64,000 bases of DNA from Rhodocollybia butyracea (lineage: Eukaryota > Basidiomycota > Agaricomycetes > Agaricales > Omphalotaceae). Every line of letters starts with the position of its first letter. Position 1 is the stretch's first letter. The notes under the pieces are model-generated. The model made no database searches and had not been told where the DNA came from. It worked only from the letters and a program-made list of their open reading frames with translations. Below, piece after piece: positions 1-64,000 of this stretch. The stretch lies in the NCBI GenBank assembly GCA_015501585.1, contig JADNRY010000219.1, positions 1 through 64,000 of the forward strand, in the 5' to 3' direction. Position numbers and translations under genes: made by a program.

Positions 1-2657
1 TTGCTGTGAGCCGAGTGGCGCAAGCACAGCTGCTGAGCCCGCACACAGGTACGGCAAACGCGTTCATACTTGTGAGTTTCAAGCTCATCTTGGGCGAGAT
101 ATTACAACAGCCGCTTCAGTAGCATTATTTAAATACCCCCAGTACCTGTTGTGGAGATTATGATAATAAACCCAGTAAGCTACTGTACAGTAAGAGTGTA
201 GGGCATTTTTAATCCCTCTGTGTTCGCATTTGATGAGGTCATGTGACTTGTTCGTTGCAGCTTTTGGTGGCTGGATGAAAATAGGTTATTTTACGGCCTA
301 TTTAGGCAATTTCTGGGATGGATAGCTAGCCCAAAAAAGACTATATATAATGTATTAATATTTGAGCACTACTCCGATGTTAGGCACCATAAGGGGATGG
401 ATTGCATCGAAAAATCTAGATGACGTTCGGTCAAAGCTGGCCGAGCATTACCCAATTGGGTAATGCCATCAAAACAGTAAAAGCGGCCTAAAAAGCCTGC
501 TTCTACATGGATATTCCACCCTATAAGAGTGTAGATAGTATCTTTACATATATAATAGGTCCCTGAAGCGAGATTACAGCGATAGCTGCGGTCAAAGCTG
601 TTTTATTACCATATTTAGAATGCCAGCAAAGCAGCCTAAAAGCTTGTTTATGCATGGTTATTCTACCCAATAGATGTACAGTAGGCACCTAAAGCAAAAT
701 TAAAGCAGGTATATGGTGTAATAGTAGCACTGCTTCGATGTTTGGGTCTGTGGCTGTGTTGTGAAAAATCGAAATAAAAGTAGGGTTCTTTAATATACTA
801 GGAGTACAGGCATGGTCTCTGCATAATATATATATGCCTGAAGCAAAATAAGAGCATTCTATGAAGAGAATAGGCTGTAATTGCCCGCTCTAGGCCGGAG
901 GAGGTCAAAGCTGTATGACCAAATAGGGAAATATGTGATTACATACAGGTGGTGTTGAGTCAAAGTTGGGCTCAGTAATGGCATGGCCTCTCAAGGTCTG
1001 AGGTCTGGAATACATATCTGAGTACTGTAGTATGCTAGCTACGCCCTCCAGGTGTTATATTTGGCAATATTGGGCAGGAATATGTACATGGAGTGATCAA
1101 TGGTGAGTAACCATCAAAATTCGCCTTTTTGAGGAATTAAATACTAATAATGAGTGTCTAAGCGCAGGTAGGACCTCAAAGCTTGGTAGGTGTACTGTAC
1201 TACATAGTATACACTCGATCCGTGTCCAAGAACTATTAATCTGCGACCAGATGCGATGGTATACACTGATTTTTATTGATTTTCCCTCAAAACTCGATTT
1301 TTTGAGGAATTATCATGAAATATTGGGGCCTTAAGAGTAGCCAGGGGGCTAAGACGTCGTATATAGACTGTAGTATATGGTATTGGCCTTTGCCATATGC
1401 AAGAACGATTTATGCAGCACCTGAAGCGATGGTATTCCCTGATCTGTATGGATTCTGCCAAAAAATGCGATTTTCAGGAAATAAAACAGGCATAGAGTGT
1501 GCTACAAGTCTCAGATCATACTAAAAACTTGGGAAACATGTCTTCGAATTGAATTTAATGACACACAGGTGTTATATCCACATCTGGGTACCTCCATGGA
1601 ACGACACTGTTGTAAGTGCACACTAGGATATCTCTACTTGGCTCAAAGTTCAGATTGTGACATTGAGATGTACATACTCAAACCTTTTGGTCTAGAGGGC
1701 CTCTATATGATTCGAATACATGATTACCCAAGTTTGAGCATAGTCTGAGGTGTATAGCACGCTCTATGCCTGTTTTATTTCCTGAAAATCGCATTTTTTG
1801 GCAGAATCCATACAGATCAGGGAATACCATCGCTTCAGGTGCTGCATAAATTGTTCTTGCATATGGCAAAGACCAATACCATATACTACAGTCTATATAC
1901 GACGTCTTAGCCCCCTGGCTACTCTTAAGGCCCCAATATTTCATGATAATTCCGCAAAAAATAGAGTTTTGAGGGAAAATCAATAAAAATCAGTGTATAC
2001 CATCGCATCTGGTCGCAGATTAATAGTTCTTCGACACGGATCGAGTGTATACCATGTAGTACAGTACACCTACCAAGCTTTGAGGTCCTACCTGCGCTTA
2101 GACACTCATTATTAGTATTTAATTCCTCAAAAAGGCGAATTTTGATGGTTACTCACCATTGATCACTCCATGTACATATTCCTGCCCACATATTGCCAAA
2201 TATAACACCTGGAGGGCGTAGCTAGCATACTACAGTACTCAGATATGTATTCCAGACCTCAGACCTTGAGAGCCATGCCATTACTGAGCCCAACTTTGAC
2301 TCAACACCACCTGTATGTAATCATATATTTCCCTATTTGGTCATACAGCTTTGACCTCCTCCGGCCTATAGCGGGCAATTACAGCCTATTCTCTTCATAG
2401 AATGCTCTTATTTTGCTTCAGGCATATATATATTATGCAGAGACCATGCCTGTACTCCTAGTATATTAAAGAACCCTACTTTTATTTCGATTTTTCACAA
2501 CACAGCCACAGACCCAAACATCGAAGCAGTGCTACTATTCCACCATATACCTGCTTTAATTTTGCTTTAGGTGCCTACTGTACATCTATAAATACTGTAT
2601 AGACTGCTATTGGGTAGAATAACCATGCATAAACAAGCTTTTAGGCCGCTTTGCTGG

Positions 2658-2910
2658 TGTCACGCCTCCGCCTCTCCATAATCACCACTGACCGTATCCG
2701 GCGATACGGTCATCCTAGACGCCGCCGATAGACCAAACGGTCTATCTTATCATTCTATTTATTATTAATTATATAATAAATCCGTTACTATAAGTATCGT
2801 ACGATTACTTAAGAGTCTAGTTAGTCTTTTACACCGTCGTACACACAATAGTATCCTATTTGTCGTGTTCACCGGTGTTCTTAAGGACTTTGCCCATAGG
2901 GCGCGTTATA
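2658..2910 (+). repeat. 5' LTR, family 1 copy 1
   Basis: 253 bp, nearly identical to 5740-5992 and to the LTRs of the minus-strand copy. It contains two strong hairpins: stem GACCGTATC at 2690-2711 (loop 4) and stem GATAGACC with GGTCTATC just downstream. The target duplication GCTGG is at 2653-2657. Confidence 0.92.
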
Positions 2911-3078
2911 CTTTTTTGAACATCAAAAAATTACTATTGTGTGAATAACACAAAGCTATTAGTTAAAACAAGCTAAAAACAGTTATACTACCAAGTATAA
3001 CAATCATTATTCCAACTCGCTTCACAAGCTATACAAACCCGCTCCATTTTTCCTTCTCGCTATATCATTTGCTGTCCC

Positions 3079-5399
3079 ATGACCTCTCGAAATCAATCAG
3101 AGAAGTCACATCAGAGTGTGCGCGATGGCGCACCTTCCAGTCGTGGTGACGTGTCACCACACTCAATCTATTCAGTCGCATCAGCGACTCATTCTGTACA
3201 TGCGTCTGAAAGACAGCACTACAGGCAGGACAAGAGTCCACCTAATGAACAGTCTATGACTATTCATAAGAAACGGCCAACCCGAGAGGGTTTAAGTGAG
3301 ATTTCTTCTGCGCTACAAGATGTAGCGGCATCACTCGACAAGAGTACGCAAGTACTCAATCGTATTCTCAATATAACTGAGAAATGGGATGCATCTAGCA
3401 TCCGATCTAATGAAGAAAGATCTTCTTCATCGAGAAACAGCAATAGAATCACTATTGCTGCACCCACACCGAGACGGACTGCCGTCACACCACCGGTATT
3501 GCACAACGCAACACCATATATTCATACCGAGACAAACAACTCGGTACGCCAATGGCGTGAGACTGTGCCCAAGGCACCGTCAGTCCAACAATCACTGTTG
3601 GACGAACAGTATTCACAAGGGATGACCAAGTCACCCCGTCATGTTCCTGTATTCCGACAGGAATACGCACCAGTGTCAGTAACTATACCGACACCCATCT
3701 ACACATCCCGCATGAGACAGAGTCCCAATGCGGAGGCAGCGTCTCTGACACTGCGAGGTCCCAGGCCATTACTGGTGACCAAATCTTGCTCACCACAAAG
3801 CGCGGTGAACATTAAAAGTGAACCGAAGTTACCTCGTAACTTTGTTCAGGTAGTAGCGATACCACCACAGGAAAGTACAATGTACTTCCCTACTGCAAGG
3901 GCGCCAATGGTACCCAATATTATTACACCTCCAGTAGTTGTACCAAACACTACTGGAAATCATTCCAGTATGGACCGCAACACGGTATCCTTCCGGTAGT
4001 TCCTACTACCATATCCATCGCCCCGGTGACACAAAGTGTTGCCCCTCCGGTAGTACACACTACCGTAAGACTGCCCAAATTGCCGCCCAGCAATGCGCCA
4101 GAGCCAAGTTCAATGCCAGTACCAACGGTATTGGCTGAGTTGCAACCACAGCCGCTTCCATTGGGAGTAGCTAAAGATTGGATGAGTCGCATAGCGATTC
4201 AACGCCAACATAACACCAGTCTCCGAGATTTCGGATACGCGCCATCTGGGCTTCCCGACCAAATGGTGGGATATAATGTCGACGGAATACCCGTTGATAA
4301 ATTGACTACTCCCAGAGAAATCTGGGATCGATTTTACATTCCACCCGCTGAGTCCTTTCCAGGACCAAGCAATAATGCCGGAGTGAAAGCGCCTAGCAAA
4401 AAAATCCCGTGAAGGGGGGAGGAAGCACAAGAGTGCTAAATCCAAAGGCCGCAAACGCAGGCCATGGTCGGATGAATCATCTGACTCTAGTGATACCGAG
4501 TCAAATACTGACTCTTCGTCTGATGCCTCTTGGCTAGACAAATTTGCTACCCGTAAGGGTAAAATTACTCCTAATGAGCGCCGTAAAATACTGCGTTCAC
4601 TTGCATCTAAGATGCGAGAAACAACAGGTGACGACGAACCCCGATGGAAACACAAGGTACACAAAGTGTACCGTAAACAAATTTGAGATAAGGTAGGGAA
4701 TCCTATCCCTCCCATTGAGAGCCGTAAAGCTCTTAAAGTTCCATCTCCGGAGGTCTATGACGGATCTCCGGATGTCGATGTCTTCGAGCGGTGGCTAATG
4801 TCACTTCTCCAATGGATGGTAGTCAACCGCATGTGCAGTGACGATTACGATGCTACACGGACTGCCGTGCTTGGCATGTTTCTAAAGGGCAAAGCCCTTG
4901 ACTGGTATAACGACGAAGTCGCTGGTATACACCGCACTGTCCTTAAGTGGACATTTGAAGGCACCATCATTGGTGTCTTTGATCGTTGCATCCAAGCAAC
5001 GACCATTCATCAAGCTGCACGGCAGTTTGACCTTATTGAGTATTCACCCGATATGGGTGTGAGGGATTATTATTCCTCACTTACACGATGGGCATCACGG
5101 ATGATGCAACAATGCGGAAACGGTTCATTGAGGGATTACCCTTCAATATTATCAGGCAACTCACGAACGAGGGGATCGTTCCGGAGTATGCCAAATTAGA
5201 AGTGATGGTCAGAGCCGTCACACGCATTGAGGACCACATGGCCCTCACTAAATATTATGTCTCTTCTAGGAATAGAGACAATGAACTTGAATCATCAGAA
5301 CACCCCGATGAGTTGGACACCGAGAACATTAAAAATGTTCTTGAGCCAATCGAGGAGGACACCTCCTTAAGTATCGGAAAGGATAAACCTTCCGAATGA
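3079..5399 (+). pseudogene. Gag-like gene, family 1 copy 1 (frameshifted)
   Basis: Structural protein gene of the retroelement. The N-terminal half is low in complexity (Ser, Thr, Pro rich). The C-terminal half carries the retrotransposon gag core with the motif GKALDWYNDEV near 4890-4920 and a following GLPFNIIRQL block. Comparison with copy 2 shows the lesions: one base lost near 3975, one A gained in an A-run near 4400, CGA changed to TGA at 4684-4686, and 16 bases lost near 5105. Start ATG 3079 is used because the homologous gene in copy 2 begins there. There is no zinc knuckle and no downstream pol. Open reading resumes after each lesion, so the damage is recent. Confidence 0.85.
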
Positions 5400-5739
5400 T
5401 TTATTGGTTTATTCCAACGCCCAGGTAATATGCCTTACCTGGGCATCACTACTTATCCTCAGCCCGGATTCTCACTGAGAATCCTCATTAAGCAATACTC
5501 GGAAACTTCCGAGTCTGCGCGTTGAACATTCGGACATTTCCGAATCAAATCATGCTCTAGTGGTACGCCCCACTATGGTTTGATTCGGACAAGTCCGAAA
5601 ATCTGATGCGCCGCATCAATTAATCGCGTACTTGATACGAGATCATTCTATGTTAAACCAAATTAAAAATGGTTTGGATGGTGATGATGTCATTACCATT
5701 TTTGATTCACATCCCTGATGTTAATCTGGTGGGGGAGGG
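5400..5739 (+). other. 3' noncoding part of family 1 element: consecutive hairpins and polypurine tract
   Basis: No gene. At least six perfect hairpins follow one another: 5419-5444 (10 bp stem), 5466-5484 (9 bp), 5498-5513 (7 bp), 5528-5545 (7 bp), 5584-5599 (7 bp) and 5604-5618 (7 bp). The GGTGGGGGAGGG tract at 5728-5739 is the presumed plus-strand primer. Copy 2 preserves the same series. Confidence 0.85.
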
Positions 5740-5992
5740 TGTAACGCCTCCGCCTCTCCATAATCACCACTGACCGTATCCGGCGATACGGTCATCCTAG
5801 ACGCCGCCGATAGACCAAACGGTCTATCTTATCATTCTATTTATTATTAATTATATAATAAATCCGTTACTATAAGTATCGTACGATTACTTAAGAGTCT
5901 AGTTAGTCTTTTACACCGTCGTACACACAATAGTATCCTATTTGTCGTGTTCACCGGTGTTCTTAAGGACTTTGCCCATAGGGCGCGTTATA
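5740..5992 (+). repeat. 3' LTR, family 1 copy 1
   Basis: 253 bp, matches the 5' LTR apart from single differences such as TGTAAC in place of TGTCAC at the start. It is followed by the second GCTGG (5993-5997), after which the interrupted foldback arm resumes. Confidence 0.92.
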
Positions 5993-6508
5993 GCTGGCAT
6001 TCTAAATATGGTAATAAAACAGCTTTGACCGCAGCTATCGCTGTAATCTCGCTTCAGGGACCTATTATATATGTAAAGATACTATCTACACTCTTATAGG
6101 GTGGAATATCCATGTAGAAGCAGGCTTTTTAGGCCGCTTTTACTGTTTTGATGGCATTACCCAATTGGGTAATGCTCAGCCAGCTTTGACCGAACGTCAT
6201 CTAGATTTTTCGATGCAATCCATCCCCTTATGGTGCCTAATCCACCTCGGAGTAGTGCTCAAATATTAATACATTATATATAGTCTTTTTTGGGCTAGCT
6301 ATCATCCCAGAAATTGCCTAAATAGGCCCGTAAATAACCTATTTTCATCCAGCCACCCAAAAGCTGCAACGAACAAGTCACATGACCTCATCAAATGCGA
6401 ACACAGAGGGATTAAAATGCCCCTACACTCTTACTGTACAGTAGCTTACTGGGTTTATTATCATAATCTCCACAACAGATACTGGGGGTATTTAAAATAA
6501 TGCTACTG

Positions 6509-7053
6509 CAATGGGTGATTCCAATTCGTATTCTAACTTCCTGGAATTTGGGGCGATACCAGCTACCCCCCCTCCTGCCCCTCTCTACCTTTGAACTGGA
6601 CTCATCCTTCCATATTTTCAAAGTCAACTTTACCACGAAGAGCTACAGGTAGAATTTATTAAAATACAACGTCGTAATGTTCCATTTGTGCAAGCGGCGC
6701 CAAAGAACTGTCGTAAGCTCCTGGAGAACTTGCCGACGACTGGTGCAAACGCAGAGATATTCATCAATTCACCAGTTGCAGCGGGTTGAAAGCATACATG
6801 CTGAGCGTCGGCCAAAGACATGAACTGGCATTCATGAGCTGACCCGCAAAATTTTCCAGCTCAAGGAGGGAAAACACAGGCTGGTATTGGTATGGTATAT
6901 ATACAAACTCGAAAAAAAAATCAAAAAAATCAAAAAAAATCAGTTAGCAAACTATGCCAGACTCCCAACTGTTCCTCGATGGGACCACGTCGGTTACACC
7001 ACCACCACCACCTTTCCAAACACCGCATGATTGAACTCTGAGACACGTTGCTA
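6509..7053. other. Intergenic stretch with A-rich low-complexity tract
   Basis: I see no convincing gene. A tract of A runs separated by TC (about 6912-6940) is simple-sequence DNA. The small open frames here have no codon pattern or motif that I trust. Confidence 0.5.
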
Positions 7054-8502
7054 TTACGCTCCACGCGACCATATGAGGGTGCCGTCAAGGTACATGGCCC
7101 GCATTCCCACTGACCAATTTTTATTATCCAAATCCCGTCAAATATCCTTCGAATCCCAGTCGTTGTGTTTTGACATGGCTGCTACATCCAGCGTGTGGAG
7201 CAATGGGCATTGTTGGAACAGAATGTAGATTATTTCAGCCTGAAATTTAGCCGAGATATGAGAGAGAACGAGAGTTCTCACCAAAATCCTGGCGTTCGTA
7301 GCCCAATTCAAAACCAGTGTTTTCACATTTGGAACCTGTCCTAGGAACTTCTTCAAAGCCACCTCATAGCCCTCCAAGTCAGGGATCAGAACTGCAACTT
7401 CGGTAACAGCAGGCAGCCTCTCTGGAAACTTCTCCAGCTCGTCACTCCAATCATACCATGTCTGACTCAAATCTAAACTCTCAACTGGAGAATTACCTGC
7501 CAGAAACTGTGCCACAGGCAATGGCAGCTCCAGCCTTCATGTGTTCATAACTCGCAATGGAAGATGCGTTTTCTCCAGCCATGGGTAAAATCCATGCACC
7601 GAGAAGAACTCTAGCTCATTGATCAGCAATTGAACGTCAAACATCCAGGTAACAAAGTGAATCGCTTCCTCTTTTGTAGTGGGCCAGCTATCTTGGCTAG
7701 GATGTCGCAGCGACAGTTTCTTCAACGTAGTAGGCCATTGGGCCCCTCATTCAGCACAGAAATGCTTCACCATGTTCTGCCTCACCTCGAGTGACAAAAC
7801 CTGAAGTCCTGGGCATTTCCGTAGGAAACAGAATTCCGCTGAATAGCCAGCCGAGATCATCACCGTTTGTTGGTGCGCCCAATGCATATGAGAGAATTCC
7901 ACGTCAATGATGTTGAAACTATGAGTGGCGGCGCGCAAGTCCGAGTCATCAACAATACAATCCTGGAATTTTATATGAAGAGGGATTGAAACGGAAGCCA
8001 TGAATACGAAAAACAACTTTTTGATGTGGACTTGGTGAAGATACAGGGTATTTAGGAGGATGCGAGCGTCAAAGAAATGGGAGAAGACGCTCCATGCAAA
8101 GGGAAACTTTGCAACTTGCGACTTGTGTGTAACATCTGTGCACTTCACACAACGGTAAACATAGGTGTTCAAGGATCCCAGTGCCACAGCCTTCACCAGA
8201 TGGGATGCATTCCATTTTCCCTTTATCCAAGTGAACATTATGGACAATTGCGAATTGGATCCGAACTCTAGGCATTGGTAGAGGTAAGGAAGACCTAAGA
8301 ACCAAAACTCCGAGCACGCCCGCATGAAGTTGAACAAATTTCAATGTGAGGCATGTTGGCCTTGTCTACAACCGTGATATAGTAGGCTTGCGATACGTGT
8401 CCAGATTTCAACAGGTAGGAGCTGAGTGACTGATTCCAATGGGACACAAATTGATTCGTGAGGAATTTTGGCTACTGGTAAGAGCTCGGTAATAGATTCC
8501 AT
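7054..8502 (-). pseudogene. F-box type protein gene, decayed by four in-frame TGA codons
   Basis: One continuous frame of 483 codons runs from ATG at 8502 to TAA at 7054-7056. Residues about 28-43 contain LLPVEIWTRIASLLYH, which fits the start of an F-box, the Skp1-binding module of SCF ubiquitin ligases. The rest is Leu/Cys-rich with phrases such as PGLQVLSLEV and VESLDLSQTWYDW, typical of the degenerate leucine-rich repeats of fungal F-box proteins. The frame is interrupted only by TGA (8338-8340, 7747-7749, 7537-7539, 7138-7140), each explicable as CGA or TGG changed to TGA. No frameshift is needed, so the gene was probably lost recently. The F-box call rests on one short motif and general architecture. 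No substrate can be inferred. Confidence 0.65.
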
Positions 8503-9138
8503 TGTTTCGTGTGGATTTTTCGAAGTGATCCTAGGGTTTTACTCAAGATTCTGGAGTTTAATCATTCGAACGACAGAAGCACTGGTGGAAGAATGAAAAA
8601 AACATAAACTTTTCTAATCACTTTAAAGATGGGCGAGAGAACAGCGGAGTTGGAAGAAAAGACCAGTAGATTGTCACGTGCTGTCCGCGGCGCGCTAGCG
8701 CCGAAAATCTCTGTAAAGGTAATATCCTATCATTATTTGACGCCCGCGGCTCAAGGCGATTAACTCCCTGAACTCCCTGAAACAGCCTTCCTTGAAAGAT
8801 TCTAGATTAGATTGAATGCGAGGGTAGCATATAGCAAAACAGTCATAGCGGGTATCAAACGCAAAGCAAGAGGTACGTGGAGATATACCTGGAATGTGGG
8901 GCGTAGTTTGTGCTTAACAGAATGCAGGCGTTCAAATATTTTCTCGGGTCACCCTCCTCTGAAGTACAGAGTTGGGGATTGTCAACGCAAATTGACGCAA
9001 AGTTGATCTTTCTTAGCGCCGCTCCCGCGGCGATGACAGTGGTCAGATTAGCTCTATTTAGTATGCCAATGGGAAATCTAGTAATGTAGAAAGCTTGTAC
9101 AGAAATTTAATGGAAACTGTGCATAGGATAGAGCGCGG
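8503..9138. other. Intergenic, nothing recognised
   Basis: Upstream of the F-box pseudogene. A few short open frames, no domain, no repeat with a partner elsewhere in the window. Confidence 0.5.
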
Positions 9139-9692
9139 TTACGACAGGTAAGAAAACTGACAACCAACGGAGGGATAAACGTATAGATATTCGATATTTC
9201 TATTGCGGATGGCGGGTTCAAGTTGAGAGACATTTCGTCGATCTAAAATCTGTCTCTTAACCATCCTTGCAGCTACCACAACTCCTATCCTACCACCCAT
9301 CCGACAGCCACATGCGTCAACACACCATAGTCCCGCCGGTAGAGCACCTCTCCCCACATTCCGCTTCTCAGGATGTTTCTGCATGCCCATGATAACATAC
9401 GCAAAACTCAGCTTCAAGCCGCAAGAAAATAAATAAGTAAACGACTCAAAACAAAAACCAAAACATTAACCGCAAACAAAAACTCCTCCTCCGTCGCTTC
9501 ATTCGCGTGCAACCCGCGCAAATCCAACACAAGCTCTGCTCTATAATCCCCACAACCCCCAATCCCGCCCATCGCTCCTCTATCACCTGGATCATCCGAC
9601 CATCCCAAATCCCGTGGTGTCACAGCAAATAATGTATATCCCGCCCTCTCACGCACGAGTTCCCTCGCAGCCTTCTTCACTCCGCCGTCCAA
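9139..9692 (-). pseudogene. Possible Smr-domain remnant
   Basis: Two adjoining minus-strand frames read like parts of an Smr (small MutS-related) domain. The upstream frame has VLDLRGLHANEATEEE, resembling the LDLHG(L/Y)xxxEA entry motif. The downstream frame has LSFAYVIMGMQKH, resembling the YVIxGxGxH motif. They are joined around 9414, either across a short intron ending at about 9417 or across a frameshift. The basic tail expected after the histidine motif is not clear. Smr domains are nucleases acting on RNA or DNA, but activity cannot be judged here. The two motif echoes are the only support. Confidence 0.35.
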
Positions 9693-9769
9693 CTCGTGTC
9701 CTTTCCTTAAGGCTCCGAGGATGCGCTTGGAATGTCCACCAAACGATTTGCAGGAAAGGACAATGGGAA

Positions 9770-11020
9770 TTAACCTAATGAGCTCCTCCGTAAGCGTCGC
9801 GAGGCTACATGTACCGACCCCGTTTGACGCATGGATGATTCAATTTGATTATTTTGACACAAGCCCCAGTCGCAATTTGAGTCGCAGTAATCGAACGAGT
9901 GCTGAGGACGTGAGTTCAGGTTGCGAACGCTTGCCTTAAACATGGAAACATCCTGGGCTGACTGCGTATGAAAGTGGTGGACCTGTGCTGATGGAAACTG
10001 GGAGTAAGGAGTCGAGTAATGAGGCGGCGCCAAGTCAGATGCACATGGTGGATGATCATAGATACAAGGACTCCCAGGGCTGACATGTGGACTCATGAAC
10101 GAATCGCTCGCAGAGGTAGAAGATACTGCTGCTAGTAAAGGAGAATAGCTAGGGGTAGGTTGACTACGAGAGGAGTCGGTGTCTTCCTTATCAATGTCTG
10201 CTTCTGGAACAGCCTGGAAAGTGCTAGTGATATGCCTGGATGGCAATTTTCCGGCGAACAAGCTTGCCAGTAGCGGAGGTATACGTACTGAAACCGTACA
10301 TATAGCTCTGAGACCAAAACCGTTTCCTACCACGACATTACTACCGGTTGGAGAATATCCGCCCCAAAACCCGTTTTTAATATTATGTCGATGCTTAAAG
10401 TTCTCCACCCATCCTGATGAAGCTTTAAACTGCTCTGGTGTCATACCATGTGATTGGGCGATGGACCTAGCTTTTTCAGAAAGAGCCGCGTCGGTAAATG
10501 GACCGTGGACTAGTGCAGTTGCGTGAGCATTGGGCACATAGAGCGAGGGCTTAGGATGGCTGGCATCGGAAAGTGCCCCGTAGTACCTGTCACTGGCTTC
10601 GACTAGCCATTGTCGCATTTCAAGGTCGACTACAGGAAATTTAAGTGGACGCTCCCTCACAAACCCCACATGCAATGCCAAGCCATATGTGCTGTAGCTA
10701 CGTGCACCAGCATTCAGCCATTTTTCTTTGTGCTTTAAAAGCTTGCTGACAGTGCTCCTCTCTAACCCGTACTTCCTGGCAATATCTTCATGCGATGCTG
10801 TTGGATGTCCAAGATGGTATTCACAAATTGCTTTTCAATCGATGTTATACAGGCGCTGCTTGCCTCGTTTACGGTAAATCGGAGAGATGAGCTGCGGCAT
10901 TTGCAAATCAAAGCGAGGCTCGAGAAGAGATGAAGGAAGAGATATGATATCTGACCCAGGTGTCGACAGATCAAGGTGAGACCCAGGAGGATGAAAGCTG
11001 GAAGTAGTAGCAGGGGACAT
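9770..11020 (-). pseudogene. CENP-B/Tc5-type HTH DNA-binding protein gene, one in-frame TGA
   Basis: One frame of 417 codons from ATG 11020 to 9770, broken once by TGA at 10835-10837. After the break it reads KAICEYHLGHPTASHEDIAR and then ERSTVSKLLKHKEKWL, the first HTH of CENP-B/pogo-type proteins. A second HTH (HTH_Tnp_Tc5 type) follows about 40 residues later, with MRQWLVEASDRYYG and FKASSGWVENFKHRHNI. The remaining ~190 residues are Ser/Pro-rich and no DDE transposase core is visible. That resembles domesticated fungal CENP-B-like or ARS-binding proteins more than an active pogo transposase. The residue before KAICEY is usually basic, so CGA to TGA is likely. The ATG at 11020 is the first in frame after an upstream TAA. 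Confidence 0.75.
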
Positions 11021-11608
11021 AGGCTTGTTGTCCAGTTCAGTCACGGTGATGGCCCCGAAGTGTTATTGACTGTATGGGTGATGATTTATTTGAAGCTCTC
11101 AGCCAAAACACGATCATTCTTATAGACTTGTCCTAAACTCGAACTAACTTTGTTGGTGAGCCCAAAAACTAAATAAAATCCACACTGCATCTACACGCGT
11201 AAGACACGCTGGCGGTTTCATATGATGCAATATTATTCCATTTATGGTAATGCTTGGAAAAACAAAAACCTTTGACAAGTGAACGTAATAACCAAACAAT
11301 GCGACCAAGCTGTATCTATTGACACTCAATGCTGACTAGAGTTCTTGCCAGTGAGCTGCCAAAAGCATTAAGGGTTGAATTTCCACCACCAACTTTCCAC
11401 CTTAGGAGGTACAAACTTTTTCCTCAGACTATGCTAACTCAAGTCTTAACATGAACAACATCAGAATTTGACTTAAACAATGAGTGTCATTATCGAAATA
11501 TGCAGTGGATATGCACAGAACTGAGAGTAAATAATAGAAATATGTAGGTGCATGGGTAGTGTGGTTTGCTCTGCTTTCCTCCTGCTACCCAGGAGCGGGC
11601 GGTGTGTT
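11021..11608. other. Intergenic, nothing recognised
   Basis: AT-richer spacer between the CENP-B-type gene and the spliced hypothetical gene; no supported feature. Confidence 0.45.
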
Positions 11609-12391
11609 TTAGGGAAAACCTCTAAGTAGCTCCTCGCCCTCACTCTGCCCTTCAGTGTGGTTGAAGTGAAGAGCACGGAATTCTTGCTTGTAAAAGGTAT
11701 TGTGGTGAGTTTTATGGAGAGGGATGGCTATCTCTCCAATGACAGCCTCACTTCTGTACAATAAAAGACGAGTTCCTTCCATAACAAAATACTTCTCTTC
11801 GCTAGATGGAAACGCCCGATTCCACGCTATCCTGCAGTTATATTCCAAAGTCCGTATTTCTATCCAGAATCCATTTGACGCCTGTAGCATCATGAGATCA
11901 TCCGGGGGAGGTATCATCTGTCGCTGGAGGTTGAGGATATCCAAAAACCACCCATACATCTGGTCGTTCCATGACCTAGACATGGGCCATAAACGCACCA
12001 CAAGCCAAGGCTGTTGCGTTTGGGGATCGTGCAGTGTAACGAAACGGACTGTGGGATCGTCGGGATGAGGTGGGACACCTAGCAGTACGGGTTTGTCCGA
12101 ACCCTCTGGTTGGCTCAGAGTCGATCCTGAACACCCTGATGCTTCAATAGGGTAGGGTGGCGCTTGCGCGGTTGTTTGGGATGACTATAGGTATGGTCGG
12201 CAATTCTTATTCCAGAGCAAGAAAGCCTGAAATGCATAGCGCACCTGATAAGGCTTCTTCACTGAAGCTTCCGTTGCTGAGGTATTGTGAGTATCATCTG
12301 ACTCAGGAATCGAGGTGGTAGAAAGATTGCGACACTGAGAGCGAGGAGCATTACGACGAGTGTTACGTTTCTTGTCTGTGTTAATGTTCAT
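11609..12391 (-). CDS. Hypothetical protein, about 240 aa, one intron
   Basis: Two open segments in one frame are separated only by a TAG at 12185-12187. That TAG is exactly the end of a candidate 60 nt intron (12185-12244, GTGCGC to CTATAG), and removing it keeps the frame, giving 240 residues from ATG 12391. The N-terminus is basic and Ser/Thr-rich. The C-terminal 130 residues are Trp- and aromatic-rich (WLVVRLWPMSRSWNDQMYG) and look like a folded globular domain. A TATA-like run lies near 12432-12443 upstream. I do not recognise the family. The intron is inferred from frame and splice signals only; the alternative is a nonsense mutation. Confidence 0.55.
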
Positions 12392-12522
12392 GGTCAAGGG
12401 GGAATAAGCTAACAACTTCAGAAAGCGGCTTATATTATAAAAAGATTACATGTGAACTAGAGACACGTGACATCTGATACTTTTCTTCAACAAGTGAGCA
12501 AACTTCAAAGCTATACTGAGCT

Positions 12523-12850
12523 ATACATCAGGAAAAGCCATTTTTGCCTAGGTGACCCCAGAGTGGCCTAAAGCAAACTAGGTGACCTATGAATCCTATG
12601 GCATCCTAGGAATTTGGGCTCGTCCCTTGCCAGTCAAGGCTCTTGAGGATTGCCTAGGTGTTCCCCAGGTGTTCCCCAGGAGCACCTGGGCAAACCTGGG
12701 CAAGCCTAGGCTTGCCTAGGGAATCCTCAAGAGCCTTGACTGGCAAGGGATGAGCCCAAATTCTTAGGATTCCATAGGATTCATGGGTCACCTAGTTTGC
12801 TTTAGGCCACTCTGGGGTCACCTAGGCAAAAACGGCTTTTCCTGATGTAT
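12523..12850. repeat. Palindromic MITE, 328 bp
   Basis: The ends are perfect complements (ATACATCAGGAAAAGCC at the left, its reverse complement at 12834-12850). The symmetry continues inward over roughly 145 bases per arm, with CCTAGG-rich and CCCAGG-rich motifs, closing on a short core near 12686. There is no ORF. It is a self-complementary non-autonomous DNA element. I could not settle a target-site duplication. Confidence 0.85.
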
Positions 12851-14494
12851 CTATATATGTATAAATTAGTCTCTGTGATTAATAGAGCTGTTGAAAATGG
12901 GTAAGCATGAGCCCAAGTTTAATTATCAGAGAAAATAGATCTGAACGGATGCCCTTTGATCAGCTTTTGATGCTTCGAGAATCGACAATATCAGATACCC
13001 AGAAGCTCAAGGCTACATTAGACGTACATAACTCTGTGAAGCCATTTTAGCCTCCCGTCACTAGATATAGTGAACCGGCCAAGTTTCATTGGGTCTGGAG
13101 CCGGGTATATTCCTCCACAGTCGCTCGGCGACCTCTACACGCAGGAAATCATCGCAGTCGATGGAGTAAACCCGAACCCCATTCAGATTCCTGGTGTGCC
13201 AGATCGGTTTTACCGGGTACTCACCACCTGTCACACCATAGATTGGCTGTGTGTGACCTTGGAACACACCCAGACCCCCCTTAACCACGTAGGGTGGGCT
13301 GCACTGCCTGCAAACAATTTAGCCTTGCAGTTCTTACGCTGTGAGGTCCAATTTAATGCCCGTCGGATGGTGCTCCCTCTGCCAGTACCGCCGGGTGTAA
13401 GTATCCCTTCGTTTCCTGAAGTGATCAAGTCTAACCTTACAACATCCATAGGGATACCCATACGCCCCGGCCGCAGTGTTCAACATGGTAATTGGTGGTG
13501 TACCAACCTCCACCTATCATTGGCATCATTCCCGGAACGCGAGGGTTTGGTGCACAATGCCAAACCAGCCTCCTGGTTTAATCTACTATAAACATCGAGA
13601 CCAAACACCAGGTCAACATGCCTATAGTCCCCTCTTGATCTCACCGCTTTCCACAGATGAAAAAGAATGCGCAAAGCTCGATTTTCAGCCCAAGTCCAGT
13701 CATACCGCTATGCCGAGACCTAAATGTATATATTTGGAGGTGGACATTTGTCAAGGTGGAACATATATGGAAAAGATGACTGAATTGATAATGCACCATG
13801 ATTTGCGCGCCTTGAATTACACGTTAATATATCTCTGTTCGTGTTTCACAAGTCACAGCTTTACCCGTAAGTAATTTGATTGTATGACTAGTGATATCTA
13901 TCTATTTCATCAGGATAGCTTTGGTGCAGCCAGCCAGCAAGCAGCCTTCTGAAAACTCGGTTGACAATGATGAGCTAATTGTCTCAAGTTCAAGGTCGTG
14001 GTATGCACGAGGCCATCGAAAGAACAGCTTATAACTTGATTTATAAAGCTTTTCTTAGGCTGTAGTTTTCGCCCCTCCGAATTGATAACAAGAGTAATCA
14101 TCGTCATGTCGGAATCGTCAGAAAGAGAGGAATTATCGGTGGGCTAGTCCATATAACTCCCGGATTTTTCTGAGGTTGACAATTTACAGAACACGAGTCC
14201 TTCTGGTAGACGGGGACTGGGAGTACGAGTTTGTCCATCCACAGATCTCCAATTGACTTATTTGGATGCTAGGAATCCCGAGAAGGGAGTCCTTCTTCGA
14301 TGAGGTCCGTCATTGAGACAGGCCCTCAGGGATCATCCACCCCACCTGGAATAAACTCAGGGATCAGACAGTGTACGTTGGCGACAGCTACACCATGCCA
14401 AAAGCTAATTTATCATATGGAAAAACAGTCCCTGCCCGCGTACCATCTCCAATGGATGGCACTCGCCCTATAGGACCGGGTCTGCGTGAGCTCT
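12851..14494 (+). other. Region with one open frame without a start; gene doubtful
   Basis: An open frame of 173 codons (13070-13591, plus) has balanced composition but no ATG near its 5' end, so it could be an internal exon or chance. The frames after 13591 shift several times. Nothing else between the MITE and 14495 can be supported. Confidence 0.3.
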
Positions 14495-15148
14495 ATGGGT
14501 TATATGGTTTGTTACGTCCATGAAACCGACTTTACTTTTCAGTGGGGGACTTCACATGTCCCATCTCCCCTTTCGCCGGTGGTGTCTCAGCACGGAGTTG
14601 AGGAGTTTTCTCCTGGACCGTCTGAAGCACCGGCATCTCCTCCTCCAGAAACGCCTATGTTTAATGCGCATGCCCCTACTGATCCTAATCATGCGGTTGT
14701 GAGTAGCTGCTCTTCCAGTGTACTAAGTTCATAACAGGATTTGCAGTTTATCAACATTAATCATCGATACTCATTTTTTTTCTCACAAATTGGGATTCTC
14801 ATCTGGTTGCTGAGTCTTGGGGCTCTTCTACACTATTCAATCGTTGCGTGGCCAGGAATCACACGCACATTACTTTGTCTCCTCACCACTGGGTTGACTT
14901 TTTTTTATGTGCGGAGAGAGGGAACAAGGATGGTGGTGAGCTGTTTTCTTCATACTAATGAGTTTGCTCAGCTTTCTACATATGGTTAGATTGTGTTCCC
15001 GAGGCCCGTCATGGAGACAATCACGTTGGGACTATTTGCAAGCGGCATGGTGGCTGTCGTGGCGGTTATGGGGGGTTCAGCTCCTTTCTCATTCGTTATA
15101 GCTTATATCATCTTCATCCTTGTAGGCGGTTGGTTCGAGGTTATGTAG
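14495..15148 (+). CDS. Small four-helix membrane protein, three exons
   Basis: Exons 14495-14698, 14747-14935 and 14990-15148 join in frame across introns of 48 and 54 nt. Both introns have GTGAG starts, CTAA(T/G)-type branch signals and AG ends. The product is about 183 aa: a Pro/Ser-rich N-terminal segment of about 70 residues, then four hydrophobic helices in two pairs. The first pair is GILIWLLSLGALLHYSIVAW with a second helix ending in FFYV; the second pair starts at METITLGLFASGMVAVVAV and ends LVGGWFEVM. The size and 2+2 spacing resemble MARVEL-type or other tetraspan proteins of fungal membranes, but no diagnostic residue is seen. The first exon could start further upstream. Confidence 0.6.
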
Positions 15149-16285
15149 ATATGGGTGTAGGCTCGCAAGTTTCACAAGTACGGGCAGCTGGATCGGCCTC
15201 AAGCTTGAACCAGGTGCTCAACATATTTTTTGATAGAACCATGTTTGTACCCATGAATGAAACTTCTTGCAATTATTTTTCTTGAAGTCGCTGTGAGCCT
15301 CAAGACTCCACAAGATAACCTTCTAGCATCCGGAATAGTCTTAGCAGCACTTGCATCACTGCACTCTTGTCGTGTGCGTACTCAGCTCCACGGCATCTGT
15401 CTATCAATGATCTAGCAACATCATTTAAGTTTCGTTTCTGGTTTTCCATCTGCGACAGTGGCTATTGTTCGACAGAAAAGGCAACCCAGGTAATAATCAG
15501 AACGTAAAATTTATGTCAGGCAACTTCCTCGTGTACGCAACATATGATTTCCCATCTGCGACAGTGGCTATTGTTTGACTAAAAAGGTAACACAGGTCAT
15601 CCTCAGCGTGTAAGATTTTCCCCTTGATTTGGAGTTTGATATTGATATCGATAAGCATAGTATTAATATTAAAGACATCACTCAACAGCGTATCATGACA
15701 GACTGACAGTCGTGTATTGAAGAAGAATAGAGTCGAGTGAATATAGCTACAGATCCATCAAGCGTACATGTGTATCGGGATCGAGCTCCAGTGCATGCAT
15801 ACGGTAACTCGGGGAGGTCGACCAACGAACGCAAATGAAAGGGAAGAACATCAGTTATTAGGCCCTATTAGGCTCGAAGAAACCACAATAACGCCCTAGA
15901 GCCAGATAAGCACGACATCGCCGCTTGGAATGGCATGTCGTTAATAATATCCGTGCTACCGGTGATAAGTTCCTTACCCCAAAATTTATATCAAAGAATT
16001 CAGGGAAGGCCTTCATGGGAACGCACGGAAAGGCATATGTGGAATGTTGACATATATTGAAATAACTGCCAACTTTCTTCCATGGCGAGGTCGGATCCAG
16101 TAGTAAGTATTGCAAGCACTATTCTTCAAACATAGCGGAACCAGTGGGATTAGATGGACAGCCTTCTCTCGGAAACTATTGATGATTCAGCGAACAGAAA
16201 TTACTTGGTTTATTTGACATTCATCCCGACGATACCTCAGTGAATCAGTTCTGATCATGAATATAATGGGACTTCCCATTACATC
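15149..16285. other. Intergenic with a ~50 bp direct repeat
   Basis: The sequence around CCATCTGCGACAGTGGCTAT occurs twice, at about 15443-15490 and 15548-15597, with a few mismatches. An 85-codon minus frame at 15858-16115 has no recognisable feature. No gene is supported. Confidence 0.5.
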
Positions 16286-16849
16286 CAATGTATAACGCGC
16301 CCTATGGGCAAAGTCCTTAAGAACACCGGTGAACATGACAAATAGGATACTATTGTGTGTACGACAGTGTAAAAGACTCACTAGACTCTTAAGTAATCAT
16401 ACGATACTTATAGTAACGGATTTATTATATAATTAATAATAAATAGAATGATAAGATAGACCGTTTGGTCTATCGGCGGCGTCTAGGATGACCGTATGGC
16501 TGGATACGGTCAGTGGTGATTATGGAGAGGCGGAGGCGTTACACCCTCTCCCACCAGATTAACATCAGGGAGGTGAATCGAAAATGGTAATGACATAGAA
16601 TGATGATCCCGTATCAAGTACGGGATTAATTGATGCGGCGCATCAGATTTTCGGACTTGTCCGAATCAAACCATAGTGGGGCGTACCACTAGAGCATGAT
16701 TTGATTCGGAAATGTCCGAATGTTCAATGCACAGACTCGGAAGTTTCCGAGTATTGCTTAATGAGGATTCTCAGTGAGAATCCGGGCTGAGGATAAGTAG
16801 TGATGCCCAGGTAAGGCATATTACCTGGGCGTCGGAATAAACCAATAAA

Positions 16850-19255
16850 TCATTCGGAAGGTTTATCCTTTCCGATACTTAAGGAGGTGTCCTCCTCGAT
16901 TGGCTCAAGAACATTTTTAATGTTCTTGGTGTCCGACTCATCGGGGTGTTCTGATGATTCAAGTTCATCGTCTCTATTCCTAGAAGAGACATAATATTTA
17001 GTGAGGGCCATGTGGTCCTCAATGCGTGTGACGGCTCTGACCATCACTTCTAATTTGGCATACTCCGGAACGATCCCCTCGTTCGTGAGTTGCCTGATAA
17101 TATTGAAGGGTAATCCCTCAATGAACCGTTTCCGCATTGTTGCATCATCCGGTGTTTGGAGCATCCGTGATGCCCATCGTGTAAGTGAGGAATAATAATC
17201 CCTCACACCCATATTGGGTGAATACTCAATAAGGTCAAACTGCCGTGCAGCTTGATGAATGGTCGTTGCTTGGATGCAACGATCAAAGACACCAATGATG
17301 GTGCCTTCAAATGTCCACTTAAGGACAGTGTGGTGTATACCAGCGACCTCGTCATTATACAAGTCAAGGGCTTTGCCCTTTAGAAACATGCCAAGCACGG
17401 CAGTCCGTGTAGCATCATAATCGTCACTGCACATGCGGTTGACTACCATCCATTGGAGAAGTGACATTAGCCACCGCTCGAAGACATCGACATCCGGAGA
17501 TCCATCATAGACCTCCGGATATGGAACTTTAAGAGCTTTACGGCTCTCAATGGGAGGGATAGGATTCTCTACCTTATCTCGAATTTGTTTACGGTACACT
17601 TTGTGTACCTTGTGTTTCCATCGGGGTTCGTCGTCACCTGTTGTTTCTCGCATCTTAGATGCAAGTGAACGCAGTATTTTTACGGCGCTCATTAGGAGTA
17701 ATTTTACCCTTACGGGTAGCAAATTTGTCTAGCCAAGAGGCATCAGACAAAGAGTCAGTATTTGACTCAGTATCACTAGAGTCAGATGATTCATCCGACC
17801 ATGGCCTGCGTTTGCGGCCTTTGGATTTAGCACTCTTGTGCTTCCTCCCCCCTTCACGGGATTTTTTGCTAGGCGCTTTCGCTCCGGCATTATTGCTGGG
17901 TCCTGGAAAGGACTCAGCGGGTGGAATGTAAAATCGATCCCAGATTTCTCTGGGAGTAGTCAATTTATCATTCCGTCGACATTATATCCCACCATTTGGT
18001 CGGGAAGCCCAGATGGCGCGAATCCGAAATCTTGGAGACTGGTGTTATGTTGGCGTTGAATCGCTATGCGACTCATCCAATCTTTAGCTACTCCCAACCG
18101 AAGCGGCTGTGGTTGCAACTCGGCCAATACCGTTGGTACTGGCATTGAACTTGGCTCTGGCGCATTGCTGGGCGGCAATTTGGGCATTCTTACGGTAGTG
18201 TGTACTACCGGAGGGGCAACACTTTGTGTCGCCGGGGCGATGGATATGGTAGTAGGAACTACCGGGAGGATACCGTGTTGCGGTCCCATACTGGAATGAT
18301 TTCCAGTAGTGTTTGGTACAACTACTGGAGGTGTAATAATATTGGGTACCATTGGCGCCCTTGCAGTAGGGAAGTACATTGTACTTTCCTGTGGTGGTAT
18401 CGCTACTACCTGATTGAAGTTACGAGGTAACTTTGGTTCACTTTTAATGTTCACCGCACTTTGTGGTGAGCAAGATTTGGTCACCGGTAATGGCCTGGGA
18501 CCTCGCAGTGTCAGAGACGCTGCCTCTGCATTGGGACTCTGTCTCATGCGGGATGTGTAGATGGGTGTCGGTATAGTTACTGACACTGGTGCGTATTCCT
18601 GTCGGAATACAGGAACATGACGGGGTGACTTGGTCATCCCTTGTGAATACTGACGGTGCCTTGGGCACAGTCTCACGCCATTGGCGTACCAAGTTGTTTG
18701 CCTGACACTGGTGCGTATTCCTGTCGGAATACAGGAACATGACGGGGTGACTTGGTCATCCCTTGTGAATACTGACGGTGCCTTGGGCACAGTCTCACGC
18801 CATTGGCGTACCAAGTTGTTTGCCTCGGTAGGAACAGATGGTGCTGCATTATGCAATACCGGCGGTGTGGGTGCAGCAATAGTGATTCTATTGCTGTTTC
18901 TCGATGAAGAAGATCTTTCTTCATTAGATCGGATGCTAGATGCATCCCATTTCTCAGTTATATTGAGAATACGATTGAGTACTTGCATACTCTTGTCGAG
19001 TGATGCCGCTACATCTCGTAGCGCAGAAGAAATCTCACTTAAACCCTCTCGGGTTGGCCATTTCTTACGAATAGTCATATACTGTTCATTAGGTGGACTT
19101 TTGTCCTGCCTGTAGTGCCATCCTTCAGACGCACGCACGGAATGAGTTGCTGAAGCGACTGAATAGATTGATTGTGGTGACACGTCACCACGAATGGAAG
19201 GTGCGCGATCGTGCACGCTCCGATATGACTTCTCTGATTGATTTCGAGAGGTCAT
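16850..19255 (-). pseudogene. Gag-like gene, family 1 copy 2 (frameshifted)
   Basis: Same gene as in copy 1, starting at ATG 19255. The long first frame (to 17960) is kept open only because a 122 bp tandem duplication (18581-18824) and a 26-base deletion in each unit combine in length, so part is translated in a shifted frame. A further frame change near 17960 and one extra A near 17690 break the middle. The core frame (16850-17722) reads through the gag motif (WYNDEV-like block, here GKALDLYNDEV) to the normal C-terminus, which is intact where copy 1 lost 16 bases. The Trp-to-Leu change in that motif is also a sign of decay. Confidence 0.85.
18581..18824 (-). repeat. 122 bp tandem duplication inside gag
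   Basis: Two adjacent, essentially identical units (18581-18702 and 18703-18824). Copy 1 has a single unit, so the duplication arose in this copy. As 122 is not a multiple of three, it shifts the reading frame. Confidence 0.9.
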
Positions 19256-19681
19256 TGAGACAGCAAATGATATAGCGGGATGGAAAATGGAGCGGGTTTT
19301 GTATAGCTTGTGATGTGAGTTGGAATAGTGGTTGTTATACTTGGTAGTATAACTGTTTTTAGCTTGTTAAACTAATAACTTTGTGTTATTCACACAATAG
19401 TAATTTTTTGATGTTCAAAAAAGTATAACGCGCCCTATGGGCAAAGTCCTTAAGAACACCGGTGAACACGACAAATAGGATACTATTGTGTGTACGACGG
19501 TGTAAAAGACTCACTAGACTCTTAAGTAATCGTACAATACTTATACTAACGGATTTATTATATAATTAATAATAAATAGAATGATAAGATAGACCGTTTG
19601 GTCTATCGGCGGCGTCTAGGATGACCGTATCGCCGGATACGGTCAGTGGTGATTATGGAGATGCGGAGGCGTTACACAATG

Positions 19682-20729
19682 TATCTTGCCCATTGCCCAT
19701 TGGACACCCGGTGCTCTGTGTTCCTCAAATGTATTTTTGCCGTGCTGTGAGTTTTGCCTATGAACTTCTCCACGGCCAACGAGTATGTCGTTTGCCCCCA
19801 CTTTTGCCGCTCCTTTATTCACGAAAAAAGATTTCAGTATCTTGAGGTGATTGACATTATTCTCCGCCAACAAGACAATTCCTAATGCTCGATAGCTAGT
19901 AGTAAATCACAGCATCCGTGAATCTGTCTCACCCGCCACTCATTTTCACCATACCAATCGATGAATCATAGTATCCTGCTATAACGCATAATTTGGCTCT
20001 GTTGACAACCGCCACTATCAAGCCCAATGAAATCGGAAAAGCGAGGCCATTTGAGATATCTCAAGTTCTTGTTTCCCACATTTTGGTAGAAATAGATCCG
20101 GCCTGCATGATTAAGGCCACTTGTTTGGTGTACAAAAATATTTTGGCTTGGTTCAGACAAGGTCGAATGCCTCACCGCTGAAATTGATGAAGATGTACCG
20201 AATTTCGCATTTCATTGGATAGGACGGGTAGAAACTTTCGCATAAATCCCTTAGGACTCGGAAGCGCTCGTTTCACGTGATACGATAATTGCAGTTGAGT
20301 AGTAGACGCTTTGGCCGTTAGGACTGAGATCAACCAAACCAACATTCCTAGAAGTTCAGGATAATGGAAAGTACCTATGTACCATAGGATAAACCTGATG
20401 TGGAGCTAAATTCTGGAAATACATGCTTTTAACGCATGTTAGCAAGTACACCGGATTTCGATCCGCATCTTCCTCGGCGTACTTTCAGACTTTGCGTTAC
20501 GAGGTTTGAAAATATGACACACAGATCTAAATGGCAGATAGTAAACGTCACCCTTTCGATACTGAAAACGTTTACATTCATATTCCAGCTGCCGGTGGAA
20601 GCTTGAACATCCTTACCATGTGATGGAGATCGAGCCTCGTTCCTCAGTTCATCCCTGCATCGCAAGCGGTAGTCGAAAGTACATATAGCTCCACTGAACG
20701 CGTTCCAGCTTTACCTGTATCCTCCTCAT
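19682..20729. other. Intergenic, nothing recognised
   Basis: Right flank of copy 2. Several short frames on both strands, none with a domain or splice pattern I can defend. Confidence 0.45.
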
Positions 20730-21127
20730 ATGATGACTCGAAATATCGTTACTGAGTTGTCCACGAAGGCAGAGGCAGCGCTGCATCAGCAGAACGTTAT
20801 TCAAAATCTTGTAGCCGACCATCTGGTCGAGATAGGGCCACTCCAGGCGCAAGGGATAGCTGCTTTCACCACATGCCGACTCCGCCACATAGCCATCCAG
20901 CTATCACTGCTCAAATTGCAGGTAAGCATATATCAGTGAATCCCGCACCTCTTTGCTAATGCTTCACCTAGATTACTCAAATAAGGCTGCTGGCACTTGC
21001 AATCGGCCTCCGACATGATTTTGTGAGGAATGCGATGGAAGATTCTTCGATTGAAGAGTTTATCGATGGCCTTACAGCCCATATCCACCAACATATTGAC
21101 AAACAAGAGATCAAAGACTCGGGCTAG
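20730..21127 (+). CDS. Small helical protein, two exons
   Basis: Exon 1 (20730-20921) ends LLKLQ before GTAAGC; a 50 nt intron (20922-20971) with a GCTAAT branch-like signal ends in CACCTAG; exon 2 (20972-21127) continues in frame with ITQIRLLALAIGLRHDF and ends at TAG. The product is about 115 aa, rich in Ala, Leu, Gln and Ile, and predicted to be almost entirely helical. I do not recognise it. Exons further upstream are possible because a second open frame overlaps the start. It converges on the 3' end of the transposase gene of copy A, so it may lie inside or just outside that element. Confidence 0.5.
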
Positions 21128-21821
21128 AACTGAAACCCTTGTAAGTGACATATTTGTCATTTTCTTCCTTGCATACATGTATTCACAATAAACAATATTA
21201 GTCCGTATCTCTACTCTTATTCCATCTGTAAATTGTGGTGTATCGCATTCTCGGTATTCAAAAATTTACCATTGTACCGTAACCGGAAGAATCGTTGTTA
21301 TGAAATGTTAGCAGCTGCTTCTAAATCAGTTCAATCTTGACTATCTATGTCATGTGCTTACCTTTGTTTCAGGATATACATGTACAACAGACTTTTCCTG
21401 AATGCAGAGATTCGTCCTTGAAAATGGAGAGAGTATATCCTCCAGTGAGAGCAGCTGCCGCCTAGTCTGTGACGGTAGGCATAGCCAGCCACACCCCAGC
21501 CTCCGATAAAGATCGTCTGCCTCATTGATCGGTTCTAACATGAGCACTTCTACGAATACTGCTGTCTTAATAGAACCGGATATAGGATGAGGATGTTTGT
21601 GTGAAATAATCCGTTTGATTGTTCCAGCCACATGTCGTCCTTCAAGGTGGAAAATGGCCGAGCTCTCTCGGGTATTGGTTGAAAAGAAAACTCGCCTCAT
21701 CACTGCGACTCCTTCAAGTATGTGGGCATCCCGTGTAAGTTTGGTGTTGAAAGCATTCAGATGCACGTTGTATCTCTGAGAGAGAATCTTTGAAATGTCA
21801 TCCAGAGTAGACTCGGAAATC

Positions 21822-23034
21822 TGTTATGACTCGATCAATAGTCTCGTCCAAACCTTCACAGTACGTAACTTGGCAGTAAAAATGATAAGAGAAATTAATG
21901 AGATTATAGAGCAAGCCTTTCCGTTCGTTGAAACCGCTAGGCAAAAAATATATACTCAAACAACTAGGCTCAAGTAAAGTTAGTAACTAGTTTGTAATAC
22001 GAAACTCACAGAAGTTATTATTTGGAGATAGCTCGACAAATAATAATAAGATTACCCTCGGAGATGGCTCGACAAGCAGTAATATGAATCAGAACTAATA
22101 CTCGGAGATGGCTCAACAAGTAGTAGTGAGTATGGTGTCTAATACTCGGAGATAGCTCAACAAGTAATAGTGAGTATGGTGTCTAATACTCGGAGATAGC
22201 TCAACAAGTAATAGTGAGTGTGATGTCTAATACTCGGAGATAGCTCAACAAGTAATAGGAAGTTGCAACTCGGAGATAGCTCAACAAGTGGCAATTAAAG
22301 AAGTATTCACTAGGAGATAGCTCAACAGGTGAATATTAGTGGATACAACTTGGAGTTAGCTCAACAAGATGTATAAATGTGTATTGTAGCTTGGAGATAG
22401 CTCAACAAGATACAATGAGTTGGTCTGGTGATTCACACAAGTGATAACAGCAAACAAGTGGGGGTTTGGATTTAAGAAAAATAATACGTCTAACGTACAT
22501 TGGTAAATCTAGACTACTTATATACTGTGCAATGTGTACTAGTTAGGAAATGCTGCGGAATGACTAGATTTGAGTCATAACTGCGGAAATACTGCGAATG
22601 AGTCAGTCTGACTATGTAATGCTGTGCAATGACTAATATTGAGTCATGTATGCGGAACCGTAGTTGACTCAGATATCTGGCTGTGCAATGACTGATATTG
22701 AGTCATTGATGTAAAGAGGCTATGCAATGATGTCATAGCTGTGGAGCAGTGATGTGATATCATAACTGCGGAGCAATGGAATGACATCATGATTGTGGAG
22801 TAGCAAGATGACATCATGGTTGTGGAGCTAGAATGATGTCATGACTGTGCAGACTGTGCAGTGACTGTTAAAGATCATTCTGGTGTTCTGGAAGAATGTG
22901 TGCAGCATTAACCCAAATGGTGTTGAATAACTAATGAATGTAAAATGTTAAGTAGAAGTATTAATGATAGTGTTCATAGTTGGTTACAGAAGAAAAAAGA
23001 TTGGGTGTATAGGATTTAGATCCGGGTCATAACA
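21822..23034 (-). repeat. Solo LTR, family 2, inside the transposase gene
   Basis: Starts TGTTATGAC and ends GTCATAACA (perfect terminal complement), flanked by AAATC on both sides (21817-21821, 23035-23039). Orientation is set by the family 2 element at 46-51 kb. It contains the constant-loop hairpin array (22015-22418) and a second array of ATGACT/AGTCAT hairpins (about 22560-22860). Confidence 0.93.
22015..22418 (-). repeat. Array of ten hairpins with constant loop and variable stems
   Basis: Ten units each carry the core GGAGATAGCTCAACA or a one-base variant. The flanks differ from unit to unit, yet the left flank is the reverse complement of the right flank of the same unit. Examples are TTATTATTTG with CAAATAATAA, GTATTCAC with GTGAATA, ATACA with TGTAT, and ATTGTA with TACAAT. 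The core itself can close a GAG/CTC pair. The array is present in all four copies of this LTR in the window. Confidence 0.9.
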
Positions 23035-26000
23035 AAATCACAGTAGGAGTCTTCTTGAAGTCACGATCAGGTGAAGTCCAAGCCGATAAATCTGTTCCCG
23101 AAAACATCCCTCTATGATCTTCCAGCTCCATGGCTTGCAAAGCGTCTATGGCTTCACCAAAGTCTTCCAGAAGGACCGGGTCTGTAATATTGTCCAATAC
23201 CAGCTTAAGGTTGCCTTGTCGGCAATAAGTTTTCATTCTAGTCACCTCAAGTTCTCCTACAACCGTATATTTAGTAACACTGTGGAAGTTACTTATCAAC
23301 TTCGTACCTCGACGTCTATTGGAATTCATTTCTTGTAAATCGCCATTATCGCGCTCCCAAACGGGAGTACTTCTAGCATGCCCCGGTCCCAAATTTTCTA
23401 GATCTTCGACCGCGTGAACTGAATAGTGCTGATTTGGTTTGATTGAAAAATCTGGAAAGAGCTTCCTCAGAGAGTGCAGATAGTCAAGAATTCGGGTTCG
23501 GTATTCAACCCTCAAAGGTGCTGACGTTTCACGAAGGAAGAGGATGCAAAGTGCATGAACCATGTGCAGATAGTTCAGTAAAATCTGGAAAAACTGGGAT
23601 TGGGGCTCTTTTTCGTAATGGTATCCCCATATGCTGATCAAGGTGATTGGTACGTGGATTGTACCAGCAACTTTCCATTCTTCGGCGCTGAGCTTTTCTC
23701 CTCCTTGCCTCGCCCAAAGTGAGGGGTGTGGGGCGGGGCTCATCCAACTAGGGAGAATTGTTTGTTTCATATCTTTGGCGATCTCTTTTAAAACATCCTT
23801 TCCCAAAATTTTTTGAGGAGTTTTCATCCACGGGGCCGTTAGCGGGGACGGGTGGTGCTCTCGATGCTGTACAGAAGCCTTAGTTCATCTATGGAGTAGA
23901 TTCGCGTCCAGGCTCACCCAAAGGATCAAACACTTAGCCATTTCCTTTTTCGAGGGAGTGAGCGGATCGGCAACGTCATGAGTGAATGGCGGAATTTTCA
24001 TATCAATACACATTCGCTTCAGATAATCCTCTCGCTTTCCTGCAAGTGAGAACCATGAAGGCTCTGTGGTTTCGAAGCTATTTTTGATTTTTGCATAATC
24101 GGCCGGGACAAAGGGTCGCCTAAGCTCTGCTTGCTGCGTACTAGTATCAGTTACTGCAATTGACTGAAAAAAGGACACAAACGTAGGCGTTTAGACATTT
24201 GACGAGATCCTTCTTCGATTCAGTCGCCCTGTAAAGAATATCCAGATTTTTGCATAACCCTTGTAAGATGGATATATTCAGGTCACCGAATCGCGGCCCC
24301 TCCTTTGCCTGCATTTGTTCTGTTAATTTTGCCAAATGTGCATCATCAATGCTAGAGGCGATTGGAGGCTAACCGCAGATTAGCATACAACAAACTTACT
24401 TGGAACAAACTTACCATATCAGAGACAAGATGAGATAATTCGCTTTCAAGACCGTCCTGGATATTGACTGAGTAGGAGAGGGCTGGGATGGTGGGTACGT
24501 CCTCAGCTTTGGACTTTTTGCGCTACATGACATCATGATCAGCAATTATCTATACATATTTATAAGAGACGACTCACCCATTCCAAAATATCTGCTATAA
24601 GTACGTTTTTTTATACCAGCGGTGGGGAGCTCTAGTTCAACGCAAATGTATAAGAGAGTGTCCTTCAAATGTTTCTTCAAGTTCGTAGTTAGGTCAGGCT
24701 TGTTCTGCCGAATCTCTTCCCATAGAAGACACGCAACCAAGTTCGAGGGACGTTTCCCGGAGATCACAGGTTGACCCTCTCCACCGTTGTTACTGTGGTC
24801 CACTTGCATCACATCCGATATGTGGGTATCGATAAGGCCAAGTAGCCCCATGTGCATGTCGTCAAACGTGGTCATAGTAATGGGGTTGAAATAGGGAAGC
24901 CTCAGCAGCTCAGTATATCTAATGGAACTGGTTTCAAAGAAACTTTGGTGTTCTGCCTCTGAGGAAGCGTTCAACCACCGCAGAGCCTGTGCTCTGTGCT
25001 CCTCTAGGTCTCGTCTGGGCCATGCCTCGGGATCAAAGTTTTGACCAATCTGGCTCTTCATTAGCTTACAGCGTCGACAGAAGTATGTGGCAGAATGAGA
25101 ACCGAAGCCTGAGACTTGATGTGCTGCCTCCGTGTCGCAGACAACAAGGATCAAGGCCAGAAGTACGTTTCGGCCCAGAGGGTGGTCCGCAGTACAAGTA
25201 TAAAAAACACCTTCCCAAAAATCAAGAAGTTGGTCAACCAGAATTTTTAACGGATGGTTTATCTCGTGAGTATGTGGATTTCCAGACATCAAGGTGACCA
25301 TGAACATATATTCTCGCCGGTATCGCAGGTGTTCAGGAAGAACCAGTAGAACCATGTACATTGCTGTGGAGGGAGAATGATTGTGCCCTACCATCATGTG
25401 AAATGGGCTGAAGGAATCAACCCCGAGACTCATCAGAAGACGCAAGTCGGGTGTCCCAGAAGGCCCAGGCTGTTCCTTCATAAAAGGATTTCCATCCCGG
25501 CCCTGAAAATCACGAAACATTGGTGAATCCCAGAAGTCGCTTTCTCTGTCGCTGGGAGCAGCACGACGTTGATGTTCAGTAAGCAAGTGCTCTATACCCG
25601 GGATAGCTAAGATTCTTCCCAGCCACTCCTTTAGATCTTGAAATATCTGCTTTCTAACAGGGATAACATATGTACGATCCCCAATTCGGCGCGTTGTCCA
25701 CAGAGGAGTACCACACTTAGCAGAATCGGGATGTGATTTGGCAGTGCAAGATGAAAATGGAGTTTCGGCTTTATACGCCTCTTCATTGCGACTAAGTGTG
25801 TCATCCGTGAAGGGGTATAATGCGAAACATGTGGGGCAGGATATGAAGGTGCGAGAACTTGGTTCAAGATCGTACCGAGAAAGGATGGTATGGATGTCTT
25901 TTGGTATTCTGGACGAGACATCTGACCCAATAACCATGCGAATTCTTTGCCTTTGTTCCAGAGCGCATGCTATTCCGCGCTGCCAGGCGAGTATAAATCT

Positions 26001-27336
26001 CATTCTTCGAACAGGAACCTGGAATTTAATATAGCAAATGAGAGCTCCTAGCAAAGCTGACGCGAGAATAGGATCTTGATGAATCCAAGTCCTGAAGAAT
26101 CGTGCTACGTGTTGTCAGTCAGGCCCAAGCATCGACAGAATACGAATCGTCTTACTGTTGTCAATGATGTAACGGGATACCTCTCCTGGAGATGATTGTA
26201 ACGGCCATTCCCTTTGTTTCAAAAGATGCAGTCTCTCTAACCCAGCGTACAAAGCATCTTCCATCAATCTCCGAGTTTTGGGATTCTTATCAGGGGACGC
26301 CATCTGAGCTTGCCTCAAAAGGTAGCACAGTCGCCCTTTGGTTTCGATGAATCGACGGTTGCGGGGATTTGGTGTTTTTAGAGAAAACTGGCCCGAGTTC
26401 GCATGGAGCAGGGCTTCCGGATCTGGAAACACAAAGGAAATACTTTTGGAAGGGCGAAGTATGAACTCTAATTGAGTTCGGGACTCATAAAGGGCTGCTA
26501 TACGTGCATTTATTTCCGACTCTATGTCCTCTAGTTGAGCTTCTTCCAAAGCTACGGCAACAGGAGCAAGAGCAGGAGGAGCGGCGGTACTGCTTGGAAT
26601 TTGCAATGTATCGGGTTGCAGCTGTGAAAAACTTGGACTTTGAAATTGATCGCGAAGGCGCTGAGCTTTGGCGTGGATAGCGAATATAGCCGACGTGACA
26701 TTGACTCCGGATGAGCATTGAGCGACACATTGGTCACATTGACAGGTCTTATCTTTGGGAGACACTCAACGGCCCATTTACTGGAGAGACAGTATTGCGT
26801 CAGGGGACTTGGGAAGAATCGAGACTGGATGTGCTGCTATATATATGCCGATCGCATTGATATTGTCACTACAAAAATCCTGTTTCTATTAGTGATTCCC
26901 AGCTAACAGTACCCTTCCATGTGCTCAGCTGGACTAGTACTTTTAAGTATAGGTTAGTGGAAGGTCCCAATTTTCAATTGGGTGACCACCACGTGGGACT
27001 TTCTTAAAGTTGGGCGAAGAAAATATGGCTCAATGTTCGGTGAACTATTTATACTTTACACGCAACTAGGTAAGTATACTTAGAAGGAAAGAAAGACGGG
27101 GTTGCAGGGATCTATCTAGCCTTGAGCTTGAGTATCGGATCTGCACGAGACAGCGTCGCAAATCAGCTTGGCATATGCAATCTATTTGTACATGAATTAC
27201 GAATGTGCTCAAGCAGCGTCAGCTACAGAAAATGCTTACCTTGTGGAACAGGAGTTTCAGAGAATTTTCAGTATCTGATAGTTGAACCAGTACATTATAG
27301 AACACTTTCGAAAAATGCTCAACCTAGGAGATGAGT

Positions 27337-27929
27337 TCAATCAGCAAGACGATGCAAGGATGTCATTCCACCATCCATTACCGGTGGTCCAATGGAATCC
27401 GGAGTTGTCGAGATGCTGTAGCTTTGCACTAGGGCCTTGCATAGATTGAACATGCTTTTTCCAGTAGCGTTCTGAATTTCCAACAAGAGTGCGTCTAGTT
27501 GTGCTCCTATAAGCGAGCATTCCTCACTGGCTGCTCGGACAGAGAAGAGTAAAATGGCGGACGGTGCTCCAGATTGCTCATAATCTGTAATCTGCAAACC
27601 ATCGACTCAGTTTTTGGTCGACAATCACAGAGTGGAGCAGTTACCTCCTTCAATGTTGTAGTTACGATCCGCTTCAGGCTGTGAACACGACGTCGCATTC
27701 CTAGAAATGGGGGATCAGATGCCTACAACTTGGATCAGAACAAGCACCGGAAGGGAATAGTAACAATTACCCCAAAATCAGCAATGGAAAGGAGAATATC
27801 ATGGTGTGCTTTCTTTTGGTTCCCAATATTGGATACCAAAGTTTCTTGGAATGCTTGGAACTGTTGTTTTAGCTCCCAGTAGGAAGATATTGCAGCAGGG
27901 ATAAGGAAAGCATCTTCATGAACATCCAT
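27337..27929 (-). CDS. Small helical cargo protein of the CACTA-like element, copy A
   Basis: Three exons (27771-27929, 27645-27722, 27337-27591) join in frame across introns of 48 and 53 nt; copy B has the same exon lengths. The product is 163 aa: MDVHEDAF at the start, a helical first half (YWELKQQFQAFQETL), a basic middle (GMRRRVHSLKRIV), and a second helical half ending SLHRLAD. A TATAAAA box lies about 50 bases upstream of ATG 27929 in both copies, which favours this start over the frame's upstream end. Copy A is open throughout; copy B has a nonsense codon. Function unknown. Conservation in both copies and a private promoter suggest a real element gene. Confidence 0.7.
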
Positions 27930-28070
27930 GTCAGGAAAGAAACAGCTGAGAGCCACAGGATGCGCATACAGCAATTTTATAGTGAAGGTCCTATAGGCCG
28001 TTTAGTCCCATTGACGTGTTGCGCTTTGATAGCGACAAGGGATGTTTAAAAGACAAAGGTCAGGTTGGCG

Positions 28071-29495
28071 TCAGATTAAAGGCTGCACAACCAGTAAAAG
28101 GCCCTCACTCGGTGACCAGGATGTTGGCGCTATGGAGATGTGACTGAAAGAATCCTCGTTGTCGAGATAGAAAGCCGGAAATATGTTGGCATTTCGAATC
28201 TTTCCGCTTAAGGAAGTATACTTGTCGATGCTGTATTTGGATTCGAATTCCGTGAGCAGCTTGTCTAATCTTAGGATCTCTGCGTGTTGGATTTCTAGTT
28301 GCGCGCGCTCGAGTTGTGCTAGTTTGGTAGAATGTACGTGTTTTTGCCAATCTTCAAACCTCCAGAATGTTTTGGTGGCTGGATGTTTGATGCGGTTCAG
28401 CTCCAAAGCAAGGTGGGCCATTACTTTAGTTTTGATTCCGACGTCATGCGTTGTTGGGAAGGGATGTCATCCCGAGACGTAAACTCCTTGTAAATGGTAA
28501 ATTCCTCCTAGCGAAGCATTAGAATGGACCTGAAAGAGAAAGGACCTTTCTTACTTTGGTAAAAGCACCGTTAGATATGAGATCCAAGGCGATATGTCTG
28601 ATGACACTTCCACAGACTAATTTTATGGTGCAATTGCAGATTACTCCGTTGATTTTGTATGGTTGTACCGTTCCTTTCGACAAGGCTAACATGAAGTATA
28701 GTAGTAAATAGACGGTTTGGGAGAGAAATAGCCTGAAGATGCTCACCGTTTACTTGTGAAATTTCATATCTTCCAGGACTAGTCTGACATCTTACCCACA
28801 TTCCCTGGATGTACTTCCCAAACCAAGTCATTTTGAAGAATCGTAGAACCAAACGACGAGACAGCCGACAACGCTCTAGATCAGAGAGAGAGGCATCGGG
28901 GTAGACTTCTGGCGTTGGGGAGCGAGCAAACAGAGGAGCTGGAGAATGATTGGAGTGTAGAGTGTGTTCATGTAGGGTAGACCGCGGTGTTGGAGCGCTG
29001 AGAGATGATATTGGTTCTTGAAACGCCTCTGGAGTGGGTGGAGATTCAGTAGGAGTGGGATATGCATTTCCGGGGGACTCTGGGATAGGAGCAGGATCAT
29101 TATCTTGGGACAGCTCTGGAGTGGAAATCCTGTTTGCCAAGAGGACAGAACCAACACTCTGACAATGTGCCACCATTGATGACAGCGCCCTCGCATCAAT
29201 GACCTTTTGAATTTCTTCAGCCCTTTCGGCAAGTATCATCTCCCGCTGTAGTTCGGTCATTCGCCATAGTCTGAATGGAAATGTCAATAATCTGGCGAAT
29301 GAAAGGCAAGAATACCTACGTCTGCTTGTCTTCTTTGTTACTGTAAAGCCCATCCACTGGATACAAGTCGTGGTTTCTAAATGATTGTAAACTTTCATTC
29401 AATTTCCAGCCGGGCTTTTCGGTTTCATTCAGGATGCGCTTGCGTTTACAAGGTCCCTCGACGAGAGCCAAAAGTTCATCGTCAAGAGAATCCAT
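28071..29495 (-). pseudogene. Rtf1-like protein with Plus3 domain, cargo of copy A (one frameshift)
   Basis: Four exons (29320-29495, 28747-29270, 28555-28685, 28071-28507) with introns of 49, 61 and 47 nt. The N-terminus MDSLDDELLALVEG matches the acidic start of Rtf1, a subunit of the Paf1 complex that escorts RNA polymerase II. The Plus3 domain spans about residues 205-330, with CRLSRRLVLRFFKMTWFGKY, then GMWVRC, then SNGAFT(K/E) EEFTIYKEF. The C-terminal helices KIHPATKTFWRFEDWQ-like and LERAQLEIQHAE follow, as in Rtf1. A one-base loss near 28460 (CCC for CCCC in copy B) shifts the frame in the Plus3 domain, so this copy is broken. In Rtf1 the Plus3 domain binds Spt5; whether this version does is inference. 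Confidence 0.85.
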
Positions 29496-30020
29496 ATTTA
29501 TACGATACAGACTACCACTATATTATACTGATGGATGTTCGAGAGCAAGTGGGAAAAAAAGTGAACATAATCTGTCAAGCCGGGCTTATTCTGCCGGGCA
29601 CAGCATCCCATATTTGGTAGCCAGGCCTTGGTGGCTATGAGGATATCCCGCAAATCCCACGTCGTGGCACAGCTTTGCTTTTTCTTTTCTGGACCACCAA
29701 CGTCGGCAAGAATGAAGTGTCCTCCTCGTCCTTCCATCTTCTATTCCTGTTCTTAATATGTTTTCTCGTCTCCTACGACAACTTGTGCTCTCTCTGGCGA
29801 CCCATTGTTTCATCTTTTGCGGTCTCAACAACTGTAAGTTTATTCTTTAAATTGTTTTTCTTAATCGATGATATATGGCTTTTCTTGCAGTTTCTCTGAA
29901 GCTAGTCAGATTTTTCCCGACAATCTTGACTTCGCTTATGGATCCTCCGTCGTACCTTTGAGTCTGCTCAACATGCATTCCTGCTCACACCACTTTTCAG
30001 TGTTCTTGATAGGCCGGCTG

Positions 30021-31223
30021 TGTTATGACCCGGATCTAAATCCTATACACCCAATCTTTTTTCTTCTGTAACCAACTATGAACACTATCATTAATACTTC
30101 TACTTAACATTTTACATTCATTAGTTATTCAACACCATTTGGGTTAATGCTGCACACATTCTTCCAGAACACCATTAACAGTCACTGCACAGTCTGCACA
30201 GTCATGACATCGTTCTAGCTCCACAACTATGATGTCATCTTGCTACTCCACAATCATGATGTCATTCCATTGCTCCGCAGTTATGATATCACATCACTGC
30301 TCCACAGCTATGACATCACTGCTCCACAGCTATGACATCACTGCTCCACAGCTATGACATCATTGCATAGCCTCTTTACATCAATGACTCAATATCAGTC
30401 ATTGCACAGCCAGATATCTGAGTCAACTACGGTTCCGCATACATGACTCAATATTAGTCATTGCACAGCATTACATAGTCAGACTGACTCATCCGCAGTA
30501 TTTCCGCAGTTATGACTCAAATCTAGTCATTCCGCAGCATTTCCTAACTAGTACACATTGCACAGTATATAAGTAGTCTAGATTTACCAATGTACGTTAG
30601 ACGTATTATTTTTCTTAAATCCAAACCCCCACTTGTTTGCTGTTATCACTTGTGTGAATCACCAGACCAACTCATTGTATATTGTTGAGCTATCTCCAAG
30701 TTACAATACACATTTATACATCTTGTTGAGCTAACTCCAAGTTGTATCCACTAACATTCACCTGTTGAGCTATCTCCTAGTGAATACTTCTTTAATTGCC
30801 ACTTGTTGAGCTATCTCCGAGTTGCAACTTCCTATTACTTGTTGAGCTATCTCCGAGTATTAGACATCACACTCACTATTACTTGTTGAGCTATCTCCGA
30901 GTATTAGACACCATACTCACTACTACTTGTCGAGCCATCTCCGAGTATTAGTTCTGATTCATATTACTGCTTGTCGAGCCATCTCCGAGGGTAATCTTAT
31001 TATTATTTGTCGAGCTATCTCCAAATAATAACTTCTGTGAGTTTTGTATTACAAACTAGTTACTAACTTTACTTGAGCCTAGTTGTTTGAGTATATATTT
31101 TTGCCTAGCGGTTTCAACGAATGGAAAGGCTTGCTCTATAATCTCATTAATTTCTCTTATCATTTTTACTGCTGAGTTACGTACTGTGAAGGTTTGGACG
31201 AGACTATTGATCGAGTCATAACA
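30021..31223 (+). repeat. Solo LTR, family 2, in the 5' part of copy A
   Basis: Begins TGTTATGACCC, ends GTCATAACA, flanked by GGCTG (30016-30020 and 31224-31228). Copy B shows the empty site as a single GGCTG in continuous sequence near 59036-59046, so the insertion is younger than the duplication. The hairpin array lies at about 30671-31032. Confidence 0.93.
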
Positions 31224-31455
31224 GGCTGTGGAATTTGGGCTACTGGTGCGTCGACTCTCTTTCTTCATAATCTCTCGCTGATATATCTTTTCGTAGCTCA
31301 CCGCCTTACCTGTCTCTTATATTTTACGATACGCAACCTTTGTCTGGATTGTACTTCACGCCCTTTCCTTGACGCTACAAATCATGCTGAGCGTGTTTGA
31401 GCATGTTCTTGCATTCGGCCAAGGTGCGTATCGTGCTTCTAACCCTACTTTCCAA

Positions 31456-31880
31456 CGCTAACTTTCCTACAGGACCTTTCTTTGCGCTCATGGAACTTCA
31501 ACCTTCTCTAACTTCGAAATCGACTTACTATCAACTTACACACCTTCGGGTCTTCCCCATCTGGTCTCTGAGATTGGACATCGTACACCGTATAGTACAA
31601 CCGATAGCACAGACCTCCATTGAAGTACTGATGTAGCTACTTGCAAGCGTTCACGATGCTAACCTTCCTACAGGAACTGCTTCGTACTTCTGGAACTTCA
31701 ACTCCGCAACCCTGCCGCACCTTCTCCTTTTGAATCAACTTTACTATCGACTTACAAACTTCCTCTGAGATCAGATAGCTTACATCGTACAACCGATAGC
31801 ATGGACATTCATTGTAGTACTGATACAGATAGATAGCTACTTGTAAGCAACTATGTACCGATGAATCAGAATTAGAATTG
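31456..31880 (-). repeat. Degenerate ~200 bp tandem repeat, subterminal region of copy A
   Basis: Two units start GCTAAC(T/C)TTCCTACAGGA (31456 and 31657) and end with GTACAACCGATAGCA and a GTAGCTACTTG(C/T)AAGC stretch. The homologous region in copy B (58405-58800) has the same structure. Such subterminal repeats are typical transposase-binding regions of CACTA elements. Confidence 0.6.
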
Positions 31881-32178
31881 TATTGTACAGAAGGTGAACA
31901 AGTAAGGATAACCTAACATTGTGCTCAACGATGCCAATGAGATACGGAATCCTGACTTGTTGAAGCATAACGCATGAATGGGTATATAAAATTGAAGTAG
32001 ATTGATACACTTATGATACATGAAATCTCCTCTACATAACTGTTAGTCCTGATGACTTCTGTAGTTTATTAGCGATGCTAACTACAAGACGGCTAGCCAG
32101 GCAAGTATGTACGACTTTATGTGTGATCACCTGATCGCATGGGCATGAGCGCCTATTTCTTTCAACTTCCGTCGCGAT

Positions 32179-34260
32179 ATGAAGGACAACCTAGAAGTTG
32201 CTTCAAACACACAAATGTATCCTCCAAGATTTAACTTTAATAAAACAACACCAAGGAGATTGCCTCTCAAAGGAATACTTTTTGGTCTTAAATACCTGCG
32301 AGACGGCTACACCATAATCTTTAGACCATATAGCAGCTCGCAAGTGAACAGTTTTAGTATTCGTGGACCCGATAACTTTCAGGAGACCATAACTTTTGCC
32401 CAATCCATAAGGAATGTGGCGGTGAGTCTTGACTACACAGTTTTATTTGTCATCTAATCCGAAGTAGATTGGCAGAGCAAATGTAGGAGCGCCTTGCGTC
32501 CAATTTACAACGAAAGCCCTGGATTCCCAAAGCTCTCATCGCACTCTATTCCCAGGAATAGGTAGAAAATGGAGCGATGATTTTCAGCAAGGTGGTAAAA
32601 CCTTTTACCCTCGTTGGAAACACCATCTTATGTTCTTAGGAGTACTAGGATGTAAAGGTACAGTCACGATTAAGTTTGATACAAGGGACAACACCTGGTC
32701 GCACGAAACATTCGATGAATTTCGATTCCTTTGCAAGAACGCAGCCCAGAATTATAGTGAGTATGTGGGACAGGCCTCAAACAATTCAGCATGGGACAAA
32801 GCTTTCAAGGCAGCCGGTGTTAGCCAAGATGATCTTATTGCGAATGGGTATGTTCTGGTTTGTTGTTACCACGCCCTTTTGTTGATATACTGATTCCAGG
32901 AAACCAAGGGCAATGAATACAGAGTATCAGTCAGGGAAAATGTCAAGTAATAGCCCAGGTATAGACAATTATATCTGCTAAACTTATTATCTTACCATCT
33001 TATCATCTTCAGGCCAATCAAGTAAAGCATCTCTGAAGTTCAAGAAGATAAAATTGTCAGATGTTGATCCTCCAACGAAGCGTAGAAAAACATCTCCCAT
33101 ATGTATCGCTTATTCATTTCTAGTCCTCTTATAAGCTTATTTCATCTTCCAGGCCCAAGATCCTTTGTCTGGAAATACCCCACCACAATGAAAGAAACTC
33201 CAGGCTCTGAATCGACGACTCGGGTACGTCACTATTTCTTTACGCTTGGACCTAGTCTTCTTACAAGTTCATTTTATCATCCAGGCCCACAATACTCCGT
33301 CCGGAAATACTCCCACCGCAACGAAAGAAATTTCAGGCTCTGAATTAACGACTCGGGTACGTCATGCTATCTCTTTTAGTTATTTAAGTGTAACCTATAT
33401 TGTATTGTAGATTATAAACACGGAGCCTGAGCTCGACCTATCCTCCTCGGAGCTCAATAAGCATCCAGAAAACACCATTCTGCCTATCGTACCGCCCTCG
33501 GGCCCCCGACCACAACCAAATAAAACGCGCAGCAGTGGCAGCACTTCCAAGGCCGCCGTTCCCAACAAGACAATCAGACCCAAGAAAGTTTCCAAAACTG
33601 ACCAAATGTCTGACTGAATGTATGTGATTCCCCTTCTCCTTTTCTACGGGAACGTTAATATCTCTGTAACGTTCTGGACCACCGCCCAACGCGCATTCAG
33701 CTCAAACAATCTGACTTGGACAGGATTCCCAGAGGGTGGTTGAACGACACCGTTGTGGAGTTCATCTTAAAGTTGTACTAGCTCTTTGCGCTCATTTTCA
33801 CGCACGAATGACGGTTTTGATTAGGTTGTGGTATTTTGAGCTTTTACATAACAAACCAGAGCTAGCGAACCAGATCCACTTATTCAATTCCTTCTTCTAC
33901 AAGAAGCTGTTGCAATGGAGGTAAAATTTCCTGGACCATTCGTTTATCTGGTTTTCTTATGAGCCCATAGATCCGGACTCAATAAAGGTGCCACAACAGC
34001 CCAACCTCGACTGCGGTGTATACTGCTCGCATCTTGCGCGAATATTTGTCGAAAAGGCCGAGTACTTGATCAACGCTTCTGTAAGTTGGTCCGCCTGTCT
34101 TCAGTCGGAAATTCTAATCATGATCATCAGAATGCCCGCTCAACCAACGAAGTTGAGAGGGATTGGGGGGGAGTGCAATTGAAAGGCTTTTGCGAAGAGT
34201 TTGGACGAAGAGTCAGTGATATGTGCGCCTTGGGAGGCATAATTGCAGCAGTAAATTAAG
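32179..34260 (+). pseudogene. Ulp1-type cysteine protease gene lacking the middle of the catalytic domain
   Basis: A multi-exon gene. Exon 1 (32179-32421) and exon 2 (32468-32855) encode an N-terminal globular region (GILFGLKYLRDGYTIIFRPY; HHLMFLGVLGCKGTVTIKF) I do not recognise. Small exons with a basic segment (PPTKRRKTSP) follow. Then comes the C48 protease start: DLDRIPRGWLNDTVVEFILK, and after an intron LANQIHLFNSFFYKKLLQ. The next open segment jumps directly to VPQQPNLDCGVYCSHLARIF, the Gln/Cys end of the domain. The block that carries the catalytic His and Asp is absent, and the junction near 33920-33990 does not splice in frame. A last intron leads to TAA at 34258-34260. SUMO-protease activity is therefore not expected. 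Confidence 0.75.
33105..33356 (+). repeat. Tandem duplication of one exon plus intron in the Ulp1-like gene
   Basis: Exons 33153-33223 (71 nt) and 33285-33356 (72 nt) are near copies, each preceded by a related intron ending TCCAG and each followed by GTACGTCA. The first has lost one base in its CCCACC run, which shifts its frame. Confidence 0.75.
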
Positions 34261-34709
34261 CACCGTTATGAGCTTTACTGTAGTTCATTTCTGGCTGTTC
34301 GGTCCTTTCTCCGATGCACATGTAGTCGTTGTCTCTCGTAACATCTTATTATCTTTTTTTATCCTACTTAGTTCATCTTTGTCGTTGTTTCTACGCCTGT
34401 CGCTGTCTTCATTATCCCTGTTCTCAAAAATTTCTAGTAGTAGCAAAACCTGCTGGAATTTATACGCCAGCACCTATTATCAAGTCTTTCGGGCACGTGA
34501 TATGTAGTCAAAGCTAGCTATACCAAACACACGCCTCTAACTAGTGCTACGGACAATCTTTCGAAGCACCTCACCATGCTCTACATGACTAGTTATGTTC
34601 TTGATGAACCTAGTAAGATGTGAGCAGTTTGAAAACATTTCCAATAAAAAACCTATACTTACGCCTTCAAGACTTTTTGAAGAGCATCATCCCGTTTTTC
34701 CGTGCTCTC

Positions 34710-35583
34710 CTAAAATGGAAGTCCTTGTAAAAAACGCTGCCTTTCACGTTTTCCGAAAAAGCAGACCGCTATGTCCCCTTTGTACTCATCCGTGCAACCA
34801 ACCGATTCCAGTGACATGTTTCTTTCAGCAAGATGCTGGTCATAAGTTCCCACCACAAGATAGCGATGGCGATCATGAATGATTGTAGTTAAGTAAAAGT
34901 CATCGCCTGTAACGTCGAAACTAAATTTGCTCCAGAAATCCACCCGACGTTCAAATCCAAGGCGTCTTCCAACGATCTTACGAATAGTGATCGAGTCAAA
35001 TAAGGTTTTTTGTGCATCGGCAAACTCGATACCAAAATATAGTCCGAACACCGTTCCCTCAACCTAGAGCGTTTAGGGATGATATAAGTGCTGTTGAACC
35101 CCAAAGATCAATGCTCACCGATGTCTGACCTGGGACTGGTACGAGTTCTAAAAAGTATCCTGGAACGAGCACAAATTCTCCACCCGGGGTCTATATCCTG
35201 ATATCAGCTGCCACTACGCTCACTGTTTCATGCAACTCACAACTTCAGTGACTTCAGGAATAGATTCGTCGACCTGACGATATCTGTTCTCAGCGATTGT
35301 TCATTCTCGATACAATATGGCCTACCGTATCAGGAGAAGTGCTTCGAGTTACTGGGAAAGGTGAATGGCTGTCGTTCTTTCTCTCTCCTCTAGATTGCGA
35401 CTGCTTCGATAATAACACACAGTCAAAACCAGAGCAAATTTTGCGCCTTTGAATAGGAGTAGACATCGGGGTGGATACAAGAAGCCGGAGTTGCGAGTTT
35501 AGAAGGCTCTGGTTGATTTTATTTGATACCGCAACCTCAAATGGGAAGCTTGTTCCACTGCCAGATTCCCCGGAATATGTCAT
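34710..35583 (-). pseudogene. Unrecognised family X, minus-strand paralogue
   Basis: Start MTYSGESGSGTSFPFEV at 35583. The reading frame shifts once near 35300 and continues through exon 35241-35300, exon 35119-35190 (LVPGYFLELVPVPGQTS) and exon 34710-35063. The last exon has VFGLYFGIEF, RYLVVGTYDQHLAERNMSLE and GDIAVCFFGKRERQRFL. Introns are 50 and 55 nt. The plus-strand gene at 37.3 kb matches it block by block: VFGLYFG/TFGLYLG, YLVVGTY/YLVAGTY, GDIAVCFFGK/GDVGLCFFGK, ER.RFL.G(L/I)P. The intron before the FGLY block is at the same codon phase. I know no family with this signature. The first 90 residues are Ser-rich and probably disordered. One apparent frameshift makes it a likely pseudogene. 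Confidence 0.55.
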
Positions 35584-36319
35584 GCTCTCATTGCACCACT
35601 AAGCTCGACCTGAACTGTAACAGTATTATGCATCTGACGGCTTGGGAACTGTGATATGCTTGTGTATCTTTTCCTGGATGTAGTAAGCTCTCAATCTGAT
35701 GTACGCCCGCAGTCAGCGTGTCCAATCACCACTTTCCACTCTTTTCCACTTCGTCTATACGGAGTGTATCAGTGATGGTTGCATGCAAAGGCGAGGTTTG
35801 ACGACAATATTAGATGACAGCCGCCGGTACCACATTCACTTCGAAGACTCTGAAATCAGCACGGTATCAAATAGGCTGTTTCAGAGAGTTGTTGGCAGCA
35901 TATGACTATGCTTCTGCTGTTAAAAGTCGAACACGCCCCTTTCATGACCTCCCTACACGTTTCTACTCGCATTCACCCCGAAACCATTGATGCTTCTAAC
36001 CGCTCCTTCGCTTAAAGATCTCCTTCCCACAGCTTCACCTCATTTGACGTTGAATAAATATGGTGAGCGGATGAGGGTCAGCACATGTCGAACAGGGTTG
36101 ACAACCTCAAGGACTGTAAAAGAAATAGAATAGCCCAAATTTCGGATAAACCCGATAAGACAGTGCATGAGATTCCGTGTCAGACAGACAAAATTTGGTT
36201 TTGACCGTAGTGAGGCTTCGATGTAGCCATTATTCTTTATTTCTTTATACTCATATGCGTACAAGCAATGTTGAGTACATTATACATTCACAAGCCCAGC
36301 TTTCTAGACGGATAGTTCT
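35584..36319. other. Intergenic, nothing recognised
   Basis: Short frames only. This is the upstream side of the family X minus gene and the downstream side of the 36.3-36.8 kb gene. Confidence 0.4.
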
Positions 36320-36777
36320 TCAACACAACGGCTCTTCTCCATTTCCTAATTCCGAAGAATCATGTCCCGCTGTTTTTTCAAGTTCAGCAGTCTCCCTCAT
36401 CTGCTGTGCAGCGCGGCGCTGAAAAAATTGAGCCATCTTCTGATGAGTGAAGATTAGTTCGTCGAATGCAAGACCATCTTCTCGTCTGCTGATTTCAATC
36501 TCTTGAAGAGATATTTGGCAATGCCTCTCAACTGCATGAGGATCAGCATCCTCGAGTGGAACAGATAGGGCTGCGGCATGAAAGAGCTATGGAGGCATTA
36601 TACCACTAATGCGATGGGAAAAGTAATAACGCAACCTACTCTGGTCATGAAGTAAATAGCCAACAGCGTTCCAGCCAAGATAACAGAGGCTTTAGCTTCC
36701 ATGAGCAAACTGTCGGGGACAGACTCTTGGATATGGTCAAGTACGAAAATGAATAAGTTCATGATGGCATGGTCCAT
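36320..36777 (-). CDS. Small membrane-anchored coiled-coil protein, two exons
   Basis: ATG 36777, exon 36640-36777, a 53 nt intron (36587-36639, GTAGGT to CATAG), exon 36320-36586, TGA. The frame is open across the join and gives about 134 aa. The N-terminal exon has a hydrophobic helix (ASVILAGTLLAIYFM) preceded by an amphipathic one. The C-terminal part is highly charged and helical (HCQISLQEIEISRREDGLAF; MAQFFQRRAAQQMRETAELE), a likely coiled coil. I do not recognise the family. Its style (short exons, helix plus coiled coil) matches the neighbouring small genes. Confidence 0.6.
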
Positions 36778-37259
36778 GATGGCTCGTCAACTGAGTATAT
36801 TGGAACGTCAAGGAATCTGTTGTCTTTTCAAGGAAATAGTGGTGGCTGTGCTAAGTTGAATCTTGATCCGGGCCGGCCACTGAATCTTCCTCAATTGGCT
36901 CGTAGGCGACGCTTTGCCCGGCTGTCGTGGCTCTCTATGCTAACAGCTTTTCTTCTGTTTTTATGGAAAAAAAAAAAAACTGAAAACCTCTTGTAAATAT
37001 GCGAGATATTATTGCGCTCAACGAACACGCGCTGGACGCATGTTAAATTTGGACCGGAAGTAGTTCATAAATGATCCGCACACAGGTGCCACTGGAAGAC
37101 TTGAAGTATGTCCATGAGTTCTGTCATGATGGCTTCACTACATCTGATCGGATCCAGAACTTCTAAACTGACAAAAGGGGTGTCGTTGTGTCGCCTATCA
37201 GGGTCAAATCCCGCAATATCTTTTCTAGTTGTTGTCCCTATGTCAGTGCATTGATTGAC

Positions 37260-37805
37260 TGCCCGTTTGCAACCTCGAGCAAGGTTTTCTCCTTCGTTCT
37301 CCCTACTTCCGGGATATATGTTCAATGGTAAAACCGCACCACAACCAGAGGATTTGGTAAGAGTCTCGTGGAATAATCTTTACCAATTTCCCATATAACT
37401 ATTTATCAGGTTCAAGGCTCTACCTTTGGTCTTTATTTGGGATTCAAAAGCTCACACCTCGTCAGGACCCAGTTTGCATCTGAGAATACAGCTTCGCCCT
37501 CTCGCGGGCATCACCGCAGGATCAGCTTCCTCTCAAGATTTGTGCTGAATTTCCATCGCGATAACATCTATGTCACCCTCGTTTTATTTGAGGGACAAAG
37601 ATACCTCGTTGCGGGGACTTATAACCCAGCCCTTCGAACCTCGAATCGGGCACTCCGAGCGATAGGAGTAAAGGGGTCATTCAAAGGTGACGTTGGGCTT
37701 TGCTTCTTTGGCAAGCTTGAGAGGGAGAGATTTTTGAGCGGAATCCCACACTACACTGGCATGTTGCAGAGGAACCAGGCATTTCGAGCTGTTCTACAAG
37801 CGTAA
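37260..37805 (+). CDS. Unrecognised family X, plus-strand paralogue
   Basis: The upstream exon ends at 37356 (SLLPGYMFNGKTAPQPEDL). A 53 nt intron (37357-37409) leads to the exon 37410-37805, starting VQGSTFGLYLGFKSSHL and ending FRAVLQA with a stop. Internal landmarks shared with the minus-strand paralogue are RYLVAGTY, GDVGLCFFGKLERERFLSGIP and the spacing between them. It is the better preserved member: no lesion in the part I can read. The true start is not resolved; only the last two exons are supported. The two genes lie 1.7 kb apart, divergently oriented. Confidence 0.55.
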
Positions 37806-38385
37806 TGGTCCTACTACATATTGTGTGTGCGTACTGACGCCCCAAAACAGTTTTGTCTTGAATGTGAACAACCATGTAGAGCGGCAACAGGAGTTGCTGC
37901 ACATTGCCAGAGCCAGACAATTTTAATACGGCCTATCGGCCGATCGTTATCGCTGTAGATACAGAAGAGGAAGTCGTGAGCATATTTTAATGGTGTCTCA
38001 CGTTTTGGTGATAGTCGAATCTGCAATGATATGCAAGGGTTTTATTCGTGTATCGTCATCCAGAGAACAGAACACTGAGCTGGTTTGCTTTGGTTCTCGT
38101 GCAATCAAAGCACTATGCGTATCGTTAAAGAAAAAGATCAGAGTTCAATGTTCTAAGTTCAATGTTCAACAGCTGCGAGCTTTGATGGAAAGTTCTGAGC
38201 GCTTGTAGCAGCCATTGGGCTCAACCATTAGCCAAATCAGGATATCATATCACTGATACACATAAGTAGCACAGGTAACATGTATGTCCTGATTGGATGC
38301 GGTCGTGGTGGACACGCGACTTACATGAGGTGAATCTACCTGCTGCCAGCCATTTTGGACCTTGCTCCTGACGAAGAAAGAAACC
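37806..38385. other. Intergenic, nothing recognised
   Basis: Contains frames of up to about 72 codons on both strands without supporting features. Confidence 0.4.
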
Positions 38386-39482
38386 ATGGGGTCAACACCT
38401 TTTGGGCCCCCTACATTTGTTACTGAAGTAAGTCAACGAACTTTCTGCAGCCTCACCAAACTTACTATCTTTATGTGCAGCCTGCAGGCTTTTTCCTAAG
38501 ACCGTCGCAAAGTCTTCCTCCTGATAAAATACCATTTAGAGTGAGTTAATAATGTCCTTCCAATGTCCTCCCCCGGGTCGTATTTTATCAACAATTTCAG
38601 AATAGCCCTGTATTCAGCACCCCCAGGAAAAGCATGTACAGGGAATCGGTCCAACTTTTGAAGGATAGCGATGATCAAGGAAGATTAGATTCGGATGGTA
38701 GCAATGATGAGGGGAAATTGGATTCGGATGGTAGCGATGATGAGAGGAAATTGAATGCAGTGAGTACATGTGCAACGTTTCCAACAACAACCGATCTCAA
38801 ACTATGAAAGGATTCTGTTGGAGGACTGTGTGATGCTGACACGCAGACCACAGTTATTGATGAAGGAGAAAAAGTAAGTTCTGGCAATATTTAAGCGCGT
38901 ATATACTCAAACTATCACCTTTCTATTTAAATAGGATATGTTTAATAATGAGAGATCCAAGGGTGAAAAAGAAAATGTAAGCTAACGCATTCCACTGAGG
39001 GGCTGAGTATACATACCAAGGCTCTACAGAAGGGATTGCAGAGTCATACCAGTCTTTTAGACAAAGAGGTGAGTATCTACTACAGCTTTTCTCTTATGAA
39101 ATCTTAACACAAGTAGCGCATTACTTTGGTTATAAACGTACTCTTCCGAATTGGGACGTTGTGTGATTGGGTGATCTGGCTCAAACTCTTTGGAAATGTT
39201 GTACTTGTCACGTTTCAAACCCGATGGCATTTGATGGGATCTTTTCTCCCCACCGCATATTTTGCCTTCTATTGCACTACCAGGGAAATCCCCACAACCG
39301 ATGCAGTAAGCGGTTGAATCTTTGGCGTCCCATTCCTTTCCTGATACCAAACTTGTCAGCGTGCTGCATTCGCTATAATTTTTGTAGATGCAACCACTGC
39401 CGTCGGATCTTTCATCAGTATGCTCCTCATATGTTCAATCGTTGGGGCAATTGTCGGTTCCTTGAGCAGAATTCTTACGTAG
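38386..39482 (+). CDS. Eight-exon gene for an acidic protein with a C-terminal membrane domain
   Basis: Eight exons: 38386-38427, 38481-38540, 38601-38759, 38811-38873, 38935-38976, 39030-39068, 39117-39305, 39360-39482. All introns are 48-61 nt, begin GT(A/G)AG and end AG, and every join is phase 0, giving 238 aa without a stop. Such consistency over seven introns is strong evidence for a real gene, although its longest single exon is only 63 codons. ATG 38386 lies in a good context (AAACCATGG). Residues 35-90 are Ser/Asp-rich with an internal repeat (LDSDGSNDEGK / LDSDGSDDERK). The last ~100 residues hold hydrophobic helices (ITLVINVLFRIGTL; FGNVVLVTF; ISMLLICSIVGAIVGSL). Family unknown; it resembles a tail-anchored or small multi-helix membrane protein. 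Confidence 0.75.
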
Positions 39483-39545
39483 ACTATTACAGAGATTGAG
39501 TACTCGGTAAAGGGATACCATTCAGTAAACTGAAAGAAATTTTAA

Positions 39546-39921
39546 TCAAACACCTATCCAATCATCATTAATATTGTAAGCCTCATTTGGTGAGTGCCAC
39601 TCACCATGGTGCCCTTTGAGTTCTTTCGCAAGACGAGTAACCTCCTCTTCTTTCATACTTAGACGGGCTGCCAGAGTATTGTTATTCTGCAAAATTCTCA
39701 CAGCTTCCGCTAGGCCATTATTCTATACAAAAAATCAATGATATAACCGTTCTACAGCAGAGAGTAATACACGCCTTTTCACGTTCGGATATCCTTTCCG
39801 TGATTGCTTTTTCAAGCCGTTCAATTTCCTTGGAAATGTGTGCGATTTCTTGGTTGTATAAATCCAGTCTTCTCTGCAGCTGGCGTCGTTCCGCTGATTC
39901 GTAAGTTACCAAGCGGGGCAT
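39546..39921 (-). CDS. Small coiled-coil protein, two exons
   Basis: ATG 39921 opens a strongly heptad-like segment (RRQLQRRLDLYNQEIAHISK; EIERLEKAITERISEREK). A 52 nt intron (39723-39774) joins in frame to NNGLAEAVRILQNNNTLAAR, a second helix, and a short tail ending IGV at TGA 39546-39548. The product is about 107 aa. The frame-compatible 5' splice site is GCGTGT, so this would be a GC-AG intron; the nearby GT gives an immediate stop. The alternative is a small indel. Function unknown. Confidence 0.55.
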
Positions 39922-40158
39922 GTTGTGAGTGATAATGGATGAACCCAGATGAGAACGAAGCCTTATATATAGAGCGTTCACTGGTTTAGTAGATCCCTTT
40001 CATGATCATTTTTGGTTGGACCTTTGTGACCAAAAGAACTCCGGGCCTAGCTAAGTAAACAAAAGACTTTTAGTTTGTTTTAATCAATGAATATATTTTG
40101 ATATGCCCGAGGCATTCAAGAGTCCTTTTTGTGTATAGAATCAAGACACTTCAGGCAA

Positions 40159-40276
40159 CCACATATTTGGTCTTATTAGTCTGCACTTTTGTTACATTGA
40201 CCTTACTAAAAAGACCCAAAAACCTAGGCAAAACCTGGGCAGCTAGGTCATGACCTTAATAAGACCAAATATGTGG
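40159..40276. repeat. Short MITE, 118 bp
   Basis: Perfect 20 bp terminal inverted repeats (CCACATATTTGGTCTTATTA at 40159-40178, complement at 40257-40276), with weaker complementarity just outside. The core includes ACCTAGGCAAAACCTGGGCA, similar in style to the CCTAGG/CCCAGG core of the 12.5 kb MITE. Confidence 0.75.
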
Positions 40277-41874
40277 GTGACTGAACTGATCAAGAAGGGT
40301 AGTATAATTATTCGAAGTGAAAAGACTCCAAGCTCTCACTGAATAGGCGGCTGGAGAGTGCATAAAGATCAAGAAACTCAGCGAGGAAGAACATAGGTAG
40401 GATGATCTGAACTCTATCATGCCTACAAAGATTCGGAGACAGCGTTCAATAACTTAAGCACGATATGAAATTAATTTCTCCCCTCAAGGTAGGTAGGTAG
40501 GTAGGTTTAACCGGCGCGGTCCCATTTAGAAACAGCCGGCTTCCACGCTACACATATCGCGCCTTTGATATGTGCCGAGGGCATCCGTCTCCACCGTTGC
40601 TGTGTACATAGGTAGGGTCCTGGAACGCACAAAAGCTTTGACGCACACACGAGAGGGACTAGTGGGGAACTTAATCCCAACCAGGTCCTCTTTCAAGGTT
40701 AAAGGCGCAATGCAGTATGGTCAAATGTGAACTCGGTTTACAACGGCATACAACTACAACATAACCAGATATCACTCATCTTGTGTGCTAAGCATTTCCA
40801 CTCTCGGGACCCAGATATCCCTCTGCGCAAATATGTTGACTACGTTGTAGAAGTATTTTGCCAGTAACGGCAGTAAACGATCTCTAAACAGTAAGTTTTG
40901 CAGCACATCTAAGGGAGGTCAAAGCGTGAGCAAGCTTAGGTGATAGTCTGCACGTGTTCTGAAAGAAGGTTTGGCGGATTAAAGAAAGTGAGGGGTTACC
41001 ATTGCATGAAATGAGGGCATGACTTTCCTCTTCCGTCTCAGTCAGACAGAAACGGCATAGTCGCCATTCACTCAGAATGTAAGGCCTATGTATATCTTTC
41101 AGCGTATTGTAACCTCTCTACCGCCAGTGCGTGAGACAACGTAACAAGACGGATGTAAGCATCTCTGTGCTTGGGCACTTTGATCAGGGTCAGATAGAGC
41201 CTCAGGCATGATGCAGGTGTTGAGATCATCCAGTTGTCGTTAGCGTTAAATTACACACAGTGATGGAGGAGGTATAGTCGGGTAGATTCCGGGTTCAATG
41301 GGTTGGGTGCAAATGGATAGCTTCAGTGGGTTTGAATTTCATTTCACTGGTGAGTGCTTGTATTCTGGAGTGGCCCAGACTCATAGGCAGTAATATCCAT
41401 GTGTTTGGCCGCTGGTGCCTCTGAGTTAGCAGCGTTGGTATTGACTTTATTTGGCCAGACAACCAACAACGTGAAACTTTGTGAAAAAGAACATATGTAT
41501 CGAGTATTCATAATAGATGCAAGGTGTCGAATTGAGCATTTCTGGGTCCATAACGCGTAAGTCCCGAAGGATCTGCCGCTAAGGTATACATGTATGTACA
41601 TCGCACTTAAGCTACATAAAATTCAGTTTAGACTAATCTGCTCAACTAATCTGCTTGACTCTACCACTGACGAGTCAAATGCAAGTCGGTAGTGCCGTTT
41701 GATCTTGAGTCCGGTACTTAGAACAGGGCAGAACCGGTTGCTCGCCTCAGGACATCGCCCCCGAGTCCACCCGAGTCCACCCACCTAGCCTCTGTCGTTG
41801 CTGGATGCCGAAGTCGGCATATAGATCAAATGACCACAAAGGACCTCGAGGCTCGAGTCTTTCATCTTTCAGAG
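40277..41874. other. Gene-poor spacer with an AGGT microsatellite
   Basis: AGGT is repeated about five times at 40488-40507. No supported gene; the only longer frame (41344-41601, minus) lacks a convincing start or motif. Confidence 0.5.
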
Positions 41875-43318
41875 ATGACCACCACCCAACCTAGCCATTC
41901 CAACGAGGCATTATTCAAGGTGATGAGTTTCTTCCTCTTCCCTCAGCTTTTGCTCTAAAGGCCCTGTGAATTTTCTCCATATCAGGAAGCTGCATCCAAC
42001 ATGTTTTGGATTGTAAGCCCGGCAATTTAACTTTGCTCTGTTTCTTTGACCGCATCCAGAACTTGGCTCCGGATCCACAGGAGCTAGAGGACTCTCCTGA
42101 TATCATAGAGCGACTGGGAAACATGAGCTCAAAGATTTCGTACCTGATTATCTCTTTATTACAACTTTATTTACTTCTCCAGAAGATGCGACTCGTATCT
42201 GCGGACTCCCTAACACTCGACATTCAGGAGCACAGAGTCAATGAACGCTATCAATCGCTTCTGAAGCTCCGGAAATTGCGCAATGAGGGTCAAGCAGAGC
42301 TACAGGCGCAAGTGAGTATTTCCGTCTGAAAGGATCCAGGTTTTACGAATAATATAAGTATAGCTATCCAACAATATTGTTACAGCCTTTGAGCAGCAAC
42401 TCGCAATCCTTGACGCCCCTCACCAATCCCATCTGGCTGTCATTCAGTCCAGGCTCAAAATATTAGCTCATCTTGAGCACAATTGTCTGAGTGGCCAGGT
42501 CAGTGACAAAGCCATTGATGCAATCATATCAGAAGATGTAAGGTTCACCCTCCTGTTAACAATGCCTTTGACATCTTTTCTAGTCTACAGCTTTCGAAAA
42601 TTTAAAGAGCAGCGCTTTAGCGAAGCAAAGGCAAACTGACCATCTACAGGTACGTTGGACTTATCATAGGTGTGTGCCGCTCCATCTTGACTGCCTTTTA
42701 AGGCTGCCTCTTCTTCCACAAGCAATGCCGCTTCCGACAACGGGCTCGTTGAAGACAACCCCCCACACAAGTAGAAACTTTTCATTCTCAAACGGTCATT
42801 CTTTCAATTAAAGCTCGATTGATCGCTCAGGCTCCTTCAACCTCCTCAACCAACACCTTAAATCTTTCTGACAGCATCAGTGCAGGTGGTAAGTCCCTCG
42901 TAGAACTTGGCCCTGCTCTGAGATTTCAAACTGGTCAATGTTAGCATCGACTTTGCAGCTGAGATCTCAAAATGCTCCAATGACCCTAAAAGCAGGGGGT
43001 CCTATCACTGGCCAGTAAGGTGGTTGGGACTCGTGAATGGACTCCTCTGACGTCATATTGCATCTAGCAAATTGTATGCAGCTGAATACCTTTCAATGCA
43101 TCCAGCCACAACTACCCGAGAGTACTCGAAAGTATGGAAGGGCTTGCCAATAGAGGTCAAAAGGGTAAGATTTCACAGGGCGCCTTCCTGAGTAACAACT
43201 GAACACCTTGTAGCGCTGGGAAAAGAAGGCTAGAGACATCAAGACAGACCTTAAGAAAGATAAGGGAGACATTGAGAAAGATAAGGGAGACATTAAGAAA
43301 GATAAAATATCTTCATGA
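41875..43318 (+). CDS. Coiled-coil plus HMG-like protein (family Y), about ten exons
   Basis: Exons 41875-41919, 41986-42012, 42060-42315, 42386-42537, 42584-42649, 42703 onward, 42831-42888, 42945-43014, 43068-43164, 43214-43318. Phases agree at every join except between exons 6 and 7, where the 5' site is unclear: a stop at 42772-42774 follows if no intron is taken. The middle is helical (ERYQSLLKLRKLRNEGQAEL; VIQSRLKILAHLEHN; SDKAIDAIISED). The C-terminus has KLYAAEYLSMHPATTTREYS followed by VWKGLPIEVKR and RWEKKARDIK, which fits helices 1-3 of an HMG box. It ends in two near-identical Lys/Asp-rich 7-residue repeats. The gene at 54 kb shares the layout and intron positions. HMG identity is inferred from pattern, not certain. 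Confidence 0.6.
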
Positions 43319-43995
43319 AACGGTGCGTTTCAGGGACTTTCGGAGATAAATTTCACTCAACTTGTTCCTTCTAGGCGTTCCAACTTCCTCGTAAAACTAA
43401 GTTCGCACCCTCATTTGTAATGGAGACAATCGACGTAACCTAAACAAATACTTAATAACAACTGGTCCCACTGTGACAGTACGCGGATGGCACCCTTCAT
43501 GCGCGCCGTGTCGATACCACATACCAGAAGTAGTTCCGACCAGGCGTTTCACTACGCCGTCTCACATCCCCCGATACGCAGTACAAAGTCCCCAAGACAG
43601 ACACTCATGTATTTGATAAGGTCTAAGGAGGTCATAGAGGACAATATTAATAAAGTACCGGTCCAGAGACTTGCTAATGAAATTCGCTGTTTTGAATACC
43701 GCCGTAACGGTGTAGACGCAAGGAGATAAAAGCCGTAAGGTTGGGAGGTTGTGTCACTCTATTGTGTGACAATACCTTGAAAGGCTTCAACCTCCTGCGC
43801 TAGTGACTTGAACTTGGTGTTAAAGTACTTCTGTAATTTCACTACCTGAACTAAGTGAGAGAAAAAGCTTACCCGTCGACCGTCAGCGTACTTCGCAGTT
43901 TCTCGGATGAAACCTACTTTGTACAGCTTCCAGAGTACGGCGTGAAAAGCACCTTATGCTAAGCAACAGCAACAAATGTTTTCTTTTCCTTTCAG
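43319..43995. other. Intergenic, nothing recognised
   Basis: An 80-codon plus frame at 43487-43729 has no supporting motif or splice context. Confidence 0.4.
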
Positions 43996-44343
43996 CTACT
44001 TGATCTGCGCATGGCCGATGTCATCCGCGAAGCACTTCACTGCAAAGACAGCGCACCCCGCCCTTGTTGAGGCCACATCCGTTGGGACTGCAGCCCCAGT
44101 CAAAACCTGCAATGAGAATTTCCGAAGTACTTGTAAAAAATCTGAGCTGATCTGAGAGTTTTGTAGAGAAACTGCCAAGAAACTGCATACCTCAATTCCT
44201 TGATGTTGATGACGACATTTTTCACTTGTTTTTCTCTCTTGAACGAGTTTCTTCTGGTTAAACAATTCCATCACTAGCCTCAATGTGAACATAATAGACT
44301 TGTCAATTTTGAGAAATACACAACATCCATCGAGTAACGCCAA
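43996..44343 (-). CDS. Fragmentary hypothetical gene, probable intron
   Basis: A 115-codon frame can be read straight through or with an internal GTATGC...TTGCAG intron after HQHQGIE; both stay in frame. The text (LTGAAVPTDVASTRAGCAVF and MFTLRLVMELFNQKKLVQER) looks protein-like but matches nothing I know. No ATG lies at the 5' end, so earlier exons are missing or lost. Confidence 0.3.
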   Translation of the reverse strand: MALLDGCCVFLKIDKSIMFTLRLVMELFNQKKLVQERKTSEKCRHQHQGIEVCSFLAVSLQNSQISSDFLQVLRKFSLQVLTGAAVPTDVASTRAGCAVFAVKCFADDIGHAQIK

Positions 44344-44651
44344 GCTACCAAAGTTCTTGAGTGGTACGCCAGTGCTTAGGCACCCTCACAACCTGCAGGT
44401 AAGATCTGGATTATTCTGCGTAGTAACCGCATGCTGTAGGCAAACGGGCTGAACAACCACTAACCCAGTAGCGAGACCCGACAAAAAAAACAAGAAAACA
44501 AAAAAAAACGGAGGATGCAGGTTACTGCAGATGGATTCAGAGGCTAGAGAAACTGCATAGAAAACTGTTGAGCTCTAGTTACACACATTATCAAAACACG
44601 AAGTACAAAGTTTTGTAAACAATGGATTTGAAAAATAAAAGGGCCAATAAG

Positions 44652-46238
44652 CTAGCGGAAAGCCTTAGAACGGCGTGGAATTGAAGCCGCGCGACCAAAT
44701 ACATCCAAAAACGATGAGGTATAGAAGCTTGCCAGCGCGCATTCAAAACGCTCAACTACAAGACTAGAGCCATGGACTTGGAGGTTCTCCGGCAAGCTCT
44801 CGAGCAACTCGGCTGGCCTGTGACCCCTCCAGGTCGACATCACCCTATGCAAAGCACGCAAAAAGGGTAGATGATCCTCTGATACCTCTGCCGCCAAGCC
44901 TTCGTTTCCCTTCAGGTCGTCAACGTTATCAGCGTACCCCGCCCAGCAAGCATCAAGCACGTCCCTACGGTCCACTGAGCTTCTGTGACTTGTATCAAGT
45001 TGACAATCAAGTGAGATCAATTCCTGGCGAAAATTGAGTTCATTGACCTCCCATAGAATGTGATGGCAGATTGTAGCCTCTGGCGGCTTAGATTGTAGTA
45101 GGTTCTGCTCTTTGAAGTCCGTGACCTGAGGTGCAATCGCCTCCAGCTTCAAGCTAATTGAGCTCCGCTGCAGGGATTTCTCGATGGCCGCCATCACCTG
45201 AAGACGTTGGTTACCTCTTTTTGTCTCCTGTTCAGAGGTATTTGGACTCCAGAAACCTGCAGCGGTATCCAAAAGAACGCGCCATTCATCGCAGGAAAAG
45301 CAGAGACTGTCACAAGTCGGGCTGGCGAGAAGATAAAGGACAAGATCACGCATTCTCAGCCACCCATGAAATAGATTACTCCTTGTCTTGACATCCTGAG
45401 GAGTGAGGAAAAAACAAGGAGGTGGAAGATGGTAACCGCTGGCGATCTCGCTGCTTTTAGAGAGGGTTTGGTTGCAACCTGAGAGTAGATTGAGGGCGTT
45501 TTCCCATATCGGAACAGACAGCGGCATTTCAAGAAATGGGTTTACTCGTCGGCTTGTAACAGGCTTGTTGCGCTGTTGCGTGGGATCTGCAGCTGATAAG
45601 TATTCGGACACATGAAGGGACCAATACAAACTCACAAGGCTGGTTACGAGCGGTGGAAGAAGAGGTGGTGGGAGGCCCTGAAGAAGGTTGAAAAGCATTA
45701 TGTGCATTCGCGATGCGAGTTTCCGAAGATCCAAAAAGGCCGGGATAATTGAACAAGGAGCGGACATAAGCTGCCATTGCAATATAGCGCTCTGGCTTTT
45801 CAGCGGGGCCATCGTATACAGTTCGACGCGCCGGCGTTGCGTCCCTACAGTCTATATCATGCCCGGAAGGAAGTGATAACTGCTGCTGAAAACCTTCACT
45901 TATGAATGGAACAATTTTGTTAACCCAAGCTTCAGGTGTCTTGGAGACGTGGCGAACAAACCATACCGGAATACCCAAGTGAAAGAGCAGGTCCAGGTGA
46001 CCCGAATCCTCTGTGAAAGTTCCAACGATATCAACTGGTTTATGGACTTTTCTGCGAGCTTCGGCATCTTTGAGTCATCTTTGCCATCTAGGCCCTAACC
46101 AATGATTACGGGCATTCAACTCGAGAATTTGTTGCTGAAGACACGCAACTCGGAGGAAAATCTCTTCTCAAGAAGCTGCGAGATGTAAGCGATCCAGCAG
46201 GCGTTTGATTTGCGTGGACCCAGAAGTAAGATACTCGT
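44652..46238 (-). pseudogene. Multicopy Agaricomycete hypothetical protein, 5' truncated by an LTR element
   Basis: Two large exons joined by a 43 nt intron (45593-45635): the first with LGIPVWFVRHVSKTPEAWV and GPAEKPERYIAMAAYVRSLF, the second ending FYTSSFLDVFGRAASIPRRS. These landmarks (a GIPVWF(V/I)R block, an RY..MA.YVR block, a terminal F..(V/Y)FGRAA..P(R/H)R) recall a large family of uncharacterised mushroom proteins that often lie near transposons; this is from memory and unverified. Upstream of 45979 an in-frame TGA and a frame change separate the body from GPRKSNACWIAYISQLLE, probably the N-terminal part. At 46239 the LTR of the family 2 element begins and the gene is cut. Function of the family is unknown. 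Confidence 0.6.
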
Positions 46239-47479
46239 TGTTATGACTCGATCAATAGTCTCGTCCAAACCTTCACAGTACGTAACTCGGCAGTAAAAAT
46301 GATAAGAGAAATTAATGAGATTATAGAGCAAGCCTTTCTGTTCGTTGAAACCGCTAGGCAAAAAATATAGACTCAAACAACTAGGCTCAAGTACAGTTAG
46401 TAACTAGTTTGTAATAAAAAACTCACAGAAGTTATTATTTGGAGATAGCTCGACAAATAATAATAAGATTACCCTCGGAGATGGCTCGACAAGCAGTAAT
46501 ATGAATCAGAACTAGTACTCGGAGATGGCTCAACAAGTAGTAGTGAGTGTGGTGTCTAATACTCGGAGATAGCTGAACAAGTAATAGTGAGTGCGATGTC
46601 TAATACTTGGAGATAGCTCAACAAGTAAGAGGAAGTTGCAACTCGGAGATAGCTCAACAAGTAAGAGGAAGTTGCAACTCGGAGATAGCTCAACAAGTAA
46701 GAGGAAGTTGCAACTCGGAGATAGCTCAACAAGTGGCAATTAAAGAAGTATTCACTAGGAGATAGCTCAACAGGTGAATGTTAGTGGATACAACTTGGAG
46801 TTAGCTCAACAAGATGTATAAATGTGTATTGTAGCTTGGAGATAGCTCAACAAGATACAATGAGTTGGTCTGGTGATTCACACAAGTGATAACAGCAAAC
46901 AAGTGGGGGTTTGGATTTAAGAAAAATAATACGTCTAACGTACATTGGTAAATCTAGACTACTTATATACTGTGCAATGTGTACTAGTTAGGAAATGCTG
47001 CGGAATGACTAGATTTGAGTCATAACTGCGGAAATACTGCGGATGAGTCAGTCTGACTATGTAATGCTGTGCAATGACTAATATTGAGTCATGTATGTGG
47101 AACCGTAGTTGACTCAGATATCTGGCGGTGCAATGACTGATATTGAGTCATTGATGTAAAGAGGCTATGCAATGATGTCATAGCTGTGGAGCAGTGATGT
47201 GATATCATAACTGCGGAGCAATGGAATGACATCATGATTGTGGAGTAGCAAGATGACATCATAGTTGTGGAGCTAGAATGATGTCATGACTGTGCAGACT
47301 GTGCAGTGACTGTTAAAGATCATTCTGGTGTTCTGGAAGAATGTGTGCAGCATTAACCCAAATGGTGTTGAATAACTAATGAATGTAAAATGTTAAGTAG
47401 AAGTATTAATGATAGTGTTCATAGTTGGTTACAGAAGAAAAAAGATTGGGTGTATAGGATTTAGATCCGGGTCATAACA
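46239..47479 (-). repeat. 3' LTR, family 2
   Basis: 1241 bp, TGTTATGAC to GTCATAACA, same sequence as the two solo LTRs. Its hairpin array (46434-46862) shows three tandem copies of a 38 bp unit in which the stems no longer match, which explains most of the length difference from the solo copies. Confidence 0.92.
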
Positions 47480-48705
47480 GTACTCCCCCCTTAAGGCCGA
47501 AACCCTCTGAGGCCACATAGGAGTTAGGTTATCCGGTCATAGTTAGTGGAATTGCACCTATCAGTTGCATCTCAAGTAAAGATGTTCATGAGTTCAAGCA
47601 TCCTGACTTCAAATGGTGGTTAAGTGATGGCCTGTTAATTGGTCATTAATTGGACATTAGTGTCGTTAGTGTCATTACTGTAATTGGTGTATTTTCCATG
47701 CCACATTAGTTGCATCAGACCTGGGACAATAAACATCATGATTTCAATAGTACATCAGCATGTTGGGCGGTACTATGTCCATGGATCTGATTTATGGGAA
47801 GTCCATCAATCAAAATGATTGTTTCAAATTTTTCTGATTGCTTGATTGCATACAGCTGTTTGCATATCAGTGATTTGATGGTGGCTTTGATGTCAATTGG
47901 TGCTGTCTGATTGATGATTTTTATGGGAATAGTGGACTTTCGGACATTTCATTTCCTGAACTTGAAACTTGTCACTGTAGTATCTGCGTCTTGGACACAG
48001 ATCCATGCATTTCAGTAAGCATTAATACCAATCTGGTATTTGAATCTCATGTTGTCCAAGTGGCGAGAATTGGAGATGTATCATTATTTTATGACCAAGT
48101 TATGACTTGATGCGATATTGATGAGGTGTATTATTAGATGAAAAAGCGGGTATGATATAGCTGTTTCATCTTAGGTTGGTCTGAAACTCATCAAATCGTC
48201 CAAGAACTTTCTTCCTTTCCCCTTCTCATTCAGCATTTTTACATGTCTTTCAAAGCTTGTTCATTTCCTGATGTTTTTTCTTCAGTTTCTGGGCACACTA
48301 TCTGCTATAACTAGTGGCATTTGGTCAGAGATTATTGGGTAGCGTTGACATTCTTTGTGGTTTTTTTTTTCTGGTGAGAACTCTCAGTAGCACAATACAT
48401 GGTGCATTGCTTTCTATAGAGTCGGAGTATATGGCATAATTCAAGGCATAATTGGGCTTATTTGACCAATAATCTCATTTACAATCATTGGTGAAAGGTG
48501 AGGCATAGATATTGGATAAAATCTGCAAAAACCTGTTAATTGATTTTGCTCTGCAGATAGATGTATTGAGGTGGGTTAAAATCATGGAAATAATTTCTGG
48601 TGATGTTTCCACTTGAGTTGCAAGCAGAGTTATTGGGGTGTAATCATTGTGACTATGAGCATCTGGTTATTGAGATGCTAGGATGTTTATCTGGTCGATG
48701 TCCTT
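47480..48705 (-). other. 3' noncoding region of family 2 element
   Basis: No frame over 60 codons on either strand. Begins (minus strand, at its 3' end) with the polypurine tract at 47480-47495. This is where a pol gene would be expected; I see no remnant of one. Confidence 0.7.
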
Positions 48706-50953
48706 TTATCCATCCCCTTTTGCATTCCTTCCCAAGAGTGTGCCATCAATATCCCAAATTTCATCTTTAACTTCAATTATAATGTTGTCGGGTATTTTTC
48801 TGGAAGTTTCAATAAATGCAGCTTGACCTGACACATGTTCATGCTGTTGTGGGCAGTGTTGGGCAAAGTGGCCTATCTTTTCACAGTAAGTACAAGCCCC
48901 TTTTCCTTGCCTTTGGTCATACTCCTCTGGAGTGACCCAAGTGGTTGGTACTACTGACATCTTATTAACATTATCATTTCTAGAATTGCCTTGATTCATT
49001 CTAGAAGCTCTTGGAGTCAGCGTGGTGGCCCTCTGTTGTTGAGCTTGTGATGTATGATTGTTTGGTGGGCTATCCTGATCCAAAACCGTATTTTGAGCAG
49101 TATGACAGTCATTTTGTACAAAGTTATCGATTTCTGGACCATATGCTAGTGGGAACAATGGTGAGGCTCCTTTTGAGACTTTTTGTGTCCTGCCTTTGTG
49201 TGAGACAAAAGAATAATCATTATTGCTTTGCAAAAAATCATGTGCTTGCTCAGCCCAGTCCAAACCTAAAGGCTCATGAATGAGAGTCTGTGGAACATGA
49301 TTATTTTCTGCAGGTAGTGGTGTTGGATCTATTGGTTGGGTTTCAAGAAATAAACATTGACTTGTAGCTTGAGCTTGTTCAGATTTTGTAGACATTACAA
49401 AATTTTGTTTTCTGCTCATAAGGCTGGCATTTCTTTGCCCTCGATCAAGTAGCGCCTGACTACTACCAGTATGTGCTAATTCATCATGTTGAGGTAGAGT
49501 TGCAGAGGGGATAACTTGGTTGTCATTCCTTGTTCCTTGCTCCACTTTTTCAACAGGATCTGGTGCTGATGACATGTGCATCACAGGTTGTAACATAGAT
49601 AGCCTGTTGACAATCTGAGGGCTTGGTGAGTGAGCCCTAGATTCCTCTACACTGTGTTGAGGATGAGTTTCTACCACATTTCCTGTGTTTTGTACAGGTG
49701 TGTGAGCACTTTGTGCATTTTCTTGTGCATTTTCCTGTCCTTTGGCTCGTTGGCTTGTATGAAGAGAAGGTGCTAATTCAACACTCATATTACTCCTTGC
49801 CCTCAGTAGAGCTTGAACCTCATCCCTTTGTATCTCAGTGTATAGGTGTGTTAGAATTTGAGTATTTCTTTCTTCTGACATCCTTTGATACAGGTTTGGG
49901 CTTAATGATGCAAGTTCTCTCTGACCTAGTCTTGTCAACTGTTGGATCCATTGCCATGGCTGAGCATTACTGCTTCTATAGCCTAATGACTCCAAAAATA
50001 TTTGGCATTGCTGGCTGAGTCTGTCAAATTGTATTTGTTCATTTTGAAACTGGTTCAGAACTGGTACAGTATTGTTTGACTTGTATGAGCCTTGTTTTAC
50101 TGAACTTTGGAAAGATCCACTTGGTGATGGATGATTCTGAGCAGATATAGTTGGCTGTAAACCTTGCAATTGAACAGGTGCTTGTTCATGCCCTTGTGAG
50201 TGATTTAAACTCCTAACAACACTTCCAGCATTGTGATCTGACTGAGAATGGTGAGAGAGAGATTTATGATGTGGATTACTATGAGTCATGGAATGCTCTT
50301 GCCCTTCCTCAGGACTAAATACAATGGAGATCTTCTAATAGGTTCAATTTGTCTTTGAATTGATAGTACAGAAGACATTTGGCCATTAGTTGTTGTACTC
50401 CCAGTTGCCTGTTTGGCTCTAGTAATTGCTGGTGCAGATGATGAGTGGTAGGTAAGTGAAGGACTTTGTTCTGGTTCTGAGAACTGAACAATGTTCCTGC
50501 TTTGCCGTGTAGATTCTCCACTTTGAGATTTGTGTGTATCAAATTGTGCAGAATGGCTATGATGTAAAAAAGGTAGAGGTGCACTTGCTACAAAATTAGG
50601 CATTTGCTGCTGTTGTCCTCGCGAACCATTATCAACTAAATGACTGGTGGAACGGTCATCATGACAAGCAAATATCTGTGCAATTTGTGCAGTAGGTGGC
50701 ATTCAAACTTCTTGAACCACAGTTTCCGTTAAATTTGAACCCTTTAATCCAATGTGAATTCTCTGCATTACTACAAATTCACCATTTGAAATAGTAGTGG
50801 GTGACCCCCGGTTTGTATTTCCAACATTAGTATTGTGTTGTCCCAGTGTATATCCTGGAGCATTAAAACCAATTGGAAAGGTGGGATATTAGATCCTTGA
50901 ACAAATTGGTGAGACCCAATCTGGGTGTATGATCTAGTTGTTTGTGTAGACAT
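48706..50953 (-). pseudogene. Gag-like gene with CCHC zinc knuckle, family 2
   Basis: ATG 50953 (MSTQTTRSYTQIG). One frame is interrupted by a small frameshift near 50885, a TGA at about 50703-50705 and another frame change near 50289, after which 527 codons are open to 48706. The long middle is Gln/Asn/Ser-rich with polar repeats (prion-like composition). Near the C-terminus CTYCEKIGHFAQHC is a perfect C-X2-C-X4-H-X4-C knuckle, the RNA-binding hallmark of Gag. About 45 residues follow it (FIETSRKIPDN; EVKDEIWDIDGTLLGRN), and then a stop. No capsid motif was recognised, which is usual for divergent Gag. Confidence 0.85.
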
Positions 50954-50982
50954 TCATGGGGGCGGGTGGAGACATATTATTA

Positions 50983-51794
50983 TGTTATGACTCGATCAAT
51001 AGTCTCGTCCAAACCTTCACAGTACGTAACTTGGCAGTAAAAATGATAAGAGAAATTAATGAGATTATAGAGCAAGCCTTTGCGTTTGTTGAAACCGCTA
51101 GGCAAAAAAATATATACTCAAACAACTAGGCTCAAGTAAAGTTAGTAACTAGTTTGTAATACAAAACTCACAGAACTTATTATTTGGAGATAGCTCGACA
51201 AATAATAATATGATTACCCTCGGAGATAGCTCAACAAGCAGTAATATGAATCAGAACTAGTACTCGGAGATGGCTCAACAAGTAGTAGTGAGTGTGGTGT
51301 CTAGTACTCGGAGATAGCTCAACAAGTAATAGTGAGTGTGGTGTCTAGTACTCGGAGATAGCTCAACAAGTAATAGAAAGTTGCAACTCGGAGATAGCTC
51401 AACAAGTGGCAATTAAAGAAGTATTCACTAGGAGATAGCTCAACAGGTGAATGTTAGTGGATACAACTTGGAGTTAGCTCAACAAGATGTATAAATGTGT
51501 ATTGTAACTTGGAGATAGCTCAACAATATACAATGAGTTGGTCTGGTGATTCACACAAGTGATAACAGCAAACAAGTGGGGTTTGGATTTAAGAAAAATA
51601 ATACGTCTAACGTACATTGGTAAATCTAGACTACTTATATACTGTGCAATGTGTACTAGTTAGGAAATGGTGCGGAATGACTAGATTTGAGTCATAACTG
51701 CGGAAATACTGCGGATGAGTCAGTCTGACTATGTAATGCTGTGCAATGACTAATATTGAGTCATGTATGCGGAACCGTAGTTGACTCAGATATC
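50983..51794 (-). repeat. 5' LTR, family 2, truncated
   Basis: Matches the other family 2 LTRs from TGTTATGAC at 50983 to the CAGATATC at about 51794, where it stops abruptly. The hairpin array spans 51178-51538. Confidence 0.9.
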
Positions 51795-52288
51795 ATTACA
51801 TACAGGTGGTGTTGAGTCGAAGTTGGGCTCAGTAATGGCATGGCCTCTCAAGGTCTGAGGTCAGGAATACATATCTGAATGCTGTAGTATACTAGCTACG
51901 CCCTCCAGGTGTTATATTTGACAATATGTGGGCAGGCATATGTACATGGAGTGATCAATGGTGAGTAACCATCAAAATTCGCATTTTTGACAAATTAAAT
52001 ACTAATAATGAGTGTCTAAGCGCAGGTAGGACCTCAAACCTTGGTAAGTATACTCTCCAACATAGTATACACTCGATCCGTGTCCAAGAACCATTTATAT
52101 GGCACCAGATGCGATGGTATACACTGATCTTTATTGATTTTCCCTCAAAACTCGATTTTTTAAGGAATTATCATGGAATATTGGGGCCTTGAGAGTAGCC
52201 AGGGGGCTAAGACGTTGTATATAGACTGTACTATATAGTACTAAGCTTTGCCATATGCAAGAACGATTTATGCAGCACCTGAAGCGAT
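51795..52288 (+). repeat. Fragment of the foldback element arm
   Basis: Corresponds to 935-1430 of the left arm at 117-1550, with scattered substitutions. It starts exactly where the family 2 LTR ends and stops at AAGCGATG, after which the sequence is unrelated. This is the only other trace of that element in the window. Confidence 0.88.
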
Positions 52289-53968
52289 GTCAGTCTACCT
52301 TGGCTGGCGGGTTTACTAAAGACGGATATATTGCTCCCCAGGCAAACCTTTGTATTCGATATCGCCGGAACAGGTCAGAGTACACGATCACCAGCATTTA
52401 CGGAGATGATATTTGTGGCATTAGTGGTGGTTCGTCGACGCACGGAGGAAAGTTCAAAGCGGCTGCAAATCTGGGAAGCAGGTGAGGTTAAATCCAATGT
52501 ACATACTTCTTGGTTTGACTGTCCAACAACACCTGGTCCCAGGACAATTAGCATCTCACATCGAGCGGATCAAGTACTACTATTCCGTATTCAGTATCTT
52601 AGACAAAGGCAAACGCCTCTTCCACCAGGCTTAAAGGTCTGGGCTGCACCGGATCCTTTACTTATCGAAGACCGCATCTATATGGCTAACAAACTGTAAC
52701 GCCCAGTAGTTGGTTCTCTTCATAGGGTTCCAGGTGTACTAGGCCATTGCGCCAAAGCTCTTATCCCGTTATCAACTGAACCCCTGTCGCTTCCACTGGG
52801 AGCCAGTTAAGTGGTTAGTGGGCTACATCGTTTTCATCATCATCGACTACAACATTATCTACGAAAACCTCATGGTAGTAGCAAACTCCAGGTAGTGGTA
52901 TGAAGCCTGTAGGGAATATAGATGCGGACTATGCGCAGCGGGGTCTACAACTGGTTAAGGCCGAGTATGTTTCATTAGCATGGGATTTACTCGCTATTAG
53001 TATAATCAATTTTCAAATACTTAGCATCCATCCTGAAGTACTACGAGTTGTCATAGGAAAGCAGACGAAGAGGCAACCGGGCTTTCCAGTAGAAAGGCAT
53101 TGCTCCCAATTCAACTACAGAAGCCTCTACAAAAAAGTCGTACATCTATTGTGCGGATATTCCGAAAGCCGTTAGAAATGAAATATAATCGCATCCGGAC
53201 AAAGTTACCCTATTATGCAAAATTTAAGTTCATGGACGCCACTACCGCTAGCAAGAGCCTACTGGAAACTCTCTTGAGAGTTACCGCGAAAGTTGCCCAG
53301 CATCTGGACACAATTGCGCACAGGCTAAAGCCATTAGGTTGACTCAAGAGTCATGTGCTGTGACTTCTCGCGATCTGCTATCAGCGTGGCATCACGCGAT
53401 GTGGCGCAATTGGGAGATGTTGCTGATATTGACTGGAAGATTTCTGAAAACTTTTCTGAAAAACAATTTGTGCAATCAAAGTATATATGGACATTTGGCT
53501 GCGGTAGGCCAGCATCCGAAGCAGACGCCGACTTCAACCAAGATCGTGACGATATAGCAGCTTACCTCATTACTACCTCACTCGGGACCACCGCATCGCA
53601 TGACCTGCGCAGTGAATTCAACAGGCACTTACAATGTCTTGGAAACCATTCAGACCATTGCGCCTTCCGTGAGCCATTCCGAAAGGCAAGCGCCTTGGCG
53701 CTGAGGTTCTAGTTCCACAGGCACCAGTGTCAGGTCTGGGAGTGATGGTATACTGGATGATGAGGGGAACTCAAAGCTGCTGCAACGTCAATGTAATTAC
53801 TAGCGGAGAGTCACGATTATAATCGGCAAACCAATCGATTGTATGTTAAAACCGTCTCATCCCAGTGTTACTTATGAAAGGTACGAACGTATGCCATACA
53901 ACGCGCACGTTACAAACATCAACTTTCAACTACCAATGAAGTAATTATAGTGACTTCGCTCGCTCTTG
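52289..53968 (+). other. Decayed coding-like region, identity unknown
   Basis: Two open frames of 122 and 119 codons (52331-52699 and 53353-53712) have protein-like composition (FVFDIAGTGQSTRSPAFTE; YIWTFGCGRPASEADADF) but are separated by about 650 bases with many stops. They may be remnants of one gene. No domain recognised. Confidence 0.35.
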
Positions 53969-54699
53969 CTAAAGCGTAAATGTGTCTTTTAAAGCTTTTC
54001 GAGCCAACGTACCCCATTTCTAGGCAAGTAGAAGAAAAAATAAGAAAATTGGAAAGAGCTTGATGAGAAAACATACGGATTTTTGCGCAGCTGGAAGATT
54101 TTCCCAAACCTCCATAAATTGTCGGTGTGTGATCCCTTGGTGGGTTTCGAGATATTCAGCAGCAAACATATTTCTAATACCAACAGAACGCATGCCGATT
54201 AACGAAAAAACTTAGGAATGTTCAATTGGGCTCATACCGGGCATTCACAGGGTATCCGCCCTCCAAGACCATTGGTTGATCGAGTTTGTTCACTCGACGC
54301 CTACCGGTACTGGCCATAGTAACACGAGCCTCCATGGACTGGAAAAGTTCAGGCTACAAGAATAACAGTCTAATTCAAGGCACAAAGGAAAAGGCCAGTC
54401 AATAACTTACATCCTCCGCTGTAATGGCTGTGATAGCTTCCTCAGTCATTTCCTGGCGTAACAAGACCCATATCTTGAGCCGAAGCCGTATGGCTCCTAA
54501 GTGGACCTGGCGAAGATCGTTGAACTCCTCTCGTTGTTTCTTATGAATTTTCATAAGATCTTTGTGCAAGTCCTATACAATTTACAGTCAAAATGAAACT
54601 GGGACAGTTAGGAAAAGTACAAACTAGTTCCCTGGGTGGCTCGGTTTCAAGGTGATCCCTCCAAGCTTCTATATTCTCGCCAGAGTAACTCTGAAACAT
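53969..54699 (-). CDS. Coiled-coil plus HMG-like protein (family Y), five exons
   Basis: Exons 54625-54699, 54411-54572, 54288-54353 with its continuation to the CC|GTATGAG site at about 54236, then 54077-54171 and 53969-54019. All joins are in frame; the intron at about 54172-54235 is 64 nt and hides a stop. The helical part reads EEFNDLRQVHLGAIRLRLKI and EEAITAITAED. The HMG-like end reads NMFAAEYLETHQGITHRQF, VWENLPAAQKS and KWGTLARKALK. The 42 kb gene has AAEYL..H...T.R.(Y/F)..VW..LP...K at the same place and introns at the same codon phases. The product is about 150 aa. HMG boxes bind DNA; that function is inferred. Confidence 0.6.
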
Positions 54700-55257
54700 C
54701 ACTAGACTTTTTTACTCCAAAATAGCGAAAGAAAAATGAAATACACCCTCGAGGCGTTGGATGTTAATATGGATGAAGGAGATGAGTTTTTGCTAAGGTC
54801 TCTTGTCGGGGTTCCTTTCCACGTGATTGTTCAAAAAAGACCTTTGTCCGACCACGTTTCTTCCTTCGTTAGAAAGGCACTGACGGTGGTACTGGCGTGC
54901 ACCACGCTTATTGGTCTACTTCAGCCTGACCAGAGTAGAGTATGGTAGATGAAGAGGATCAAAGAATACACTGGACCCAAATACTGGTTATACGCTTAAC
55001 TATATACGCACATCCGAATGGATCGTCAGTGTATAACGAGTCTGCCTACGAGAGACTTAACTATTTAGCCCGAAACCTCTACTGTTGTATTGGATAGGCG
55101 AGAAGTTTTGTTCATTTAAGTAAGAGTGTACAGTTAAAGCTTTGAAGACTTGTTGGTTCTCAGGCACTGAGCTAATTTTCACCGTCCACGGTATTGTAGT
55201 GCGGCCAAAACAGAAAGCTAAACATAGGAGATACTAGGTATATGCTTTTGTAACTAC
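54700..55257. other. Intergenic, nothing firmly supported
   Basis: A 70-codon plus frame at 54736-54948 starts only 36 bases from the divergent family Y start, leaving almost no promoter space; I do not call it. Confidence 0.4.
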
Positions 55258-58191
55258 TTATGTATACCGTGAATTTAACGAGCCCTCTCTTTTTCTCTCC
55301 TGCTCTCTCAAGGGCTGCATCAAATTATTCCCAATTTTTCGGGCATTTTCTGTTTGCTTTATCACTGCTACGGCGTTCTTATCCAATTCAAATGGAGCTT
55401 CAGGTAAAATTTCCTCTCGGTATTCCCTTCCCGCCTTGTCTTTGACCCCTGTCACTTGAACAAGCTGACACCGCAAAGATCACGTCCACCCAACAGATAG
55501 AACGTGGACAAATTTACCGGTTTGCTCGCCCTTTACTATGACAAGCAAATTTCGCTCGTACCGATGGTCTTGGGCAATCCGACTTGTTTCCTGATCCACG
55601 TCCTTCAAGTCTATTTTTTGGGGTTTTTGTTCATCCGTCCACACCTCAACTTTCCCGTTACTGGCATAGCGAAGAGACACGAGATAGTCTTTTTGTTGGC
55701 TCAATGCAGTGGCAACATAGATCGATCGGTCACCCAAGCCCTTTTTGAGACGAGGGTCTAGGATCCAGTGTTCTGGCGCCAAATGCAGTTCAAGATTCCC
55801 CGTTCTGAGCACTGGAGGCGAGTTATCGCGGCCGCCTGCCTCATGTTCAAGCCACTCTCTCTCCTCTTCTTCTAGGCGCTTTCTCCGATTTTCTTCCTCT
55901 TCTCGATCCCTCTGCGCCTGTTTCCTGTAGAACTCTGCCATTGCAGCCTCGTATTCCGGATTGCAAAGACCGTTGAGGATAGCTAGTTCTTGATCAGAGT
56001 ATGTAGGGGTGTACCCACTTTTAAAACTGTAATACACTGGTCTTTCGCAGTCGCTCTGGTCCTCATGAAGGAAGTGGTGATTATCTTCACGGCGGAGTCT
56101 GGAATAGTCTATCCAAGAGCTGGCGCTGCGCCCATCTGGTTGCACCAGAATCGCGAGTCCGCTATGCGTAGAGTGGCTAACCTTGACATCCAAAACAGTG
56201 CATCGGAGACCTTTCATCAATTCGGCAGTTGTGTATGACGCCGGTCTGTTCACATCAGCCCCGCCAACGACGGAGACACGAACACCCTTCCAAGGCGAAA
56301 CTCCAGTGTGAGGATTTATACAAGAGGTTGTATTCGGATCCAAATTCGGAGCGAGCTTGGTCAGATCGAGGTGCTTGGAGGGACGTTCCGTGGTGAACGT
56401 GGCAGAATGCTCTGTAAGAAGAAACGGGTTTTCTCGACGGGTTTCACCCAGTGCAGTGAGATTGGGTTGGAACTGTAGACAATTGTGCTCGATGTTCAGG
56501 ATAAGATCAAGCTGTGGAAGCCACACTTCGACATCTTTCTCATTGGTTGCACTTACGAAACCTTCCATACCAGCGATCGGAACGAGTTTGAGTTCAATGG
56601 TGGAGACAATGGAATTTGATATCTGAGACTGTTGAACCCCTTTGATTGGGGAAACGTTTTGAACGATTTTGACAAGGTCGCCTGAGGAGAACTTTTTCCG
56701 GAGGTGGATTTGTGGAACAGCTTCCAGAAAAGAGAATTCCCCGTCCGAAAATGCTACCTCACAAAACAAGGGGTGTACTTCGTCAATAATACACGTAGTA
56801 AACGCTGCCCCTTGATATCCTGGGCTGACCTGAACATGTTCTCCAGGAGCAAAATCCCAAGAACTAGACGGAGGTACAGTCCGTAGGAAAGGAGATTCCG
56901 ATTCCGGACAGCAGATTCGAAATCCTCGAAGAAATCTTTTGGAAATCCGCGTGGCACGCGAGAGGTTGCTTATCCTTTGGCGTACAATAGCTAACCCACA
57001 GTAGATTTCCTGGTCAAAGAGCAAGGTCTTTTTCTGATGTTCACAGACCAAGGGTTCAGAGCAGTCCGTACCCGCAACACACGTTGTTTGCGCATGATGG
57101 GGGAATCGCTCATGAACCTCGGACATACTCCCCACACCGTTTGCCCAAAGGCGAGAAGACTTTTGCTTTTTGCGTTTTAGAGGACTATTCTTCTCAAGTT
57201 TTTTTCGTTTAAGTCCAATCTTAGACTCTTCAGAGTCAAGCTCGCCTTCTAAAACGGGCTCTGGCCAGGGGGTGCGGGGTAGAAACAGAACCAGACACTC
57301 TTCTTTCGAGTTCATTTCTCCGTTGTCGTTCGGTAAGATTACTCCGGGATCCCCACTGTACAATCCGTGTTTAGCAATGACCCATGTGTTGGGCTGGAGC
57401 GTCCAGTGACTGGGATGATGAAACGGTAAATCGTCTGAGTCCGGATCACCTCGGTTGATACCAAAGGTGGTGTCTCGATAATGGGAGGCAGCATCGACTC
57501 TGAACGGAGTGGTTACGAGGCTGTGAATGGGCATCACCTCCAGATCATATCTGTCCGGCGTAAGCAATGATCCAGAATCTTTGGGAAAGGAGAACTTGGG
57601 ATGCTGCCGATAGTACATATCGGCGAACCTCCTCAGATAGGATGAGAGTGGAGTATTTGAGTGATTCATGTTCTGAACTTGTATATAAAGCATACCACGC
57701 TTATGCGAAGGAAAGGCAGCTCTAATAACATCAGGTGAAATTCTTTGCTTGCTAATGTCAGACTGAATCTCTTTAACGATTATTCTTTCGCGACCAGGCT
57801 AACGAGGCGTTAATGAATAGACGTTAAGACAAGTTTCAAGGCTCACTTTGCACTTTAACGCAAAAACTTCATATCCAGGGACTTCTAGTGTTGCGCCGTA
57901 ATTCTCTTCGAGCCACCGGTGAACCTGAACAACATCTAACTCTGACGCGGGTCTAGTACTGGGACCTGCCTGAGATTGGTCTTGAATCTTATCAAGAAGA
58001 GTGTCCAGCCTAGAAGGTTCTGACCGCGAAACCAAGGGCACCAGATCCTGTGGCTTGTCGGCGGAAGAAGAATACTCGTTATCAGACTGCTCGTCTCCAG
58101 AATCGGCCTCGTAACTGATGAAAGGATTATGCGAATACTGAGCAAATCAAGTCATAATCTTTACTCATGCGATGGGAAGAGTGCGTACCAT
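55258..58191 (-). pseudogene. Spt5-like transcription elongation protein (NGN and KOW), one in-frame TGA
   Basis: Three exons: 58189-58191 (ATG only), 57847-58137 and 55258-57798, with introns of 51 and 48 nt, all in phase 0. The N-terminus is acidic (YEADSGDEQSDNEYSSSADK). The NGN-like domain spans the second intron: GYEVFALKCK, then PGRERIIVKEI and FPSHKRGMLYIQVQ, matching the (V)ALKCKPGRE and (G)YIYV pattern of Spt5. A KOW motif follows (NTWVIAKHGLYSGDPGVIL), and further KOW-like turns near FAPGEHVQVSPGYQGA and FSSGDLVKIVQNVSPIKG. A charged coiled segment (EEEENRRKRLEEEEREWLE) precedes the C-terminal domain. TGA at 55480-55482 interrupts the last quarter, but the frame continues 73 codons to TAA. 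Spt5 forms the clamp of RNA polymerase II; these mushroom paralogues have no known role. Confidence 0.82.
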
Positions 58192-59562
58192 TTGACCGTA
58201 GATGCAACTGAGTATACTCAGAAGTTTTGAGTGCAAAGATTTTGTATACTTCTTAGTTAATTGTGACGGTTTGTCGCCAGTGAAGGCGTGACATGCGAAA
58301 ACACGTGCGCGTTTGACTAGTATGGACCCGTACTTATGAGCGCCGTAAATAATGTCGAACTATCATTTATTGATGAAGAGGGTAGGAACTTTGCTTGTGG
58401 AATACTAATTCTGAATCAGCGGTATGTAGATGCTACTATCCCTCTCCTCTGTATCGTTACATCCATGCTTTCATCGTACGCTGTCCAATCTCGTAAATTA
58501 AATAGGAAAGCACGAAACTGCAAAACGATAGTAAAGTCAACAGTAAAGTCGATATCAAAGTTGAAACATTGAAGCTTCAAGTTCCAAAAGTGCGAAGCAG
58601 TTCCTGTAGGAAGGTTAGCATCGTGAACGCTTGCAAGTAGCTACATCAGTACTTCGATGGAGGTCTGTGCTATCGGTTGTACTATACGGTGTACGATGTC
58701 CAATCTCAGAGACCAGATGGGGAAGACCCGAAGGTGTGTAAGTCGATTTCGAAGTTAGAGAAGGTTGAAGTTCCATGAGCACAAAGAAAGGTCCTGTAGG
58801 AAAGTTAGCGTTGGAAAGTAGGGTTAGAAGCACGATACGCACCTTGGCCGAATGCAAGAACACGCTCGAACACGCTCAGCATGATTCGTAGCGTCAAGGA
58901 AAGGGCGTGAAGTACAATCCAGACAAAGGTTGCGTATCGTAAAATATAAGAGACAGGTAAGGCGGTGAGCTACGAAAAGATATATCAGCGAGAGATTATG
59001 AAGAAAGAGAGTCGACGCACCAGTAGCCCAAATTCCACAGCCGGCCTATCAAGAACACTGAAAAGTGGTGCGAGCAGGAATGCATGTTGAGCAGACTCAA
59101 AGGTACGACGGAGGATCCATAAGCGAAGTCAAGATTGTCGGGAAAAATCTGACTAGCTTCAGAGAAACTGCAAGAAAAGCCATATATCATCGATTAAGAA
59201 AAACGATTTAAAGAATAAACTTACAGTCGTTGAGACCGCAAAAGATGAAACAATGGGTCGCCAGAGAGAGCACAAGTTGTCGTAGGAGACGAGAAAACGT
59301 ATTAAGAACAGGAATAGAAGACGGAAGGACGAGGAGGACACTTCGTTCTTGCCGACGTTGGTGGTCCAGAAAAGAAAAAGCAAAGCTGTGCCACGACGTG
59401 GGATTTGCGGGATATCCTCATAGCCACCAAGGCCTGGCTACCAAATATGGGATGCTGTGCCCGGCAGAATAAGCCCGGCTTGACAGATTACGTTCACTTT
59501 TTTTCCCACTTGCTCTCGAACGTCCATCAGTATAATATAGTGGTAGTCTGTATCGTATAAAT

Positions 59563-61036
59563 ATGGATTCTCTTGACGATGAACTTTTGGCTCTCGTCGA
59601 GGGACCTCGTAAACGCAAGCGCATCCTGAATGAAACCGAAAAGCCCGGCTGGAAATCGAATGAAAGTTTACAATCGTTTAGAAACCACGACTTGTATCCA
59701 GTGGATGGGCTTTACAGTAACGAAGAAGACAAGCAAACGTAGGTATTCTTGCCTTTCATTCGCCAGATTATTGACATTTCCATTCAGACTATGGCGAATG
59801 ACCGAACTACAGCGGGAGATGATACTTGCCGAAAGGGCTGAAGAAATTCAAAAGGTCATTGATGCGAGGGCGCTGTCGTCAATGGTGGCACATCGTCAGA
59901 GTGTCGGTTCTGTCCTCTCGGCGAACAGGATTTCCACTCCAGAGCCGTCCCAAGATAACGATCCTGCTCCTATCCCAGAGTCCCCCGGAAATGCATATCC
60001 CACTCCTACCGAATCTCCACCCACTCCAGAGGCGTTTCAAGAACCGATATCATCTCTCAGCGCTCCAACACCGCGGTCTACCCTACATGAACACACTCTA
60101 CACTCCAATCATTCTCCAGCTCCTCTGTTTGCTCGCTCCCCAACGCCGGAAGTCTACCCCGATGCCTCTCTCTCTGATCTAGAGCGTTGTCGGCTGTCTC
60201 GTCGTTTGGTTCTACGATTCTTCAAAATGACTTGGTTTGGGAAGTACATCCAGGGAATGTGGGTAAGATGTCAGACTAGTCCTGGAAGATATGAAATTTC
60301 ACAAGTAAACGGTGAGCATCTTCAGGCTATTTCTCTCCCGAACCGTCTATTTACTACTATACTTCATGTTAGCCTTGTCGAAAGGAACGGTACAACCATA
60401 CAAAATCGACGGAGTAATCTGCAATTGCACCGTAAAATTAGTCTGTGGAAGTGTCATCAGACATATCGCCTTGGATCTCATATCTAACGGTGCTTTTACC
60501 GAAGTAAGAAAGGTCCTTTCTCTTTCAGGTCCATTCTAATGCTTCGCTAGGAGGAATTTACCATTTACAAGGAGTTTACGTCTCGGGATGACGTCCCCTT
60601 CCCAACAACGCACGACGTCGAAATCAAAACTAAAGTAATGGCCCACCTTGCTTCGGAGCTGAACCGCATCAAACATCCAGCCACCAAAACATTCTGGAGG
60701 TTTGAAGATTGGCAAAAACGCGTACATTCTACCAAACTAGCACAACTCGAGCGCGCGCAACTAGAAATCCAACACGCAGAGGTCCTAAGATTAGACGAGC
60801 TGCTCACGGAATTCGAATCCAAATACGGCATCGACAAGTATACTTCCTTAAGCGGAAAGATTCGAAATGCCAATATCAGGGTCTTTCAGCGAATGCAGAG
60901 TTCTAAGAGCTTGGAAAATCCTTCGGCCACCCCGTATGTAACTTGCTTAAATCTCATCGCAAAACTAACCCAAGAGGTAGCATTCCTCAGTCTAAAAACA
61001 AGATCGTATCGATGGCGTCGTTGGAAGTTGACTTAG
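59563..61036 (+). CDS. Rtf1-like protein with Plus3 domain, cargo of copy B
   Basis: Exons 59563-59738, 59788-60311, 60373-60503, 60551-61036 with introns of 49, 61 and 47 nt; all joins in frame, 438 aa. The layout is that of Rtf1: acidic start MDSLDDELLALVEG, a basic patch (GPRKRKR), a helix (QREMILAERAEEIQKVIDA), a Pro/Ser-rich linker, then the Plus3 domain (LSDLERCRLSRRLVLRFF; MTWFGKYIQGMWVRC; YKIDGVICN; LDLISNGAFTEEEF; DDVPFPTTHDVE) and C-terminal helices. The Plus3 frame is intact here, unlike copy A. After NANI the original tail is replaced by residues encoded in the 678 bp insertion. Cellular Rtf1 acts in the nucleus with the Paf1 complex and contacts Spt5 and the H2B ubiquitylation machinery; the role of a transposon-borne version is unknown. 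Confidence 0.85.
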
Positions 61037-61550
61037 GTGACTTTTAGACCTTGTTTGGATGCGGCGCGTGGAGTTCAGATGGACACCTCTCTGGAGCCAT
61101 TCTCTATAACTACAGCCTTCGTCGATGATTAGATATACGTACGGTTCTCCGTTTGCTAGCATAGTTAATCTTTATATTGTTTTCCCACCGAATGTCCAGG
61201 AATATATCAAATCCTCAACGAATAAGTATTTTCTCATGGATCACCTATCACCTTTTCTCTTCTCATAAGGACGACGTTTCTTTCGCTTCCCTTTCCTCCC
61301 CACATTTTCACACTAATTTAGTTGGATCATCATGCTGTCGAGTATATTGGCTGATCAAGGCTTATCATAAATATCCTGTGGCGCCCCGCAGATAGCCGTC
61401 TGAGCACAAAGAAAGTTCCCCCTTCTCTCACATCATGACTGATAACGACTCTTATGGCCGACCGACATACCATCCAATCAAAATTATGGGATTCTGAACG
61501 AAGGGATATATTTCCTTGGAAATCAATGATTTGCAGCCTACTTCACCTTG
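60873..61550. other. 678 bp insertion in copy B, absent from copy A
   Basis: Copy A reads continuously through the site (AATGCCAACATATTTCC); copy B has AATGCCAA, then 678 bases, then ACATATTTCC. No clear target duplication or terminal repeat; no gene. It changes the C-terminus of the Rtf1-like protein and separates the original last 36 codons (about 61553-61666). Confidence 0.75.
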
Positions 61551-61807
61551 ACATATTTCCGGCTTTCTATCTCGACAACGAGGATTCTTTCAGTCACATC
61601 GCCATAGCGCCAACATCCTGGTCACCGAGTGAGGGCCTTTTACTGGTTGTGCGGCCTTTAATCTGACGCCAACCTGACCTTTGTCTTTTAAACATCCCTT
61701 GTCGCTATCAAAGCGCAACGCGTCAATGGGACTAAACGGCCTATAGGACCTTCACTATAAAATTGCTGTATGCGCATCCTGTGGCTCTCAGCTGTTTCTT
61801 TCCTGAC

Positions 61808-62400
61808 ATGGATGTTCATGAAGATGCTTTCCTTATCCCTGCTGCGATATCTTCCTACTGGGAGCTAAAACAACAGTTCGAAGCGTTCCAAGAAACTTTG
61901 GTATCCGATATTGGGAAACAAAAGAAAGCACACCATGATATTCTCCTTTCCATTGCTGATTTTGGGGTAATTGTTACTATTCCCTTCCGGTGCTTGTTCT
62001 GATCCAAGTTGTAGGCATCTGATCCCCCGTTTCTAGGAATGTGACGTCGTGTTCACAGCCTGAAGCGGATCGTAACTACAACATTGAAGGAGGTAACTGC
62101 TCCACTCTGTGATCGTCGACCAAAAACTGAGTCGATGGTTTGCAGATTACAGATTATGAGCAATCTGGAGCATCGTCCGCCATTTTACTCTTCTCTGTCC
62201 GAGCAGCCAGTGAGGAATGCTCGCTTATAGGAGCACGACTAGACGCACTCTTGTTGGAAATTCAGAACGCTACTGGAAAAAGCATGTTCAATCTATGCAA
62301 GGCCCTAGTGCAAAGCTACAGCATCTCGACAACTCCGGATTCCATTGGACCACTGGTAATGGATGGTGGAATGACATCCTTGCATCGTCTTGCTGATTGA
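61808..62400 (+). pseudogene. Small helical cargo protein, copy B (nonsense mutation)
   Basis: Exons 61808-61966, 62015-62092 and 62146-62400 with the same introns (48 and 53 nt) as copy A. TGA at 62042-62044 stands where copy A has CGA. TATAAAA at 61756-61762 is conserved. Otherwise it is close to copy A, with a few substitutions. Confidence 0.72.
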
Positions 62401-62970
62401 ACTCATCTCCTAGGTTGAGCATTTTTCGAAAGTGTTCTATAACGTACTGGTTCAACTATCGGATACTGAAAATTCTCTGAAACTCCTGTTCCACAAGGTA
62501 AGCATTTTCTGTAGCTGACGCTGCTTGAGCACATTTGTAATTCATGTACAAATAGATTGCATATGCCAAGCTGATTCGCGACGCTGTCTCGTGCAGATCC
62601 GATACTCAAGCTCAAGGCTAGATAGATCCCTGCAACCCCGTCTTTCTTTCCTTCTAAGTATACTTACCTAGTTGCGTGTAAAGTATAAATAGTTCACCGA
62701 ACGTTGAGCCGTATTTTCTTTGCCCAACTTTAAGAAAGTCCCACGTGGTGGTCACCCAATTGAAAATTGGGACCTTCCACTAACCTATACTTAAAAGTAC
62801 TAGTCCAGATGAGCACATGGAAGGGTACTGTTAGCTGAGAATCACTAATAGAAACAGATGCGAGCGAGGATTTTTTTAGTGACAATATCAATGCGATCGG
62901 CATATATATAGCAGCACATCCAGTCTCGATTCTTCCCAAGTCCCCTGACGCAATACTGTCTCTCCAGTAA

Positions 62971-64000
62971 ATGGGCCGTCGAGTGTCTCCCAAAGATAAG
63001 ACCTGTCGATGTGACCAATGTGTCGCTCAATGCTCATCCGGAGTCAATGTCACGTCGGCCATATTCGCTATCCACGCCAAAGCTCAGCGCCTTCGCGATC
63101 AATTTCAAAGTCCAAGTTTTTCACAGCTGCAACCCGATACATCGCAAATTCCGAGCAGTACCGCGCTCCTCCTGCTCCTGCTCCTGCTCCTGCTCCTCCT
63201 GCTCCCGTTGCCGTAGCTTTGGAAGAAGCTCAACTAGAGGACATAGAGTCGGAAATAAATGCACGTATAGCAGCCCTTTATGAGTCCCGAACTCAATTAG
63301 AGTTCATACTTCGCCCTTCCGAAAGTATTTCCTTTGTGTTTCCAGATCCGGAAGCCCTGCTCCATGCGAACTCGGGCCAGTTTTCTCTAAAAACATCAAA
63401 TCCCCGCAACCGTCGATTCATCGAAACCGAAGGGCGACTGTGCTACCTTTTGAGGCAAGCTCAGATGGCGTCCCCTGATAAGAATCCCAAAACTCGGAGA
63501 TTGATGGAAGATGCTTTGTACGCTGGGTTAGAGAGACTGCATCTTTTGAAACAAAGGGAATGGCAGTTACAATCATCTCCAGGAGAGGTATCCCGTTACA
63601 TCATTGACAACAGTAAGACGATTCGTATTCCGTCGATGCTTGGGCCTGACTGACAACACGTAGCACGATTCTTCAGGACTTGGATTCATCAAGATCCTAT
63701 TCTCGCGTCAGCTTTGCTAGGAGCTCTCGTTTGCTATATTAAATTCCAGGTTCCTGTTCGACGAATGAGATTTATACTCGCCTGGCAGCGCGGAATAGCA
63801 CGCGCTCTGGAACGAAGGCAAAGAATTCGCACGGTTATTGGGTCAGATGTCTCGTCCAGAATACCAAAAGACATCCATACCATCCTTTCTCGGTACGATC
63901 TTGAACCAAGTTCTCGCACCTTCATATCCTGCCCCACATGTTTCGCGTTATACCCCTTCACGGATGACGCACTTAGTCGCAACGAAGAGGCGTACGAAGC
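62971..64000 (+). pseudogene. Tnp2-type transposase gene, copy B, 5' part only
   Basis: ATG 62971 (MGRRVSPKDKTCRCDQCV) lies about 65 bases after a TATATATAG box. The Cys cluster matches copy A. A CTCCTG/GCTCCT microsatellite (about 63170-63215) is longer than in copy A and one base has been lost just before it, so the N-terminus is out of frame with the rest. The 51 nt intron is conserved at 63613-63663. The frame then enters the long exon (SALLGALVCYIKF) and runs off the window at 64000. Confidence 0.82.

Follow-up and report, generated by a model that had tools for sequence, protein, structure and literature searches.

The element at positions 2658–5992 of the window (the whole stretch of DNA analysed, 64,000 nt from Rhodocollybia butyracea), here called E, is a gag-only LTR retrotransposon that carries short perfect hairpins through its LTRs, leader, gag-like region and 3′ part. 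Among the RT loci sampled, this hairpin density belongs to one Ty3-type branch, whose autonomous relative is hairpin-dense across gag, RT, RNase H and integrase, and the coding parts of the branch hold about five times as many hairpins as codon-shuffled versions of the same genes. The reading that we favour, with a probability of roughly 0.55, is that in this branch, in the autonomous form and its gag-only companions alike, the hairpins are maintained because selection on synonymous sites favours a folded RNA, chiefly of the sense strand.

Results

The limits of the retroelement given in the original prediction proved exact, as E has 253-bp LTRs that mismatch at 1 of 253 positions and is flanked by the TSD GCTGG (Table 1). 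The stretch following the 5′ LTR has the same letters in E as in the L070 family; it is conserved and does not start with the usual TGG. The polypurine-like tract likewise has a near-identical counterpart in L070. The gag-like region of E is split into several open frames, of which that at 3079–3999 encodes 306 aa, and in another copy (C528:315755) the gag-like frame is open over 820 aa. Pfam gag-type matches in the second copy in the window were not significant (E-values 0.05–0.1), no RT-like frame was found in the 3.3 kb of E, and positions 2500–6200 gave no Rfam match at the gathering threshold.

Table 1. Features of element E and position of its second copy in the window
Feature	Position	Strand	Basis
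TSD, left, GCTGG, 5 bp	2653–2657	+	sequence
5′ LTR, 253 bp, 4 hairpins	2658–2910	+	LTR comparison and hairpin list
Putative primer-binding-site-like stretch, adjoining the LTR	2911–2926	+	role suggested by position
Leader hairpin, stem 8 bp, loop 3	2912–2930	+	hairpin list
Leader hairpin, stem 8 bp, loop 4	2982–3001	+	hairpin list
gag-like coding region	3079–5399	+	order, and homology to the frame preceding RT in L069
Hairpin-rich gag stretch, 11 perfect hairpins (starts 3118, 3143, 3174, 3311, 3342, 3365, 3387, 3410, 3438, 3525, 3583)	3118–3603	+	hairpin list
3′ non-coding part, 8 hairpins (starts 5419, 5466, 5497, 5528, 5558, 5584, 5604, 5655)	5419–5675	+	hairpin list
Polypurine-like tract GGTGGGGGAGGG, preceding the 3′ LTR	5728–5739	+	sequence
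3′ LTR, differing from the 5′ LTR by 1	5740–5992	+	LTR comparison
TSD, right, GCTGG	5993–5997	+	sequence
Second copy of the E family	16291–19676	−	hairpin density, alignment, TSD

The second copy is 96.9% identical to E over the longest aligned stretch, has its own TSD (CAATG at 16286–16290 and 19677–19681), is hairpin-dense and contains a 124-bp tandem duplication. The family is dispersed, with 40 of 41 rows aligning at 96–100% identity over about 940–1100 bases (40 of 639 candidates scored), and LTR/PBS junctions with at most 1 mismatch numbered 245 genome-wide. The same junction as in E precedes RT by 4.5 kb on the same strand at C334, and by 4.2 kb at C611 and C507. The gag-only element is probably moved by an autonomous relative that shares its LTR ends and putative primer site. 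No branch RT within 5 kb downstream of an E-type gag on the same strand appeared among the matches listed, which were compared by eye, and C516 is absent from the RVT_1 matches listed (150 of 513 candidates scored). The pol of L069 gave RVT_1, RT_RNaseH, RT_RNaseH_2, Integrase_H2C2 and rve above cut-off, a domain set that matches Ty3/gypsy elements with a Tf2-like integrase SH3, the SH3_Tf2-1 match itself being below cut-off. Protein relatives at 50–56% identity occur in Armillaria, Phanerochaete and Peniophora. No relative was confirmed in IMG/VR, and plasmid records gave weak matches only. Three distant relatives (32–34% identity) in bacterial bins, with 1.3–2.2 times the hairpins of their shuffles, are probably stray eukaryote contigs.

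Counting as a hairpin any perfect stem of at least 6 bp with a loop of 1–10 bases, we found 49 in E, compared with 6.8 ± 2.5 (maximum 13) in 60 dinucleotide shuffles; for stems of at least 7 and at least 8 bp the counts were 30 versus 1.55 and 17 versus 0.33. All 15 hairpins named in the original prediction are present, 14 of them at the listed position or extended by one base on each side, and one (3644–3663) readable in the sequence as an overlapping alternative to 3649–3666. The chance rate that it assumed, 1 per 400 bases, agrees well with the 1 per 493 of the shuffles, and its claim of a density far over chance is borne out. The further claim that the hairpins run through codons also holds: 30 of the 49 fall within the gag-like region, and the fragment 3079–3999 has 15 hairpins against 2.8 ± 1.6 (maximum 7) in synonymous codon shuffles (60 per frame, stems of at least 6 bp). 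The same control gave 10 and 15 hairpins versus 1.5 and 3.1 for two frames of the second copy, 41 versus 7.2 (maximum 13) for gag-PR, 18 versus 3.1 (maximum 7) for RT and 27 versus 6.0 (maximum 9) for RNaseH-IN of L069, and 28 versus 5.3 (maximum 11) for L070 gag.

In 1-kb bins the density of the window stands out only at E and the second copy; elsewhere in the window there are 2.34 hairpins per kb, compared with 2.12 after a single shuffle of that remainder. Thirty other RT loci sampled from this genome are near background at 3.14 per kb; this slight excess is the one observation that speaks for the hairpins being a by-product of the base composition, the codon usage or the protein sequence. 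Against such an origin, dinucleotide shuffles reach about one-seventh of the count in E and synonymous shuffles about one-fifth in the tested frames, and RT loci at 34–43% identity have 8–16 hairpins per 3.5 kb compared with 53 in L072. A density equal to that of codon-shuffled controls, or to that of ordinary retroelements as represented by these other RT loci, was thus not seen, and composition or chance is refuted as far as these controls go, which makes it a very improbable source.

The hairpins are also not copies of one motif, as had been stated. Direct repeats of at least 20 bases in E are restricted to the LTRs and to two hairpins, located near 3989 and 4043, that are 80% alike over 25 bases. 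This pair is what could be said for small mobile sequences of hairpin type having inserted again and again, one of the origins first proposed; but in their well-aligned parts families are nearly gapless (3 gap columns of 2773 for L069/L072) and their stems differ base by base, so that we consider this origin scarcely credible.

The geometry of the stems is restricted at both ends. Pairing is enriched only where at least three loop bases remain: the inner pair is Watson–Crick at a rate of 0.54 (0.30 shuffled) when a loop of 5 would become 3, compared with 0.20 (0.27) from 4 to 2 and 0.29 (0.29) from 3 to 1. Outwards, stem growth halts at 8–9 bp, the next pair being Watson–Crick in 461 of 841 cases after 5–7 pairs but in 10 of 39 after at least 9 (p = 0.0004). 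From family to family the individual hairpins change, while the hairpin property as a whole persists.

Compensatory change, for which comparison of copies had been suggested, was more frequent than expected between families. Double changes restored Watson–Crick pairing in 23 of 36 cases in stems versus 266 of 896 in control pairs (p = 5.5e-5; five of the ten pairings pooled, each column pair taken once), and in 52 of 77 versus 620 of 1976 over all ten pairings, in which sequences are reused. Third codon positions differed between L069 and L072 at 42 of 135 sites in stems, 32 of 51 in loops and 216 of 467 outside (p = 0.0005); the stem deficit was also found against L073 (p = 0.001) and was not significant against L077 (6 of 144, p = 0.11). 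Within the E family, fewer widely shared variants in stems were a trend only (p = 0.20). Stem pairs linking a third to a first or second codon position numbered 142 and 139, compared with 14.9 and 18.1 in synonymous shuffles.

The kind of mismatch tolerated points in another direction. Single interior mismatches in seven sequences comprised 25 G-U and 40 A-C (2.9 and 3.5 expected from shuffles), single stem changes between families 40 G-U and 55 A-C (control 1881 and 1940, p = 0.18), and rows of the E family 82 G-U and 75 A-C. Nor are A-C mismatches removed where a single synonymous change would mend them: 14 of 24 were repairable, against a background of 0.54. A selected sense RNA should tolerate G-U, and the lack of a preference for it counts against the favoured reading. 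It fits palindrome correction, in which the RT of the element would fold back at short inverted repeats that are imperfect and use one arm as the template for the other, so that mutation both writes and mends hairpins, with A-C and G-U arising alike as stems decay. Such arm-templated repair could mimic both the compensatory changes and the slow change of stems, and the trait is common to elements, gag-only ones included, that are probably copied by one enzyme.

Other aspects of the data agree poorly with palindrome correction. Stems stop at 8–9 bp, where correction should work best. The constrained RT core, at 15.9 hairpins per kb, equals the LTR (15.9) and exceeds gag (12.9 in E and 11.1 in L069); the leader (17.9) and the 3′ non-coding part of E at 5400–5738 (23.6) are nevertheless denser still. 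Right arms differ more than left arms in two of three comparisons between families (40 vs 26 and 32 vs 22), a point in favour of palindrome correction, but differences hit both arms (22 and 22 in the third comparison). Of seven clusters of rare changes in 36 rows (35 copies), one, in L028, looked palindrome-making by eye. Palindrome correction also does not predict the depletion of G at third positions of sense loops described below. Copying errors that generate palindromes, as originally offered, are therefore disfavoured, and we treat palindrome correction as an outside possibility that the A-C mismatches keep in view.

Folding energy extends the hairpin counts. MFED was 43.0% for E, 40.2% for the second copy, 42.4% for L069, 40.7% for L072 and 35.9% for L070, compared with 1.6–10.0% in five other RT loci and −0.6% in window DNA. 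All five branch sequences exceed along their length the 3% that marks GORS, and the lowest of their 300-base fragments has 18.9%. In the three frames of L069 the folding-energy excess over 12 synonymous shuffles was 45%, 57% and 47% for the sense strand and 35%, 39% and 45% for the antisense strand, and in E the sense strand had z = −3.49 versus −2.35 for the antisense strand (p = 0.0005). At third positions, G fell to 0.066 in loops from 0.200 outside, and C to 0.148 from 0.210 (G:C contrast p = 0.011). An excess of A over T in loops was present in E and L069 and hardly so in L070. Selection for stable tetraloops was considered and rejected, GNRA loops (7 of 57) being a hint only and UNCG loops absent (0 of 57).

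These strand data bear on a further explanation, namely that hairpins are selected in DNA or on both strands (in the minus strand of the cDNA, or in both the sense and the antisense RNA, for example to keep the strands from pairing). The similar numbers of A-C and G-U fit this, since stability on both strands is limited to Watson–Crick pairs; the minus strand, too, folds with far lower energy than its shuffles, and for L072 and L070 no significant difference separated the two strands. However, the sense excess is larger in E and in all three L069 frames, and the depletion of G in loops is strand-specific. Taken together, a DNA or both-strand fold seems unlikely.

Discussion

Of the three origins offered in the original prediction, selection for a folded RNA is the best supported. 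The minimum loop of three bases, the ceiling on stem length, the synonymous-site constraint in stems, the compensatory changes and the G-poor sense loops together favour a folded, mainly sense RNA, and selection for folding as such we hold to be fairly likely. Given that single hairpins turn over while the property persists, the selected trait would be folding itself and not particular structures. On this reading, such a fold would also form in the transcript inside the cell.

What the element might gain is a more tentative matter; concealment from small-RNA silencing is one possibility, though a doubtful one. A string of 6–9 bp stems would hide sites from the complexes of small-RNA silencing and from antisense pairing, and each stem would fall short of the length at which it is handled as double-stranded RNA. 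On this speculative reading, the branch may carry two codes at once, its proteins and a genome-long string of 6–9 bp hairpins tuned by synonymous codons, and its RNA may give silencing RNAs and antisense pairing almost no access while offering no helix recognisable as double-stranded RNA.

TR-GAG elements of plants are non-autonomous and LTR-flanked and have gag without pol. E resembles them in being LTR-flanked, in having gag and lacking pol, and in having a partner with the same ends, but differs in its fungal host and in the hairpins throughout. Other RT loci sampled in the genome do not share the hairpin density of the branch. Among LTR retrotransposons, yeast Ty1 has an RNA with a mapped fold (PMC9503155), and the opening of that paper's abstract does not mention an end-to-end hairpin array. 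No hairpin-filled LTR retrotransposon was found by title or abstract opening in the open-licence literature searched.

A close parallel is the GORS of some positive-strand RNA viruses, in which, as in the branch, folding-energy excess extends across coding RNA relative to sequence-order-randomised controls (PMC3950689). The table in that paper gives MFED values of −3.6% to 16.0% for 18 virus transcripts, and the same work tested how GORS affects recognition by the host's defences. The tabulated viruses thus top out at 16.0%, compared with 35.9–43.0% in the branch, values obtained with a different program and shuffle number (ViennaRNA and 20 shuffles here, UNAFold and 50 in PMC3950689). The branch differs in that it consists of LTR retrotransposons and not RNA viruses, and in that its folds are short local perfect hairpins; we therefore regard it as working like GORS and not as a member.

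If selection for folding is the right explanation, the branch would be a large natural case of a mobile element whose synonymous codons are selected for RNA structure, and its folding-energy excess lies well over the top value in the virus table of PMC3950689. If the two-code reading were also true, it would amount to structural camouflage far beyond that of the viruses tabulated there, common to the gag-only companions as well. The presence in the same genome of RT loci free of the trait makes its cause, be it silencing escape, packaging or palindrome writing by RT, directly testable.

Hairpin-dense elements in the genome

In the gag-only LTR retrotransposon E, we counted 49 perfect inverted repeats (hairpins; stems of at least 6 bp, loops of 1 to 10), compared with 6.8 ± 2.5 (maximum 13) in 60 dinucleotide shuffles, and 17 compared with 0.33 for stems of at least 8 bp. 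This bears out the original observation that hairpins in the element are far denser than expected by chance. Hairpins with stems of at least 5 bp and loops of 3 to 10 cover 38% of E and 36% of its autonomous Ty3-type relative L069, as against 10% and 9% in the shuffles. The folding-energy excess over shuffled controls (MFED; 300-base fragments every 150 bases, 20 dinucleotide shuffles) reached 43.0% in E and 40.2% in the second copy, with values of 42.4% in L069, 40.7% in L072 (an RT relative of L069) and 35.9% in the second LTR family, L070, versus 1.6–10.0% for five other RT loci and −0.6% for window DNA. By a similar measure, using another folding program and 50 shuffles, the values given for 18 virus transcripts range from −3.6% to 16.0% (PMC3950689).

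Features of the window and principal related elements
Feature	Position	Strand	Description
Element E	2658-5992	+	253-bp LTRs, 1 position different; target duplication GCTGG
Second E-family copy	16291-19676	-	strand opposite to E
Tandem duplication in second copy	18580-18825		124 bp, perfect
Other dispersed and tandem repeats	22057-23034, 46239-47479, 50983-52289, 30679-30989		none matches the hairpin element
Reading frame	24546-26054	-	Transposase_21 match just under cut-off, E-value 3.5e-06
527-aa frame	48706-50289	-	motif resembling a zinc knuckle (CTYCEKIGHFAQHC, by-eye reading); no Pfam match; perhaps another gag
L069	C605		frames: gag-PR 1233 aa, RT 398 aa, RNaseH-integrase 714 aa
L070	C883		second LTR element; 266-bp repeats; single long gag-like frame
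L071	C661		98% identical to L070

Element E has a gag-like region; none of its reading frames resembles an RT. When 290 aa of the second copy's gag served as query, an R. butyracea protein matched at 90% identity over 49% of the query, and a gag search of the genome (95.6 Mb, 1381 contigs) gave at least 136 matches (135 of 433 candidates scored). Stems of at least 7 bp number 16–29 in the E-family copies with flanks (L001–L038, two of which, L001 and L009, come from the window) and 0–6 in 30 RT loci of similar length (L039–L068). Among the gag matches listed, three were 58–60% identical, namely L069, L070 and L071. L069 is hairpin-dense over its full length and in all frames; its protease was placed by eye at the end of the gag frame, where no Pfam match was found. 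RT relatives 88%, 80% and 72% identical to L069 have 53, 38 and 28 hairpins (over 3.5, 3.5 and 2.3 kb) versus 6.4, 8.6 and 4.7 shuffled, and those at 43%, 41% and 34% have 15, 16 and 8 versus 6.3, 6.5 and 7.3. The sister RT group at 41–43% (L074, L075; about 6.4 shuffled) thus has a mild excess, as if the trait were graded. Ty3-type pol also occurs on contigs binned to bacterial species (L082–L084), which are probably stray eukaryote DNA.

The LTR end and adjoining stretch are common to E, L070 and an RT element at C334. E and L070 share exactly the 16 bases directly 3′ of the 5′ LTR (2911–2926; CTTTTTTGAACATCAA), which do not start with TGG, with which tRNA primer sites usually begin. The genome contains 245 junctions of the LTR with this putative primer site at up to one mismatch (reversed control, 0). 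At C334 the junction lies 4.5 kb upstream of the RT on the same strand, which points to this element as the probable autonomous partner of E-type elements; no RT of the hairpin-dense branch lay within 5 kb downstream of an E-type gag among the matches listed, the two lists being compared by eye. In E, LTR bases 2842–2853 are perfectly complementary to leader bases 2932–2943, a 12-base length reached by 0 of 300 LTR shuffles and similar to the LTR–leader complement of self-priming elements; the same search in L070 found none of at least 8 bases.

Codon choice and evolution of the stems

Compared with synonymous shuffles preserving protein and codon usage, the L069 frames contain 41, 18 and 27 hairpins versus 7.2, 3.1 and 6.0, the shuffles retaining between a sixth and a fifth. 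In these frames, stem pairs that join codon positions 1:3, 2:3, 2:2 or 1:1 outnumber those in shuffles 7- to 10-fold, and 3:3 and 1:2 pairs, the register with just one freely tunable pair per three, 4- to 5-fold; tuning through synonymous choice predicts this pattern.

Hairpin positions turn over from family to family, and 5 of 19 L069 RT-region stems are still perfect in L072 and 11 of 20 in L077. Compensatory changes are in excess: where both bases had changed, Watson–Crick pairing was restored in 23 of 36 stem pairs versus 266 of 896 isolated controls (p = 5.5e-5, pooling five of the ten pairings and taking every column pair once), and in 52/77 versus 620/1976 over all ten pairings, in which sequences are reused. 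The share of third codon positions that differ between L069 and L072 is 31% in stems, compared with 63% in loops and 46% outside (stems versus rest, p = 0.0005); the values are 28%, 66% and 45% for L073 (p = 0.001) and 4%, 12% and 8% for L077 (p = 0.11). Among the 36 rows (35 copies) aligned for the E family, stem variants are nearly all point changes and 4 of 323 stem pairs have a second Watson–Crick type. Variants common to at least three rows occur at 0.027 per site in stems versus 0.045, the contrast between shared and private variants in this stem deficit not being significant (p = 0.20). In one row (L028), the hairpin matching 3387–3403 has given way to a shorter sequence that forms a different palindrome, which makes this change a candidate for template switching.

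Strand and possible function of the fold

We favour the reading that synonymous sites are under selection to keep a mainly sense RNA folded (probability about 0.6). Folding z is stronger in sense than antisense in E (−3.49 versus −2.35, p = 0.0005) and L069 (−3.57 versus −3.20, p = 0.02); in L072 and L070 the difference is not significant. The energy excess over 12 synonymous shuffles is larger in sense (45–57%) than antisense (35–45%) in all three L069 frames, and third positions in loops are poor in G (0.066 versus 0.200) and, less so, C (0.148 versus 0.210). These strand differences and G-poor loops speak against a requirement for folding of both strands or of the DNA, which we consider improbable, although it would yield the A-C/G-U symmetry seen in single stem mismatches (40 A-C and 25 G-U; 3.5 and 2.9 expected from shuffles; seven sequences, some homologous) and in single changes between families (55 and 40). 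Palindrome correction by reverse transcriptase would yield the same symmetry and is the strongest rival, though still unlikely. Together with the loops of L070, where the excess of A over T seen in E and L069 hardly appears, the mismatch counts argue against a purely sense-RNA reading.

Inward pairing is enriched only where the loop stays at 3 bases or more: inner-pair complementarity is 0.54 versus 0.30 for loop change 5→3, 0.20 versus 0.27 for 4→2, 0.29 versus 0.29 for 3→1 and 0.34 versus 0.25 for 2→0 (n = 50). The next outer pair is Watson–Crick at 0.57, 0.53 and 0.53 after 5, 6 and 7 pairs, falling to 0.41 after 8 pairs and to 0.24 after 9 (pooled, 461/841 after 5–7 versus 10/39 after at least 9; p = 0.0004, approximate since stems enter at several lengths and some of the five sequences have homologous stems in common). 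Tentatively, the fold may conceal the RNA: the stem ceiling of 8–9 bp is shorter than the helices that dsRNA-binding domains and Dicer need. Alternatively, the fold could serve in packaging the RNA into particles.
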